From: Sulfurimonadaceae bacterium
Lineage (GTDB): Bacteria; Campylobacterota; Campylobacteria; Campylobacterales; Sulfurimonadaceae
NCBI GenBank assembly: GCA_016744575.1
Contig: JADGEC010000010.1
Location: forward strand, 1-51,279
DNA length: 51,279 bases
Direction of reading: 5' to 3'
Under the pieces are notes generated by a model. It made no database searches. It had not been told where the DNA came from and saw only the letters and a program-made list of their open reading frames with translations. This document shows positions 1 through 51,279 of the stretch, one piece after another (within the stretch, counting starts at the first letter, position 1; each line of letters opens with the position of its first letter). The translations under genes and the position numbers were made by a program.

Positions 1-99
1 CTCCATACGAGGTGTTTCATGAGATAGAATCAGCAGCTTAAGAGAATTGAGGTATGATCTTTAAATCAAAGATTGCACTTCGGATTTAAATTCGGGGTT

Positions 100-122
100 G
101 ACTGCTCAGGATGTATTTGGAA
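100..122 (-). repeat. Partial copy of the metH 3' end
   Basis: These 23 bases match 251-273, inside the last codons of metH, at 21 of 23 positions. Read on the minus strand the copy can be translated as FQIHPEQST, the same residues found near the MetH C-terminus, and it then runs into a different tail ending in a stop. It lies downstream of the metH stop codon. It looks like a degraded partial duplication of the gene end. The rest of 1-198 shows no gene; an 8-bp inverted repeat (60-67 with 83-90) is AT-rich and has no T tract, so I do not call it a terminator. Confidence 0.5.
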
Positions 123-198
123 AGATATCTCCCGTCAAGAAAAGGTAAGGAACCTTATCTTGTTAGGGAGTAAAGTGGCTAAAATAAAAACCATTCCA

Positions 199-3100
199 TT
201 ATACGTTATAGTAGGTCGCTTCGGGGTGATACACGACTAAGGCTGAAGTAGACTGCTCGGGATGAATTTGGAATGTTTCTGATAACTCTATCCCAAACTC
301 CTCAGGCTTTAACAGATCGAAAAGAGGACGGTTGAGCTCTAGGTCTGGGCAGGCGGCGTAGCCGAATGAGTAGCGTGAACCCTGATATTTGGTCATCTGG
401 ACATCAGAGAGTTTTGAACCTTCGTTCTCTGTGATATTTAGGTCAAGGCGGATCTGTTTATGGGCTATCTCGGCGAGGGCTTCAGCGAGTTCGACACCAA
501 GTCCGTGGACCATGTAGTACTCGGTGAAATCACCTGCATCATAGAGGGTACGTTCAAACTCACTGAGTCTTGCACCGGCACTTACACAGCTCAGGCCCAG
601 CACATCGTGACGGTCATTATGGAAGAAGTCAGATAACGCACGGTGAGGCTGTTTTCCCTGTCGTGGGAAGGTAAACTGTTTTTCAGCGCGGCCTATGACA
701 TGCTCAAGCGGTTCGGTATTGATCTCGTTCGGGTTGTTCCAGCCCTCACTCTCATCAAAGACAAGTATGGAAGTGTCATCTGAACGTACCGGCCAGTAGC
801 CGTAGATGATGGTCGGTTCAAAGAGCTTCTCATCAAGAAACTGTGCCTTTAACCTATCGTATGCCGGCCATAACACATCATCGACCTGCTTTTGTGACGC
901 CTCTTTTGTCATCCCTTTACCGTTATAACCCCAGCGTTGTCTAAAGAGTAGACGATGGTTTATCCACTCAAAGGCCATCTCTATTTGAGATTCGTTGAGT
1001 GTGACGACACGACGGCCCCAAAAAGGAGGAGTTGGAACGCGAACATCGCGCTTAGGCATCTCGATCTCTGTAAGAGGTGGGATGACGATCTCTTCTTTAA
1101 GCTTTTTTACACGTTTTTTGTCAGCATCACCATGCAGATCAGTATTGAAGTCACCTGCTTCGATACGGCTCATAGCGGTGACACCATCGAAGGCATCTTT
1201 ACAGTAGAAGATAGGACCGTCATAGAACGGTCGGCAGAAATCATCGATGAAGGTACGCGTCAGTGCTGCGCCACCGAGTAAGAGAGGGGTAGTGATCCCA
1301 GCCTCTTTCATCGCTTCAAGGTTCTCTTTCATCACCTGTGTCGATTTTACTAAAAGCCCACTCATACCGATAGCCTGTGCACTAGACTCTTTCAGGGACT
1401 CGATGAATTGTTCCAGAGAGACTTTGATACCGAGATTGACTACCTTGTAGCCGTTATTGGAGAGGATGATATCGACCAGGTTCTTACCGACATCGTGTAC
1501 GTCGCCTTTGACCGTCCCCAAGATTAAAGTGGTATCGACCTCTTTGTCCACTTTTGGAAGGTAGGGGTTAAGATGATCGACGGTCTTTTTCATCGTCTCG
1601 GCACTCTGGAGGACAAAAGGAAGCTGCATCTCACCGGCACCAAACAGCTCACCGACGACTTTCATGGCATCTATCAAGATCTCATTGACGATGACCTCTG
1701 GTCTGATGCGATGGCGTGCCTCTTCGACAAGCGGTATCATGCGATCTTTATCGCCATCCATCAATAATCTGGCGATCTTCTCCTCATCACTCATCGCGAG
1801 GTAGGCTTGGTCGACCTCTTCACTGTTGGCTTTGGCATTCTTGTCAAAATAGTCGATAAAATCGAAAAGTGCCTGACCATCTGGTTTTCTATTATATAGC
1901 AGGTCATCACAGATCTCCTGCTCTTCAGTACTGATCTTGTTGGAGGGGATGATATGTTTGACGTTGATGATGACAGTGCTCAGTCCTGCATCAAGACAGT
2001 GGTTTAAGAAGATGGTATTGAGATAGGGTCTGGCATCTTTGTCTAGACCAAAAGAGATGTTTGACAGTCCCAGTGTCGTGCCTACCTCGGGATGACGGCG
2101 TGTCAGTTCACGAATGGCATCGATGGTCTGAACAGCCGCGTCACGATACTCCTCATCACCTGAACCTACCGTAAAGGTCAAGAGGTCAAAGACCAGGTCT
2201 TCGGGGTCTAGCCCATGTTTCTCTGTGGCTAGTTGATAGATACGTTCAGCTATCTCTAGTTTACGCTCTGCTGTCTTGGCCATACCGACTTCATCGATGG
2301 TAAGACAGACAAGGGAAGCTCCATACTTTTTGGCAAGCTGGCAGACGGCGTCAAACTTCTCTATGCCATCTTCAAGGTTGACTGAGTTGATGATGGCTTT
2401 ACCACCGATCAGTTTTAGGGCGGTCTCGACTCCTGTGACCTGGGTCGAGTCGACCATAAGTGGCAGTGCGATCTTCTGGGCATAAAGAGCGGCGACGGCG
2501 TTCATGTCTTTAGTCTCATCACGTCCTGCAAAACCGACAGAGAGGTCGATGGCATGGGCTCCAGCACGGACCTGCTGCTGTGCGACACTGAGCGTACCCT
2601 CATAGTCTTCTGCCAAAAGTAGTTCTCTAAAGGCTTTCGAACCGGTCGCATTGGAACGCTCTCCGACGAGGAGTGGAGCTGGGTCTTGCACCAGTGGAGT
2701 CGTGTTAAATAGGGAGGCGAGGGCAGTAGGCTGTGACCCTGAGGCGACTTTTGGTGCAGTGCTAGTGACACGATTGGTAAGTGCCCGGATATGTTGTGGT
2801 GTCGTACCGCAGCATCCGCCCAGAAATGAGACGCCATCAAATTGTAAAAAGGCTTCTTGTCTGTCAGCAAACTCTTCGGGTCCCATCGGGTAGTAACTGT
2901 ACCCGCCACGGTTTTGTGGTAGACCGGCATTGGAGTGGACTGAGATAGGTCTACCCCACACTTCTGAGAGGGTCTTGACATGTTTAAGTACCTGTTCCGG
3001 ACCTGTTCCACAGTTGAAACCAAGAGAGAGGATATCAAAAGGCTCTAGTATTGTAGCGATGGTCTGAGCGTCCGTACCGATCAGCATCGTCCCAGCAAGT

Positions 3101-3690
3101 TCGATGGTGACGGAGACCATGACGGGGAGGGCTGTGTTACGTGACCTGTTGGCAGCCTCACAGGCATGCAATGCAGCTTTTATCTGCAGAGGGTCCTGGG
3201 CGGTCTCGATCAAAAAGATATCACAACCACCATCTATCAAGCCTTGTGCACAGACAGTATAGCCTTCAAGCATCTCATCATAATGGATATGCCCAAGAGA
3301 GGGGAGTTTAGTCCCGGGACCGATGGAACCCAGGACATAACGAGGCTGTTTCGGGGTGGCAAACTGGTCGCACATCTTACGCACGACGGCCGCACCTGCT
3401 TTAGATAATTCGTAAGAACGATCACCTATCTGGTACTCATCGAGGACCCAGGAAAAGGCTCCAAAGGTGTTGGTGGTGATGAGATCGGCTCCGGATGTGA
3501 GATAGGCGTGATAGATATCTTCGAGTACTTCCGGGGCAGTGACATTGAGTAGTTCGTTACACCCTTCGTTGCCTTCCCACGCTGCTTCGGAGATCTTATC
3601 ATCGCGCTCCTGGAGCTGAGTACCCATAGCCCCATCGATAATAAGTGGTCTGGTCTTAATAGTCTGGAGGAGCTGTTCTCTAATGGACAT
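199..3690 (-). CDS. metH: Cobalamin-dependent methionine synthase MetH
   Basis: Transfers a methyl group from 5-methyltetrahydrofolate to homocysteine through enzyme-bound methylcobalamin, in the cytoplasm. The 1163 residues show all four modules. The N-terminal homocysteine/zinc domain (about 1-320) has the zinc cysteines in GFNCGTG and GGCCGTTP. A pterin-binding barrel follows (about 330-610, with VGERSNATGSK at its start). The B12 cap and B12 domain come next, with the cobalt-ligand motif DVHDVG near residue 730. The C-terminal part, about 890-1163, is the AdoMet reactivation domain. Length is slightly below the E. coli enzyme. No cobalamin riboswitch is visible upstream. The next upstream gene is divergent, so it is probably transcribed alone. 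Identification is firm. Confidence 0.97.
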   Translation of the reverse strand: MSIREQLLQTIKTRPLIIDGAMGTQLQERDDKISEAAWEGNEGCNELLNVTAPEVLEDIYHAYLTSGADLITTNTFGAFSWVLDEYQIGDRSYELSKAGAAVVRKMCDQFATPKQPRYVLGSIGPGTKLPSLGHIHYDEMLEGYTVCAQGLIDGGCDIFLIETAQDPLQIKAALHACEAANRSRNTALPVMVSVTIELAGTMLIGTDAQTIATILEPFDILSLGFNCGTGPEQVLKHVKTLSEVWGRPISVHSNAGLPQNRGGYSYYPMGPEEFADRQEAFLQFDGVSFLGGCCGTTPQHIRALTNRVTSTAPKVASGSQPTALASLFNTTPLVQDPAPLLVGERSNATGSKAFRELLLAEDYEGTLSVAQQQVRAGAHAIDLSVGFAGRDETKDMNAVAALYAQKIALPLMVDSTQVTGVETALKLIGGKAIINSVNLEDGIEKFDAVCQLAKKYGASLVCLTIDEVGMAKTAERKLEIAERIYQLATEKHGLDPEDLVFDLLTFTVGSGDEEYRDAAVQTIDAIRELTRRHPEVGTTLGLSNISFGLDKDARPYLNTIFLNHCLDAGLSTVIINVKHIIPSNKISTEEQEICDDLLYNRKPDGQALFDFIDYFDKNAKANSEEVDQAYLAMSDEEKIARLLMDGDKDRMIPLVEEARHRIRPEVIVNEILIDAMKVVGELFGAGEMQLPFVLQSAETMKKTVDHLNPYLPKVDKEVDTTLILGTVKGDVHDVGKNLVDIILSNNGYKVVNLGIKVSLEQFIESLKESSAQAIGMSGLLVKSTQVMKENLEAMKEAGITTPLLLGGAALTRTFIDDFCRPFYDGPIFYCKDAFDGVTAMSRIEAGDFNTDLHGDADKKRVKKLKEEIVIPPLTEIEMPKRDVRVPTPPFWGRRVVTLNESQIEMAFEWINHRLLFRQRWGYNGKGMTKEASQKQVDDVLWPAYDRLKAQFLDEKLFEPTIIYGYWPVRSDDTSILVFDESEGWNNPNEINTEPLEHVIGRAEKQFTFPRQGKQPHRALSDFFHNDRHDVLGLSCVSAGARLSEFERTLYDAGDFTEYYMVHGLGVELAEALAEIAHKQIRLDLNITENEGSKLSDVQMTKYQGSRYSFGYAACPDLELNRPLFDLLKPEEFGIELSETFQIHPEQSTSALVVYHPEATYYNV

Positions 3691-4042
3691 AGGGTTATCT
3701 TTATATGAAAATTTGTGTATCTTATTGGAAAGATCAAGCTTTTGATATGTTTCCGAGATGAAAAGTCGCTTTTCAGTCTAAAACCAGCTATTATTTTATC
3801 AATAGAACTTTTAAAAACTATGGTTGATGTTTCTTGGGAGAACATGAAACATCGCTGTTCGTTCCTCAACGATATCCAAAGCCTTTAAAGGCAGATCGAA
3901 AGTAGCGTACTTTAAGTCCTTTATTTTAGCAAAGCTGAACATAAAGGTTGATGAGGAGATACTTTTGTCAGATCTGGGTCGAGATGAGTCAGGCTTATAA
4001 GGGTGTCCTACGTTTAGTGACAATATCAAAATAGGTGGTCGG
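3691..4042. other. Divergent intergenic region metH / glucosaminidase
   Basis: 352 bases between two divergent starts. It must hold both promoters, but I see no strong -35/-10 pair. TATAAA-like AT-rich elements occur just upstream of metH on the minus strand. A plus-strand frame from 3848 to 4000 stays open for 50 codons and looks codon-biased at its end, but has no usable start codon. I see no recognisable RNA gene here. Confidence 0.4.
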
Positions 4043-5497
4043 ATGAACATATTCTTATGGTCAGGTGGAGTCTTGCTCTCACTCATGCTATCGGGCTGCG
4101 ATAAGCCTGAACAGCAGTCTCAAAAACCTAAGGAGAAAGAAGTCGAAGTAAAGAGTGTGAGCCGTACGCTCTACAGTCGCTCGATGGACGATATGAAAAA
4201 AGCATTTGATGATATCAACTACTCTTTGGGCGAGTGGGATGAGAACAGACGAGAGATACCCAGGATCTATCTCACTGATATTTCCTCACGTTGGGGAGAA
4301 CAATCTCAACGCATTCCTGTCAAGATAAAGAAATCTGTCTTTTTTCGATCGATACTGCCTCTGATCCTTCACAGTAATGAACTCATACTTGAAGATAGAA
4401 CGAGACTTGAACATTTTATAGGTGCTAAGATACCTAGTACCGATGAATCCGCTTGGGTCCGTGATATGGCTACACGTTATAAGCTGATCAAAGATGAGAC
4501 GGATATCGTTGATGAGAAGATACTCAGTGAACTTCTGCTTCGGGTAGATATCATCCCAGCATCGCTCGCACTGGCACAAGCTGCTGAAGAGAGTGGATGG
4601 GGGACCTCACGTTTTGCCTTGATGGGCAACTCCCTTTTTGGGCAGTGGGATTTTAGCGGTAGAGGCATGGTACCAGAAGCACAGCGCAAGGAGCTTGGAG
4701 ACTATGGACTGGCGAAGTTCGATACACCGCTAAAAGCGGTACAGAGTTATATGTTAAACCTTAACACACATAGAGCTTACCGACGTCTTAGAGAGAGCCG
4801 TGCGAAGATGCTCTCAGAGGGTAAGCGTATAAGTGGTCATAAGCTGGCAGAGACCTTGGACCAATACTCTGAACGGCGCTATGCTTATGTAGAGTCTCTG
4901 CAGAGTATGATGGAGTATAATCACCTAAGCGCGTGTGATGATGCTTACCTTTGGACGAAGGAGACGATCTATCTTACGCCGATCAGAGATCCGCAAGATG
5001 TCGTTGAAAAAAGGATGAAGGCTTTACAAGATGCAGCCAGAGCAGAGCGCGTACGAGTCGCAAAAGCTACTGAAAAGGCAAAAGCATTAGCTGAAAGTAA
5101 CAATACAGTCGATCCAACACTCTCTTTATCTTCGGATGAGAATGCAAGTCAAAGAAGTGGCTTAGCTGCTCCTGATCAAAATACGACAGTAGAGAAGACG
5201 CTGGCTGATGAAGCTGTCAAGGTCGAGGAAAATAGTACGAAAGAGAGTCTATCTGTCTTCGATCCCGGATCTTTGGATGAGAACGCAAGTCAAAGAAGTG
5301 GCTTAGCTGCTCCTGATCATAATACGTCAGTAGAGAAGATACTGGCTGATGAAGCTGTGAAGGTCGAGGGAAATAGTACGATAGAGAGTCCACCTGTTGA
5401 CGATCGCGCTCCAGAGAGTGTGAGCATAAAAGAGCAGGTAAAGATTCCAGTAGCGCAAGAGAGTAGTCGAATACGTTGGGAGTGGGAAGATAATTAG
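4043..5497 (+). CDS. Bax-like glucosaminidase lipoprotein
   Basis: A probable peptidoglycan N-acetylglucosaminidase on the periplasmic side of a membrane. The N-terminus is a lipoprotein signal: a short hydrophobic stretch ending in LMLSGC, with Cys19 the likely lipidated residue. Residues about 150-300 match the glucosaminidase (Bax/FlgJ-C) fold, with the probable catalytic Glu in AAEESGWGTSRFA and the later NSLFGQW and YAYVESL segments typical of the family. The C-terminal 130 residues are low-complexity, acidic and Ala/Lys-rich and contain a tandem 47-residue repeat, probably a flexible tail. The start is preceded by a GGTGG-type ribosome site. It is the only plus-strand gene in this flank and stands alone. 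Family is firm; which murein process it serves is unknown. Confidence 0.85.
   Translation: MNIFLWSGGVLLSLMLSGCDKPEQQSQKPKEKEVEVKSVSRTLYSRSMDDMKKAFDDINYSLGEWDENRREIPRIYLTDISSRWGEQSQRIPVKIKKSVFFRSILPLILHSNELILEDRTRLEHFIGAKIPSTDESAWVRDMATRYKLIKDETDIVDEKILSELLLRVDIIPASLALAQAAEESGWGTSRFALMGNSLFGQWDFSGRGMVPEAQRKELGDYGLAKFDTPLKAVQSYMLNLNTHRAYRRLRESRAKMLSEGKRISGHKLAETLDQYSERRYAYVESLQSMMEYNHLSACDDAYLWTKETIYLTPIRDPQDVVEKRMKALQDAARAERVRVAKATEKAKALAESNNTVDPTLSLSSDENASQRSGLAAPDQNTTVEKTLADEAVKVEENSTKESLSVFDPGSLDENASQRSGLAAPDHNTSVEKILADEAVKVEGNSTIESPPVDDRAPESVSIKEQVKIPVAQESSRIRWEWEDN
5135..5390 (+). repeat. Two in-frame tandem repeats, period 141 nt
   Basis: Two copies of about 115 nt (5135-5249 and 5276-5390) within the glucosaminidase gene, spaced 141 nt (47 codons). 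Both encode NASQRSGLAAPD followed by VEK-LADEAVKVE. Most differences between the copies are single bases, which suggests a recent duplication that may change copy number by slippage or recombination. Confidence 0.85.
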
Positions 5498-5521
5498 AGT
5501 AAGCCCTTAAAGGGGGTGGTA

Positions 5522-6109
5522 TTAGTTGGCTTTTAGAGTGCGCTGTCTTTTTATCATCGGTTCGTCTACGGCTGTCTCAGCTTGATAGATGAAGATGTCA
5601 GGATGCAGCCGCAGTACATCTTTACCAAGTCCGGCTTGCTCTCCAAGATGTGCAAGCATGTCTGCGACTTCCGTGTACTCATCCCACCTCTGTGGCAAGA
5701 CAGTCGCCTGATGTGAGTGTGATGATAGAAGGATACCATCGATGCCAGAGCGGATCTTGGTATCGAGATCACTGCTGTGAAGATATTCGACAGCCTTGGG
5801 TACGCTAAGTACTGAGATCTCTATCCGGGTATGGAGATATTCTGATGTGGTAAGCGGTGAGAAGAGTGGGTCTTCAAATGCAGCGGTCTTTGCGTTGTGG
5901 ATGATATCGTCGAGCAGTGAACGTTGTGCGATCACCTCCCCTGAACTTCCCCGTATCTCATCATCGAGCCATAGTGTGACAAATGTAGCCACCTTTTCTG
6001 CGAGTATTGGGAACTCAGTCAGTAAGCTATCACGATCAATACTGATCTCAGCTTGAAAGACCTCTTCGATCGACTCTCTGGCAAGGTCAAGAAGTACGGA
6101 TCGCGACAT
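5522..6109 (-). CDS. AMMECR1-domain protein (AmmeMemoRadiSam system A-like)
   Basis: A 195-residue cytoplasmic protein of the AMMECR1 family, whose biochemical role is not settled. Family features in order are the N-terminal LARESIEE helix, a FVTLWLDDEIRGSSG segment where the family normally has LRGCIG, the helix with NAKTAAFEDPLFSPLT, the strand IEISVLSVP, the IDGILLSS turn, the ATVLPQRWDEY segment, and a C-terminal strand ending FIYQAETAVDE. The usual cysteine of LRGCIG is replaced by serine. The Memo-domain and radical-SAM partners that often accompany this family are not in the window. It is the last gene of the minus-strand run. Family assignment is good; function unknown. Confidence 0.8.
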   Translation of the reverse strand: MSRSVLLDLARESIEEVFQAEISIDRDSLLTEFPILAEKVATFVTLWLDDEIRGSSGEVIAQRSLLDDIIHNAKTAAFEDPLFSPLTTSEYLHTRIEISVLSVPKAVEYLHSSDLDTKIRSGIDGILLSSHSHQATVLPQRWDEYTEVADMLAHLGEQAGLGKDVLRLHPDIFIYQAETAVDEPMIKRQRTLKAN

Positions 6110-6172
6110 GTTCTCCCTTTTTTATAGAAGTATTATAGCAGTCGTTAAGCCGATCGTAAACCATAGTCACTG

Positions 6173-7384
6173 TTAATGATCGTCACTACGCCTTCCAGGT
6201 GCGAGTCCTTCATCTCTTTTGTCTAGACGACGTTTCTGTACAGCCCTCTTCTTCTCAGCAGTGATCAGCCTGATAATGATCGTGACAAAGATCACCTGTA
6301 GCAGTGAGGCTAGGATAAAGGCATAGTAATGCAGCTGATCGATACTGTGCGCATGATAGGCCAGTGTGGCCATTGCGATGAGTAGTGTCAGGGGCATGGA
6401 GTGTGAGAGACCCATCAAGAGGGCACCACGCTCATGAAGTTCTTTGACAAAGACAAGAGCACTGACGACACGCATCAAGATCATCGCCATCGTGATAAGT
6501 AGTGCTTTTGCCAGCAATCCATCGATCAGCAGTGCATCAAAGTGGAAGGTAGTCCCGATATAGATGAAGAAGATCGGTACCAGAAAGCCAAAACCATAAC
6601 TGGCAAGTTTTTCAGGAAGGTCATGTTTATGTTCAAAGAAGGTCGGGATGAATATCCCAGCGATAAAGGCACCAAAGGCCAGTTCCAGATCTAGATAAAG
6701 CATGACTCCGATGAGGATAAACAAGATGCCGAGTGAGAGACGGACATCCTGCTCTTTGTTGTCCTCATGTGGCATAAGTGCTGTTGAGACCTCTGGAAAC
6801 CACCAAAAGAGCAGTTGCAAGACTTTAAATAGTAATAAGATGAAGAGGATGAGCAGTACCAGTGCACCGATAGTCATGATCAGCTCTTGGCCAAACCCAA
6901 ACTTAAAACCAGCAGAGGAGAGTGTCAGGACACCGATGCTGACGACTTCACCGATACCACCGACAGTCATAGAGAGTGTCAGCCAGGGTGTCTTACCATA
7001 CTCCTTGGAGAGAGTAGCTATGAGACCAACGGAGAGTAGCGGTAGCAGCACCATAAAGATCTTACCAAGCTCAAGGTAGAGGGAGAAACCGATAGAGAAG
7101 CCATAGAGTAGGAGGATATAGAGTAAGATCCTGCGCATCAAGAAGGCGTCTGTCTTGAGTACTTTTTTAAGATTTATCTCAGTACCGGCGATGAACATGA
7201 GATATAAGAAGCCCACCTCTGCGACTAGTTCAAAATAGATATCGTGGTAGAGCAGTCCAAAATAACCGAGTATAGCTCCGAGAATGATCTCTACCGGTGT
7301 TGTCGGGATCTTAAGAAGTTTGGCAAAAAATGGTGAGAACATGACGATCAGTGAGAGCGTGATGATCAGGAGGACTTCATTCAT
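6173..7384 (-). CDS. CPA2-family cation/proton antiporter (KefB-like membrane domain)
   Basis: A 403-residue integral membrane protein with about eleven to twelve hydrophobic segments, matching the sodium/proton exchanger domain of the CPA2 family. Seen features are the N-terminal helix MNEVLLIITLSLIVMFSPFF, the LKIPTTPVEIILGAILGYFG segment, the FIAGTEINLKK motif, and the FGAFIAGIFIPT and FGFLVPIFFIYIGT segments typical of these exchangers. It lacks the C-terminal RCK/TrkA-N domain of KefB/KefC and ends in a short basic tail, so it is a membrane-domain-only exchanger. It would swap potassium or sodium for protons across the inner membrane; the ion is not predictable. It starts 12 nt after the bioB stop, so the two are probably co-transcribed. 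Confidence 0.85.
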   Translation of the reverse strand: MNEVLLIITLSLIVMFSPFFAKLLKIPTTPVEIILGAILGYFGLLYHDIYFELVAEVGFLYLMFIAGTEINLKKVLKTDAFLMRRILLYILLLYGFSIGFSLYLELGKIFMVLLPLLSVGLIATLSKEYGKTPWLTLSMTVGGIGEVVSIGVLTLSSAGFKFGFGQELIMTIGALVLLILFILLLFKVLQLLFWWFPEVSTALMPHEDNKEQDVRLSLGILFILIGVMLYLDLELAFGAFIAGIFIPTFFEHKHDLPEKLASYGFGFLVPIFFIYIGTTFHFDALLIDGLLAKALLITMAMILMRVVSALVFVKELHERGALLMGLSHSMPLTLLIAMATLAYHAHSIDQLHYYAFILASLLQVIFVTIIIRLITAEKKRAVQKRRLDKRDEGLAPGRRSDDH

Positions 7385-7396
7385 CTTAAGCGCTTA

Positions 7397-8248
7397 TCAG
7401 TGACTCTCGACCGAAGAGGCGACAGTGAGTCCGAGTGAGTCCAACATCGAAAGGTCACTGTTCTTGTCCCGGCCCTGTGTTGTAAGGTAGTCGCCGATGA
7501 CGATGCTGTTGGCTCCGGCTTTAAAGATCTCTTGCTGGCGTTCTCCAAACATCAGTTCTCGTCCGCCGGCGACCATGATGCGTTCCGCATCAGAGACGAT
7601 CTCCCGTGTCAGCGTGATAAGCTCCAGAGCTTCATCGACCGTGAGGGGGTTTGGCTTTAGGGGAAGAGCAGGGTTGTGATGATAGAAGTTGATAGGAACC
7701 GATACCGGGTCGAGGCTTTTTAGTGACTCGAGCATGGAGATCTGGTCTTCTCTGGACTCTCCGAGTCCGAAGATCCCACCGGTGATGAGGTTTAACCCTG
7801 CCTTCTTGACGTTCTCACAGGTCTCATAGCGCTCATCCCAGCTGTGGGAAGTGCAGATCTGCGGGTAGAACTCCCTGGAGGTCTCAAGGTTGTGATTATA
7901 GGCTTTGATCCCTGCATCTTTAAGTGTCAACAACTGCTCATACGTCGCGGTACCATTACAGGCTATCAGACGAAGTTTTGGGACCTCTACACTCAGTGTC
8001 CTCGCGATCTCACAGACAAAGTCAAGTGTCTTTTGATCAAGTCCTTTGTGGGCGGTGACAAGACAAAAACCGAGTGCTCCGGCTGCTTCGACTGCTTTGG
8101 CTTCAGCGATGATAGTCGGTATTGGTTTTTGGATATAACGATCGATATCGGCTTTATATTTGACACTTTGTGAACAGAACTTGCAGTCTTCATTACAGGT
8201 GCCGCTGTTGATATTGGAGATGGAGCAGAGAAAGATGGATTGGTTCAT
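7397..8248 (-). CDS. bioB: Biotin synthase BioB
   Basis: Radical-SAM enzyme that inserts sulfur into dethiobiotin to form biotin. The cluster motif is CNEDCKFC near residues 18-25 (C-x3-C-x2-C), followed by the family segments NHNLETSREFYPQICTSH, GGIFGLGESREDQ, FYHHNPALPL and VAGGRE. At 283 residues it is shorter than the E. coli enzyme (346), as is usual in Campylobacterota. Its start abuts the stop of the upstream phosphodiesterase, with an AAAGGG ribosome site inside that gene, so the pair is translationally coupled. No other bio genes are nearby. Identification is firm. Confidence 0.95.
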   Translation of the reverse strand: MNQSIFLCSISNINSGTCNEDCKFCSQSVKYKADIDRYIQKPIPTIIAEAKAVEAAGALGFCLVTAHKGLDQKTLDFVCEIARTLSVEVPKLRLIACNGTATYEQLLTLKDAGIKAYNHNLETSREFYPQICTSHSWDERYETCENVKKAGLNLITGGIFGLGESREDQISMLESLKSLDPVSVPINFYHHNPALPLKPNPLTVDEALELITLTREIVSDAERIMVAGGRELMFGERQQEIFKAGANSIVIGDYLTTQGRDKNSDLSMLDSLGLTVASSVESH

Positions 8249-8764
8249 CTAGACCCTTTCAAAACTGAAGTGTTGTTCTTGGAAATCATCTTCTTTGACC
8301 GGACGGGCATAATAGGTCACGTTAAGATACTCCGTAGTCACTTCCAGTATAGCACATTCTGAGAGTGGTTTGTTCCGTGCGCAGACTTCACCCGGATTTA
8401 GGTAAAGGGTACCTTTTTTAAAGTCACATTCAAAGGTGTGGGTGTGCCCGAAGATGACGATCTCAGTATCGGCACTCATGTAGAAAGGCAGATGCATAAG
8501 TTTGAACGTTGTCCCAGCAAGTTTGAAGTGATGTGGCTCTTGGACAAGATCGTACTGGTCGTGTAGTTCATATAGGTGCGCATCATTATTACCATATACA
8601 GCAATATAGCGCTTACCGCTATCTTTTAACTGCTGAAGCATCTCCGGCTTGACAATATCACCTGCATGGATGAGAAACTCGGCACCCTTTTCAAGAAGGT
8701 GCTCGATGGCTTGTCGGGAGCGCTCAGTCTTGGTATGTGTATCTGATAATATTCCGATCTTCAT
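8249..8764 (-). CDS. YfcE/MJ0936-type metallophosphodiesterase
   Basis: A 171-residue calcineurin-like phosphoesterase of the small YfcE/MJ0936 type, expected to bind two divalent metals and hydrolyse phosphodiesters; the physiological substrate is unknown. The five family blocks are present: GILSDTHTK, HAGDIVKPE, VYGNNDAH, FGHTHTFE and LYLNPGE. I place the start at the ATG at 8764, where MKIGILSDTH begins. A longer open frame reaches back into topA, but its N-terminal 87 residues are the topA C-terminus read in another frame. The gene follows topA by 16 nt and is followed directly by bioB. Confidence 0.9.
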   Translation of the reverse strand: MKIGILSDTHTKTERSRQAIEHLLEKGAEFLIHAGDIVKPEMLQQLKDSGKRYIAVYGNNDAHLYELHDQYDLVQEPHHFKLAGTTFKLMHLPFYMSADTEIVIFGHTHTFECDFKKGTLYLNPGEVCARNKPLSECAILEVTTEYLNVTYYARPVKEDDFQEQHFSFERV

Positions 8765-8780
8765 AATAAACCCTGAGAGA

Positions 8781-11033
8781 CTATTTTCCTTCTTCGACTG
8801 CTTCTTCTGGTTCTGCTGACTCTGCCGGTGTACGGTTTTTGCATTTTGTACATTCGTAGACCTCTTTACCACGGTAGGTACGTTGAGCGAGAATACCGTC
8901 ACACTCCTCTTGCTCACACTTCTTATCGGTTGGTTCGAACTTGGAGATAAACTTACAGGTAGGATAGTTCTCACATCCCCAGAACGCACCTCGGCGTGAA
9001 GTCCGCCAGAGTAGGTTTCCTCCACATTCAGGACAAGGGATCTTAGAGGTCTTTTGTGCTTCTAGTGAACGAGTGTTCTTACACTCAGGGTAGGCACTAC
9101 AGGCCAGGAACTTCCCGTTTCGGCCATTTTTGACCACCATGGCACTACCACATTTGTCACATTTCTCCTCACTCTTCTCCTCTTGAGGAGCTGCCTTGGT
9201 CTCACCATCCTCACCCTCTTCTTCGACCTGCTCTGTATATTTACACTTTGGAAAACCGCTACAGGCGATGAAGTTACCATAACGACCAGAACGTAAAAGG
9301 AGTTCAGAACCGCACTGTGGACAGTTTCGGCCAAGCGGTTTAGCGATCTTTAGGCTGACGATCTCCTCTTTACCTTTGGCGATCTTCTCCATAAATGGGA
9401 AATAGAAGTCTTGGAGGACCTTCTGCCAATCTTTTCCTTCATAAGCGATCTTATCGAGTATCTCTTCCATATTCGCTGTGAAATTGGCATCGACGATCTC
9501 AGCGAAGTGCTTCTCTAGCATCTCTGTCACGGTAAAAGCGATCTCAGTCGGGATGATCTGGCGTTTTTCGATCGTGATGTAATTTCGGGCGCTCAAAGTA
9601 GAGATAGTCGGTGCATAAGTCGATGGCCGCCCGATCCCCTCTGCTTCAAGCTTTTTGATCAGACTTGCTTCAGAGTAGCGTGATGGTGGTTCTGTAAAGT
9701 GTTGTATAGGCGCGATCTTCTCAATATCTATAGGATCGCCCTGATTAAGTGTCGGTAGTAACTTGTCTTTATCATCTGTTCCGAGTACCTTATAAAAACC
9801 GTCAAAGATCAGTTTTCGTCCGTTGGCTTTGTACTCAGCCGTCTGGCCTTTAAAGAGGATGCTTTGCTGCTCAAAGATAGCATCTTCCATCTGACAGGCA
9901 AGAAAACGGTTGTAGATGAGTCGGTAGAGTTTGAGCTCGTCTGGTTTGAGGTACTGCGCCGCGATAGCAGGAGTATAATCAAGCATAGTAGGTCGGATAG
10001 CCTCGTGTGCCTCTTGTGCCCCTTTGGATTTTTTCCCATAAGCTTTTGGGGACTCTGGGAGGTACTTCTCACCAAAGTCTGATACGATCATCGTACGTGC
10101 AGCTTCGACAGCTTCTGCTGCCATGTTAAGTGAGTCAGTACGCATATAGGTGATGACTCCAGATGTCCCTGATGGTGTCTTGACCCCTTCGTAGAGCGAC
10201 TGTGCAAGCATCATGGTCTTTTTTGGAGAGAAGCCGAGTTTGCTTGAAGCCGTCTGCTGCAAGGTGGAGGTCATGAATGGTGGCGGTGTAGAGGTCTTAC
10301 GCTTTTTAGTCTCGATAGAAGCGACAATAAATGATTGTGTCTTGATACTCGCTGTTATCGCTTCAGCTTCCTCTTTTGTCTTGATAGAGAGTTTTTGAAG
10401 CTTCATGCCCTCATAAGTAATAAGGTTCGCATCGATACCCGGTACAAATGCCGTGTCTATCGTCCAGTACTCGACAGGGATAAAGGCTTTGATCTCACGT
10501 TCACGGTCTACAATGATCTTGAGTGTGGATGACTGGACCCGCCCTCCAGAGAGCCCTTTTTGGATCTTTGATGCGAGCAGCGGGGAGAGTTTATAACCGA
10601 CGACACGGTCGAGTAAACGGCGAGTCTGCTGGGCATTGACACGGTCCATATCTATTGCACGTGCCGTCTCAAGCGCATGACTGATAGCGGTCTTAGTGAT
10701 CTCATGAAAGACGATGCGTGGCAGGCTCTCCGGATCTTTTTTAATGGCATGGGCGATGTGCCAACCGATAGCTTCACCCTCGCGGTCCTCATCGGTCGCG
10801 ATATAGATGGTCTCGGCTTTTTTGGCTAAGCCCTGTATCTCTTTGACGGTGGCACTGTTCTCTTTGGCGACACTGTATTGTGGGATCAGCTCCTCACCTT
10901 CGACTTTGATACCGAAACGGGATTTCGGAAGATCGCGGATGTGGCCTTTAGAGGCTATGACCTCATAGCCTTTGCCCAAAAAGTTCTTGATAGTACGTGC
11001 TTTTGCCGGTGATTCGACGATGATTAGATCCAA
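8781..11033 (-). CDS. topA: DNA topoisomerase I TopA
   Basis: Type IA topoisomerase that relaxes negative supercoils. The Toprim domain is at the N-terminus (DLIIVESPAKA, then ATDEDREGEAIGWH), the catalytic Tyr is in GVITYMRTDS, and the C-terminus carries zinc-ribbon repeats with CPQCGS, CDKCGS and CPECGG motifs plus a final cysteine pair. I choose the TTG at 11033 as start (750 residues). It gives the canonical Toprim beginning, has a GGGAAG ribosome site upstream, and a TATAAT box lies inside the longer frame that begins at 11099. The extra residues of that frame are hydrophobic and unlike the family. It heads the minus-strand run topA-phosphodiesterase-bioB-antiporter. Confidence 0.95.
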   Translation of the reverse strand: MDLIIVESPAKARTIKNFLGKGYEVIASKGHIRDLPKSRFGIKVEGEELIPQYSVAKENSATVKEIQGLAKKAETIYIATDEDREGEAIGWHIAHAIKKDPESLPRIVFHEITKTAISHALETARAIDMDRVNAQQTRRLLDRVVGYKLSPLLASKIQKGLSGGRVQSSTLKIIVDREREIKAFIPVEYWTIDTAFVPGIDANLITYEGMKLQKLSIKTKEEAEAITASIKTQSFIVASIETKKRKTSTPPPFMTSTLQQTASSKLGFSPKKTMMLAQSLYEGVKTPSGTSGVITYMRTDSLNMAAEAVEAARTMIVSDFGEKYLPESPKAYGKKSKGAQEAHEAIRPTMLDYTPAIAAQYLKPDELKLYRLIYNRFLACQMEDAIFEQQSILFKGQTAEYKANGRKLIFDGFYKVLGTDDKDKLLPTLNQGDPIDIEKIAPIQHFTEPPSRYSEASLIKKLEAEGIGRPSTYAPTISTLSARNYITIEKRQIIPTEIAFTVTEMLEKHFAEIVDANFTANMEEILDKIAYEGKDWQKVLQDFYFPFMEKIAKGKEEIVSLKIAKPLGRNCPQCGSELLLRSGRYGNFIACSGFPKCKYTEQVEEEGEDGETKAAPQEEKSEEKCDKCGSAMVVKNGRNGKFLACSAYPECKNTRSLEAQKTSKIPCPECGGNLLWRTSRRGAFWGCENYPTCKFISKFEPTDKKCEQEECDGILAQRTYRGKEVYECTKCKNRTPAESAEPEEAVEEGK

Positions 11034-11055
11034 AATAGCTTCCCAATAGATATAG

Positions 11056-11061
11056 ATTATA
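11056..11061 (-). promoter_or_regulatory. Probable -10 element of topA
   Basis: A perfect TATAAT on the minus strand about 23 nt upstream of the TTG start of topA. No clear -35 hexamer is present at 16-18 nt, which is common for sigma-70 promoters in Campylobacterota. It supports the TTG start because it falls inside the longer reading frame. Confidence 0.55.
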
Positions 11062-11166
11062 GTGATAAAAGTGTGAAAGTTTAGCAGAAAACCTTGCAAG
11101 TATTCTAAAAGATCGTAGCTATGTACTCTATATTAATGGATAAGGGATGATGTTTTTAAAAAAGAT

Positions 11167-11193
11167 TAAATCTTTTTTACAGATCGCCGATGT
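11167..11193 (+). promoter_or_regulatory. Sigma-28 (FliA) promoter of flagellin
   Basis: TAAA at 11167-11170, exactly 15 nt, then GCCGATGT at 11186-11193. This fits the flagellar sigma-28 pattern TAAA-N15-GCCGATAA, with two mismatches near the end of the -10 box. Transcription would begin near 11200, leaving a leader of about 64 nt. The fliD promoter has the same architecture. Confidence 0.9.
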
Positions 11194-11202
11194 TAGTACT
11201 AA

Positions 11203-11263
11203 TCAGCAAGGAAGCTGAAATAACTACAGAGCTTCAGGCTCTAAAAAGATAAAAGGATTTATC
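11203..11263 (+). promoter_or_regulatory. Flagellin leader with GGA-loop hairpins (candidate CsrA sites)
   Basis: Three small hairpins fill the leader. The first (11203-11218) has a TCAGC/GCTGA stem and an AAGGAA loop. The second (11228-11242) has an AGAGC/GCTCT stem. The third (11248-11263) has a perfect GATAAA/TTTATC stem with an AGGA loop, holds the ribosome-binding site and abuts the ATG at 11264. GGA in a hairpin loop is the recognition element of CsrA. In Campylobacter, CsrA with FliW represses flaA translation through such loops. The hairpins are seen; the CsrA role is inferred. Confidence 0.65.
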
Positions 11264-12454
11264 ATGGGTTTTAGAATCAACACGAATATCGCGGCAATGA
11301 ACGCGCATATGAATGCTCAGAAAACCAACCTCGGTCTTGACAAAAGTCTTCAATCCCTAAGTTCAGGTCTTCGTATTAATACTGCTGCAGATGACGCGTC
11401 TGGTATGGCTATTGCCGATTCACTTCGTCAACAGTCTGCTGGTCTTGGACAGGCAGTAGCTAATGCAAATGATGGTATTGGTGTCGTTCAGACAGCTGAT
11501 GGTGCCCTTGATGAATATATCAACATCGCGAACACTATCAGGACCAAGTCTATTCAAGCTGCATCTGATGGACAGAATGCTGAGTCTCGTCAAGCGATCC
11601 AGTCGGATATCAACCGTCTATTGGAAGAAGCACAAAACATCGCTTCGACCACATCATTTAATGGTCAGACACTGCTTAATGGTGGTTACCAGAACAAATC
11701 GTTCCATATTGGTGCTTATGCAGGTGAGTCTGTAAACATCTCTATTGATGATACACAGATCGCTAATGTCGGTGAGTTCGCACTCTCTGAAGCTACTGCG
11801 GGGATCGCGGCGACAACCGGTTCTTCTGCGGCGACTACTACTACACAGCTTACAGTCACGGTAACAGACAAAGCAGGTGATACTTTTACAGCAGATTCTG
11901 GTGCACTGACTGTTACGGCTGGTGAACATAGCAGCCGTGAACTTTCTCAGCAGATCGCGGATGCTTTCAATGCTGATGCTCAGACTGATGGTGTGAATAT
12001 CCGGGCAAGTGTCCATGAACTCTCTGGTTCGACTGCTGCCACTCCATCCTTTGGTCTTCGTTTGGACTCAAGTGATGCGTTTGTAGTAGACACTCAGACA
12101 CTCGCAGGTACCAATGGTGCTGGCGTCGTAGATAAGACCAATACGCTTGATACTATCGATGTGACTACGCGTGAGAACGCAGAAAAAGCGGTCATCATCT
12201 CGGATTATGCTCTAAAAGATCTTGATGAGCGACGTTCAGATATTGGTTCGGTCCAAAATCAACTTGAATCGACCATTAGAAATATCTCTGTCACACAGGT
12301 AAACGTACAAGCGGCTGAATCTCAGATCCGTGACGTTGACTTTGCGGCAGAGTCTGCGAAATTCGCAAAACTGAATATCCTTGCTCAGTCTGGCTCTTAT
12401 GCCATGTCTCAGGCAAACGCTGTTCAGCAAAATGTCCTTCGTCTGCTTCAGTAG
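11264..12454 (+). CDS. flaA: Flagellin
   Basis: Structural subunit of the flagellar filament, 396 residues, exported through the flagellar type III apparatus. The N-terminal D0/D1 region (about 1-170) begins GFRINTNIAAMNAH and contains SSGLRINTAADDASGMAIAD. The C-terminal D0/D1 (about 310-396) ends QANAVQQNVLRLLQ. The variable centre is short compared with Campylobacter flagellins and rich in Thr, Ser and Ala, the residues glycosylated in that genus. At residues 87-98 it has NIANTIRTKSIQ, the epsilon-type sequence that replaces the TLR5-recognised segment. It is monocistronic between a sigma-28 promoter and a terminator. Only one flagellin lies in the window. Confidence 0.95.
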   Translation: MGFRINTNIAAMNAHMNAQKTNLGLDKSLQSLSSGLRINTAADDASGMAIADSLRQQSAGLGQAVANANDGIGVVQTADGALDEYINIANTIRTKSIQAASDGQNAESRQAIQSDINRLLEEAQNIASTTSFNGQTLLNGGYQNKSFHIGAYAGESVNISIDDTQIANVGEFALSEATAGIAATTGSSAATTTTQLTVTVTDKAGDTFTADSGALTVTAGEHSSRELSQQIADAFNADAQTDGVNIRASVHELSGSTAATPSFGLRLDSSDAFVVDTQTLAGTNGAGVVDKTNTLDTIDVTTRENAEKAVIISDYALKDLDERRSDIGSVQNQLESTIRNISVTQVNVQAAESQIRDVDFAAESAKFAKLNILAQSGSYAMSQANAVQQNVLRLLQ

Positions 12455-12475
12455 ACGAGAGCATTTCACTTCTTG

Positions 12476-12495
12476 ATGCCCTTCGGGGCATTTCT
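12476..12495 (+). terminator. Rho-independent terminator after flagellin
   Basis: A 6-bp stem ATGCCC/GGGCAT closes a TTCG tetraloop (12482-12485), followed by a short T-rich stretch. It lies 21 nt after the flagellin stop. Confidence 0.8.
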
Positions 12496-12521
12496 TCAGT
12501 ACTATTCCTCCTTTTTTTCAT

Positions 12522-12547
12522 TTGACATCGTTGTTAGGTATGATAAT
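12522..12547 (+). promoter_or_regulatory. Possible sigma-70 promoter of the Maf gene
   Basis: TTGACA at 12522-12527 and GATAAT at 12542-12547. The spacing is 14 nt, shorter than ideal; an overlapping TATGAT gives 11 nt. A sigma-28 element is not seen here, so this gene seems to have its own promoter behind the flagellin terminator. Confidence 0.4.
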
Positions 12548-12593
12548 TGCTTTTTTTGCGTTAGACTAGTGTCATCTTTTTTTGGAGTGTAGA

Positions 12594-15380
12594 GTGATCG
12601 ATATTGAGCAACAGGCCATCTCCACCTTTCAGAACAACCTTAACTATTTTGCGACTCACCACCCTTTACTTCATAAAAAACTGGATGTTTTAGAGACAGC
12701 TATTGGAAGCGGCCAGTATCGAGAGAACTATTCGCTGGAGTACATCAGTGACTATTTTGATATCAAAGAGCTCTCTAGCGGAGCACTTCTTTATGGAAGA
12801 AGTAGCCTTGATCATGCACAGATGGCTGCAGATGGCGTCAACTGGGACAAAAGGGAGTCTGTCATCAAGACCTTTTATGACTTTCCCTACACCAAGACCA
12901 ATGTCAAAGACCTTGACAGATTGACCATGATCAACTCCTGGATGGTCGGGACGGCACCGATCGTGCATTTTGTGAACGAGCAGATGTCCACTCATCATAT
13001 GTTGAAGAAGATCTATAAGTTCATCTTTTTTGGCGTGGGTGTGGGAGTACAGCTATCGGTTATCCATCAGAAGATCGATACCGATAGTTACCTGATCATC
13101 GAGGATAATCTGGAACTTTTTCGCCTCTCGATGTTTGTGACAGACTATAAGGTCTTGGGTCATAAAGCCCGGCTTTTCTTCTCGGTTATGGATGATCCGG
13201 GTGAGTTTAAGCAGATCTATGACCTTTTTGCCGCAGATCTTATGATCAGAAACAGTCATCTAAAGTTTTATCTGCTTTCAGACAGTTACGCTCCAAAGAT
13301 CAAGCAGATACAGAACTTTGCTGTGACACAGGCACATCTCGCTTACCCTTATAATCATCTCTTGCACAAGAACCTGTTGGTAAGTCATGCGATCTATGAA
13401 GACTATGATTTCTTAAATATCTCAAGACCCTTTGAGGCATCGCCATTCTCAGACAAGCCGATACTCTACCTTGCGGCAGGACCATCGCTGGATGTCCGGA
13501 TGGAGTGGGTCAGGGAGAATCAAAAGAAGTTTATCATCGTCTGTGTGTTTATGATCGCTGATAAGTTAGAACAAGAAGGAGTCTTGCCCGATATCGTAGT
13601 CCATGTCGATGAAGCAAAAGAGGCGATCACAAACACCCTTAGAAGCATGGAGGCAAGTGGCTTTTTAAAAGAGAGTATCTTCATCCTTGCAGCAAGTGTG
13701 CCTTTGGGCCTGTTCACGGCTATAGGTAAAAAAGAGAACATCTTTTTGATCGAAGACCGTACTCGTTATAAGAAAGATCATGGTTTTATCGAGTTTTTTA
13801 GTGTTGGTGAGGTCGGTTACGCGCTCTCATTGATCTTTGGTGTAAAAGAGATCTATCTGCTTGGTCTCGACCTGGCTGTCGATCAAAAGACAGGTAAGAC
13901 ACATGCTTCAGGGCACCGAACATCAGTTGAGATCGATATCAGTAGAGGTGATACCGGCCCAGAATCATCAGGGACTCTACGTGAGACACTTATCACTGTT
14001 AAAGGTAATCGACAAGCTACCGTCTTTACGACACCACTGTTTGATGCATCGATCCATCGAATCAACTACTTTACCAGGCTTTATAAAAGTGGTGATCAAA
14101 AGATCTACAACCTTAGTGATGGTGCCTACTATGATGAGACTGTTGCACTTCAGGTCGAAGATGTATGTGTTGAGGATATCAGCAAAGATGAAACTGGTAC
14201 GGAACTGCTGAAATACTTACAAAGTAGATCGACCGACTCTATGAGTGATGTCGAGAAGAACAATATCATCATCCGAAAGAAAGAGGTAAAGAAAAAAGCG
14301 AGACTTATAGAGCGCTTTTCAAAACAGAACATCAAAGAGATAGAAGGGTTCAGGAAACAGTTTATTGCTCTGGTCGGAAGCCTTATCACTCCGGTGACTC
14401 AAGAGACTAACGAAGTCAGTGATATCTTTTTGAACTACTTTCAAACGGTTGGGAACTACATTGGAAATCTGTTGAACACCGTTGATCTTCACCGACCAGA
14501 CAAGATCGCAAAAGAGCTGCAGAAGCTTCTCTCACGGCAGCTTTATAAAATCTTACATGATATTGGCAGTTTTGAGTTTGACTACATCAATGGTAAAAAG
14601 TATTTTGATGTGAATGGCTTTAGTGAGCTTCAGAGCGAGATCTTGGAGTTGAGGTTGGAAGCTAGAGAAGTGCCTCAGATAGCTCAACTTTATTTTGTAG
14701 AGAGGATGAGACTTTGGGACGTAGATGAAGAGAGGATAAAAAATAGCTTTACAAAAGATGCTATTGGACTCTTTGCCGTTGAGGAGAACTTACATGACCA
14801 TAGCTTTGTAGATTATATAAAAGAGCTTTATAGAAGGTTGCCACAGGTCTCTTTTAAACTGTTCTATTTAGATGATGCTCAAAAAAGATTAGCTGAGATA
14901 GTCTTTCAAGAGGAGTCACAAAGAGTCCATCTCTTCCCCTTGACGACTATTCAGGAGGTGGCCGAGAACATCGAGATATATATTCGAGATCAAAATACAC
15001 CTAGTGATGAGATCGAGACTTGGATATTCACATCTTTATTAAAGTACTCTGATGAAGTCTTCCCACTTAACTTTCATCTTCGATTAGCTGAGGGTGTCAC
15101 TGTCTCGCAAGTCGACCAGGCACGAAAAGATCATCTGACGTTCCAGTACTTGGAGAAGTTCGGTTATACAGATGAAGATGTGAGAAAGGCTGATGGGGGA
15201 ATGTTGAAGTTAAGGTATAACAAAATATATGAACTTCTTGGTTGGGATAAACGTATGTCTGATCAGCAAGATCTGCATGAATATCAGTTTTTTACTGAAC
15301 TAGATCTTATAGTAAAGTACCCAGAGTATAAAAGACATATCTTAAGAGTCAAAAAGATCAATCAGATCATATATAGGTAG
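12594..15380 (+). CDS. Motility accessory factor (Maf) family flagellin glycosyltransferase
   Basis: Maf proteins are required for adding nonulosonic acids (pseudaminic or legionaminic acid) to flagellin. The 928-residue protein has the central MAF/DUF115 domain at about 290-480, with the nucleotide-sugar site motif AAGPSLDVR and the following FIIVCVFMIADKL and PDIVVHVDE strands, then IYLLGLDLAVD and THASGH. Both flanks are long and mostly helical, as in other Maf proteins. I place the start at the GTG at 12594, which has GGAG six bases upstream; an in-frame TTG at 12582 would have no ribosome site. Position directly after flagellin and the presence of a full Pse pathway in the window support the role. 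The exact donor is not known. Confidence 0.88.
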   Translation: MIDIEQQAISTFQNNLNYFATHHPLLHKKLDVLETAIGSGQYRENYSLEYISDYFDIKELSSGALLYGRSSLDHAQMAADGVNWDKRESVIKTFYDFPYTKTNVKDLDRLTMINSWMVGTAPIVHFVNEQMSTHHMLKKIYKFIFFGVGVGVQLSVIHQKIDTDSYLIIEDNLELFRLSMFVTDYKVLGHKARLFFSVMDDPGEFKQIYDLFAADLMIRNSHLKFYLLSDSYAPKIKQIQNFAVTQAHLAYPYNHLLHKNLLVSHAIYEDYDFLNISRPFEASPFSDKPILYLAAGPSLDVRMEWVRENQKKFIIVCVFMIADKLEQEGVLPDIVVHVDEAKEAITNTLRSMEASGFLKESIFILAASVPLGLFTAIGKKENIFLIEDRTRYKKDHGFIEFFSVGEVGYALSLIFGVKEIYLLGLDLAVDQKTGKTHASGHRTSVEIDISRGDTGPESSGTLRETLITVKGNRQATVFTTPLFDASIHRINYFTRLYKSGDQKIYNLSDGAYYDETVALQVEDVCVEDISKDETGTELLKYLQSRSTDSMSDVEKNNIIIRKKEVKKKARLIERFSKQNIKEIEGFRKQFIALVGSLITPVTQETNEVSDIFLNYFQTVGNYIGNLLNTVDLHRPDKIAKELQKLLSRQLYKILHDIGSFEFDYINGKKYFDVNGFSELQSEILELRLEAREVPQIAQLYFVERMRLWDVDEERIKNSFTKDAIGLFAVEENLHDHSFVDYIKELYRRLPQVSFKLFYLDDAQKRLAEIVFQEESQRVHLFPLTTIQEVAENIEIYIRDQNTPSDEIETWIFTSLLKYSDEVFPLNFHLRLAEGVTVSQVDQARKDHLTFQYLEKFGYTDEDVRKADGGMLKLRYNKIYELLGWDKRMSDQQDLHEYQFFTELDLIVKYPEYKRHILRVKKINQIIYR

Positions 15381-15442
15381 ATGTTTTAGAGAGAAAAGAG
15401 TCATTGTGAATGATCGGCAGACTTATAGTGTAAGGAGATACG

Positions 15443-16486
15443 TTGAAATATATAGATCTCGATGAGATTAAAAGATTGATCTTGGAAGTACTCATCGCTA
15501 TTGGCGTCGATGAAGAGGTGTCCAATGATACAGCGGAGGGTCTGGTAGAGGCATCTCTGCGTGGAGTGGACTCTCATGGTATTCGATTGCTGTTCCACTA
15601 TGTAGAGGCGGTGAGAAGTGGACGATTGAACCCCAGCCCGAGGTATGATTTTGTCGAGACATCACCTTCGACCGGGATCTTGGACGCAGACCATACCTTT
15701 GGTCATGCAGCCGGTATAAAAGCGATGCATCACGCCATTGAACTCGCAAAAAAGTCTGGTAGTGGTCATGTGGCTGTGAAAAACTCATCACATAGTGGTG
15801 CCATGGCCTATTTCGCTCATGAGGCATGTAAGCAGGATATGATCGGAGTCGCCTATACGCATGCGACTTCAAGACTGAGAAATCCCAATGGGCGTACATC
15901 GTTTTTTGGAAACAACCCGATGTGTTTTACGGCACCTATGCAGGACGAAGAGCCCTTTTGTTATGATGGTGCGAACTCTACCATCACCTTTAACGAAGTC
16001 CGAAGATACGGGGATATAGGTGAGATACTGCCTGAAGGTGTAGTGGCAGACTCCAATGGGATGGTGACATGTGATCCGGATGAAGCAGAACAACTGATTC
16101 CCATTGGTGACTATAAGGGGTTTGGTCTCTCTATGGTCGTAGATATCTTTTGTGGCTTGCTGACGGGTATGCCTGTAGGAAAAGATGTCAGCAAGATGTT
16201 TGGTGATGAAGAGGTGATGCGACAAAAGAGAGAGTTAGGACAGTTCTACTCGGCTTACAGGATAGACTCTTTTGTGCCAAAAGAGCAGTTCAAGTCTAGG
16301 ATGCAAACGCTTGTCGACTCTTTGAGAAGTGAACCTTCTATCGATGCAGAGAGCTCTGTCATGGCCCCGGGAGATCCGGAGAAACGAGTAAAAAAAGAGA
16401 GACTCAAAACAGGAATACCGATTCCTGAACCTGATTATCTGAGGTTTAATGAGATGGCAGATAAGTATGCAGTCAAAGGGATATAG
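15443..16486 (+). CDS. Malate/L-lactate/ureidoglycolate dehydrogenase family (Ldh2) oxidoreductase
   Basis: NAD(P)-dependent 2-hydroxyacid/2-ketoacid oxidoreductase of the Ldh2 type. Family features are RGVDSHGIRLLFHYVEAV near residues 35-52, the VKNSSHSGAMAYFAHEA segment, NNPMCFTAP, and IGDYKGFGLSMVVDIFCG near the C-terminal third. Length (347) is normal. The start is a TTG at 15443 with a strong AAGGAGA ribosome site. The next gene begins immediately after the stop, so it is the first gene of a sugar operon together with a CMP-sugar synthetase. That context suggests it oxidises or reduces a sugar-acid precursor rather than serving central metabolism. The substrate cannot be read from sequence. 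Confidence 0.82.
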   Translation: MKYIDLDEIKRLILEVLIAIGVDEEVSNDTAEGLVEASLRGVDSHGIRLLFHYVEAVRSGRLNPSPRYDFVETSPSTGILDADHTFGHAAGIKAMHHAIELAKKSGSGHVAVKNSSHSGAMAYFAHEACKQDMIGVAYTHATSRLRNPNGRTSFFGNNPMCFTAPMQDEEPFCYDGANSTITFNEVRRYGDIGEILPEGVVADSNGMVTCDPDEAEQLIPIGDYKGFGLSMVVDIFCGLLTGMPVGKDVSKMFGDEEVMRQKRELGQFYSAYRIDSFVPKEQFKSRMQTLVDSLRSEPSIDAESSVMAPGDPEKRVKKERLKTGIPIPEPDYLRFNEMADKYAVKGI

Positions 16487-17176
16487 ATGAATGTAGTAGC
16501 GATCATTCCTGCGAGGGGTGGCTCAAAAGGGATCCCAAAGAAGAACATCAAAGAGCTTGCCGGAAAGCCTTTAGTAGCTTATACGATAGAACAGGCTCTT
16601 GCATCGAGACATATTACGAGAGTAGTGGTCAATAGTGATGATGTAAAGATCAGAGATGTGGCTGAGCGATATGGTGCGGAAAGTATGGATAGGATCGAAG
16701 AGTTCCACCATGACAACAGCACTCAGGAAGTAGATAGACTGCTTTATTGGATAGTCGAACAACTGGAGTCTGAGGCAGAGAAGATAGACATAGTCGTTTT
16801 GTTATATCCAACTGCGCCTCTTCGAGATATAGAGAGCATAGATAAGGCGATCACAATGGTCGTAGAGGAAGGGTATGACTCTGTGTTGTCACTCTATGAG
16901 GATACGACATACCTGTGGCGACTAAACAGTGATGATACCGCATCTGCGACAAACTATGACCCTAAGACAAGAGGACCGAGACAAAAAGAGTACTGGAACC
17001 AATGGGCAGAGAACAAAGCGATCTATGTCATGACCAGAGACCTGCTTATGAGTCAGAAATGCCGACTTGGAGGCAAGATCGGTCACGTAGAGATGAGTAG
17101 GTTACGATCGATAGATATAGACCGGCCTGAAGACTTCGAACTGTGTGAACAACTCATCAAAGCATGGATAAAGTAA
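16487..17176 (+). CDS. Acylneuraminate/nonulosonate cytidylyltransferase-like protein
   Basis: A 229-residue enzyme expected to activate a keto-acid sugar with CTP, giving a CMP-sugar. It starts with the nucleotide-binding loop IIPARGGSKGIPKKN, followed by VVVNSDDVKIRDVA, a YPTAPLRDIES segment and the metal-binding end RSIDIDRPEDFE. This pattern is that of NeuA/PseF/LegF. A separate PseF is encoded at 41542-42282, so this copy probably activates another sugar. It sits directly behind the Ldh2 gene and before an SGNH hydrolase. The 3' end overlaps a longer frame of the hydrolase gene. Confidence 0.85.
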   Translation: MNVVAIIPARGGSKGIPKKNIKELAGKPLVAYTIEQALASRHITRVVVNSDDVKIRDVAERYGAESMDRIEEFHHDNSTQEVDRLLYWIVEQLESEAEKIDIVVLLYPTAPLRDIESIDKAITMVVEEGYDSVLSLYEDTTYLWRLNSDDTASATNYDPKTRGPRQKEYWNQWAENKAIYVMTRDLLMSQKCRLGGKIGHVEMSRLRSIDIDRPEDFELCEQLIKAWIK

Positions 17177-17193
17177 TAATCCAAGGAAAAGCG

Positions 17194-17865
17194 GTGAAAA
17201 AGATACTTATAATGACCGATTCATTGGGACTGGGCAGATACGTCTCAAAGGATCAGGCTTATCTGAACATCGAAGACACTTGGCCAGAGCTTCTAAAGCG
17301 CAGTCTCCCTGAACTGATCATCCATAGTCATGGTCAGGGGCATGCAGGTTTCAGTGATATAGAGAAGCAGTTGAAATACTGGAAGATGTTTGAGCCGGAC
17401 ATGGTCATCTTTCAAGTCGGTCTCAATGATTGTCTGCCGCGAGCCTTACATAGACATGAGAGTGAGTTTCTGGACAAATATAAGAGAGTAGCGAGCTCAA
17501 TATCGCCATTGGTCAGCAAGTTCAGAAAAAGACTGAGAAAGCATCGTCGTATCTCTTATCATGATCAAAGATCCTTTGAATCCATAAGTGCTAAGACGTA
17601 TGGCCATTTCAAGAACAGTTATATTCTGGAGATGATCTATGACAAACGAAGGACAAACGAGAACTTCTATGATGGATATCAAGAGCACATCGAACGATAC
17701 AATGAGATCTTGCATTCAGTGGCACGGGATGCCTTTATAGAGATCAATACTAAGATGAACAGACATAGAGATATGTTTTTCAACGATACATTCCATGTAG
17801 ATAAAGATGGGCATAGACTGATCTTTGAAGAGATAAAAAATGTGATATTGAAGGAGCAACAGTGA
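17194..17865 (+). CDS. SGNH/GDSL-family hydrolase
   Basis: A 223-residue esterase-like protein. Block I is IMTDSLGLGRYV with the nucleophile serine, block III is VGLNDCLPRA, and the catalytic Asp/His pair is in DTFHVDKDGHRL near the end. No signal peptide is seen, so it is likely cytoplasmic and may deacylate or acylate a sugar intermediate. I prefer the GTG at 17194, which has AAGGA six bases upstream; an ATG at 17164 overlaps the previous gene and lacks a ribosome site. The GTGA overlap with the next gene indicates tight coupling. Role in the glycan pathway is inferred from position. Confidence 0.78.
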   Translation: MKKILIMTDSLGLGRYVSKDQAYLNIEDTWPELLKRSLPELIIHSHGQGHAGFSDIEKQLKYWKMFEPDMVIFQVGLNDCLPRALHRHESEFLDKYKRVASSISPLVSKFRKRLRKHRRISYHDQRSFESISAKTYGHFKNSYILEMIYDKRRTNENFYDGYQEHIERYNEILHSVARDAFIEINTKMNRHRDMFFNDTFHVDKDGHRLIFEEIKNVILKEQQ

Positions 17866-18728
17866 TATGCAGACTATGTGGGAGTGATGATGTCTCTGTT
17901 GTGTTTCAAGGGGATATCCGAAGTGGGGGAGCGCATACTGCCAGTGATGAGAAAGCCAAGGTCTATAGATGCCACGCTTGCAGTGTCGAATTCTTGACGA
18001 CTGATGTTGAACTGGAAGACTCAGAGTACTGGGATAAGAAAGAGGACTCTTTCAGTAAAGAGAAGATCTATGAGAAGTATGATGGGGAGCAGTTGAAGTG
18101 GTTGGAGAGAATAGGGCTTAATACTTTTAGGGATAAGGTGGTATTGGACTTTGGATGTGGGCACGGTACTTTTCTGGACCTGGTCTCGACGATCTCCAAA
18201 AAGACTTTTGGCGTAGAAAAAGACAAAGACCTTTTTCTGGAGTTCTATGAGGATAAACCCTATGAGATCTTTGAGACTTTGGCAGATATTGAGGATGATA
18301 GTATCGATCTCTTAGTCTCGTTTGATGTCATCGAGCATCTAAGTAAGCCAATAGATGTCTTATCAGAAATTCATAGGGTATTGAAAAAAGAGGCTGTTAT
18401 CTACATCGGTGTCCCAAATCAGAATGACTTCTTAAAAGAGATCGAGGAGAGTTACCTCCCTTTTTATTATCACAAGTCGCATCTGTTTTATCATGACATC
18501 GCGTCATTAAGATATATTTTGGACAAGGCAGGCCTGAGTTATAAAGATAGTTCCTTTTTGCATAAATACAACATCTATAATATGATCAATTGGCTCAAAC
18601 AAAACCGTGCAACAGGCAACCCGGAGAAAAAACACCCTTTTGATGGTGGACATGACACTATGTTTAAGAGTTATGTCGAGGAGAAAGGTATTGCATCACA
18701 TATCCTCATCAAGGCGAGTAAGCGATGA
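17862..18728 (+). CDS. Zinc-ribbon class I SAM methyltransferase
   Basis: A 288-residue methyltransferase with an N-terminal zinc ribbon (CRLCGS near residue 3 and CHAC near residue 36) and a Rossmann SAM-binding domain from about residue 90: VVLDFGCGHGTFLDLV, then a VEKDKD acidic strand, then DLLVSFDVIEHLSKPIDVLSEIHRVLK. This arrangement resembles sugar C- or O-methyltransferases found in surface glycan clusters. It starts with a GTG overlapping the previous stop and overlaps the next gene by four bases. The acceptor is unknown. Confidence 0.82.
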   Translation: MICRLCGSDDVSVVFQGDIRSGGAHTASDEKAKVYRCHACSVEFLTTDVELEDSEYWDKKEDSFSKEKIYEKYDGEQLKWLERIGLNTFRDKVVLDFGCGHGTFLDLVSTISKKTFGVEKDKDLFLEFYEDKPYEIFETLADIEDDSIDLLVSFDVIEHLSKPIDVLSEIHRVLKKEAVIYIGVPNQNDFLKEIEESYLPFYYHKSHLFYHDIASLRYILDKAGLSYKDSSFLHKYNIYNMINWLKQNRATGNPEKKHPFDGGHDTMFKSYVEEKGIASHILIKASKR

Positions 18729-19603
18729 AAAAGAAGTCTATTCTATTGACTGGAAGCAGCGGCATCTGTGGTAGTGCGATCAGTGATTCGTTATTGATCG
18801 AGAGCTATGACTTTCTCTTTTTGGATATTGCAGACCCTATACCCGGACAGGATGATCATAGCTATTATAAGACTGATCTGAGTAAAACAGATGAGATCGA
18901 AAAGGTCTTTATAGACAATGACATCGATATTGTCATCCATCTGGGTGGAAGCAGTGATCGTGATTCGTCTTGGGACGCAGTATTGAACAACAATATCATT
19001 GGTACCTATAACTTAATGGATCTCTCTGTTCGCTATGGTGTGAAGAAGGTCATCTTTGCGAGTACCAACCATGTCGTAGGTATGTATGAAGAAGATGATA
19101 AGGATGCGAGTTATGAATCACTGTTCCTAAATCGGGATAAAAAGATGGTCGATCGCCATAGTGAAAGTCGTCCAGACTCTTTATATGGAGTAAGTAAGCT
19201 TTTTGGCGAAAACCTGTGTCGGTACTATACCGAGAAGTTCGATATTGACTGTTATATGTTAAGGATCGGTTCTGTACGGGAAAAGAGTGGAGACCACCCC
19301 TACAACTATGCGGAGGCAGGAGTAAGAAGGGGTGACTTCGTCCGAGGAGATGAGGGGTACAAAGAGCAAGAGTTACGTCTTAAATCGATCTGGATGTCAA
19401 GAGATGACTTTACAAAGATGATAGCAAAATTGATCGAGTATAAGAGTTCAGAGAGGTTCGATATCTTTTATGCCATCAGTAAAAACGATAGAAGGTCTTT
19501 CGATATAGAGTATGCTGAGAAAAAATTAGACTTAGACCTGCAAGACAATGCAGAGAAGATGGTCTGGAAGAGTGAATATGGTCTCAATAATAATCAGGAC
19601 TAA
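18725..19603 (+). CDS. NAD-dependent epimerase/dehydratase (extended SDR)
   Basis: A 292-residue extended short-chain dehydrogenase. The NAD-binding loop is LLTGSSGICGSAI, with VIHLGGSSDRD as the second cofactor strand. The catalytic Tyr/Lys pair is in DSLYGVSKLFGE and is preceded by a serine-rich strand, FASTNHVVG. The sequence resembles the group of uronate/hexose dehydrogenases with short active-site loops as much as UDP-sugar epimerases, so the reaction is not assigned. It overlaps both neighbours. Confidence 0.8.
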   Translation: MKKKSILLTGSSGICGSAISDSLLIESYDFLFLDIADPIPGQDDHSYYKTDLSKTDEIEKVFIDNDIDIVIHLGGSSDRDSSWDAVLNNNIIGTYNLMDLSVRYGVKKVIFASTNHVVGMYEEDDKDASYESLFLNRDKKMVDRHSESRPDSLYGVSKLFGENLCRYYTEKFDIDCYMLRIGSVREKSGDHPYNYAEAGVRRGDFVRGDEGYKEQELRLKSIWMSRDDFTKMIAKLIEYKSSERFDIFYAISKNDRRSFDIEYAEKKLDLDLQDNAEKMVWKSEYGLNNNQD

Positions 19604-20945
19604 AGATGAAGAGCGGTGGATCGGCCACTGCCTAAGTAAGATAGAAGAGCAGACGTTTACCGACTACGAGATCATTATAGTCGACGATCATAGTCAGGAC
19701 AGTACTTTAGGCAAAGCAAAAAATATTGTCCCGGAGGTAAAGATAATCAAGATCGATGAGTTCTTTCCGGGAAAGGCTCTGAATGCTGGCATTGAACACT
19801 CTTGCGGTGAGTACATCGTCTGTCTATCTGCGCACTGTATCCCTGTTGATGAGGTGTGGTTGGAAAAGCTTGTCGAGGAGATCGCTGGTAAAGAAGACAT
19901 AGCTGGGGTATATGGTAGACAGATCCCCATGGATCAGACGCATGATATTGACAAGAGAGATATGCTGATGGCCTTTGGTCTTGATAAGCGTGTTCAGATC
20001 AAAGACTCGTTTTTTCATAATGCCAACAGTATCTTACGAAGGGACCTCTGGGAAAGGCATCCCTTTGATGAGCAGGAGAAGAATATCGAAGACAGATTAT
20101 GGGCTGAAGCGATGATAGGCCTCGGTCATAAGATAGTCTATACCCCGGAGTCGATGGTCTACCACTACCATGGACTGCATCAGACCAATAAGAACAAACG
20201 ATATAAGAACATAGCAAAGATCTTGTCTAAGAACATCATGGACGGTAGGGTCGAATCCTATCCTATCGACAACTATGCCATCTACTCTATGATCCCGATC
20301 CTTGCAAAAGACCTTGAAAGCAAGATGCGAAGAGAAGTCTTTATGGACATGATAGAGCTGATCTCCAAAATGCAGGAGGTCGAGAGAGTAGTCATCACTA
20401 CGGATGATGTCGATGCGCTGCATAAAGCCATCGAGCTGAAAAGGTTTGAGGCTCTGGACATAGTGGTCTTGCGTAGGGAACAGAGAGCTGTACGTATCAT
20501 GGAGGTCTATAAAGATACCCTGAAGAGTTTGAATGAGAGGGGGATGTTTCCTGATGTCCTGGTCTTGATGGATGTCTCCTACCCTTTTAAAAACATCACG
20601 ATCGTAAAGAGATGTCTCTATGAACTGTTTCAGAACGATGTGGATATCGTGATTCCAGCCTACGCTGAAAAACGTCCGACATGGGTCAAAAAAGAGGGAG
20701 AGTATACGCGTGTGGACAAGTATGAGGTAAGTAAGGAGAAAAGAGAAGCCGTGCTCATCGGTATGGAAAACAACTGTACCATCGTCTATGCGGACATCTT
20801 GACCGGTACCAATAACTTTTTTGACAATAAGATAGAACTGGTCTCCACTCGTGACCCTTACTTGAAGTATGATATTGAGGATATTGTCTCGTATGAAGAG
20901 TATCATCAACTAAAGCAGATATATGAAAAATATTCAAGAGTATGA
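19578..20945 (+). CDS. GT2 glycosyltransferase fused to a cytidylyltransferase-like domain
   Basis: 455 residues with two parts. Residues 1 to about 230 are a family 2 glycosyltransferase: MVSIIIRTKDEERWIG, the IIIVDDHSQDST strand, GKALNAGIEHSCGEYI and ERHPFDEQEKNIEDRLWAEA. Residues about 260-455 resemble the body of an acylneuraminate cytidylyltransferase: VVITTDDVDALHKA, FPDVLVLMDVSYPF, VDIVIPAYAEKRP and a terminal YDIEDI. The glycine-rich CTP-binding loop that normally opens that domain is missing. I place the start at the ATG at 19578, where the transferase begins, rather than ten codons upstream. It overlaps both neighbours. Donor and acceptor are unknown. Confidence 0.75.
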   Translation: MVSIIIRTKDEERWIGHCLSKIEEQTFTDYEIIIVDDHSQDSTLGKAKNIVPEVKIIKIDEFFPGKALNAGIEHSCGEYIVCLSAHCIPVDEVWLEKLVEEIAGKEDIAGVYGRQIPMDQTHDIDKRDMLMAFGLDKRVQIKDSFFHNANSILRRDLWERHPFDEQEKNIEDRLWAEAMIGLGHKIVYTPESMVYHYHGLHQTNKNKRYKNIAKILSKNIMDGRVESYPIDNYAIYSMIPILAKDLESKMRREVFMDMIELISKMQEVERVVITTDDVDALHKAIELKRFEALDIVVLRREQRAVRIMEVYKDTLKSLNERGMFPDVLVLMDVSYPFKNITIVKRCLYELFQNDVDIVIPAYAEKRPTWVKKEGEYTRVDKYEVSKEKREAVLIGMENNCTIVYADILTGTNNFFDNKIELVSTRDPYLKYDIEDIVSYEEYHQLKQIYEKYSRV

Positions 20946-22299
20946 GAAGGAGCTCTCCAGAGCCATTGATGCGATGCTGGAGGATCTCGATACGACTATT
21001 AAAGTCTCCGGGAAGAGCATCGATATCAAGCAGGTACTTAGGAACCTGATCCAACCGGGTTTTATAAACGCACCTGAATATTTTGAGATATGGAAAGGTG
21101 AACATAAAAAGTACGACTCATATTTTGACTACTACTTATTTGAGAAGTATCTGTTTAAACGCAAAAGATCAAACATCGTCTTAAAGATCGAATACTTCAA
21201 GCATAGGTCTTTATACTTCTTATTTAAGATCAGGTCTCTGCGCAGTCGGTTTTATAGTAAAAAAAATATCAGAGTAAATATTCCTGAGCCAGAGGATGAT
21301 GTCCTGTACACGGTCTTTCATAAAAGAGATATCGATAGTTTCAAAAGAGTGTTTGAAGCGAAGTCACTGTTCTATTTTACCGGGAGTATGAACTCCTATA
21401 TGCTCGATAGAAATAAACAGGTGCTTCCTCTCTTGGCACAGGATGTCCATTTTCCAAATAACGTCATCTTCTATCACTTTTTCTACTATCTAATGGTCCG
21501 GGTCGACTATATTCAGCAGTTCATCACTATGAAGTTTGAGAAGATCGTCTTTTTCGAAGGTATTCAGAGAGATCTTATCCTCCTCTCATCCATCGGTCGG
21601 GAGTACGGAAAAAAGAGCTATTGTATCCAGCGAGGGTGGTGGCAGAATGAGGGTCACAACACGTTTAGAGAGATCGATTATGACTACTTCCTCTCTTATG
21701 GAAAGTACTTCTCTTCAAGAGCACTAAGGCACAATGACTTTCAAAATGTCATTGATGTCGGCAATCCTTTTATTGAGCATCATCCACAAAAGAAGAGTTC
21801 CAAGATCAGATGTGTCATCCTCTCTCAACCCAGTGGAAAATATATTAGCCAGGAGGATAAAGATGGTTTTTTTGGCTTTGTTGAGGCCTTCTCTACTGAC
21901 AAGATCGAGTTTAGGACAAGATATCATCCACGAGAAGTAGAGTATCCTGAAAACGATAGCTCTCTAGAACAGGTCTTGAACGAGAGTGATATCTGCATCT
22001 CTTTCTTCTCATCTACTATGATCGATGCGATCGCGCTCGATTGTGTCCCAATAATATATAATGTAGCAAATATCGATTATCAGCCAGATATATTTCTTGA
22101 TGATCGGCAGACCTGCCGATCTCTACCTGAGTTAGCGGAGACATTGACGTATTTGTTGGAGGATGATGACTATATCGAGGATCTGAAAAAGAGATATAGA
22201 GCGAAGATTTCACTCTATTTCACGGCGATCGGAGAGCAGGCTGTAGCGACAATAGATGAGGTCATTGATGAGAGAGATCATAAAGAGAGTAGGTATTGA
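20923..22299 (+). CDS. Predicted GT-B-like glycan transferase
   Basis: 458 residues with no strong family name that I recognise. Its second half resembles capsule/CDP-glycerol-type GT-B transferases: KIVFFEGIQRDLILLSSIG, YCIQRGWWQNEGHN (a lipid/sugar site-like segment), then DVGNPFIEHH, the IEFRTRYHPREVEYP strand, SDICISFFSSTMIDAIALDCV and VPIIYN. The HPRE and SSTMIDA elements are typical nucleotide-sugar contacts in this fold. The N-terminal 110 residues are basic and hydrophobic and may touch the membrane. The ATG lies inside the previous gene (23-nt overlap). It is probably a glycan-chain transferase; the reaction is unassigned. Confidence 0.6.
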   Translation: MKNIQEYEKELSRAIDAMLEDLDTTIKVSGKSIDIKQVLRNLIQPGFINAPEYFEIWKGEHKKYDSYFDYYLFEKYLFKRKRSNIVLKIEYFKHRSLYFLFKIRSLRSRFYSKKNIRVNIPEPEDDVLYTVFHKRDIDSFKRVFEAKSLFYFTGSMNSYMLDRNKQVLPLLAQDVHFPNNVIFYHFFYYLMVRVDYIQQFITMKFEKIVFFEGIQRDLILLSSIGREYGKKSYCIQRGWWQNEGHNTFREIDYDYFLSYGKYFSSRALRHNDFQNVIDVGNPFIEHHPQKKSSKIRCVILSQPSGKYISQEDKDGFFGFVEAFSTDKIEFRTRYHPREVEYPENDSSLEQVLNESDICISFFSSTMIDAIALDCVPIIYNVANIDYQPDIFLDDRQTCRSLPELAETLTYLLEDDDYIEDLKKRYRAKISLYFTAIGEQAVATIDEVIDERDHKESRY

Positions 22300-23563
22300 A
22301 CAGATGAGAGAGACTACAGAGCATGAAGCGTTTAAAGCGCGTGATATGGCATCAATAGAGAAACGAAAAAAGTGTTATATCCGAATGAACACTTTTTTTG
22401 CCAGATCGAGAAGTAGACAGAAGTATGATTGGAACAAAAAAAGGGAGTACTATCTTCTTTATCCTCTGATAGATGATGAGAAGAGTCTGCGTGAGTTACT
22501 GTTGAGATTAGACTTCTCTCTGCCTGCAAAAAAAGATGCTTATGTGCATATACCAGTCAGTGATACCTTACTGAAAATGCTGGAGACTGAAGTCATAGAG
22601 AGCAAATACCAGTTCATTACTGATGTTCAGATGAAAGTGCGTATGAAGAGTGATTTTATTTTGGTGCACGATGCCTCCTCTCTTAATAGACTGAGTATCT
22701 TACGTCTTGGCTACAAGTCCGAGATCATAGATAATACGTTTTTCTCTGATAAAGAGGCAGAGAGTCTAAGAAAGCTCTTTTACTTTACTTTTGATGATGA
22801 AGAGAAGCGAGCCTATCATGAGCTGTCTCGAAAAAACTATTTGACTATGTTAGAAAAGAACAGAAGTAAGAAAACAGCCTACTGTTTTACCTCAGGCCCA
22901 TCATTTGATGATTATCGCAATATCAAGATGGAAGCAGAGAGTCTGAAAGTGATCTGCAATAGCATAGTGAGAAACAGGGATTTCCTAGAGTATATCGAGG
23001 GTCCGGATATCATCACCTTTGCCGATCCGGTCTTTCATTTTGGCCCTTCTGAATATGCGATGATGTTTCGAGAAGATGTCTTAGCACTCGTAAAACGATA
23101 CGACTCGTATCTGGTAGTACCCTATTATAATGTCCCGCTTCTCTTGGCGCATTACCCTCAGCTTAAAGATCGCATCATCGGTATGCCCGAAGGTAAGACG
23201 ATGAACTTTCCCGATAAGCATGGATTTTTTGTAAAGGGTTCGGCAAATATACTGACACTCTATATGTTGCCAGTGGCATCTGCGGTCTCTAGGCAGGTCA
23301 ATATCATCGGAGCTGACGGCAGAAAAAGAGATGAGAAGTATTTTTGGAAGCATAGCTCATCAGCGCAGTACGATGAGCAGATGGAGAGTGTGTTCCGGGC
23401 ACATCCATCATTTTTCAGAGATAGAAGTTATGAGGATTACTACGAGACACACTGTACGTATCTGGAAGAGCTATTGCGTCATGGAGAGTCAAAGGGTAAT
23501 ACGTACACCACGTTGACACCATCATATATCCCTGCGCTCATAACAAGAGCGATAAAAAAGTAA
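22268..23563 (+). CDS. Maf/DUF115-like GPS-motif protein
   Basis: A 431-residue protein whose C-terminal half carries the signature of Maf-like/sialyltransferase-like sugar transferases: TAYCFTSGPSFDDYRNIK near residue 205, VICNSIVRNRDFL, GPDIITFADPVFHFGPSEY, KGSANILTLYMLP and VNIIGADGRKRDEKYFW. The GPS loop and the IGADG strand correspond to GPSLD and LLGLD in the Maf protein at 12594. The N-terminal 180 residues have no recognisable motif. Three start codons are possible (22256, 22268, 22304); 22268 has GAGG six bases upstream. It is a candidate second glycosyltransferase for keto-acid sugars. Confidence 0.65.
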   Translation: MREIIKRVGIEQMRETTEHEAFKARDMASIEKRKKCYIRMNTFFARSRSRQKYDWNKKREYYLLYPLIDDEKSLRELLLRLDFSLPAKKDAYVHIPVSDTLLKMLETEVIESKYQFITDVQMKVRMKSDFILVHDASSLNRLSILRLGYKSEIIDNTFFSDKEAESLRKLFYFTFDDEEKRAYHELSRKNYLTMLEKNRSKKTAYCFTSGPSFDDYRNIKMEAESLKVICNSIVRNRDFLEYIEGPDIITFADPVFHFGPSEYAMMFREDVLALVKRYDSYLVVPYYNVPLLLAHYPQLKDRIIGMPEGKTMNFPDKHGFFVKGSANILTLYMLPVASAVSRQVNIIGADGRKRDEKYFWKHSSSAQYDEQMESVFRAHPSFFRDRSYEDYYETHCTYLEELLRHGESKGNTYTTLTPSYIPALITRAIKK

Positions 23564-23572
23564 AGGATAGCC

Positions 23573-24262
23573 ATGTCAAACAGTGATGAGTTCAATTTTA
23601 TTGATATCGGCTCAGTCGGCGGATTGCCATCACCTTGGAACAGTCATAGTGATGAGATCGACTTTTTATTGAACTTTGAGCCTAATGACGAAGCTCAGAG
23701 AAGTGAGAAGTCAATGACATACAACACAGCCGTTTGGGAGAAAGAGGAGGAGCGACCGTTTTATATCTATAAAGGCTTTAATGGTACAGGTTCTTCGCTC
23801 TTCAAACAAAACTATAACTATGTCCGAGATAATTGGGATACGCTAAAGCGACAAGGTCCTGAGAGTTATGCTCTGACCTGGTTTGACAGGTCCTCTCCTG
23901 TCGAGACAAAGCTGCTGAAATGTCGTGCACTGGACACTATCTTGCAAGAGGAGTTCTCTGATAAAGAGTTTCAATTCTTAAAGATCGATGCGCAAGGGGC
24001 AGAGTATAATATTTTGCAAGGTGCTGAAGTGTTCTTGTCTACGAGTTGTGTTGGCCTGCATCTGGAACTGTTTGTCATCCCTCTCTATGAGGAGATCAGG
24101 TTACTTCCAGAAGTGGAGGCTTATTTAAAACGTTTTGGTTTTTCACTGGTCAAGAGATTTCCTGCCCATGGGACCTTTGACTCACAGCATGATTGTCTTT
24201 TTTTACATGATAGCAGAGCGCCTGAGATCTCAGATCAGATCCGTGCTATCTATGTGCTTTAA
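23573..24262 (+). CDS. FkbM-family methyltransferase
   Basis: A 229-residue SAM-dependent methyltransferase of the FkbM type, usually an O-methyltransferase acting on sugars or polyketides. The N-terminus has FIDIGSVGGLPSPW in the SAM-binding position, and the family hallmark is LKIDAQGAEYNILQGAE with the following GLHLELFVIPLYE strand. A good AAGGAT site precedes the ATG. The 73-nt gap to the next gene contains only its ribosome site. It is one of four methyltransferases in the island. Confidence 0.82.
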   Translation: MSNSDEFNFIDIGSVGGLPSPWNSHSDEIDFLLNFEPNDEAQRSEKSMTYNTAVWEKEEERPFYIYKGFNGTGSSLFKQNYNYVRDNWDTLKRQGPESYALTWFDRSSPVETKLLKCRALDTILQEEFSDKEFQFLKIDAQGAEYNILQGAEVFLSTSCVGLHLELFVIPLYEEIRLLPEVEAYLKRFGFSLVKRFPAHGTFDSQHDCLFLHDSRAPEISDQIRAIYVL

Positions 24263-24334
24263 CATGCTAGCTATCGACAAACAGTATTGGAGTAGATGTA
24301 TGAACACCCTTACCACTTTTAAAAAGGCTTTAGT

Positions 24335-24970
24335 ATGACCGACAATGTTGCTGTAGATGAGTTTATGACCCGTTTCCCTATCATCTCAAACATGGTGACA
24401 CATGCCCATGTCGAACAGGTATTATCGCATCTTGTAGATGTCTTGGATGATGAGATAGAGGGTGATGTCGTCGAATTGGGATGTAACGTAGGTACGACCT
24501 CGCTTTTTATCAGACGTATGTTGGACCATCGTCATTCAGATAAAGTGTTCCATGTCTATGACTCGTTTGAGGGCTTACCGGAAAAAGATGAGATGGATGA
24601 GAGTTCGCATGTGAACCAGTATGATAAAGGTTCATGTACGACGTCCATCGATATCTTCAAAGATAACTTCAGGCGAGAAGCTCTGGAAGTGCCGAAGACG
24701 CATATCGGTTGGTTTAAAGAGATAGCCGATGATGAGTACCCTGAAAAGATAGCTTTTGCATTCTTTGATGGGGACTTTTATACCTCGATCTTAGATAGTT
24801 TTGAAAAGACTTATGACAGACTTGCTGTCGGAGCGAAAGTGGTCATCCATGATTACGGATGGGAAGCGCTTCCGGGAGTCAAACAGGCATGTGATGAGTT
24901 TTTAGCGGATAGACCGGAGAAGATGATCAAGATCGAGGGCATCAGTCTGGGACTGTTGGTGAAGCAGTGA
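24335..24970 (+). CDS. TylF/MycF-type O-methyltransferase
   Basis: A 211-residue class I methyltransferase of the TylF (macrocin O-methyltransferase) family, whose known members methylate sugar hydroxyls. Seen are GDVVELGCNVGTTSLFIRR for SAM binding, HVYDSFEGLPEKDEMD which is characteristic of the family, IAFAFFDGDFYTSI with metal-binding aspartates, and VVIHDYGWEALPGVKQACDEF. Its ribosome site is AAAAAGG. Together with the FkbM gene it could place methyl groups on a sugar or on a glyceroyl substituent. Confidence 0.85.
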   Translation: MTDNVAVDEFMTRFPIISNMVTHAHVEQVLSHLVDVLDDEIEGDVVELGCNVGTTSLFIRRMLDHRHSDKVFHVYDSFEGLPEKDEMDESSHVNQYDKGSCTTSIDIFKDNFRREALEVPKTHIGWFKEIADDEYPEKIAFAFFDGDFYTSILDSFEKTYDRLAVGAKVVIHDYGWEALPGVKQACDEFLADRPEKMIKIEGISLGLLVKQ

Positions 24971-24979
24971 GTCTGGTAG

Positions 24980-26443
24980 ATGAAATCACAAGAAAGAATG
25001 ACAGGTACTGACTCAATGGGATACAAGGTCAGTGTCATCATACCTCTCTTCAACGATGAGAAGTATCTTGAACGCTGTTTGGACTCCATAGTCACTCAGA
25101 CCTTGCATGAGATAGAGATCATCATCATCGATGATGGTTCGACAGACGACTCCGTGTCCATAATCGAGAAGTACGCCTCTTCTGATGAACGCTTTAGCGT
25201 GATCTCTCAGACGAACCAAGGTCCTGGTATGGCCAGAAACAGAGGTCTGTCCATCGCAAAAGGGGAGTTTATTGCTTTTGTGGACAGTGATGATCTTATT
25301 GATAGTGAGATGTTAGAGCAGATGTATGAAAATGCCTCTAAAGCGCAGGCAGATATCGTAGTCTGTCAGTTTGAGAAGTTTGATGATAAGGGGCAGGTCT
25401 ATACGACCAAAGAGATGGAGAAGGAGACGTTCCAAAACCTTATTGCAGGGAAGCTCTACTCTCCTGTCTGGAACAAGATCTATAAAAGAGCTCTTTTTCA
25501 TGAGCATGGCATCGTCTTTCCGGCAGATATCTATTATGAGGATGTCGCTACTCTTTTCAAGCTCTATTTCTATGCCAAAAAGATCATTACGTTACAGGAG
25601 ACCTATTACCATTGGTATGAGAGGCCAGGCTCAAGGACTGAGGTGTTGAACGTCTTACATGTGGAAAGTATGTTTAGAGTCTTTACCGAGATGGAGCACT
25701 TTTTAATAAGTAAAAAAGTCGAAGAGCACTACAGCTCCTCTCTATTTGAGAAGATCGTATCGGGAGTGCTCTTCTTGTTTAGAAGGATCGATAGCCATGT
25801 AGTACTTTTTGAGAAAAAGCGAGAAGTCTGGCAACTCCTATATCGGGAGATCGAAAAAAGTAGATACTTCTCTGAGCACAACATGGCACTTTTAGTGGAC
25901 AACTCATCCTATGATCTTTACGAGATACAGTTTTATCTCTCCATTAAAACGATCTATACAGAATATGACCGTCAAATGCTCTACTCTGCTCTGATTGCCA
26001 GTTTCCCTTTTGATGAGAAGAAGAGAGAAGAACTGGCACTTCTGCCTGACGGAGTATTATTGGAGAGATTGGTGACCTATCGAAGAAAGGTCTTTGCTGT
26101 CGAATATGATGCGATGGAGAGAGTCGAGTTCTCACAGAAGTTGAATGTGTTGTTTAAAGCGATAGCTATCTTAAAGCAAAGTCCACAAAAAGTTGCGATC
26201 TACGGAAATGGTGTCATTGGTCAGATACTTGCAAGAGAACTGGCGGGACGTGTCGTAGTGATCATAGATAAAGACCCCGATAGCCTATCTGAGTATGCAC
26301 CTACCTGTACACCAGATGTGCTGAGTCACTATGATATCGATACTATCGTGATTGCAGTCTTTGGACGAGAAGCAGAGATAGAAAAAGCACTGCTCAAGGA
26401 GTATCCGTTGTCACATGTAAATATAGTCAAGCTCTCCCTTTAG
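24980..26443 (+). CDS. GT2 glycosyltransferase with C-terminal Rossmann-like tail
   Basis: A 487-residue protein. Residues about 15-240 form a family 2 glycosyltransferase: YKVSVIIPLFNDEKYLE, IEIIIIDDGSTDDS, GPGMARNRGL, FIAFVDSDDLID (the DxD metal site), and YYEDVATLFKLYFY. A helical linker follows, and residues about 400-487 form a second domain, VAIYGNGVIGQILARE then VVVIIDKDP and DIDTIVIAVFG, that looks like a dinucleotide-type Rossmann fold. The same tail occurs on three other glycosyltransferases in the window. Start choice among ATGs at 24980, 24998 and 25016 is not settled. Confidence 0.85.
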   Translation: MKSQERMTGTDSMGYKVSVIIPLFNDEKYLERCLDSIVTQTLHEIEIIIIDDGSTDDSVSIIEKYASSDERFSVISQTNQGPGMARNRGLSIAKGEFIAFVDSDDLIDSEMLEQMYENASKAQADIVVCQFEKFDDKGQVYTTKEMEKETFQNLIAGKLYSPVWNKIYKRALFHEHGIVFPADIYYEDVATLFKLYFYAKKIITLQETYYHWYERPGSRTEVLNVLHVESMFRVFTEMEHFLISKKVEEHYSSSLFEKIVSGVLFLFRRIDSHVVLFEKKREVWQLLYREIEKSRYFSEHNMALLVDNSSYDLYEIQFYLSIKTIYTEYDRQMLYSALIASFPFDEKKREELALLPDGVLLERLVTYRRKVFAVEYDAMERVEFSQKLNVLFKAIAILKQSPQKVAIYGNGVIGQILARELAGRVVVIIDKDPDSLSEYAPTCTPDVLSHYDIDTIVIAVFGREAEIEKALLKEYPLSHVNIVKLSL

Positions 26444-26452
26444 GATGATGAG

Positions 26453-27559
26453 ATGAGAACAGAGCGACCAAGAGTGTCTGTCGTCACAGTCACTTACAAT
26501 GCAGGTGAGTCTCTTGAAAAGACGATCCAAAGTGTGCTAAGCCAGAGCTACGCAGATGTCGAATATCTGATCATTGACGGAAACAGCACAGATGAGACGA
26601 TAGATGTCATCAAAAAGTATGAAGCCGAGCTTGCCTACTGGGTCAGTGAACCAGATGATGGGATCTATGACGCGATGAACAAGGCCATCGACCAAGCTAG
26701 CGGGAGATGGATCAACTTTATGAACGCAGGCGATACATTCGCGCATAAAGAGACGATAGCAGAGATGCTCAAAGATCTCGAAGAGGATACTGATCTTTAC
26801 TGTGGAGGCATCGACTTTGTCGATCCGTCTACTTCGACGTCTCGTTACCGCGCCGCACACGGGCTCCAAAATATCTGGAAAACAATACCCTGCTGGCATC
26901 AGGCTACATTTATTAAGACTGCACTGATGAAAGAGTATAGATATGCCACAGAGTATAAGATAGCGGCTGATCATGAGTTTTTCATACGTTGTCATGTCAA
27001 TAAAAAAAGATTCCAGTTCATCGACAAAGTAGTAGCCACTATGATGGGCGGGGGTCTACATCAACAAGAGCGTACACGGGCGCATGTCGAATCGATGAAA
27101 GTCCTGGCCGACTATTTACCAGATATCGATATGCTTTTTAGTAGTGTGTATCCTGATGAGTTTTGCCGCACTCGACCATCATCGAGCAGCCTGGAATTCT
27201 CAAAAGGATTTGGTCAGTTTTATGAGGTGATCAAAGAGATACAAAGAGGATATCAAAAGGTCGCTCTGTATGGGTATGGGGCAGTAGGAAAGACAGTCAG
27301 TACTCTTTTGGGAGATAAGGTCTGTGTGGTCATCGATCAGGACAAGAGACTACAGGATGCTAAGACATCGCCCCCGATATGTGCAGTTGAGCAGCTTGTC
27401 GACTACGACTTTGAGATCCTTGTCATCACGCTACTGGGAAGGGAAGAAGAGATAGCGTCTACTCTAAATATTGATGAAGAGAAGGTCTTCCGTATCATAT
27501 TGGATGGTCGAGTTGCCATCGATCAGAGTAATAAAGGAGGGCTGGGGCATGAGTCTTAA
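26453..27559 (+). CDS. GT2 glycosyltransferase with C-terminal Rossmann-like tail
   Basis: A 368-residue protein. The family 2 transferase domain, about residues 5-230, has VSVVTVTYNAGESLEKTI, DVEYLIIDGNSTDET, YWVSEPDDGIYDAMNKAI and INFMNAGDTFAHKE. These are the motifs of WcaA/PglI-like transferases in which a DDGIYDAMNKA loop contacts the donor. The C-terminal 100 residues repeat the Rossmann-like tail: KVALYGYGAVGKTV, VCVVIDQDK and DYDFEILVITLLG. AGGA precedes the ATG. The stop overlaps the next gene by 11 nt. Confidence 0.86.
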   Translation: MRTERPRVSVVTVTYNAGESLEKTIQSVLSQSYADVEYLIIDGNSTDETIDVIKKYEAELAYWVSEPDDGIYDAMNKAIDQASGRWINFMNAGDTFAHKETIAEMLKDLEEDTDLYCGGIDFVDPSTSTSRYRAAHGLQNIWKTIPCWHQATFIKTALMKEYRYATEYKIAADHEFFIRCHVNKKRFQFIDKVVATMMGGGLHQQERTRAHVESMKVLADYLPDIDMLFSSVYPDEFCRTRPSSSSLEFSKGFGQFYEVIKEIQRGYQKVALYGYGAVGKTVSTLLGDKVCVVIDQDKRLQDAKTSPPICAVEQLVDYDFEILVITLLGREEEIASTLNIDEEKVFRIILDGRVAIDQSNKGGLGHES

Positions 27560-28229
27560 AAAACTGTTCTTATCACATCTCATCGATGGGGATACGCCCA
27601 CCTACGGTAATAAAAACCAGTTTTCTATAGAGAGAAGCTCATCGATCGAGCGAGGGGATGTCGCTAACTCAAGTCATATCAGTACGACGGTACATATTGG
27701 GACCCATATCGATATGCCCTATCATTTTTATCAAAAGGGGCAGAGGATCGATGCGTATGACGCCGCATGCTGGTATTTTCAAAGACCTCTTCTCGTAGAG
27801 GTCATACCTCAAGGTCCCGTGATCAAAGATGAGCTGATCGAAGTCCTAGAGTCAAGAGTCGTGGATGTAAGAACTGATATCCTGATCGTAAAGACAGGTA
27901 TTGAGAAGGAGCGTGGTAATGCGATGTTCTGGAGTGAGAACCCTGGTTTCTCACCAGAACTGTATGACTACCTATTAAAGAAGTTTCCCGGGTTACGGGT
28001 CTTTGGTTTTGACAGTATCTCCATCTCGGCTCTTTCGCAGCAGCCTATTGGGAAAGAGGCACATCTGCGGTTTTTAGATCCTGAGCACCCCATACTTCTA
28101 CTTGAGGATATGCATCTAAGCGAAGTGGATGATAAGAGTGCGATAGAGGATATACTTATCTCACCAATGAGGATAGCAGATTGTGACGGTCTACCCTGTA
28201 CAGTCTTTGCGACCGTAAAAGCGCAGTAG
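27549..28229 (+). CDS. Cyclase/kynurenine formamidase-like metal hydrolase
   Basis: A 226-residue protein of the cyclase family (Pfam cyclase, related to arylformamidase KynB). The metal-binding signature HIGTHIDMPYHF is present at about residues 53-64, followed by FGFDSISIS and a C-terminal TVFATVK strand. Enzymes of this family hydrolyse amides such as N-formylkynurenine or lactone-like bonds. No tryptophan catabolism genes are nearby; here it is the last gene of a glycan operon, so an amide or N-formyl group on an amino sugar is a possible substrate. The start is the ATG at 27549 behind AAAGGAGG; a longer frame from 27471 overlaps the previous gene. Confidence 0.8.
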   Translation: MSLKKLFLSHLIDGDTPTYGNKNQFSIERSSSIERGDVANSSHISTTVHIGTHIDMPYHFYQKGQRIDAYDAACWYFQRPLLVEVIPQGPVIKDELIEVLESRVVDVRTDILIVKTGIEKERGNAMFWSENPGFSPELYDYLLKKFPGLRVFGFDSISISALSQQPIGKEAHLRFLDPEHPILLLEDMHLSEVDDKSAIEDILISPMRIADCDGLPCTVFATVKAQ

Positions 28230-28235
28230 TCAAAA

Positions 28236-29111
28236 CTAGACGTTCGATTCGGGTTGGAGCGAGAAAGAGCAGCTGAAGTCCTTTGGGTCGATCTCCGTAT
28301 AGATGGGGATTTCAGCTTTGACTTTGACGGGCGCCAAGAGAGTCTCCTGCTCTATAGCTTTGAAGTCCAAGTAAGAGGGGACTACCGGGCGTACCTGAGA
28401 GTGGATGGCTTCTAAAGAGCGTGTCTTCTCTTTGACATCTGATGGTCTGACTGCTTGTGCAAGCACGGTATATCGATGATCTGTCTTGACTTCAGCGATG
28501 ACATTAAAGCAACAGAACTTCAACATATCTTTCAGACCACTGACTGTGGGACGCCAGTAAGTAAACGCTTCAGGATATTCGTCACTGGAGCTATTGAGAA
28601 ATAGATGAGGTTCATCTCCGGAGACTACTTCGGTCTCGATGATCAGCATCCCGCCGTTGCTGATCAGTCTACGACAGTTAGCAAGTCCATCAAGAGGGCT
28701 ATAGAGATGGTAAAGGACACCTGCCATGACGATGAGGTCAAACTTTTGATCAGGAAGAGCTTGTGGAAGTGTCTCCAATGCCTGATTGGGGAGATAATCA
28801 ATATCCAACTCTAAGAGCTCACGTCCTAAACGTAAGGTCTTTTTATCAAAGATATCGGTAGCTAAGACATCTTTGGCCCCGGCACTTTTTAATATGAAAG
28901 AGACGAGACCGTCAAAGGCGCCTATGTCCAGACATCTTAGCCCCTCTATCTGCATCTGTTCAAGAAGATGGAGAACCCCCAGAAGCGTCCAGTTGGGGGT
29001 GATGTCAATGGCGAAGCGCCCACTGCTCTTAAGGCCGTTGCCAAAGTCGATCGCATGAAACCATTTTTCAGCTTTGATGCGGGCCTCGTACTCTTCATTC
29101 GTCGCTATCAT
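28236..29111 (-). CDS. CmoB-like class I SAM methyltransferase
   Basis: A 291-residue SAM-dependent methyltransferase resembling the CmoB/DUF1698 group. An N-terminal segment with WFHAIDFGNGLKSSG precedes the SAM-binding domain: LRCLDIGAFDGLVSFILKS, VLATDIF, FDLIVMAGVLYHLYSPL and GGMLIIETEV. CmoB itself carboxymethylates tRNA uridine, but here the gene lies inside a glycan island and on the opposite strand from its neighbours, so a small-molecule or sugar target is also possible. It has its own promoter in the divergent gap and AGGA at a good distance from the ATG. It converges with the cyclase gene with a gap of 6 nt. Confidence 0.8.
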   Translation of the reverse strand: MIATNEEYEARIKAEKWFHAIDFGNGLKSSGRFAIDITPNWTLLGVLHLLEQMQIEGLRCLDIGAFDGLVSFILKSAGAKDVLATDIFDKKTLRLGRELLELDIDYLPNQALETLPQALPDQKFDLIVMAGVLYHLYSPLDGLANCRRLISNGGMLIIETEVVSGDEPHLFLNSSSDEYPEAFTYWRPTVSGLKDMLKFCCFNVIAEVKTDHRYTVLAQAVRPSDVKEKTRSLEAIHSQVRPVVPSYLDFKAIEQETLLAPVKVKAEIPIYTEIDPKDFSCSFSLQPESNV

Positions 29112-29147
29112 CGTTATATCCTATAGATTTTTGTTCTAAACCGAATA

Positions 29148-29153
29148 ATTATA
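29148..29153 (-). promoter_or_regulatory. -10 element of the minus-strand methyltransferase
   Basis: A TATAAT on the minus strand 37 nt upstream of the ATG at 29111, in a very AT-rich stretch. No clear -35 box. The 118-nt divergent gap also carries the plus-strand promoter of the aldolase operon. Confidence 0.5.
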
Positions 29154-29209
29154 TCTTTTTTATAATAACTTCGGCTTCTTCTAGGTAAAATCAAAGCATG
29201 CTTCTAAAC

Positions 29210-29215
29210 TATAAT
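29210..29215 (+). promoter_or_regulatory. -10 element of the cytidylyltransferase-aldolase operon
   Basis: A TATAAT on the plus strand 14 nt before the ATG at 29230. Transcription would start about 8 nt before the gene, giving a very short leader with only a weak AGGGA ribosome site. Confidence 0.5.
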
Positions 29216-29229
29216 AGGGATCATCAAAA

Positions 29230-29904
29230 ATGAAGATAATCGCGTTACTGCCAATGAAAGGTAATTCTGAGCGAGTTCCCAATAAAAACATGCGCTCCTT
29301 TGATGCTGCACCACTTTATCATGCCATCTTAAAAGTACTTTTAACCTCTGAACATATTGAAAAAGTGGCTATCGATACTGATAGTGATATTATCGCTGAT
29401 GATGCGAAAGAGCATTTTGGAGAGCGTGTCATCATCATCGACAGACCGGAAAAGATCCGGGGTGATTTTGTCTCGATGAACACTATTATAGATTTTGATC
29501 TTTCTCAGCTGGAGGGAGAGCATTTCTTACAGACACACAGTACCAACCCCTTAGTGGGAAGAACGACTATCGATGCAGCCATTGAAAAGTACTTTAAACA
29601 TCTAGAGACATATGACTCTCTCTTTTCAGTGACCCGATTCCAGACCCGTCTTTATGATAAAGATGCAAGACCGATCAATCATGATCCTAATGAACTTTTA
29701 CGGACGCAGGACCTGGAAGCGCTCTTTGAGGAGAACTCCAATTTTTATCTTTTCTCAAAGAGCGCGTTTTACAATGCAGACAAAAAACGCATAGGATTAA
29801 AACCGCAGTTATTTGAGGTCAATAGACTTGAAGCGGTAGATATCGATGAACCCGAAGACTTCAAGCTGGCAGAACTGCTTTACAGCCACAAGGGGGAATT
29901 ATGA
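29230..29904 (+). CDS. Cytidylyltransferase family protein (CMP-sugar synthetase-like)
   Basis: A 224-residue nucleotidyltransferase with the acylneuraminate cytidylyltransferase layout: IALLPMKGNSERVPNKNM as the CTP-binding loop, VAIDTDSDIIADDA, LQTHSTNPLVGRTTIDAAIE, and the terminal AVDIDEPEDFKLAE metal site. The loop reads MKGNSERVPNKN instead of ARGGSxRxPxKN, the variant found in a subgroup of cytidylyltransferase-domain proteins. It is first in an operon with an aldolase, a hydroxyacid dehydrogenase and a HAD phosphatase, which suggests it activates the product of that pathway. It overlaps the aldolase gene by four bases. Confidence 0.83.
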   Translation: MKIIALLPMKGNSERVPNKNMRSFDAAPLYHAILKVLLTSEHIEKVAIDTDSDIIADDAKEHFGERVIIIDRPEKIRGDFVSMNTIIDFDLSQLEGEHFLQTHSTNPLVGRTTIDAAIEKYFKHLETYDSLFSVTRFQTRLYDKDARPINHDPNELLRTQDLEALFEENSNFYLFSKSAFYNADKKRIGLKPQLFEVNRLEAVDIDEPEDFKLAELLYSHKGEL

Positions 29905-30668
29905 GCCTAAAGAGAAAACTCAGAGAGAACGAACTGACGATCGGCTCCTGGCTGACGATCGGGCATCCTTCGGTAGTGGAGATCATGGGCAGTGCAGGTT
30001 TTGAGTGGCTGGTGATCGATATGGAACACACTTCTATCGATCTGGCGATGGCACAGGTCCTTATCACGACCATACAGGCAAATGCGATGAAAGCACTGGT
30101 CCGCGTGAGTAAGAACGAAGAGGTCATCATCAAAAAGGTACTCGATATGGGTGCAGACGGCATAGTCGTACCGATGGTAAAGTCAGAAGCAGAAGCGTTA
30201 GAAGCTATTGGCTATGCCAAATATCCCCCGGTAGGTAAGCGTGGTGTAGGACTCTATCGTGCGCAGAAGTATGGGATCGGGTTTGATGAGTATAAAAGAT
30301 GGGTGGATGAGGAACTGGTGATCATCGCACAGATCGAGCATATCGAGGCGGTGGAGAACATCGAAGAGATCATCACTACCGAAGGCATCGATGGTGTGAT
30401 CATCGGTCCGTATGACCTTTCAGGTTCGATGGGTGCTCCGGGTGAGTATTACCGCGAAGATGTAAAAGCGGCGATACAGAGGGTCCTGGATAAATGTAAA
30501 GAGCATGAGATGCCTTCAGGTTTTCATGTGATCGAATCGGATCCTACCAACTTTATCGAGAGGGCAAGAGAGGGGTGCACCTTTTTGGCCTATAGCCTGG
30601 ACTTCTTCTTTTTGGGCGACTCTGCACGCGCTGGTGTCAAGGCCATCAAAGAGGAGCTTGGAACGTGA
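29901..30668 (+). CDS. HpcH/HpaI-family aldolase
   Basis: A 255-residue class II aldolase of the HpaI type, which joins or splits pyruvate (or a related keto acid) and an aldehyde. Family residues are visible: WLTIGHPSVVEIMGSAGFEW at the start, DMEHTSID with the catalytic His, LVRVSKN with the catalytic Arg, QIEHIEAVENIEEI with the metal-binding Glu, and IIGPYDLSGSMG with the metal-binding Asp. In this operon it could form the carbon skeleton of a 2-keto-3-deoxy sugar acid, which the preceding cytidylyltransferase could then activate. Aromatic catabolism genes, the usual HpaI context, are absent. Confidence 0.87.
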   Translation: MSLKRKLRENELTIGSWLTIGHPSVVEIMGSAGFEWLVIDMEHTSIDLAMAQVLITTIQANAMKALVRVSKNEEVIIKKVLDMGADGIVVPMVKSEAEALEAIGYAKYPPVGKRGVGLYRAQKYGIGFDEYKRWVDEELVIIAQIEHIEAVENIEEIITTEGIDGVIIGPYDLSGSMGAPGEYYREDVKAAIQRVLDKCKEHEMPSGFHVIESDPTNFIERAREGCTFLAYSLDFFFLGDSARAGVKAIKEELGT

Positions 30669-31618
30669 AGGTGTTTATATCAACGCATCCCTTTTCCTCC
30701 ACCTCACCGGAACCGATGCGTCTGTTGAGGTACAATGAGTTTGAGGTGCGTCTAAATCCATTTGAACATAAGATCACGACAGAGGGATTGGCACAGGAGC
30801 TTAAAGACGCAGATATCCTGATAGCGGGAACGGAGAAGATCACCGAGCAGGTCTTTTTGAATGCTCCAAAGTTGAAGATGATCTCGCGTGTGGGGATCGG
30901 ACTCGATGGGATCGACTTTGATCTGTGCAAAAAGTATGGTGTCCGTGTTGCCTACACCCCGGATGCACCGACAATGGCTGTTGCTGAACTCTGTGTCGGT
31001 ATGATCTTGGACCTAAGCCGCCAGATCACCCATACTGACAGGAACATCCGGAAAGGCATCTGGAAACGGCATATGGGCACGCTGCTTTATGGCAAGACGG
31101 TAGGTATCTTTGGTATGGGGCGTATTGGCAAGAGCCTGGTACATCTTCTGGCCCCCTTTAATGTCAAGTTCATGGTCCATGATATAGATCCCGATATCGC
31201 TTTTAGCAGACTGCACAGGGTAGAGCTGGCTACTAAAGTCGATGTGCTGAAATATAGTGATATCGTCTCTGTGAACCTGCCATTGAAAGAGGAGACCTAC
31301 GACTATATCACTGCCAGAGAGCTCGATCTGATGCAAAAACATGCCATCTTGATCAACTCTGCAAGAGGGGGGATCGTAAATGAGGATGACCTCTATGAAG
31401 CGCTTCGAAGCGGAGTGATCGCCGGGGCAGGTGTCGATGTCTTTGAAGTAGAGCCCTATAACGGAGTCTTGTGTGAACTGGATAACTGTCTGTTGACGTG
31501 TCATATGGGAGCGAGTACAGTCGATAGTCGAACTGATATGGAAGTCCAAGCTGTCGAAGAGATCATCAGGTTTAAGCAGAAGAGGCCTTTGAAGAACGAG
31601 GTATTTGAGAATGCGTGA
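30665..31618 (+). CDS. D-isomer-specific 2-hydroxyacid dehydrogenase
   Basis: A 317-residue NAD-dependent dehydrogenase of the SerA/phosphoglycerate dehydrogenase superfamily. The NAD loop is VGIFGMGRIGKSLV, the catalytic Arg is in LINSARGGIVNEDDL, the Glu in GVDVFEVEPYNG and the His in LLTCHMGASTVDSR. It lacks the C-terminal ACT domain of many SerA enzymes. The start is a GTG that overlaps the aldolase stop. In context it may reduce or oxidise a three-carbon or sugar-acid intermediate, for example producing a hydroxyacid for the pathway. Substrate unknown. Confidence 0.86.
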   Translation: MKVFISTHPFSSTSPEPMRLLRYNEFEVRLNPFEHKITTEGLAQELKDADILIAGTEKITEQVFLNAPKLKMISRVGIGLDGIDFDLCKKYGVRVAYTPDAPTMAVAELCVGMILDLSRQITHTDRNIRKGIWKRHMGTLLYGKTVGIFGMGRIGKSLVHLLAPFNVKFMVHDIDPDIAFSRLHRVELATKVDVLKYSDIVSVNLPLKEETYDYITARELDLMQKHAILINSARGGIVNEDDLYEALRSGVIAGAGVDVFEVEPYNGVLCELDNCLLTCHMGASTVDSRTDMEVQAVEEIIRFKQKRPLKNEVFENA

Positions 31619-31625
31619 GTTAACT

Positions 31626-32237
31626 ATGTTCAAAAATATCATCTTTGATTTTGACGGCGTCATATTGGATGCCGTTCCGATGAAGACAGAAGCTTATAGA
31701 AGACTCTTTGAAGCTCTTCCTAGCAAGGAACTGGAGCTCTTCATCGAGTACCATCTCGACAACGGTAGTATCTCTCGGTATGAAAAGATAAAGTACTTCT
31801 TTGAGAACATCCTGAAAAAGTCGATCTCGGAGGCCGAGGTCATGGAGTATGCCTCCCGTTACTCCAGACTTACAAAAGATGAACTGTGTCAGCACAAATA
31901 TCAGATCGAAGACTCTGTAGCTTTTATCAGAAGTCATCATCATGAGTATAATATGCATATCGCATCAGGGGCAGATGAGAAAGACCTAAAAGAGATCTGT
32001 AGAGCGCAGGAGATCGAGAACTACTTTATCTCCACACATGGATCACCTCAGATCAAACGAGAGATAGTCCGCGATATTCTTGAACGAAATGGCTATAAGC
32101 CTGAAGAGACTGTGCTTATCGGGGATGCGATGAACGATCTGAACTCGGCTAGAGACAATGGTATCCATTTCTTTGGATACAACAACAAAGCACTCATCGG
32201 TAAGGCTGATTATCTGATGGCTTTCTCTGATGTGTAG
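31626..32237 (+). CDS. HAD-superfamily phosphatase
   Basis: A 203-residue haloacid dehalogenase-type hydrolase. Motif I is IIFDFDGVILDAVPMK, motif II lies in NMHIASGADEK, and motif IV is VLIGDAMNDLNSARDNG. A helical cap (about 20-85) gives it the beta-phosphoglucomutase-like layout. It would remove a phosphate from a sugar or sugar-acid phosphate, as KdsC or GmhB do in other CMP/GDP sugar pathways. I place the start at the ATG at 31626, where motif I begins; an ATG at 31611 and a TTG at 31605 overlap the previous gene. It is the fourth gene of the operon. Confidence 0.8.
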   Translation: MFKNIIFDFDGVILDAVPMKTEAYRRLFEALPSKELELFIEYHLDNGSISRYEKIKYFFENILKKSISEAEVMEYASRYSRLTKDELCQHKYQIEDSVAFIRSHHHEYNMHIASGADEKDLKEICRAQEIENYFISTHGSPQIKREIVRDILERNGYKPEETVLIGDAMNDLNSARDNGIHFFGYNNKALIGKADYLMAFSDV

Positions 32238-32257
32238 AGTGCTGGTCATGGTGTGAG

Positions 32258-33337
32258 ATGAGCAAGGACGTAAACAGACCAAAGATCTCAGTCATCACCC
32301 CGGTACTGGATTCGGAGAAGTATATTGAAAGGGCTATTCAAAGTGTACTGAGCCAAGAGTACAGTGATCTGGAACATATTGTCATCGATGGCCTCTCATC
32401 AGATAGGACTGTGGAGATACTTAAACAGTATTCGCATCTTCTCTGGATAAGTGAGAAAGATAGCGGGCAGTCTCAGGCGATGAACAAAGGTTTTGATCTT
32501 GCTACCGGTGATATCATCGTCTATCTCAATGCAGATGACTATTTTAACCCGGGTATATTTCAACAAGTGGCTGATAGGTTTACTGCGGGTGCCAGGATGA
32601 TACTGGGACGACTAAGTGTGATGACCCGTGATGGCGGGATCCGTATACATGATCCAAGTCCCGAGTATAGAGATGTCTTGAGACACTGGAAAAGCCTTTT
32701 TCCTATCAATCCTGTCCAATATTTCTATGCCAGAGAGTTACAGGAGAAGTATCGGTTTAATGAGACGAACCATCTGACGATGGATCATGAGTTCTTACTC
32801 TATCTATATCAACAGGTCAGACCAGAGAAGATCCCCGCTATCTTCGGTGTCTTTGATATGGTCGAAGGTTCGAAGACAGCCGAAGGGCTTAAAGACCCGG
32901 TGAGCTATTGGTCTCATAACACCTTTGCCTATATTGACCCCTTCCTGGAAGCATTAGAGAGTAAAGAGGTCATGGCTTTTAAAGATGAGCAGTGTGACTT
33001 TTTTAGAACACAACATAAGAAAAAGACATTCTTCGGGCTTATCCGTTTAAAAAAAGAGCTTGAAGCAATTGAAACGGTCGTAGTCTATGGAGCCGGGACA
33101 CAGTGCGAGGCTATCCATGAGCTCTTTTCGAATAAGATAGAACTGGTGGTGGATCGAGACAGCTCCTTACAGGGAAAGAGAATAGACGATCATCACATAC
33201 AGCCTCTTTCAGCACTTGAGCGACTTGAAAGACCAACCATTCTTGTGACACCGTTTGGTTATAAAGATGAGATCACAAAGAGCCTCTCGTCTATTATAGA
33301 GGCAAAGCTGCTTTTTTTGGAAGACTACGTACAGTGA
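32258..33337 (+). CDS. GT2 glycosyltransferase with C-terminal Rossmann-like tail
   Basis: A 359-residue protein. Residues about 5-220 are a family 2 glycosyltransferase with KISVITPVLDSEKYIERAI, LEHIVIDGLSSDRT, WISEKDSGQSQAMNKGF and VYLNADDYFNPG (metal site). The C-terminal 85 residues are the recurring Rossmann-like tail: VVVYGAGTQCEAIHE, KIELVVDRDSSLQGK and PTILVTPFG. The operon ends here, 3 bp from the stop of the oppositely oriented glycosyltransferase. Confidence 0.85.
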   Translation: MSKDVNRPKISVITPVLDSEKYIERAIQSVLSQEYSDLEHIVIDGLSSDRTVEILKQYSHLLWISEKDSGQSQAMNKGFDLATGDIIVYLNADDYFNPGIFQQVADRFTAGARMILGRLSVMTRDGGIRIHDPSPEYRDVLRHWKSLFPINPVQYFYARELQEKYRFNETNHLTMDHEFLLYLYQQVRPEKIPAIFGVFDMVEGSKTAEGLKDPVSYWSHNTFAYIDPFLEALESKEVMAFKDEQCDFFRTQHKKKTFFGLIRLKKELEAIETVVVYGAGTQCEAIHELFSNKIELVVDRDSSLQGKRIDDHHIQPLSALERLERPTILVTPFGYKDEITKSLSSIIEAKLLFLEDYVQ

Positions 33338-33340
33338 TCT

Positions 33341-34645
33341 TCATCCCACCCCTATGATAGTGATGTCCTTGTGCGCTTTTGATGCCTCATCCTGAAGAGT
33401 AGAGCAGATCTGGGTGTAGGAACCAATGGATGCGATCAGAAACTCCTTCTCTTTACGTCGCAGCGCTTCGCGGGGTGTGAGGACAGGGATACCTTGTATA
33501 AGGATATCATCTGCACTCCTGGTCGAAACGAAGTAGTTGACCTGTATGCCACGTGTACTCAATGCTTTTAAGAGCGTCTGTCCGAGTTCGCCTGTACCGT
33601 AGATACTGATACCTTTAGTGAGCTTAGTGATATCGAGTCGATCTAGAAGCATCTTCTCTGCCTGTGCCAGAGAGATATTGGGTACAGATAGCATGTGTGT
33701 GTTTTTGTGCGTATGTTGCCAGTAGTGCCATTTTGTCCTGAGATAAGGGAGATAGTGTCTGATATGATGGTAAGAGGGACTGCTCGGTTCATAACGACTT
33801 AAGATCTGTGCCTTGAGCCGATGATGAGGTCTGCCAAAGTGTTTGAAGGCACCATAGTGTCTGAGTAGGCGTTCCATATGTTTTAATACATACAAGATAT
33901 CATCACTCTTTTTTAGACTATGTAGATAGCTCTCTTTGCCTGTAGTCGAGAGGTCATGACGGTGATAGTCTAGTCCGATCTCACTGATGGAAGCAAAAAG
34001 TGGAGCGTCTTTAAGTTCTAGATAGAGTGCGGTTGACCACAAAAGGTCTTCAAACATAATTAGATGCCGTCGTCTTGGAAAGAGTGTGAACACTTTTTCT
34101 GCGATGCTTCTTTTGATGATCTTGTTCCAGTTCACATGCCAGATCCAGGCGGTACTCCGACTTGACATGATCTCATCCAAGATCTCATAGCCATCACGGT
34201 GGTCAAATTCGGGTATGGTATTGTAGGCTTCCACCCAATGATGACCGTCTGTGTCACACTGCTGTGCATTGAAAAAGAGAACAGCAGCCCCTGTCTGGAT
34301 GGCCCGTGAAAGACTATTGGCATAGATGGTCTTCGTGACCGTATCATCCGAATCCAAAAAAGCCACATACTCGCCTTTGGCCTGTCTGACACCAGTATGT
34401 CTGGCCTCAAAAGCGCCCCTGTTCTTACTGTGAGACAGGTACCTTATACGTGGATCACGGGTCTGATAGTCGTGGACAATCTCATGACATGATGGGTGTG
34501 AAGCATCATCGACAACAATGATCTCCATATCCTGTAGTTGGTTGTTGCAGACACTTTCAAGGCAGCGTGGTAAGAACAGCTCCGTATGATAGACGGGGAT
34601 GATGACAGAGAGTCTTGGGGAAGGTGTCCTGTCACTATTATGCAT
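33341..34645 (-). CDS. GT2 glycosyltransferase with C-terminal Rossmann-like tail
   Basis: A 434-residue protein, last gene of the pse operon. The transferase domain has LSVIIPVYHTELFLPRCLE, MEIIVVDDASHPSC, YLSHSKNRGAFEARHTGV, YVAFLDSDDTVTK with the DxD site, and MFEDLLWSTALYLE. The C-terminal 100 residues repeat the Rossmann-like tail (ISIYGTGELGQTLLKA, then EFLIASIGS). The start at the ATG at 34645 overlaps the pseI stop by 8 nt; a longer frame to 34687 would overlap it by 50 nt. Its place at the end of the pse operon suggests it uses or extends a Pse-containing glycan, but this is inference. Confidence 0.83.
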   Translation of the reverse strand: MHNSDRTPSPRLSVIIPVYHTELFLPRCLESVCNNQLQDMEIIVVDDASHPSCHEIVHDYQTRDPRIRYLSHSKNRGAFEARHTGVRQAKGEYVAFLDSDDTVTKTIYANSLSRAIQTGAAVLFFNAQQCDTDGHHWVEAYNTIPEFDHRDGYEILDEIMSSRSTAWIWHVNWNKIIKRSIAEKVFTLFPRRRHLIMFEDLLWSTALYLELKDAPLFASISEIGLDYHRHDLSTTGKESYLHSLKKSDDILYVLKHMERLLRHYGAFKHFGRPHHRLKAQILSRYEPSSPSYHHIRHYLPYLRTKWHYWQHTHKNTHMLSVPNISLAQAEKMLLDRLDITKLTKGISIYGTGELGQTLLKALSTRGIQVNYFVSTRSADDILIQGIPVLTPREALRRKEKEFLIASIGSYTQICSTLQDEASKAHKDITIIGVG

Positions 34646-35654
34646 CAAAGCAGTCGTTGTCCAGAGGCTCTCCTCTGCTGATCGCACGTCTTGATGGTTG
34701 GCCTAACATCGTTTTCATGTGCTTGGGATGCAGTCCATGTCCAGGCCGAACACTTCTTATGTTCTCCGAGCTAAACTTCTCCCCTTTTTGGATGTCCTGA
34801 CTGGCGAAGAGACTTCGTGCATACTGTTTTGATTTCTCTCTGTAGTCGACTTGACCGAGCATCTTCTCGACATTACGCACACTCTCTACCATCTCCTTTA
34901 GTTGAGATGGAGAGAGGGAGAAGGCCTGGTCTGGCGTCTCGATAGTCTCATCGGGAGTAAAGTGTTTTTCAATGATCCGGGCTCCTAATGCGACAGATGC
35001 TACTACAGCGTCCGTACCCAGGGTGTGATCTGAGAGTCCGACTGTGACGCCAAACTGCTTTTCCATATCCGGGATACTCAGCAGGTTCATCGACTCTGGA
35101 TCGGCCGGATAAGCGCTGGTACATTTAAGCAGGGCGATCTGCTCGTTGCCCATCCTTTTACAGCTCTCTATCGCAAGCTCAATATCTGCTCTGCCTGCAA
35201 TACCCGTCGAGATGATGACCGGTCTTCCTTTAGAAGCGACATACTCTATCAGCGGGATATCGGTGATCTCGAAAGAGGATATCTTGTAGGCGGGAACATG
35301 GAGTGCTTCGAGCAGATCGACTGCAGAAGCATCAAAAGGGCTGGAGAAAAGAGTGATGCCTAGCTCATCAGCGTAGGCTTTTAATGGTCTATGCCACTCC
35401 CAGGGCAGATAAGCACGCTTATAGAGGTCGTAGAGGTATTCGCCACTCCAGATATCACCGGCTTTAAAAAGGTTGTCCTTGACATCGAGCGTCATCGTAT
35501 CAGCGGTGTAAGTCTGGAGCTTGATAGCATCACAGCCTGCCTCATAAGCGACTTTGACAGCCTTTTTGGCGAGTTGAAAGTCCTGATTGTGATTGGTAGA
35601 GAGTTCGGCGATGATAAAGACTTGTCTATCAAGGTCGTGCGAGGCTATCTTCAT
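34638..35654 (-). CDS. pseI: Pseudaminic acid synthase PseI
   Basis: Condenses 6-deoxy-AltdiNAc with phosphoenolpyruvate to form pseudaminic acid. The 338-residue protein has the NeuB barrel: FIIAELSTNHNQDFQLAKKA, DAIKLQTYTADTMTLD, GEYLYDLYKRAYLPWEWHRP, ISTGIAGRADIE, LKCTSAYPADPESMNL and GLSDHTLGTDA. A C-terminal SAF domain (about 280-338) contains RPGHGLHPKHM. The YLPWEW form is typical of PseI rather than NeuB or LegI. It overlaps pseH by four bases and is directly followed by a glycosyltransferase. Confidence 0.95.
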   Translation of the reverse strand: MKIASHDLDRQVFIIAELSTNHNQDFQLAKKAVKVAYEAGCDAIKLQTYTADTMTLDVKDNLFKAGDIWSGEYLYDLYKRAYLPWEWHRPLKAYADELGITLFSSPFDASAVDLLEALHVPAYKISSFEITDIPLIEYVASKGRPVIISTGIAGRADIELAIESCKRMGNEQIALLKCTSAYPADPESMNLLSIPDMEKQFGVTVGLSDHTLGTDAVVASVALGARIIEKHFTPDETIETPDQAFSLSPSQLKEMVESVRNVEKMLGQVDYREKSKQYARSLFASQDIQKGEKFSSENIRSVRPGHGLHPKHMKTMLGQPSRRAISRGEPLDNDCFDA

Positions 35655-36175
35655 CTGCTGCTCTTTTGGAGAAGATTTGCTATTCTCTTTCTGCGTGGAA
35701 GGTATAGGCTCTTATTAAGATGAAAATGAGCGTACTCAGGATAAGTGGAGACCTCTTTGTAACCTAAGGAGAGAGTAAACCGTATAGACCGCTCGTTCTC
35801 ATGTAAGATATCGCAATAGATCAGCTCCAGCTGTTTCTCATCAAAGATGTAGTCATTGAAAGAGAGCGAGACTCTATAGGCCAGCATCGTGTTTTGAACA
35901 CTTTCGTCATATAGATAAAAACCTGTCTCACAAGAGTTGTCATGGATGTCTTTGGCCCAGATGAGACCTACTGGCCTATCGCCTATCTCGATGATGAAAT
36001 AGAGATCATCACTCTTATTATGATTTTGGAACCACTGCTGATGGTCTTCGAGTGTGATGGTCTCTTGATTCTTCATATGTCTGCGAATATGCTCACTGTT
36101 GCGCCACTGGAGTACCATCGGCAGATCATCACTCTCTAGTGATCGCAGGGTAACGCCATGACCCGTAAGCTGCAC
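35651..36175 (-). CDS. pseH: Pse pathway N-acetyltransferase PseH
   Basis: GNAT enzyme that acetylates the C4 amino group of UDP-4-amino-4,6-dideoxy-AltNAc (position 7 of the final Pse). The 174 residues show VTLRSLESDDLPMVLQWRNS, the conserved HQQWFQNHN segment, ETGFYLYDESVQNTMLAYR and the acetyl-CoA strand ERSIRFTLSLGYKEV. It starts with a GTG overlapping the ACP stop. In this operon pseH follows an ACP/KAS III module, so the same amino group may also receive another acyl unit. Confidence 0.9.
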   Translation of the reverse strand: MQLTGHGVTLRSLESDDLPMVLQWRNSEHIRRHMKNQETITLEDHQQWFQNHNKSDDLYFIIEIGDRPVGLIWAKDIHDNSCETGFYLYDESVQNTMLAYRVSLSFNDYIFDEKQLELIYCDILHENERSIRFTLSLGYKEVSTYPEYAHFHLNKSLYLPRRKRIANLLQKSSR

Positions 36176-36393
36176 TAGTGTCCTGCCAGCTTTAAGATAT
36201 CATCGATGCTCTGACATGCTTCTACGTCATCGACTTCGATATCGAGTCCCATCTCATCATAAAGTTCGAGGATACTTAGCATACTCAAAGAGTCCCAACG
36301 TTCAAAACTACTCAACTGCATGCTTCTTTTCAGCGTGTCTGCCTCAATACCCAGGATATCGCAGAGTTCTGCGAGAAACTTCTCTTTTGTCAT
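36175..36393 (-). CDS. Acyl carrier protein
   Basis: A 72-residue acyl carrier protein with the phosphopantetheine attachment serine in RWDSLSMLSILELYDEMG, in the usual position near residue 35. It is not the fatty-acid ACP by context. It sits between a KAS III gene and pseH, overlapping both, so it probably carries an acyl or glyceroyl group for glycan modification. A second carrier-like protein is encoded at 37453-37737. Confidence 0.88.
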   Translation of the reverse strand: MTKEKFLAELCDILGIEADTLKRSMQLSSFERWDSLSMLSILELYDEMGLDIEVDDVEACQSIDDILKLAGH

Positions 36394-37466
36394 AAGGTCT
36401 CCTTTTTGTAGATGGATGTCTCTGGTGCATATATCTTATTCGTCTGCAGTATGGCACCGCCCCAGCTCAGCCCGATCCCAAAACCGGCTATGACCAGAGT
36501 AAGTGCTTTTTGCTCAAACTCACTGCTTAAAAAGCCGTTGATGGTACCGGGGATGGAAGCGGCATTTTGGTTGCCGTATATCTTTCCGGTCTCCAGAGGG
36601 ACTTTGGCCTTGTCGACTTTAAGACGTGAGGCGATCGTCTTTAAGATATAAGGGTTGGCCTGATGCAGGACAAAGTAGTCGATCTCGTCACTGGAGAGTC
36701 CAGCGTTTTGCAGTAACTCCCTGATAAGCGGCGGGACGGTCTTGATGGCAAAGTTAAAGACCTCTTTACCGTTCATGACCAGGTCCTCATCACGACGAAT
36801 ACTGCCATCTTCACGCTCTTTTTGTAAAAGAGAGTCAGGGGTACTCGGGTCTCGTGCCCCACCAGATGGGATGATGAGATGTCTATACCCTCCACCATCG
36901 CTATAGAGTGAGAAAAAGCTTTTTGGTGCAGGTCTCTTCTCTATGATGATGGCACTTCCGGCATCTCCCATCAAAGGGGTGAAGATCTTGTCACGTTCTC
37001 CGGAGAAGTAGCTGTTCACATCACCAACACATAGTAAGACTTTTCCCATACCGCTGTTGACATAGGAGAACGCGGTAAAGAGACCATAGATGAATCCGCT
37101 GCAACCGAGGTTGATATCAAATGCGGCGCAGCTTTTCGCTAATCCAAGTCTATCTTGCATGATGATAGCAGTGGAGGGTGCCTTGTAGTCCGGGCTTTGT
37201 GTCACAAAGAGTAAAGCATCGATCTCTTCCGGGTCAACGACACCTGCTTCAAAGATCTGCTTTGCACTTTGGACACAGAGGTCGCTGGTACAGACACCAT
37301 CACTGACGACATGGCGGGTATCCAGACCTATGCTACGCTGCAGGCGTGAGAAGCTCGCATCATCGAAACCAAAGCGCTCTTTCTCATCTTCAAGCTTGAT
37401 GATCTCATCGCCGACAGTTGTCACCATCGCAGTGATGGCGATGTCCTCAAAACTAAGTGATGGCAT
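36390..37466 (-). CDS. 3-oxoacyl-ACP synthase III (FabH-like)
   Basis: A 358-residue thiolase-fold KAS III protein. The catalytic triad is intact: Cys in INLGCSGFIYGLF, His in YFVLHQANPYILK and Asn in YGNQNAASIPGTI. In fatty-acid synthesis FabH condenses acetyl-CoA with malonyl-ACP, but KAS III homologues in glycan and antibiotic loci can transfer acyl groups from a carrier to an alcohol or amine. Location between two ACP genes and next to pseH favours the second role. It overlaps both neighbours. The acceptor is unknown. Confidence 0.88.
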   Translation of the reverse strand: MPSLSFEDIAITAMVTTVGDEIIKLEDEKERFGFDDASFSRLQRSIGLDTRHVVSDGVCTSDLCVQSAKQIFEAGVVDPEEIDALLFVTQSPDYKAPSTAIIMQDRLGLAKSCAAFDINLGCSGFIYGLFTAFSYVNSGMGKVLLCVGDVNSYFSGERDKIFTPLMGDAGSAIIIEKRPAPKSFFSLYSDGGGYRHLIIPSGGARDPSTPDSLLQKEREDGSIRRDEDLVMNGKEVFNFAIKTVPPLIRELLQNAGLSSDEIDYFVLHQANPYILKTIASRLKVDKAKVPLETGKIYGNQNAASIPGTINGFLSSEFEQKALTLVIAGFGIGLSWGGAILQTNKIYAPETSIYKKETL

Positions 37467-37737
37467 GCTCTATCCTTTCTTGGAGGTATCGCTCCAATGT
37501 CACAATGTCCTTAAACGGAGTGTTCTTCTCATCCATGCTTGCCTCATTAGCGACAGCTATGTAGTGACCGGTCTGCTCTTCGAGCATAGACTCCAGTTCC
37601 AGGATAAGGTCCAGTGTCCCAAGGGAGTCCAGAAGTTTAAAAAGTGCTGTTGACTCATCTACCTCTTTAAGCCCTTCGATGGCTAACTCCTCATTGACAT
37701 TGCTGATGGCTTCTAATATCGTCTCTCTAAGTGGCAT
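37453..37737 (-). CDS. Second acyl-carrier-like protein
   Basis: A 94-residue acidic helical protein with LFKLLDSLGTLDLILELESML, in which DSLGTLD matches the phosphopantetheine site of acyl carrier proteins (Ser near residue 38). It carries an insertion after helix II relative to ordinary ACP. It overlaps the FkbH gene upstream by 11 nt and KAS III downstream by 14 nt. The pairing with FkbH is typical of glyceryl-carrier proteins. Identification as a carrier is likely but not certain. Confidence 0.75.
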   Translation of the reverse strand: MPLRETILEAISNVNEELAIEGLKEVDESTALFKLLDSLGTLDLILELESMLEEQTGHYIAVANEASMDEKNTPFKDIVTLERYLQERIEHAIT

Positions 37738-39283
37738 CGATCACCTTTATATCTTTATTAATATCGACTTTTTGGGCAGATCTGTAATGTTTTTCACTCT
37801 CATCGAGCATAAGTTCAAAACCATTCTTCTCATAAAAGTCCTCCACAAGGGCATTTTTGGCTGTCGGTATGTATCTCGCGCTCAATGATGGGTGCTTGGA
37901 ACGTATAAAAGCTAGGACTCTCTCTTCAATACCACGACCCAATACCCGACAACTCATCAAAAATGAGTCTATGTGACTATCTTTGATGATGATGACACCG
38001 ACAAGACCCATATCGCCAAAGTCATCTTTTACCTGAAGTGCGTAGACCTTCTCCTGAGACATCAGCGCCTCTATCTCTGCGCGTTCATACCGTCTTGTGG
38101 TGAGATTGAACTGGTTGGTCTTGTTCACCAGTTGGGTGATCCGGTCGAGCTGTCGTGTGTTATTACAGGTCACGGTTATCTCAATATGCAGGGAGGCTAT
38201 ATACTCTTGTCTTGAACCGAGAGATTCACTCAGGTCGAGGCGACTCTTCTCTTCTTGGTAGAGTTTGGTCTTTTGCGTGTCTTCATTAGTGATGTGTAGT
38301 GTCTTTAGCTCAGTAATACTCTCTAAAAGGGTTATGTTCTTTAAGGGGTCGTTCACATCCATTCTGTAACAGGGGATGCCCATCCTCATACGCATCTCTG
38401 CTATCTCACTGTCGGAATCATCGAAAAATATGATGCTGGACCTGCTTAGGTTGAGCCTCTTTAAGATCATATCAAGGTTCTCACTTTTTGGAGACCAATC
38501 GATCGATGCAGCGACAAAGTCATCGAGGCTCAGTGGCATGTTCTTTTCATGGAAGACTTTTTGGACAAGTGACTCATCATTCTTACTAAGCAGTATCAGG
38601 ATGATCCCGCTCTGTTTCAGTGCTTTTAGGTGGCGTTGAAACTTTGTATAGACTATACCAGGGTAGTTCTGGTCGATCTTTATGCCATCGATCCCATCTT
38701 CTCCGACAATGCCGCCCCATAAGGTGTTGTCAGCATCAACGGCTATCGCTTTGATGCGAGAGGTGCTCATCAATGTGATGTTCTCTTTGATCTTCTCTGC
38801 CAGCAGGCTCACTGCCTTTTTTGTAAAGGGGGTCTGAAAAAGGTATCTGTTCCTCTCGTTGACAAGCGTCTGCAAGCCAAACTCTTTGACCAGACTGCTA
38901 AGGTCCAAGATGGCTAGATCAGCAAACTCTTCTGAGAGAGAGACTATCTTTCTGTTGAGCTCCATCAGGGCCATCTCTTGCCCAAAGGTGTCAGTTATAT
39001 GGATCTCGTAAAAGCTATCAGTGACCGTGTTGATGATGACCTTGGTGCTGTGCTCTTCTCTAAATGTCTTTAAGGCGTTGTGTAGTTGTCGAAATGAGCG
39101 GTCAGCATCGAGGCCAAAAAAAGCCGGATCGAGAAGGATGATAAGCAGGTCCTCTTTGACGCCGAGATGGAGCTGGTCAATGATCGTGTCTAAAGGGTAG
39201 TGGACTATTGTGTAGTCAGCTAAAAATCGATTAAAAGGTCTTGTTATTGTGTTGGATAAAAAAGCGATAGTGTTGATGCTCAT
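37727..39283 (-). CDS. FkbH-like HAD-IIIC protein with GNAT domain
   Basis: A 518-residue protein of the FkbH type. An N-terminal region of about 170 residues precedes the HAD subfamily IIIC domain, with IKAIAVDADNTLWGGIVGEDG (nucleophile Asp in DADNTLWG), LLSKNDESLV and SSIIFFDDSDSEIAEMR. The C-terminal part (about 350-518) is GNAT-like with FEKNGFEL-type YEKNGFELM near the end. Characterised FkbH proteins take glycerate from 1,3-bisphosphoglycerate and load it on a carrier protein. The adjacent carrier and KAS III genes fit this. I choose the ATG at 39283, which has GGGAAG upstream. Confidence 0.85.
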   Translation of the reverse strand: MSINTIAFLSNTITRPFNRFLADYTIVHYPLDTIIDQLHLGVKEDLLIILLDPAFFGLDADRSFRQLHNALKTFREEHSTKVIINTVTDSFYEIHITDTFGQEMALMELNRKIVSLSEEFADLAILDLSSLVKEFGLQTLVNERNRYLFQTPFTKKAVSLLAEKIKENITLMSTSRIKAIAVDADNTLWGGIVGEDGIDGIKIDQNYPGIVYTKFQRHLKALKQSGIILILLSKNDESLVQKVFHEKNMPLSLDDFVAASIDWSPKSENLDMILKRLNLSRSSIIFFDDSDSEIAEMRMRMGIPCYRMDVNDPLKNITLLESITELKTLHITNEDTQKTKLYQEEKSRLDLSESLGSRQEYIASLHIEITVTCNNTRQLDRITQLVNKTNQFNLTTRRYERAEIEALMSQEKVYALQVKDDFGDMGLVGVIIIKDSHIDSFLMSCRVLGRGIEERVLAFIRSKHPSLSARYIPTAKNALVEDFYEKNGFELMLDESEKHYRSAQKVDINKDIKVIDAT

Positions 39284-39300
39284 CTTGACTCTTCCCACAT

Positions 39301-39975
39301 CTATTTGATGACCCGAATGCTTTTAAACGCTTCGACATATTCTCTACCTACCCGCATCCCGTGATACTGAGCATTTAGTTCGATACCTTTGAGGCTTCTG
39401 GGATGAGGATAGTCCCGTAGTTCTGAACCATAGGCCCGCATCGCCTTGAGCTTGTCCTCGATGGTGTCACTAATATCAAAAAAGGTGTCTGGCGTGAATG
39501 AGAGTGGATAGTTCCATTCTGTCGAGGAGAGGACCTCAAAGGCATAGATCTCTTTTACTGACTCATCTTCCATCGGTCTGGCGGCTGTGATCACCGCTTT
39601 ATAGGTCAGTTGATGGTCGATGTTGAGATCATGTTCATAGTGGGTAAAGATGATATCGGGGTCGATCTCCTCTTTGACTTTTGAGACCGCCTTGACAAGA
39701 TCTAGCAGATCTACACTATCAAACCGGTTGTCGGGAAACTGTTCTACAAAGAGCTTTTTGATACCGATGGTCGTATTGGCCTCTTCGCTTTCACTTTTTA
39801 ATAGGTCGAGTTCCTCTTCCAGGTCGTCTATATCGTTGTCTCTGCTGCTTTTGCCTTCACCAAGTATCAAGGTATAGGCTTCGTGACCTTCTTTTATCAA
39901 CCTGGCAACGGTCCCAAAACAGCCGAGTACTTCATCATCGGGATGGGCGGCTACTATTAAGATCTTTTTATGCAT
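39301..39975 (-). CDS. PIG-L/LmbE-family deacetylase
   Basis: A 224-residue zinc-dependent N-deacetylase-like protein. The zinc-binding motif AHPDDEVLGCFGTV is at residues 10-23, followed by DIIFTHYEHDLNIDHQLTY with the second metal histidine and SLKGIELNAQYHGMRVGREY. Family members remove acetyl groups from N-acetylglucosamine conjugates. In the pse operon, it could free an amino group for re-acylation by the formyltransferase or the ACP/KAS III module. It overlaps the formyltransferase gene by 8 nt. Confidence 0.88.
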   Translation of the reverse strand: MHKKILIVAAHPDDEVLGCFGTVARLIKEGHEAYTLILGEGKSSRDNDIDDLEEELDLLKSESEEANTTIGIKKLFVEQFPDNRFDSVDLLDLVKAVSKVKEEIDPDIIFTHYEHDLNIDHQLTYKAVITAARPMEDESVKEIYAFEVLSSTEWNYPLSFTPDTFFDISDTIEDKLKAMRAYGSELRDYPHPRSLKGIELNAQYHGMRVGREYVEAFKSIRVIK

Positions 39976-40663
39976 CTTTCATCACCTCGAATCTACCTGT
40001 CAGTCTGTCATCTTCTATCTCTATATCGCTAAACTCGATCTTGAGCTCATCGATCTGTAGAAAAGCCTTCGGATAACCTTCGCCATCTAACATCCTGATA
40101 AAATCATACAGTTTATTGATAGTCAATGTCGATAGAGTCTTGATATCGCTCTCTTTTGGCACTCTTCTTTGAAAAGTAGTCACTTCACCCTCTTGTCTCC
40201 AAGGCTTAGGCCTGTTTTGAAGAAGCTCAGGGATCATTATCTCAAAGATGATAGCGGAGAGCCCTATAAAGTTATCTTGAGCGCTGCCCGAAGAGATATC
40301 GAACTCCTGTTGCAGATAGATATCTCCTGCATCGAGTTCATCGACGACAGCGATGGCAGAGATCTTTGTATCGTAGACCTCTCTCATAATAAGGTTTTGT
40401 AAAGGACTTCCTCCCCGTCCAAATGGCAGGTCGGTCATATGAAACACTATACAGGTGAAGTCCTTATAGATGTTCTCCGGAACCTTCCAAGACCAGTGCG
40501 GAAAAAAGATATATAGCGGATCGATATCTTTGATGCTCGGATAGTCCAGCTCCTCTTGATGGGTGATGAGATGAAAAATATAGGTGTCTTGGTAAGTATT
40601 TAGCAGTGAGAAGTAGTTTTTGATGTTCCACTCTTTGATGGTGGCGATGACGATATTATTCAT
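39968..40663 (-). CDS. Formyltransferase-like protein (candidate sugar N-formyltransferase)
   Basis: A 231-residue protein related to methionyl-tRNA formyltransferase. The active-site region reads CIVFHMTDLPFGRGGSPLQN, matching NxHPSLLPxxRGxxPxQ of the family with His and Gly-Gly-Pro kept, and ELDAGDIY matches the catalytic DxGDI/GDTG segment. The usual catalytic Asn two residues before the His is Val here. A C-terminal domain follows. A pse-linked formyltransferase (PseJ type) that formylates position 7 of Pse is known from other bacteria. The start at the ATG at 40663 overlaps pseG by 8 nt. Confidence 0.72.
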   Translation of the reverse strand: MNNIVIATIKEWNIKNYFSLLNTYQDTYIFHLITHQEELDYPSIKDIDPLYIFFPHWSWKVPENIYKDFTCIVFHMTDLPFGRGGSPLQNLIMREVYDTKISAIAVVDELDAGDIYLQQEFDISSGSAQDNFIGLSAIIFEIMIPELLQNRPKPWRQEGEVTTFQRRVPKESDIKTLSTLTINKLYDFIRMLDGEGYPKAFLQIDELKIEFSDIEIEDDRLTGRFEVMKDA

Positions 40664-41561
40664 ACAGTAGACTTTTGAGAGTTTTTTCCAATACCAAGGC
40701 ATTGAACGTCTTTAGTACAGAATAGCCCTTTTTTTGTAAGAAGTCATACATGCCGGTCTGGTTTTCAGCGGTCTGGATGGCGATAAAAGGGATCTGCATA
40801 AAGTAGACCTCGTTCATAGTCACACTTGGTGTCACGATGGCAAGGTCAGAATAGTTCATCAATTGGGCGATCTCTTGTGAGTCTATATGGAGTGTCACTT
40901 CGTTCTTATCTTCTAGATAACGCTTGAGCTCAGTAAGGTGAGCGTTTGCTGTAGTAGTGACTATGTCGACCAAAACATCGTCAAAGCCCTCCAAGACCTT
41001 CATTATCTCTATATTGATATTTGTATGATCTGCTCCACCCATCGCAATAAAGAGTCTCTTTGAAGTAGGGTCTAAAAAGGGTCGGCCAGCTCGCTTCTCT
41101 TTGATGAACTCTTCTCTCAATAGCGTATGCTCTACCCCACATCGAAGTTCACACATCGCAGGGAGCAGTCCTTTATATCGTATAGGATCGGCAGAGATAT
41201 TGTGATTTAGTAAAATATCGCAATGGTGTCGCTCATAGGTATCATCGAAGACAAATATCTCTACTCCAGTCTGCTCTTTTAGTCTTTTCTCATAGGTGAA
41301 GTCTATTTCGTAATGATCGATAATGATCATGTCGATGGAGTGTTTTTTGATGATCTCGATGACTTCTTGAATATCATTGGATTCAAGGATCTCAATAGGG
41401 TAGTCTTTCGCTCTGATCGTATGGTTAAGGTTGTGGGTAAGGTCCTGGACAGCAAAGGTGATATTATCCTCTTGGAACTGTTCGACTAAGACTAAGTCTC
41501 GCATCACATGCCCAGTACCGATGGTAGAGGATGAGTCTGTTCTAAAGAGTATGTTTTTCAT
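40656..41561 (-). CDS. pseG: PseG UDP-sugar hydrolase
   Basis: Removes UDP from UDP-2,4-diacetamido-2,4,6-trideoxy-altropyranose. The 301-residue GT-B-like protein has the typical N-terminus NILFRTDSSSTIGTGHVMRD with the catalytic-type His, IIIDHYEIDFTYEKRL, LFIAMGGADHTNINIEI and LAIVTPSVTMNEVYFMQIP. I start at the ATG at 41561; a frame nine codons longer lies inside pseF. Overlaps on both sides show it is in the middle of the operon. Confidence 0.93.
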   Translation of the reverse strand: MKNILFRTDSSSTIGTGHVMRDLVLVEQFQEDNITFAVQDLTHNLNHTIRAKDYPIEILESNDIQEVIEIIKKHSIDMIIIDHYEIDFTYEKRLKEQTGVEIFVFDDTYERHHCDILLNHNISADPIRYKGLLPAMCELRCGVEHTLLREEFIKEKRAGRPFLDPTSKRLFIAMGGADHTNINIEIMKVLEGFDDVLVDIVTTTANAHLTELKRYLEDKNEVTLHIDSQEIAQLMNYSDLAIVTPSVTMNEVYFMQIPFIAIQTAENQTGMYDFLQKKGYSVLKTFNALVLEKTLKSLLYE

Positions 41562-42282
41562 CAGTTCTCTCTTCTTTGAGCAGGGCATACATCATCTCGG
41601 CTCTTTCCCAATCCTCTTGAGTGTCGATGTCCTGGACCCTATATCTTGGGAGTATGATAGGAATACTGTCCTGAGCGAATAGGATGGCATCGGATGGTCT
41701 GTCGCTCTTTGACCAGTAAAACTGACCGGCATCCTGGTAGGCATCTTCGAGGTCCTGACTTCGGTCTTTATAGTGTTCAGGCCAGAACATCTCACATCGC
41801 CCCTTTTCGGTGAGCTTAAAGGTCCTTTGGATGGGGTAGGGCATAGACGTAGCGGAAAAAGCATGTGTGGCTGTGGAGTCTCGTAATCGCTCAAATCCCT
41901 CTTTTAGGGTTTTTATCTGTAAAAATGGGGCGGTGGCATAGAGAGTGCAGACATAGTCATAGTGTTGCCCTCTGTCACTGAGCCATTTTAGTGCATGAGT
42001 GATGACCGGACCTGTCCCGGTAATGTCATCAGAGAGTTCGGCTGGCCGCATAAAAGGGACATCAGCACCATACTCTTTTGCAATTTTGGCTATCTCCTCA
42101 TCATCGGTCGAGACGATGACCTTGTCAAAAAGAGCGGAGTCTTGAGCCGCTTTGATAGAGTAGGCGATCAAAGGCAGACCATGAAAGAGTTTGATGTTTT
42201 TTCTGGGTATGCGTTGACTTCCCCCTCTTGCGGGGATGATAGCTATTGCGTTTCTCTCTTCTTCTGTTTTGTGCTGTATCAT
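41542..42282 (-). CDS. pseF: Pseudaminate cytidylyltransferase PseF
   Basis: Activates pseudaminic acid with CTP to CMP-Pse. The 246 residues begin with AIAIIPARGGSQRIPRKNIK and continue with FDKVIVSTDDEEIAKIAKEYGA, the FMRPAELSDD segment typical of PseF, YVCTLYATAPFLQ and the metal site YRVQDIDTQEDWERAE. It lies between pseC and pseG. It is one of three full-length cytidylyltransferases in the window and the one whose context ties it to Pse. Confidence 0.93.
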   Translation of the reverse strand: MIQHKTEEERNAIAIIPARGGSQRIPRKNIKLFHGLPLIAYSIKAAQDSALFDKVIVSTDDEEIAKIAKEYGADVPFMRPAELSDDITGTGPVITHALKWLSDRGQHYDYVCTLYATAPFLQIKTLKEGFERLRDSTATHAFSATSMPYPIQRTFKLTEKGRCEMFWPEHYKDRSQDLEDAYQDAGQFYWSKSDRPSDAILFAQDSIPIILPRYRVQDIDTQEDWERAEMMYALLKEERTDEKHTL

Positions 42283-42321
42283 CTTAAGGACTTCTCCACT
42301 AGTCGACTCTCTTTCATCTTA

Positions 42322-44453
<2,132 letters not shown>

Positions 44454-44512
44454 TCACTGCCTTTTTATCAATTGTTTAATGATATCTAAAATATATTAGT
44501 TACCGATTGTTA

Positions 44513-45898
44513 TCAGCTGCTATCAGCCTGGATTTGCAACTCTAATGATGCGAATTGTGAGGTGAGTTTACTGATGATCGCATCATAGGCTACAAACTGT
44601 TTCGCCATGATCTCATAACGAGTATCAAGCAGGTCTATCTGACGGGTACGTTGCTCTGTTAATGATTCTCTTTGTCTCTCCATATTGGTCTCAAAACCAT
44701 CGATCAGACCATTGAACTTAGTAAATTCGTTCAGTTTGTCATTGAGTGTCTCAAAGACCCCGGTCTTGGTGAGTTCGCTCTCACTGTCAAAACCCCCGGT
44801 GAAAAATAGTTCGACTGCATCGGAGTCGGTATTGATCTTGCTTTCAAGCACTGATGCATCAAAACTCATCACTCCGTCTCTATCGATATCGATGCCGTAG
44901 TTCACCAAAGAGTCGTTATCACCATTGACGGAGGTCATTATAGTATTGATCTCACGTGAGACCGTTCTGATAAAGCCTTCGCCATTGAAGACGCCGGTCG
45001 CACCGGTCTCCTGGTCAGAGAGGGTCATATCATGAATATTGGTGATAAGGGTGTTGTAGCTCTCCACCAAAAGGCTCATCTCTGTGGTGATGGCAGTCTG
45101 ATCTTGTTTGATGTCGACATTGGCGATCTCACCCTCTGTCTTCAGGTTTAACGTAACGCCGTTTATCAGGTCAGATATTGAATTACTTGAGCGGGTGATC
45201 TCGATCCCATTATAGATAAACTCAGCGTCTTGTGCCTCTAGCACGTCTGTATAAGAAGCTGTATCAGAGATTGCATCGACGAGTCCGGCCCCGGAGTCCG
45301 GAGTGTCTGAGATCGAGATGTTCTGTTCTGCCCCGGTCTCATCAGATCTAAGTATCAAGCTGTACTCCTCATCCCCGGTCTGAATGATAGAAGCCGTTAC
45401 CTTACTGCCAGCTTCTTCATTGATAGCCTCTGCCAGCTCTTCCAGCGTAGCCCCGCTGGTATAAGCGATATCAAATGTCACTGGATCAGTGGTACCGATA
45501 GAGAGGTGCATCGTCCCATCGCTGTCAGCGACGGACTCAGTCCTGGAAGTGAAAGCGGCGGATTGTTTGATGTTCTGCTGTGCCAGCTTTGTGGTCTCCA
45601 GGCTAAAGGCTTCGATGTCAGAGCCTGCTTCTGCGGTCACTTCCAGATCACCACCTGTGATATCGACAGTACGATTTTGATAGACCGCACCCAAACTTAG
45701 AGAAGAGACACTGCTTTTAAAAGAGGTGAGTAGCGTATCGAGCAGCTTAAAAGCCTCATCTTTCTTATCTTGCAGTTCCAGTTTATTATCAAGGGGTGTG
45801 ATGATACGTGCATCATCGGCTTCACGTAACTGATCGATGACATCAGACGTCAAGACACCTGAACCGATACCTAGTGAACTTATTGAGCTGGACATCAT
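44513..45898 (-). CDS. fliD: Flagellar filament cap protein FliD (HAP2)
   Basis: Cap protein under which flagellin subunits fold at the filament tip. The 461 residues start with the conserved SSISSLGIGSGVLTSDVIDQL and end in a coiled coil around ERQRESLTEQRTRQIDLLDTRYEIMAKQFVAYDAIISKL. The centre is a domain rich in Thr, Ser, Glu and Asp. Two adjacent ATGs exist; the second, at 45895, is better spaced (five bases) from AAAGGAG. It is transcribed from a sigma-28 promoter. fliS and other flagellar genes do not follow; the pse operon does. Confidence 0.95.
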   Translation of the reverse strand: MMSSSISSLGIGSGVLTSDVIDQLREADDARIITPLDNKLELQDKKDEAFKLLDTLLTSFKSSVSSLSLGAVYQNRTVDITGGDLEVTAEAGSDIEAFSLETTKLAQQNIKQSAAFTSRTESVADSDGTMHLSIGTTDPVTFDIAYTSGATLEELAEAINEEAGSKVTASIIQTGDEEYSLILRSDETGAEQNISISDTPDSGAGLVDAISDTASYTDVLEAQDAEFIYNGIEITRSSNSISDLINGVTLNLKTEGEIANVDIKQDQTAITTEMSLLVESYNTLITNIHDMTLSDQETGATGVFNGEGFIRTVSREINTIMTSVNGDNDSLVNYGIDIDRDGVMSFDASVLESKINTDSDAVELFFTGGFDSESELTKTGVFETLNDKLNEFTKFNGLIDGFETNMERQRESLTEQRTRQIDLLDTRYEIMAKQFVAYDAIISKLTSQFASLELQIQADSS

Positions 45899-45937
45899 AG
45901 CTCCTTTCTACGACTCTTTAGAGTCTTGGTACTATTA

Positions 45938-45964
45938 GTATCGGCCTGATGTGAAAAACATTTA
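45938..45964 (-). promoter_or_regulatory. Sigma-28 (FliA) promoter of fliD
   Basis: On the minus strand, TAAA (45961-45964), 15 nt, then GCCGATAC (45938-45945). This matches TAAA-N15-GCCGATAA with one mismatch and has the same spacing as the flagellin promoter. Transcription would start near 45931, about 33 nt before the fliD ATG. Confidence 0.88.
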
Positions 45965-46117
45965 GCGTTCTTGGGATGGCAGAAGTCGTCTGGAACCGTT
46001 ATCTCTTACTGAGGCCACAAGTGTGTTCTCGTGTCTGAGTCGGTTGATACTAAGGTAGACTATATCGGATCGTAACCGATTATGGCTGTATCTTTTTTGT
46101 TTTTAAGATATTTTTAG

Positions 46118-46123
46118 TATAAT
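46118..46123 (+). promoter_or_regulatory. -10 element upstream of the SRP RNA
   Basis: A perfect TATAAT on the plus strand, about 45-50 nt before the predicted 5' end of the SRP RNA stem, in a T-rich stretch. Transcription would start near 46130, so the first 40 nt, which contain the inverted repeat AAGCGCT/AGCGCTT (46139-46145 with 46167-46173), may be a processed leader. Confidence 0.6.
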
Positions 46124-46167
46124 ACCGGTTCGATTCTCAAGCGCTGAGAACAGCTAGCATGTTTTGA

Positions 46168-46275
46168 GCGCTTCCTTTTAGACCTGTGCAATGGTCTTGT
46201 GAGACAATGGGTCAGGATGGGAACATAGCAGCCCACCTTACTTGACCATGTGCCGCAGGTATCTGAAAGGGAGTC
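46168..46275 (+). ncRNA. ffs: 4.5S signal recognition particle RNA
   Basis: The RNA core of the bacterial SRP, which binds Ffh and FtsY for co-translational targeting to the membrane. The universally conserved apical part is present at 46210-46232: GGTCAGG, a GGAA tetraloop closed by TG/CA, then AGCAGCC. ATGGTC (46191-46196) pairs with GACCAT (46244-46249), CCTG with CAGG, and the terminal stem CTTCCTTTTAGA pairs over 12 bases with its partner ending near 46274. A T-rich stretch follows. Ends are estimated from the stem and may be off by a few bases. I see no gene in 46276-46416. Confidence 0.88.
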
Positions 46276-46416
46276 TTTTACTTCATTCAATACTTTTTCT
46301 ACTAAACTTTTATTTTAACACTTACTGTACGTCACAATTGTCGATCTATTCATACTTTTCCTTTATACATGTAGGTCCTATTCACTGCGTTCTGTGGAGT
46401 GAACTGTTAGTGCAGC

Positions 46417-47001
46417 TTATTGTACAAGTATAGAGGCAATATGAGTTCGAAGTGCTGGAAGTAGTTCTTTCTCAAACCAGGGATTCTTACTAAGCCATAT
46501 ATTATTTCTTGGGCTGGGATGCGGAAGTGGTACTTTATCTGGCCAATAGTTCTCCCATGACCTTACTAATTCGGTCAGAGTGGAGTGAGGATGGTCGAAG
46601 TGGTATGCCTGTGCATACTTACCAAGCACTAATGTCACCTCTATATTTGGAAGTTGCTCCAGTAATCGTTTTCGCCACGCTTGTTCACATTCTGGTCGCG
46701 GCGGGAGATCTCCGCTTTTCTCAGAACCAGGATAGCAAAAGCCCATTGGTAGTATCGCGATCTGGTCACGATCATAAAACACATCTTTAGATATCCCCAT
46801 CCATTCACGTAAACGGTCCCCACTAGCATCGTCAAAGGGCACACCAGATACATGCACTTTTCTGCCAGGGGCTTGGCCTGCGATCAAGACCTTAGCACTA
46901 GTATTGGCTTGTAAGATAGGTCTGACGCCATGAGGTAAGGACTTTTCGCAGAGGGTACATCCTCTAACATCACGTAATAATAGATCAATATTAGTAGACA
47001 T
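46417..47001 (-). CDS. Uracil-DNA glycosylase family protein
   Basis: A 194-residue protein of the uracil-DNA glycosylase superfamily. Motif 1 is LIAGQAPGRKVHVSGVPFDDASGDRLREW and motif 2 is LPHPSPRNNIWLSKNPWFE, with the ILPMGFCYPG strand between them. An N-terminal CTLCEK pair resembles cluster-type families, but the set of four Cys ligands of family 4 enzymes is not evident. It probably excises uracil or a related lesion from DNA. It is isolated, with long non-coding stretches on both sides. Confidence 0.82.
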   Translation of the reverse strand: MSTNIDLLLRDVRGCTLCEKSLPHGVRPILQANTSAKVLIAGQAPGRKVHVSGVPFDDASGDRLREWMGISKDVFYDRDQIAILPMGFCYPGSEKSGDLPPRPECEQAWRKRLLEQLPNIEVTLVLGKYAQAYHFDHPHSTLTELVRSWENYWPDKVPLPHPSPRNNIWLSKNPWFEKELLPALRTHIASILVQ

Positions 47002-47382
47002 CCTCTTCCTTTAATGGGCTAACGCCAAGCTTCAAGGTCAGTCGATCTCATCGGAGATGTAAACGAAGCTATTAGATTATGCTCTATCCCTATCTTTGAG
47101 CTGAGTATAGTCGTATTAAACGATCTTTGAGAGCTACAACACATACTAAGTACTCAGCTCCCAGAGGGGTCCTTACGCTAATATCGTGCTTTAGATCGAT
47201 CTTATAAGTGGCTTCGATCACTCCATAGTGTAAGTGTATTCAAATCGATCGACATAGATATGGTCTCTATTGGGTCTTGTCAAGAAACTCCTTGATCAGG
47301 CTCACGTTAAAAATATGCTTTAAACACTATAGCATCATTTCCACATTTCTTATTGATATTGTTCTCTATAAAGGGAGTTCAG
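47002..47382. other. Intergenic region with a possible decayed small gene
   Basis: About 380 bases without a firm gene. On the minus strand, a TTG at 47283 with AAGGAG four bases upstream opens a 21-codon frame that stops at 47218. A second frame, starting at GTG 47221 (one-base overlap of frames), continues for 43 codons to 47090. Joined by a -1 shift they would give a 60-odd residue protein. This may be a frameshifted remnant or chance. Near 47350 AT-rich sequence probably holds the promoter of the following plus-strand gene. Confidence 0.35.
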
Positions 47383-47772
47383 ATGATCACTTATGAGGAC
47401 TTGCAGAGGCTGTATGGTCTCGCAGGAAATATGTATAGAGTCGAGTGCCTTGAAAAAGGGTTGGACCAGCAAGATAGAGAGTTGTTACATATCTGTGCAG
47501 TCAAAGCATTGTTTCGTTCTTTTTGGGAGCAGAACTATTTTTCTGATGAGGCAATATTTGCTATTGTGGGACTGCCACAAGAGACAAGACTCTATGAGAT
47601 CGTTGTCGAACCATATCTAAAGATAATCGATGATAAAGAGATGGTAGCCAGCAAATATGCTACGATGTATCTACACTATTTCTCTAAAAAACTTGAAGGG
47701 GTCGAAGATGAAGTAGCTATGGCCTCACTTTTTACAAAAGAGGTAAGGCCTATGCCGGGGTCGAACGTCTAG
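47383..47772 (+). CDS. Small protein of unknown function
   Basis: A 129-residue, mostly helical, probably cytoplasmic protein that I do not recognise. It has no signal peptide, no transmembrane segment and no obvious metal motif. A run of aromatic and acidic residues (MYRVECLEKGLDQQ, FRSFWEQNYFSDEAIF, YATMYLHYFSKKLEG) suggests a helical bundle. The ATG at 47383 follows AAGGGAG with ideal spacing; the frame ten codons longer lacks a site. It stands alone and converges with infC 10 bp downstream. Codon use resembles the neighbours, which supports it as a real gene. Confidence 0.7.
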   Translation: MITYEDLQRLYGLAGNMYRVECLEKGLDQQDRELLHICAVKALFRSFWEQNYFSDEAIFAIVGLPQETRLYEIVVEPYLKIIDDKEMVASKYATMYLHYFSKKLEGVEDEVAMASLFTKEVRPMPGSNV

Positions 47773-47782
47773 GCAGGAGTTG

Positions 47783-48316
47783 TTATTTTTTCCTGTCGTC
47801 TTTCAGTGGTAGGACTAGCATATTGTAATAGCGGCCCTCAAGTCTTGGTGATTTATCCATGACTCCTATGTCTTCGACCATAGGCCAGACACGAAGAAGG
47901 ACTTCTCTTGCAGCTTCAGGATGGGCCATCTCACGTCCTCGTAGGAAGACACGAAATTTTACCAGTTTACCCGATATCAAAAACTCACGTGCGTGTTTGA
48001 CTTTATAGCTAATGTCATTATCGGCGATCTTGACAGAGAGTTTGATCTCTTTGATCTCGACTTTGATCTGCTTTTTTCGAGCCTCTTTCTTCTTTTTCTC
48101 TTCTTGGTACTTGAACTTACCATAATCCATGATCTTTGCGACCGGTGGCTTGGCTGTTGGTGCGATCAGAACAAGGTCCAGTCCCATCTCATTTGCTTTA
48201 TCCATCGCCACATCGGTTGGGACGATACCCAATGGTTCGCCTCCATCAACGTTACAACGTACTTCAGAGACACGAATGTCATCGTTCATTATGGTCTGAT
48301 CTTTCTTTTTATTCAA
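47783..48316 (-). CDS. infC: Translation initiation factor IF-3
   Basis: Binds the 30S subunit and checks start codon-anticodon pairing. The 177 residues contain the N domain ([20 protein letters not shown], then [26 protein letters not shown]), the basic linker [12 protein letters not shown], and the C domain ([38 protein letters not shown]). The start is a TTG at 48316 with GAGG upstream, overlapping the thrS stop; this recalls the rare AUU start of E. coli infC. An internal ATG at 48289 is less well placed. rpmI and rplT, which usually follow infC, are not here. Confidence 0.95.
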
Positions 48317-50121
48317 AAATGTACCTCATTCATCTTAGTCTGGATCAGAGCAAGGAACTCTTCCTCAGTGTGACTGTATTGCTCACGTGAACGTCTGTCC
48401 CGGATCGCTACAGTTTTGTGCTCTACCTCTTCATCACCGATCACGATGATCATTGGCACTCGGCCTTTTTCAGCTGTGCGGATCCGTTTGTTAAGACTTT
48501 CATTCTTACTGAAGGTCTCAGAATCTGCACCAAAGTCCATCAGTTTATCGGCCAGTTCCTTCGCATATGCATGGTGCGTTTCTGCGATCGGGACTATGGC
48601 GACTTGCGTCGGAGCGATAAACATCGGGAACTCACCCGCGTAATGTTCCGTCAATATACCAATAAATCGCTCAAATGAACCTAAGATCGCCCTATGTATC
48701 ATCACAGGTTGGATCTTATCGTTGTTTTCACCATTATATTGCAGGTCAAAACGGCTTGGAAGGTTAAAGTCGAGCTGTATGGTACCACACTGCCATTCAC
48801 GCCCAATAGCATCAGTGATCTTGATATCGATCTTCGGACCATAGAAAGCACCGCCGCCTTCATCGACTTCGTAAGGAAGCTCGTTCTTCTCCATCGCTGA
48901 CTTAAGTGCATCGGTAGCGGTATCCCAGATGGTATCATCACCGACGGCTTTTTCTGGTTTAGTAGAGACCATCATCTTGTAATCGAAACCAAAGGTCTTC
49001 ATGATCTTGTCGGCAAAGTCGACCACTTCGATGATCTGCTCTTCGATCTGTTCAGAAGTACAAAAGATATGGGCGTCGTCTTGTGTGAACTCACGGACAC
49101 GGAAAAGTCCATGAAGCGCTCCTGTCATCTCATGTCGATGGACTACGCCATATTCGAAATATTTGAGTGGGAGGTCACGATAAGAGTGCAGGTCATGCTC
49201 ATACACTTTGATATGACCGACACAGTTCATCGGTTTTACCCCGAACTCGATATCATCGATCTGGGTGAAGTACATGTTCTCACCATAGTTCGCATAATGA
49301 CCGGAAGTCTCCCAGAGGTCAGAGCGTAACATCTCTGGACCACGGACAGGTTCATAACCACGTTTACGGTGGGCTTTGAAGAGAAGGTCCTCAAGACGTG
49401 ACCGCATCCGCGCACCGGCTGGTAGCCAGATCGGGAACCCTGCTCCGACTTCCTCGCGGAAGCTAAAGAGGTTCATCAGGGCACCGATCTTACGGTGATC
49501 ACGTTTCTCTGCTTCTGCTAACATCTCCATATGGTTCTTCAAAGACTCTTTGTCGGCAAAAGTAATGCCATAGATACGGGTGAGCATCTCGTTCTTACTA
49601 TCACCGCCAAGGTAGGCACCAGCGATCTTTGTCAATTTAAAGTAGCGTAGCAGGCGGGTGTTAGGCAGATGAGGTCCGCGACAAAGGTCTTCAAACTCCC
49701 CTTGCTTATAGATAGAGATGGTGTCATCGGGGATGTTGTCTAACACGGCAAGTTTCAGATGGTCATCTGCAAACTTTACGCGAGCTTCATCCATCGAGAT
49801 CTCATAACGTTCGATCTCATGCTTTTTCTTGGCAAGATTGATCATCTGCTTCTCAATACGCTTTAGGTCACTCGCACCGATCTCTTCCTCGACCTTGAAG
49901 TCGTAGTAGAAACCCTCTTTGACGACAGGACCTACATAGAACTTGGCGTCAGGGTAAAGTGATTTGATAGCTTGTGCCATGAGATGTGCTGTCGAGTGGC
50001 GGATGACTTCGAGCGCTTCGGGGGAGTTGTCAAAATCTATCTCTGTACCGCTGATGTCCTGCGCTAGAGCTGTTTGAAGATCGATGATAGTGCCGTTATG
50101 TCTTAGTGCTATGGGTTCCAT
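48313..50121 (-). CDS. thrS: Threonyl-tRNA synthetase
   Basis: Class II synthetase charging tRNA-Thr. The 602 residues include the editing domain ([16 protein letters not shown] with HxxxH-type zinc-like site, then [15 protein letters not shown]), the catalytic core with the zinc cysteine in [10 protein letters not shown] and motif 2 [22 protein letters not shown], and motif 3 in [17 protein letters not shown], followed by the anticodon-binding domain. The N-terminal TGS domain of the E. coli enzyme is reduced to about 30 residues, as in Helicobacter. It overlaps infC. AGGA lies about 8 nt before the ATG. Confidence 0.97.
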
Positions 50122-50227
50122 GGCTTTAGGTCCTAATATAAAAGGGTGATAATGATCGTTAAAGATAATACTCAGAAAGAGACAAGGGTTTGGGGGTAAG
50201 CAGCTTGTTTCTGCCAGAAGATTATAA

Positions 50228-50303
50228 TGGTGGTCCTTACTGGACTCGAACCAGTGACATCTACCTTGTCGAGGTAGCGCTCTACCAACTGAGCTAAAGG
50301 ACC
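50228..50303 (-). tRNA. tRNA-Val (anticodon GAC)
   Basis: A complete cloverleaf on the minus strand: acceptor GGTCCTT/AAGGACC, D arm GCTC/GAGC, anticodon stem CTACC/GGTAG with loop TCGACAA, and T arm ACTGG/CCAGT with loop TTCGAGT. The discriminator is A and CCA is encoded (50228-50230). The central loop bases give GAC, valine. Position 33, almost always T, reads C in this gene. Confidence 0.9.
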
Positions 50304-50413
50304 ATTGTGATGTTTTCGAGACGGCATATTAGTGTACCAACCCTTAAACTATCTTTATAAAGATGTAAAAGGGAGGTTTTTACTGGAATAAAGCTCTATT
50401 AGACTGTTTTAGC

Positions 50414-50911
50414 TTATTTTACTTTACACAGTTGTGGTCGTAGGTTTAAGACTAGAAGCCACACTATAGCAAGGTCTATCATGACATCTGCAAAGTTAAA
50501 GATGGCAAAATCAAAGCCGCAGTGCCAGAAAAGGTAGTCCACGACACCACCATGAGCAAAACGGTCATAGATGTTGGAGAGTCCTGCACCGACGAGGATC
50601 CCTGCCGGTATGGCGTAGCAGGCCTTTTTGAGTTGGATGATATAGATCAAGATACCACTTATCAGTACAAGCTGGATCCATTTAAGCCACTCTTGCAAGA
50701 ATGCCAGCATAGAGAACGCCACACCCTCATTAAAGACGAGTCTGAGATTGATACAGGAGGCCTCATAGATATCGAGAGCTTTACCATAAAGACCCTCGGT
50801 AGGTAGGTCATATATCTCCATGGCCTTGAGCAAGACAATATCTTTGATACCCTGATCGATGATAAAGATACCGGTCAGGGCAAGGAAGAGTGCGAGCAGG
50901 AATCTAGCCAT
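50414..50911 (-). CDS. lspA: Lipoprotein signal peptidase LspA
   Basis: Inner-membrane aspartyl protease that cleaves the signal peptide of prolipoproteins after lipidation. The 165-residue protein has four hydrophobic segments. The catalytic aspartates are in [11 protein letters not shown] and [15 protein letters not shown], and the conserved NEGVAFSML and [11 protein letters not shown] segments are present. It overlaps glmM by 8 nt. A substrate, the glucosaminidase lipoprotein, is encoded at 4043. Confidence 0.95.
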
Positions 50912-51279
50912 TCAATGCTTTCTTGAAAAATGCACTCATCTCATCCATCGCCTTTTCCATCTTCTTTGCATCTTTTGCTTCAAGTAGTATACGGAGTTTG
51001 TTTTCTGTACCTGAGTAGCGGATCAGATGACGGATGTTAGCTTTGTCCAGTTTAGCCAGTAACTCTTTGAGTCCCTCGATCGTATCGATAGGCTTCTTCT
51101 CACTGATAGGCAGGTTGACAAGCTTCTGTGGATAAAGAGGGAACGGTCTTAAGACCTCACTGGCTTTTTTCCCGCTGCTTAAGACGAGGGCGAGTACCTG
51201 TAGTGCGGTCATTAGGCCATCACCGGTCTTGGCATAATCATGTAGTATCACATGACCACTCTGCTCTCCACCAAAGTTG
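50904..51279 (-). CDS. glmM: Phosphoglucosamine mutase GlmM (C-terminal part)
   Basis: Interconverts glucosamine-6-phosphate and glucosamine-1-phosphate for peptidoglycan and UDP-GlcNAc. UDP-GlcNAc is the starting substrate of PseB. The visible 124 residues are the C-terminal end, continuing to the window edge. They include the sugar-binding loop [11 protein letters not shown], the [12 protein letters not shown] helix and the phosphate-binding loop [17 protein letters not shown]. The gene is cut by the window end, so its start is not seen. It is followed by lspA with an 8-nt overlap. Confidence 0.95.

Follow-up and report, generated by a model that had tools for sequence, protein, structure and literature searches.

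The window analysed here, a 51,279-nucleotide stretch from a Sulfurimonadaceae bacterium, contains four genes on the plus strand which a sequence-only reading had proposed as a pathway for a CMP-activated keto-acid sugar. Their Pfam matches bear out its description of them: a cytidylyltransferase of the cytA family (29230..29904; PF02348, 91.8 bits), an HpcH/HpaI class II 2-oxo acid aldolase that falls in a cytidylyltransferase-linked clade (29901..30668; PF03328, 125.7 bits), a SerA-like D-2-hydroxyacid dehydrogenase with a GTG start (30665..31618; PF02826, 171.7 bits, and also PF00389) and a HAD phosphatase (31626..32237; PF13419, 63.5 bits). Among the first three, successive genes share 4 bases, and the phosphatase, given a TTG start at 31605 in the list of open reading frames, more likely begins with the ATG at 31626. 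The catalytic residues are intact: conservation is at least 90% for H43, R68, E146 and D172 of the aldolase (92 homologues), for R234, E263 and H280 of the dehydrogenase (66 homologues) and for D15, D17, K151, D174 and D178 of the phosphatase (49 homologues), which also has the family-conserved K27, R58 and K61 (numbered from the ORF start). The nearest solved structures are NeuA-type CMP-sialate synthetases for the cytidylyltransferase, 2-dehydro-3-deoxygalactarate aldolase 1dxe for the aldolase and phosphoglycerate dehydrogenase 1wwk for the dehydrogenase. The promoter that had been ascribed to the four genes was not found, the region 29080-29300 having no sigma-70-like site on the plus strand and one on the minus strand (0.7 expected).

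The setting of these genes is a flagellar-glycan island. A PF04199 "cyclase" resembling kynurenine formamidase, a metal hydrolase with the motif HxGTHxD (27546..28229, plus strand; 66.8 bits), is, from the comparison of loci, an upstream member of the same conserved cassette; its orthologues within the cassettes of other genomes are 35-58% identical. Directly 3' of the quartet lies a family 2 glycosyltransferase (32258..33337, plus strand; PF00535, 90.2 bits), possibly the user of the cassette product, and some other loci have a gene like it close to the cassette. The same island encodes an Azf-like SDR (18725..19603, plus strand), which reaches 160 bits with the NCBIfam Azf model (cut-off 400).

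The cytidylyltransferase is a candidate CMP-ulosonate synthetase, which would move CMP from CTP onto the anomeric hydroxyl of a 2-ulosonic acid, by virtue of its PF02348 membership and conserved motif positions. It was rejected as a PseF, with 89.7 bits against a curated cut-off of 205.7 (TIGR03584, NCBIfam), and as a KdsB, with at best 30.6 bits against 234, and it is not the Kdo enzyme of the host genome. That genome has four CTP_transf_3 proteins, two of them orphans (the one in the quartet and another at 16487-17176). One might suppose that the quartet's enzyme simply belongs to known Pse or Kdo metabolism, with unrelated neighbours, and Pse genes do lie 4-15 kb away. The genome, however, possesses its own PseF (41542-42282, also in the window; 335 bits with the same model), its own KdsA, apart from the cassette, and a further CTP_transf_3 on contig C25 that is probably of Kdo type; the conserved aldolase linkage and the NeuB-free carriers described below speak against this idea as well, and we consider it very improbable.

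The aldolase is a member of the HpcH/HpaI class II superfamily (PF03328), with the Glu/Asp metal ligands and the catalytic His and Arg all present. Since it has the fold and the catalytic residues of a catabolic family, it could in principle be a catabolic enzyme with HpaI, GarL or RhmA activity that sits in the island by accident. Its scores with these equivalog models (188.8, 171.4 and 141.9 bits) are nevertheless under the curated cut-offs (368.8, 406.75 and 441), and it was rejected as any of the three; W17, Y171 and H209 are invariant in 61/61 members of its clade and mixed in 16 catabolic-type relatives. A link to aromatic catabolism, named in advance as one finding that would refute the proposal, is not what we find: the clade as a whole is tied to cytidylyltransferases, and we give scarcely any credence to an accidental catabolic aldolase. 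The trees of the aldolase and of the dehydrogenase, the latter separating the cassette enzyme from the genome's other SerA-like protein, come from quick searches and have many open forks.

The search for the quartet across genomes that had been suggested shows that the link between aldolase and cytidylyltransferase is kept, and that the cassette is present in many distant bacteria well beyond Campylobacterota, Maribacter flavus being one carrier. A CTP_transf_3 gene is found in 64 of 70 aldolase loci scoring at least 240, and in 60 it lies no more than 1.5 kb away; such a gene occurs in 6 of the 22 HpaI-like loci with lower scores. This count leaves out loci shorter than 4.5 kb and three loci (L115, L116 and L122) taken as duplicates of L025, L027 and L037 because their contigs have the same length. 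Six loci have no cytidylyltransferase in the stretch available. Truncation accounts for this in L061 and L062 but not in L028, L067, L173 and L176, although L028 and L067 offer just about 2 kb on one side. When at least 7 kb is available on both sides, the cytidylyltransferase is present in 42/42 aldolase-clade loci and the 2-hydroxyacid dehydrogenase in 40/42, L018 and L023 being loci with aldolase and cytidylyltransferase where the dehydrogenase is not in view. The constancy of the aldolase is partly built in, because the survey was seeded by it, and cytidylyltransferase-seeded scans served as the reverse check. In Campylobacterota, all six close cytidylyltransferases (67-100%; two distant matches at 32-34% were left out) come from aldolase genomes and adjoin the aldolase; of the eight from Bacteroidota, four have the aldolase. 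The cytidylyltransferase partner has switched between cytA and cytB at least nine times (13-22 at random), with the aldolase link kept. Judged by this linkage, the quartet is no chance grouping.

To our knowledge, the skeleton of every described CMP-activated bacterial ulosonic acid comes from a PEP-dependent synthase, KdsA or a relative of NeuB. The sequence-only reading had stated that the host has no NeuB homologue besides pseI, and indeed the genome encodes one NeuB-family protein, PseI (34638-35654). More generally, NeuB is absent from 5/17 carrier genomes, and a NeuB-family gene is seen in 11 of the 42 full loci. Four of the five NeuB-free carriers have Kdo enzymes separate from the cassette; in three of them (G397, G398 and G400) the cassette gene is one of exactly two that encode a CTP_transf_3 protein, and a single KdsA passes the cut-off. 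In the fifth, a MAG (G408), the cassette CTP_transf_3 is the only one in the genome and KdsA is also absent; several carrier records are MAGs and possibly misbinned. Dependence of the cassette on NeuB was rejected on these genomes, as was its membership among NeuB/KdsA-dependent ulosonate pathways, defined by a PEP-dependent synthase linked to the cytidylyltransferase. The aldolase-cytidylyltransferase linkage, the partner switches and the NeuB-free carriers thus support the idea, already put forward from the letters alone, that a CMP-sugar may be made without a PEP-dependent synthase.

The idea that the quartet itself is the pathway stands for its core linkage and fails for its extent, since in other carriers the cassette also includes a sugar oxidoreductase and a lactonase slot and is often joined by the anomerase family YhcH. 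The slot is filled by a PF04199 enzyme in 18 of 38 loci, by 6-phosphogluconolactonase in 11, by both in none and by neither in nine; it is from this shared slot that we propose the PF04199 enzyme as a lactonase. YhcH is encoded in 21/70 aldolase loci, often directly beside the aldolase. In E. coli, YhcH converts the cyclic forms of Neu5Ac and KDN to open ones for an aldolase (PMC8141875). Phosphate removal could fall to a HAD, an inositol-phosphatase-like or a DHQ-synthase-like protein, depending on the locus; no HAD is seen in many cassettes with DHQ-synthase-like genes, which are a feature of the C variants of the cassette and whose products may eliminate phosphate alone or may cyclise. The added oxidoreductase, lactonase slot and YhcH point to a possible branch beside the aldolase, leading from an aldose phosphate through an aldonate to a 2-keto acid. 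In the host genome we found no YhcH and no SDR1 orthologue (best match 28% identity), and because of this its own version of the pathway may be reduced. The Azf-like SDR, which of all proteins in the window fits the SDR1 profile best (84 bits), is a possible stand-in for SDR1, with a presumed link to the cassette.

Given the observed gene content, linkage, intact catalytic residues and independence from NeuB, we think, with a probability of about one half, that the cassette makes a CMP-activated 2-ulosonic acid without a PEP-dependent synthase of NeuB or KdsA type. The reactions that follow, the sequence in which they run and the direction in which the aldolase works are our inference. An aldose phosphate would be oxidised at C1 by SDR1, a Gfo/Idh or a GAPDH-like enzyme in the relatives, perhaps by the Azf-like SDR here; the lactone would be opened by the PF04199 enzyme here and by 6-phosphogluconolactonase elsewhere; and the dehydrogenase would produce the 2-keto acid. 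The HpaI aldolase, with a pyruvate-type donor, would join C3 to C4 of the ulosonic skeleton, and a phosphatase would render this step irreversible, much as KdsC does in Kdo synthesis. In cassettes with YhcH, that enzyme would interconvert the open and the cyclic form; the cytidylyltransferase would activate the sugar for transfer. A point against this scheme is that C1 oxidation, if it consumes the aldose, leaves the aldehyde partner of the aldolase unexplained.

A second point against the proposed scheme comes from L200 and L202, which have cytA, the dehydrogenase and an SDR and no HpaI aldolase. The same loci, together with the near constancy of the dehydrogenase, which almost equals that of the cytidylyltransferase, do not fit the role of mere redox adjuster first assigned to this enzyme. 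L200 and L202 also speak for an oxidative route, in which the ulosonic acid would be a 2-ketoaldonate made by sugar-1-oxidation, lactonase, phosphatase and 2-hydroxyacid dehydrogenase alone. The aldolase would then edit it, by retro-aldol cleavage followed by re-addition, so as to epimerise C3/C4 or to exchange hydroxypyruvate for pyruvate. This route also agrees with the lactonase slot, with L185, where an aldolase-free YhcH-dh-IMPase-cyc-cyt-SIS-Gfo set adjoins a second, dh-ald-cyt-GAPDH-HAD set, and with the window's second orphan cytidylyltransferase, whose neighbour is a 2-hydroxyacid dehydrogenase of Ldh_2 type and which has no aldolase beside it. We know of no HpaI enzyme, however, that works as an epimerase, and the aldolase is constant in the 42 full loci, albeit in a search made by aldolase; we regard the oxidative route as conceivable, though rather unlikely.

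Alternatively, dehydrogenase and HAD could turn 3-phosphoglycerate into hydroxypyruvate. With this as its donor, the aldolase would produce an ulosonic acid of the 3-hydroxy (non-deoxy) kind. The SerA-like character of the dehydrogenase, the GAPDH-like gene of L185, L189 and L190, and L068, which contains cyt, ald, dh and HAD only, are in line with this, and HpcH aldolases take hydroxypyruvate with D-glyceraldehyde (PMC7610986). It leaves the lactonase and the sugar oxidoreductase unexplained, and many cassettes with DHQ-synthase-like genes have no visible HAD, so that we think such a supply distinctly unlikely. Another reading, which places every gene in one line yet seems to us doubtful, is that the product is a CMP-ulosonic acid with a branched chain and two carboxyl groups. 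In this case the dehydrogenase would convert aldonate phosphate to 2-ketoaldonate phosphate, and the aldolase would add pyruvate to its ketone to give a 4-C-carboxy-3-deoxy-2-ulosonate, followed by dephosphorylation and CMP activation. PMC7610986 also describes addition of pyruvate to ketones by HpcH aldolases in vitro.

The preferred reading, CMP-ulosonic acid synthesis without a PEP-dependent synthase, resembles the Kdo pathway (KdsD-KdsA-KdsC-KdsB) in the order of its proposed steps, from the joining of an aldose (phosphate) to a C3 unit through a phosphatase to a cytidylyltransferase, in the SIS isomerase of some cassette variants and in the cytB partner of L035, which scores above the cut-off of a KdsB subfamily; it differs in that an HpaI pyruvate-type aldolase replaces KdsA, in the added dehydrogenase, lactonase and oxidoreductase, and in standing apart from the genome's KdsA. 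With the NeuB/NeuA, PseI/PseF and LegI/LegF pathways it shares a NeuA/PseF-like cytidylyltransferase and a flagellar glycosylation setting, but not the need for a NeuB-type synthase. The HpaI, GarL and RhmA aldolases share the fold, metal ligands and catalytic His and Arg, whereas the cassette clade has residues and a gene neighbourhood of its own. In the Epd-PdxB branch of vitamin B6 synthesis, an aldose phosphate is likewise converted to an aldonate phosphate, on which a D-2-hydroxyacid dehydrogenase then acts; the cassette differs by its link to an aldolase and CMP activation. N-acetylneuraminate lyase with YhcH combines a 2-keto acid aldolase and a DUF386 anomerase on one ulosonic acid (PMC8141875), as those cassettes that have YhcH may do, but NanA is class I and catabolic, unlike the class II HpaI-type aldolase with CMP activation of the cassette.

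Within the open PMC literature, a scope outside which most subscription papers and all preprints fall, we found no description of this cassette. If our reading is correct, this conserved, mobile cassette of five or six defined proteins would represent a further route of biosynthesis that needs no PEP-dependent synthase, and flagella, O-antigens or surface proteins in Campylobacterota, Bacteroidota and others would probably carry at least one acidic sugar not seen so far; the branched acid, if real, would open a new class of nucleotide sugars. A likely function would also be provided for orphan proteins that are labelled "HpaI aldolase", "phosphoglycerate dehydrogenase" or "arylformamidase" where they occur in glycan loci. 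In the plasmid collection, one record matched, at 44.7% identity.

On the forward strand of the window (contig C171; draft genome of 3.59 Mb), a cytidylyltransferase (29230-29904), an HpcH/HpaI aldolase (29901-30668), a D-2-hydroxyacid dehydrogenase (30665-31618) and a HAD phosphatase (31626-32237) form a four-gene run, followed by a family 2 glycosyltransferase and preceded by a PF04199 hydrolase (27546-28229, forward) and, between the two, a methyltransferase (28236-29111, reverse). We predict from sequence that the cassette (this quartet plus its conserved partners in other carriers) is a form of CMP-ulosonate biosynthesis, in which a pyruvate-type aldolase would build the product, the phosphatase would dephosphorylate it and CMP activation would come last; a 2-ketoaldonate would arise from an aldose phosphate through the oxidoreductase, lactonase and 2-hydroxyacid dehydrogenase acting together. 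This would mirror the KdsA/KdsC/KdsB logic of the Kdo pathway, but with a pyruvate-type aldolase. The components belong to known families, whereas their combination and route appear undescribed: we did not find the cassette in the open full-text PMC literature.

The surrounding island contains flagellin, a Maf-type transferase (PF01973/PF20157), the pseudaminic acid (Pse) genes PseB, C, F, G and I, and numerous glycosyltransferases and methyltransferases. Among the Pse genes, 36390-40702 (reverse) encodes a KAS III-like protein, a PIG-L deacetylase, a formyltransferase-like protein, a small ORF (no Pfam match) occupying the position of an acyl carrier protein, and a 523-aa HAD-domain protein, which we take to resemble FkbH; the set possibly decorates Pse with a glyceroyl or another acyl group.

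The cytidylyltransferase of the run could be assigned neither to PseF (89.7 bits, cut-off 205.7) nor to the Kdo enzymes (30.6 bits versus 234 for the nearest Kdo model). A genome search returned one NeuB-family synthase, in agreement with the sequence-only reading that pseI is the sole NeuB homologue. Because the genome encodes four CTP_transf_3 proteins versus this single synthase and one KdsA, the enzyme of the run and a second one (16487-17176, forward) are orphans. The aldolase scores under the HpaI, GarL and RhmA cut-offs, with its catalytic residues intact. Its W17, Y171 and H209 are invariant in 61/61 clade aldolases and mixed in 16 catabolic-type relatives; they presumably align with positions shaping the acceptor pocket of E. 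coli HpaI, and would then point to a single unusual acceptor conserved across the clade.

Gene content was determined with profiles built from the loci and run on every open frame of the larger ones. CTP_transf_3 is present in 64 of 70 non-duplicate loci whose aldolase has a profile score of at least 240 (within 1.5 kb in 60), versus 6 of 22 lower-scoring loci. Among 42 clade loci (aldolase score >= 340, at least 7 kb on each side), CTP_transf_3 occurs in all 42, a 2-hydroxyacid dehydrogenase in 40, an oxidoreductase (the sugar oxidoreductase SDR1, Gfo/Idh or GAPDH-like) in 39, a phosphatase in 31, a lactonase-type gene in 28 and a NeuB-family gene in 11. On the aldolase tree, presence or absence of the cytidylyltransferase requires 3 changes (14-18 at random); within the clade, its type, PseF/NeuA-like (cytA) or KdsB-like (cytB), requires at least 9 (13-22 at random), and cytB can adjoin an aldolase 80-81% identical to that of the window. 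The type has thus been swapped while the link to the aldolase was retained, as expected under selection for a shared product.

PEP-dependent synthases are not constant companions: NeuB was not found in 5 of 17 carrier genomes searched. Three genomes (G397, G398, G400) each encode exactly two CTP_transf_3 proteins, of which one lies inside the cassette, and a single KdsA that exceeds the cut-off; G402 encodes KdsA and, besides the cassette CTP_transf_3, two further matches to that family (one weak). In G408, a possibly incomplete MAG of 2.2 Mb, the sole CTP_transf_3 is the cassette gene, and neither KdsA nor NeuB was found.

Three forms recur among the larger loci. Form A comprises cytA, aldolase, dehydrogenase, SDR1, a lactonase-type gene and HAD (in Bacteroidota in the order cytA, YhcH, aldolase, SDR1, 6-phosphogluconolactonase, HAD, dehydrogenase); form B has a flippase, aldolase and cytB and, farther along, dehydrogenase, SDR1, PF04199 and HAD; form C has dehydrogenase, Gfo/Idh, SIS isomerase, SDR, a DHQ-synthase-like protein, YhcH, cytA, PF04199 and aldolase. 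Of the 38 loci carrying both SDR1 and HAD, 18 have PF04199, 11 have 6-phosphogluconolactonase and 9 have neither; PF04199 and 6-phosphogluconolactonase never occur together there, and they occupy a common slot (L042 versus L049); we infer that both are lactonases. A GAPDH-like gene is additionally present in L185, L189 and L190. The window's form lacks SDR1 (best match in the genome, 28% identity; nearest SDR in the window, Azf-like, 18725-19603, scoring 84 bits with the SDR1 profile), and YhcH was not found in its genome; L068 carries a still smaller set (cytidylyltransferase, aldolase, dehydrogenase, HAD).

In two B-type loci (L016, by Pfam; L037, by clustering) a radical SAM/SPASM protein and then an SDR lie directly upstream of the dehydrogenase. 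The DHQ-synthase-like protein of C-type loci L043, L056, L059, L063 and L177 is of TIGR04425 type, the curated cut-off having been run on L043 (458.8 bits, cut-off 400); the 3-hydroxy counterpart of DAHP, the substrate of its relatives, would be 2-ketoheptonate 7-phosphate. L180 has an aldolase of the same family, together with Gfo/Idh, SIS, dehydrogenase, 6-phosphogluconolactonase and two ATP-grasp proteins, without a cytidylyltransferase, and is perhaps a relative pathway using a different activation.

As to the product, E. coli YhcH opens the rings of Neu5Ac and KDN but gives no benefit with 2-keto-3-deoxyxylonate, which is mostly open (PMC8141875); its position beside the cassette aldolase argues for a mainly ring-form product. 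In vitro, hydroxypyruvate can serve HpcH-type aldolases as donor and ketones as acceptors (PMC7610986). On that basis it is chemically possible that hydroxypyruvate is the donor, that the aldolase edits a 2-ketoaldonate by retro-aldol cleavage and re-addition, or that it adds pyruvate to the ketone of a 2-ketoaldonate phosphate, giving a branched dicarboxylic CMP-ulosonic acid.

The aldolase and oxidative branches are partly separable, as judged from three observations. A reverse scan with cytA of the 375 Bacteroidota genomes that were also scanned for HpaI-like proteins matched 8, of which 4 have the aldolase; in L200 and L202, cytA is accompanied by dehydrogenase and SDR, no HpaI aldolase being found there (L201 is a lone cytA-type match amid housekeeping genes, and L203 has HAD, cytidylyltransferase and an HMGL/MptE fusion). 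Conversely, in L018 and L023 the aldolase and cytidylyltransferase come without a dehydrogenase in view. Finally, the dehydrogenases form several distinct lineages in a tree, and their function was therefore recruited more than once. In L194 and L203, the HMGL-like aldolase domain is fused to an MptE-like (Maf-type) domain, beside HAD and cytidylyltransferase genes. In the window, a gene group at 15443-19603 (forward), beginning straight after flagellin and Maf, may make an ulosonic acid without an aldolase: an Ldh_2-family 2-hydroxyacid dehydrogenase (15443-16486, forward) directly precedes the second orphan cytidylyltransferase, followed by a GDSL hydrolase, a methyltransferase and the Azf-like SDR. 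This orphan has a close relative (58%) in one of 396 other Campylobacterota genomes (G240, locus L124), also adjoining an Ldh_2 gene.

The aldolase occurs in 11 of 397 Campylobacterota genomes, from 10 genera (E <= 1e-40). A scan of GTDB r220, one genome per species, gave 54 loci, many from MAGs, under record names including Campylobacterota, Bacteroidota, several proteobacterial groups, Deferribacteraceae, Planctomycetota, Ignavibacteriaceae, Balneola and others; isolates with such a locus include Maribacter flavus, Draconibacterium mangrovi, Hufsiella ginkgonis, Mucilaginibacter phenanthrenivorans and Facilibium subflavum. An HpaI-like protein of some kind is present in 29 of 375 Bacteroidota genomes, at 35 places (E <= 1e-20), all 35 represented among the loci analysed.

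Follow-up and report, generated by a model that had tools for sequence, protein, structure and literature searches.

The window (the whole stretch of 51,279 nucleotides that was analyzed) carries a pse operon in which the genes for FkbH, ACP1, KAS III and ACP2 form one overlapping run, all on the minus strand, as determined from the list of open reading frames and profile searches (Table 1). The intergenic distances from FkbH through ACP1, KAS III, ACP2 and GNAT to PseI were -11, -14, -4, -1 and -4 bp. The initial annotation had recognized an overlapping FkbH, ACP, KAS III and ACP module inside the pse operon, and this was confirmed by profiles, motifs and recurrence. The four genes that it named between pseG and "pseH" were all found, together with a formyltransferase and a PIG-L deacetylase that it did not mention. 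The gene order and sequence of the cassette recurred across many genomes, so a chance arrangement was excluded. The end of FkbH had been set at 39283, which is an in-frame ATG, and the open reading frame reaches 39298.

Table 1. Genes of the pse operon in the window, with the evidence for each assignment
Feature	Position	Strand	Evidence
GNAT, diverged PseH homologue, putative N-acyltransferase for carrier-bound acyl group	35651..36175	-	score, loop, clade, fold
ACP2, putative carrier of KAS III substrate/product and GNAT donor	36175..36393	-	PF00550, WDSL motif
KAS III, Cys122-His268-Asn299	36390..37466	-	PF08541 and PF08545, triad, tree, model, fold search
ACP1, putative FkbH partner	37453..37737	-	LLDSLG motif, co-occurrence with FkbH
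FkbH-type HAD-IIIC protein, putative ACP1 loader (glycerate-derived acyl)	37727..39298	-	TIGR01686 256 bits, motifs
PIG-L family deacetylase	39301..39975	-	PF02585
Sugar formyltransferase-like protein	39968..40702	-	PF21553; closest solved relative 1zgh, E 3.5e-72
PseG	40656..41588	-	TIGR03590, 231 bits above cut-off
PseF	41542..42282	-	TIGR03584, 335 bits above cut-off
PseC aminotransferase	42322..43452	-	ORF; initial annotation and operon comparison; 54-68% identity to same-place gene in cassette operons
PseB dehydratase	43449..44453	-	ORF; initial annotation and operon comparison; 70-73% identity to same-place gene in cassette operons
PseI, pseudaminic acid synthase	34638..35654	-	TIGR03586, 456 bits above cut-off

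Other pse operons of Campylobacterota were arranged as pseG, formyltransferase, PIG-L, canonical pseH and pseI, and the relatives with canonical pseH in the same operon frame were L178, L180, L182, L183, L188, L189 and L193. The window showed this frame with FkbH-ACP1-KASIII-ACP2-GNAT occupying the slot of canonical pseH, which was absent both from the slot and from the genome of the window. The same cassette was found in the pseH slot without the formyltransferase pair in L035, L036, L039-L041 and L043-L045, and canonical PseH was absent from three of the four complete genomes carrying the cassette (G000, G029 and G323). Judged from sequence, the five genes are one exchangeable cassette in place of pseH, and the earlier proposal that the module is an alternative to acetylation by PseH was supported by the loss of canonical pseH from slot and genome. 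The explanation preferred here has one point against it in this neighborhood: the PseG of the window was canonical-like (50-60% identity), whereas most cassette operons had a divergent PseG (33-36%).

The GNAT, designated pseH in the initial annotation, was not an ordinary PseH. Against TIGR03585 (PseH, cut-off 93.1 bits) it scored 77.5 bits in the window and 72.4 bits in L039, compared to 105-177 bits for canonical PseH relatives. The GxG of the CoA loop was replaced by a conserved QN[ST][LM], and the cassette GNATs formed a separate clade (support 100/99) which was found only with the cassette. The fold and the location before pseI were those of PseH. When the predicted model was used in a fold search, H. 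pylori PseH was the top structural match and FdhC was also among the top ones; FdhC, a hydroxybutanoyl transferase, was the top PDB sequence match as well, and its structure has been solved with CoA and the hydroxybutanoyl product. An atypical P-loop has likewise been described for H. pylori PseH (PMC4964394), an enzyme with acetyl-CoA as its donor. Because of this atypical P-loop and the structure of FdhC with CoA, the lost CoA loop was rejected as proof of an ACP donor, and that it is not decisive counts against the preferred explanation.

If the GNAT were an ordinary PseH using acetyl-CoA, then FkbH, ACP and KAS III would modify N5 after deacetylation by PIG-L, or an O-linked group. The PseH-like fold with its H. 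pylori match, the canonical type of the window PseG and a C. jejuni-like locus in which an FkbH module occurs alongside canonical PseH are in line with this. We nevertheless regard it as quite unlikely, given the cassette-restricted clade of the GNAT, its altered loop, its PseH score below the cut-off and the other pse-type cassette operons, in which no PIG-L gene was seen. The initial annotation had taken a position near to this one.

The formyltransferase and PIG-L genes were paired in all relatives found. The pair was considered as a part of the module standing in for PseH, and this was rejected because it adjoins canonical pseH elsewhere. The two enzymes would instead perform a separate modification, probably an exchange of acetyl for formyl at the other nitrogen.

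FkbH matched TIGR01686 with 256.1 bits (cut-off 146.65), and its HAD DxD nucleophile, TNQF and SCR motifs were in place. The motifs DxDNTLWGG, SKN, TNQFNLT and SCR were common to the window protein and to the FkbH proteins encoded next to KAS III in Streptomyces and Burkholderia plasmid clusters. Since they match those of FkbH proteins from polyketide-type gene clusters, glycerate is the likely acyl starter loaded by FkbH; the glycerate loading put forward in the initial annotation was supported as far as these motifs go. ACP1 had no Pfam match and only a DltC match below the cut-off, with the LLDSLG phosphopantetheine motif present, and it accompanied FkbH closely, being found in 17 of 18 FkbH-bearing loci and in 1 of 62 FkbH-free loci. 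In tetronate antibiotic clusters, the core of the glycerate-utilization operon consists of FkbH, ACP and a FabH-like protein (PMC7489565). The window likewise combines an FkbH-like protein, a standalone ACP and a FabH-like KAS III in one cassette. Unlike the tetronate operon, no gene of the window operon was assigned as Agg4 (acyltransferase), Agg5 (dehydratase) or PKS, and a second ACP and a putative sugar N-acyltransferase were found instead.

The catalytic triad of KAS III (Cys122, His268 and Asn299) was intact in the window protein, and Cys-His-Asn was conserved in all 110 aligned KAS III-type proteins. The protein was not a housekeeping FabH by score (195.5 bits against TIGR00747, cut-off 292.1 bits). 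Trp32 and Arg36, which we take to be the CoA contacts of FabH, were both lost in the window KAS III and lost or rare across the family. The initial annotation had assigned the sugar transfer to KAS III and proposed a structure search; with the predicted model, the nearest folds were condensing FabH types, as for a condensing KAS III. The KAS III-type acyltransferases CerJ and ChlB3 have a Cys-His-Asp triad (PMC9573744), whereas Asn was found in every member here. KAS III as first choice for the transferase was rejected on the basis of triad, fold and clade; with its condensing triad kept, it is probably not the sugar transferase, for which the diverged GNAT is the better candidate.

In the wider KAS III family, an ACP2-like gene adjoined KAS III in many loci, including those without FkbH, and an SDR reductase was present in 55 of the 62 FkbH-free loci. 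A sister block, FkbH-ACP1-KASIII-ACP2-SDR, was detected in the UDP-bacillosamine operons of Campylobacterota (L038, L047-L049 and L056), and its KAS III clade had 99% support. The order of the four genes was identical to that of the window and the KAS III belonged to a sister clade, but the block had an extra FabG-like reductase, and its neighbors were PglD, PglE and PglF rather than pse genes. In the papers searched, no publication describing this block was found.

Taken together, we consider it moderately probable that the cassette replaces pseH and that a glycerate starter, used by KAS III and transferred by the GNAT, leads to an N7-acylated pseudaminic acid. FkbH would put a glycerate-derived acyl group on ACP1, where it would serve KAS III as the starter; in the simplest case, the condensation partner would be malonyl bound to ACP2. 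Once complete, the acyl group would be handed over from ACP2 by the diverged GNAT to the PseC product, a UDP-sugar, at its 4-amino position, giving pseudaminic acid with a non-acetyl group at N7 in place of acetyl. The sequences themselves show that the gene was replaced, that the block is conserved, that the catalytic motifs are intact and that the GNAT has diverged, whereas the nature of the acyl group, its carrier-bound donor, the extension by two carbons and the attachment at N7 are inferred. The more specific reading, in which glycerate and one malonyl give a polyhydroxy-oxo-pentanoyl group on N7 of flagellar pseudaminic acid and the same cassette serves two amino-sugar pathways, is held tentatively, at somewhat less than an even chance. 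The reductase of the sister cassette was missing from the pse-type cassette of the window, which counts against the preferred explanation; after extension, the keto group would persist unless a housekeeping FabG reduced it.

The missing reductase is in line with replacement of pseH without extension, in which the role of KAS III would be limited to shuttling glyceryl between the two carriers, from ACP1 to ACP2, so that plain N-glyceroyl would end up on the sugar. The condensing Asn kept in all members, compared with Cys-His-Asp in CerJ and ChlB3, and the link of this KAS III clade to ketoreductases speak against such a shuttle, and we consider it rather unlikely. Production of 3-hydroxybutanoyl-ACP from acetate units by KAS III and ACP2, with another role for FkbH, would agree with the KAS III, ACP and ketoreductase pattern of the wider family and with the FdhC matches of the GNAT. 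However, all pse-type cassettes have FkbH-ACP1 ahead of KAS III, and what they lack is precisely the reductase; this route appears improbable.

The known glycan of C. jejuni bears on the question of extension. L154, which is C. jejuni-like (species from gene content alone), contained FkbH-KASIII-ACP in a pse/flagellin locus, as the initial annotation had stated for C. jejuni with its ACP, FabH-like and HAD-IIIC genes; by gene order, this module presumably corresponds to Cj1302-Cj1304. The proteins shared about 31-37% identity with those of the window. Differently from the window, canonical PseH was kept (176.8 bits), methyltransferase-like and AAC(3)-like genes were present, the FkbH motifs were NTLYQG and NQFIANY, and the KAS III fell in another clade. 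The published glycan formulae of C. jejuni, C16H26N2O9 versus C13H20N2O7 (PMC4975691), are consistent with the di-O-methylglyceroyl pseudaminic acid that had been noted for its flagellin. The arithmetic fits one N-acetyl exchanged for dimethylglyceroyl with no additional carbons, which counts for plain glyceroyl transfer, this locus type having FkbH, KAS III and ACP, and against an extended acyl group. The glycan is no direct guide to the window, however, because canonical PseH is retained with the C. jejuni-type module and the motifs of the FkbH there differ. The homologous module may also not be the source of the dimethylglyceroyl glycan. As for the FkbM and TylF methyltransferases suggested to act with the module of the window, nothing linking them to it was found; they lie 11-14 kb off on the opposite strand.

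In Treponema denticola, flagellin reportedly carries a glycan bearing a polyhydroxy acyl group, which was looked for in the literature and not found. Plasmids searched at the DNA level with the operon sequence yielded no useful match. In the portions available of the sources on the Shewanella sfm operon and on the Aeromonas and Enterobacteriaceae flagellin islands, fatty-acid type genes were described and the FkbH-KAS III cassette was not found. If the model holds, the side chains of flagellar nonulosonic acids would be built by exchangeable carrier-protein cassettes, beyond acetyl borne by CoA, and could account for unassigned glycan masses. For C. jejuni-type flagellin loci, it would also suggest a testable role of the uncharacterized ACP, FabH-like and HAD-IIIC genes, and it would provide a genetic handle for new N-acyl sugars. 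A precedent for the preferred explanation comes from A. baumannii, in which replacement of psaDE by psaGH leads to 7-N-hydroxybutanoyl Pse (PMC9676051). Compared by description, these published modules differ from the window in that psaD/psaE are swapped for psaG/psaH with no ACP or KAS III gene listed, and psaABCGHF (Pse5Ac7RHb) resembles it in that a gene exchange in the middle of the Pse pathway alters the N7 acyl group.

The initial annotation described an FkbH-ACP-KAS III-ACP run between pseG and pseH. The gene content, the order and the few-base overlaps of these neighbouring minus-strand ORFs were confirmed, but genes for a formyltransferase-like protein and for a PIG-L deacetylase also lie in this interval. 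The Cys-His-Asn triad of KAS III was intact as described and was present in 110/110 aligned KAS III-type proteins.

Genes of the cassette and the adjoining pseI in the window
Gene	Position	Strand	Remark
FkbH	37727-39298	-	passes curated cut-off of its family
ACP1	37453-37737	-	LLDSLG serine motif; no Pfam match
KAS III	36390-37466	-	Cys122, His268, Asn299
ACP2	36175-36393	-	passes Pfam cut-off
GNAT	35651-36175	-	directly after ACP2 in gene run
pseI	34638-35654	-	after GNAT in gene run

A search of 299 genomes found 11 formyltransferases (the window's not counted), in all 11 cases with the PIG-L gene after it and most commonly in the order pseG-formyltransferase-PIG-L-canonical pseH-pseI. The run fliD-pseB-pseC-x-pseG-formyltransferase-PIG-L-pseH-pseI of genome G156 (L188) shared the window frame, save for pseH where the window carries FkbH-ACP1-KASIII-ACP2-GNAT. 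This order was frequent, yet not universal: the pair lay downstream of pseI in two genomes (L187, L191) and of the first PseH in two (L185, L186), and L192 had a different layout. Operons lacking the pair (L035, L036, L039-L041, L043-L045) also had the cassette in the pseG-pseI interval; genes at loci outside the window were named from BLAST matches to the window proteins and to a small set of references, so the labels of some neighbours may be wrong. The cassette-bearing relatives were mostly uncultured Campylobacterota. Genome-wide search found no canonical PseH in the window genome (G000), G029 or G323, each at least 99% complete; in the cassette genome G011 one was present, encoded in an additional pse locus at a different place in the genome. 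Given the swap of pseH and cassette in the same frame and the absence of canonical PseH from those three genomes, the cassette is best read, from sequence comparison, as a like-for-like substitute for pseH. In most cassette operons (L039, L040, L044, L045, L035, L036) an SpsF-like cytidylyltransferase occupied the pseF position and PseG was divergent (33-36% to window PseG), which may perhaps suit another N-acyl substrate.

The gene initially called pseH, the sole PseH-like match in the window genome, is no ordinary PseH: it scored 77.5 bits against the PseH-profile cut-off of 93.1, and the cassette GNATs branched together as a single clade (support 100/99), separate from the canonical PseHs of their order. 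At the CoA pyrophosphate loop they conserve QN[ST][LM], where most aligned canonical relatives, and the C. jejuni-like PseH, have GxG; this is suggestive only, since the HpPseH P-loop was also described as atypical (PMC4964394). The GNAT model, predicted from 7 sequences, had a GNAT fold (mean pLDDT 90). H. pylori PseH was among its best structural matches, as was FdhC; the latter, which transfers a hydroxybutanoyl group to a sugar, was also the best PDB sequence match.

Window FkbH motifs are shared with FkbH proteins adjoining KAS III genes in Streptomyces and Burkholderia plasmid clusters, so the proposed loading of glycerate by FkbH is retained as likely. The window KAS III lacks both Trp32 and Arg36, the CoA-contact residues of FabH, and this fits an ACP-borne starter. 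Its suggested role as a sugar transferase was not supported, as it keeps the condensing Asn, in contrast to the Cys-His-Asp triad of the transferases CerJ and ChlB3 (PMC9573744), and the 50 closest listed folds of its model, predicted from 10 sequences, were of FabH, FabH2, BioZ and PqsD types. On these grounds, if the cassette replaces pseH, condensation with malonyl-ACP2 is somewhat favoured over plain transfer: KAS III would condense an ACP-borne, glycerate-derived starter with malonyl-ACP2. The site of PseH action is the UDP-sugar's 4-amino group, so the acyl group from the cassette would sit at N7 of Pse. For the formyltransferase/PIG-L pair, where it occurs beside canonical PseH, the easier reading is that it would swap acetyl for formyl on the other nitrogen.

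Among the best 80 of 337 KAS III relatives from a genome-contig scan, ACP1 was present in 17/18 FkbH-bearing loci and 1/62 FkbH-free loci, the latter having an SDR reductase in 55/62. KAS III was detected at E <= 1e-60 in 16/379 genomes of the order, eight with at least 54% identity (window counted in both). In a quick tree search with SH-aLRT support only, KAS IIIs of the pse-type cassettes formed one clade (100), grouping (99) with those of a Campylobacterota sister block in which FkbH-ACP1-KASIII-ACP2 and a FabG-like SDR adjoin PglD, PglE and PglF; further FkbH+SDR loci fell near this group. No close relative of that reductase was found in the genomes with pse-type cassettes, whose best matches (34-36%) look like general reductases. 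A large ACP-KASIII-SDR family (L055-L118) from many phyla often adjoins acyltransferases of the PglD-like or GNAT kind, which hints that acyl groups borne on ACPs and bound for N or O positions are widespread. The pse loci of two Campylobacter-type genomes (L158 2310-11276, L159 8335-11636) carry several ACP and KAS III genes together with an SDR in place of FkbH, a putative further acyl module.

No description of a pse cassette of the FkbH-ACP1-KASIII-ACP2-GNAT type was found in the literature searched. The nearest studied cassette, the tetronate glycerate-utilisation operon, likewise has FkbH, ACP and a FabH-like enzyme (PMC7489565). In A. baumannii capsules, psaGH in place of psaDE changes the N7 group to 3-hydroxybutanoyl (PMC9676051). 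The C. jejuni precedent held in part. The 11168 flagellin glycan formulae C13H20N2O7 and C16H26N2O9 (PMC4975691) differ by C3H6O2, as acetyl and dimethylglyceroyl do, which fits N-acyl replacement in flagellin Pse, and an FkbH-KASIII-ACP run (31-37% identity) lies within the pse locus of L154, a genome taken to be C. jejuni-like on its gene content; however, L154 keeps canonical PseH, and its FkbH motifs differ from those of the window. Of the C. jejuni genes, Cj1295 is the only one for which a stated requirement in this replacement was found, and it is known to be phase-variable (PMC3068675); in line with the latter, a Cj1295-like gene beside pseC in L154 (14453-15785) is broken into two reading frames.

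Elsewhere in the window, cytidylyltransferase, HpcH/HpaI aldolase, 2-hydroxyacid dehydrogenase and HAD phosphatase genes lie in one row with overlapping ends (29230-32237, +), and resemble a pathway of their own that would lead to an acidic sugar activated with CMP. A malate/L-lactate dehydrogenase family gene is immediately followed by a second cytidylyltransferase (15443-17176, +). A Maf-type flagellin glycosyltransferase, whose domains are MptE-like and Maf N-terminal, is encoded at 12582-15380 (+), and a smaller protein, Maf-like by eye but without a Pfam match, at 22256-23563 (+).
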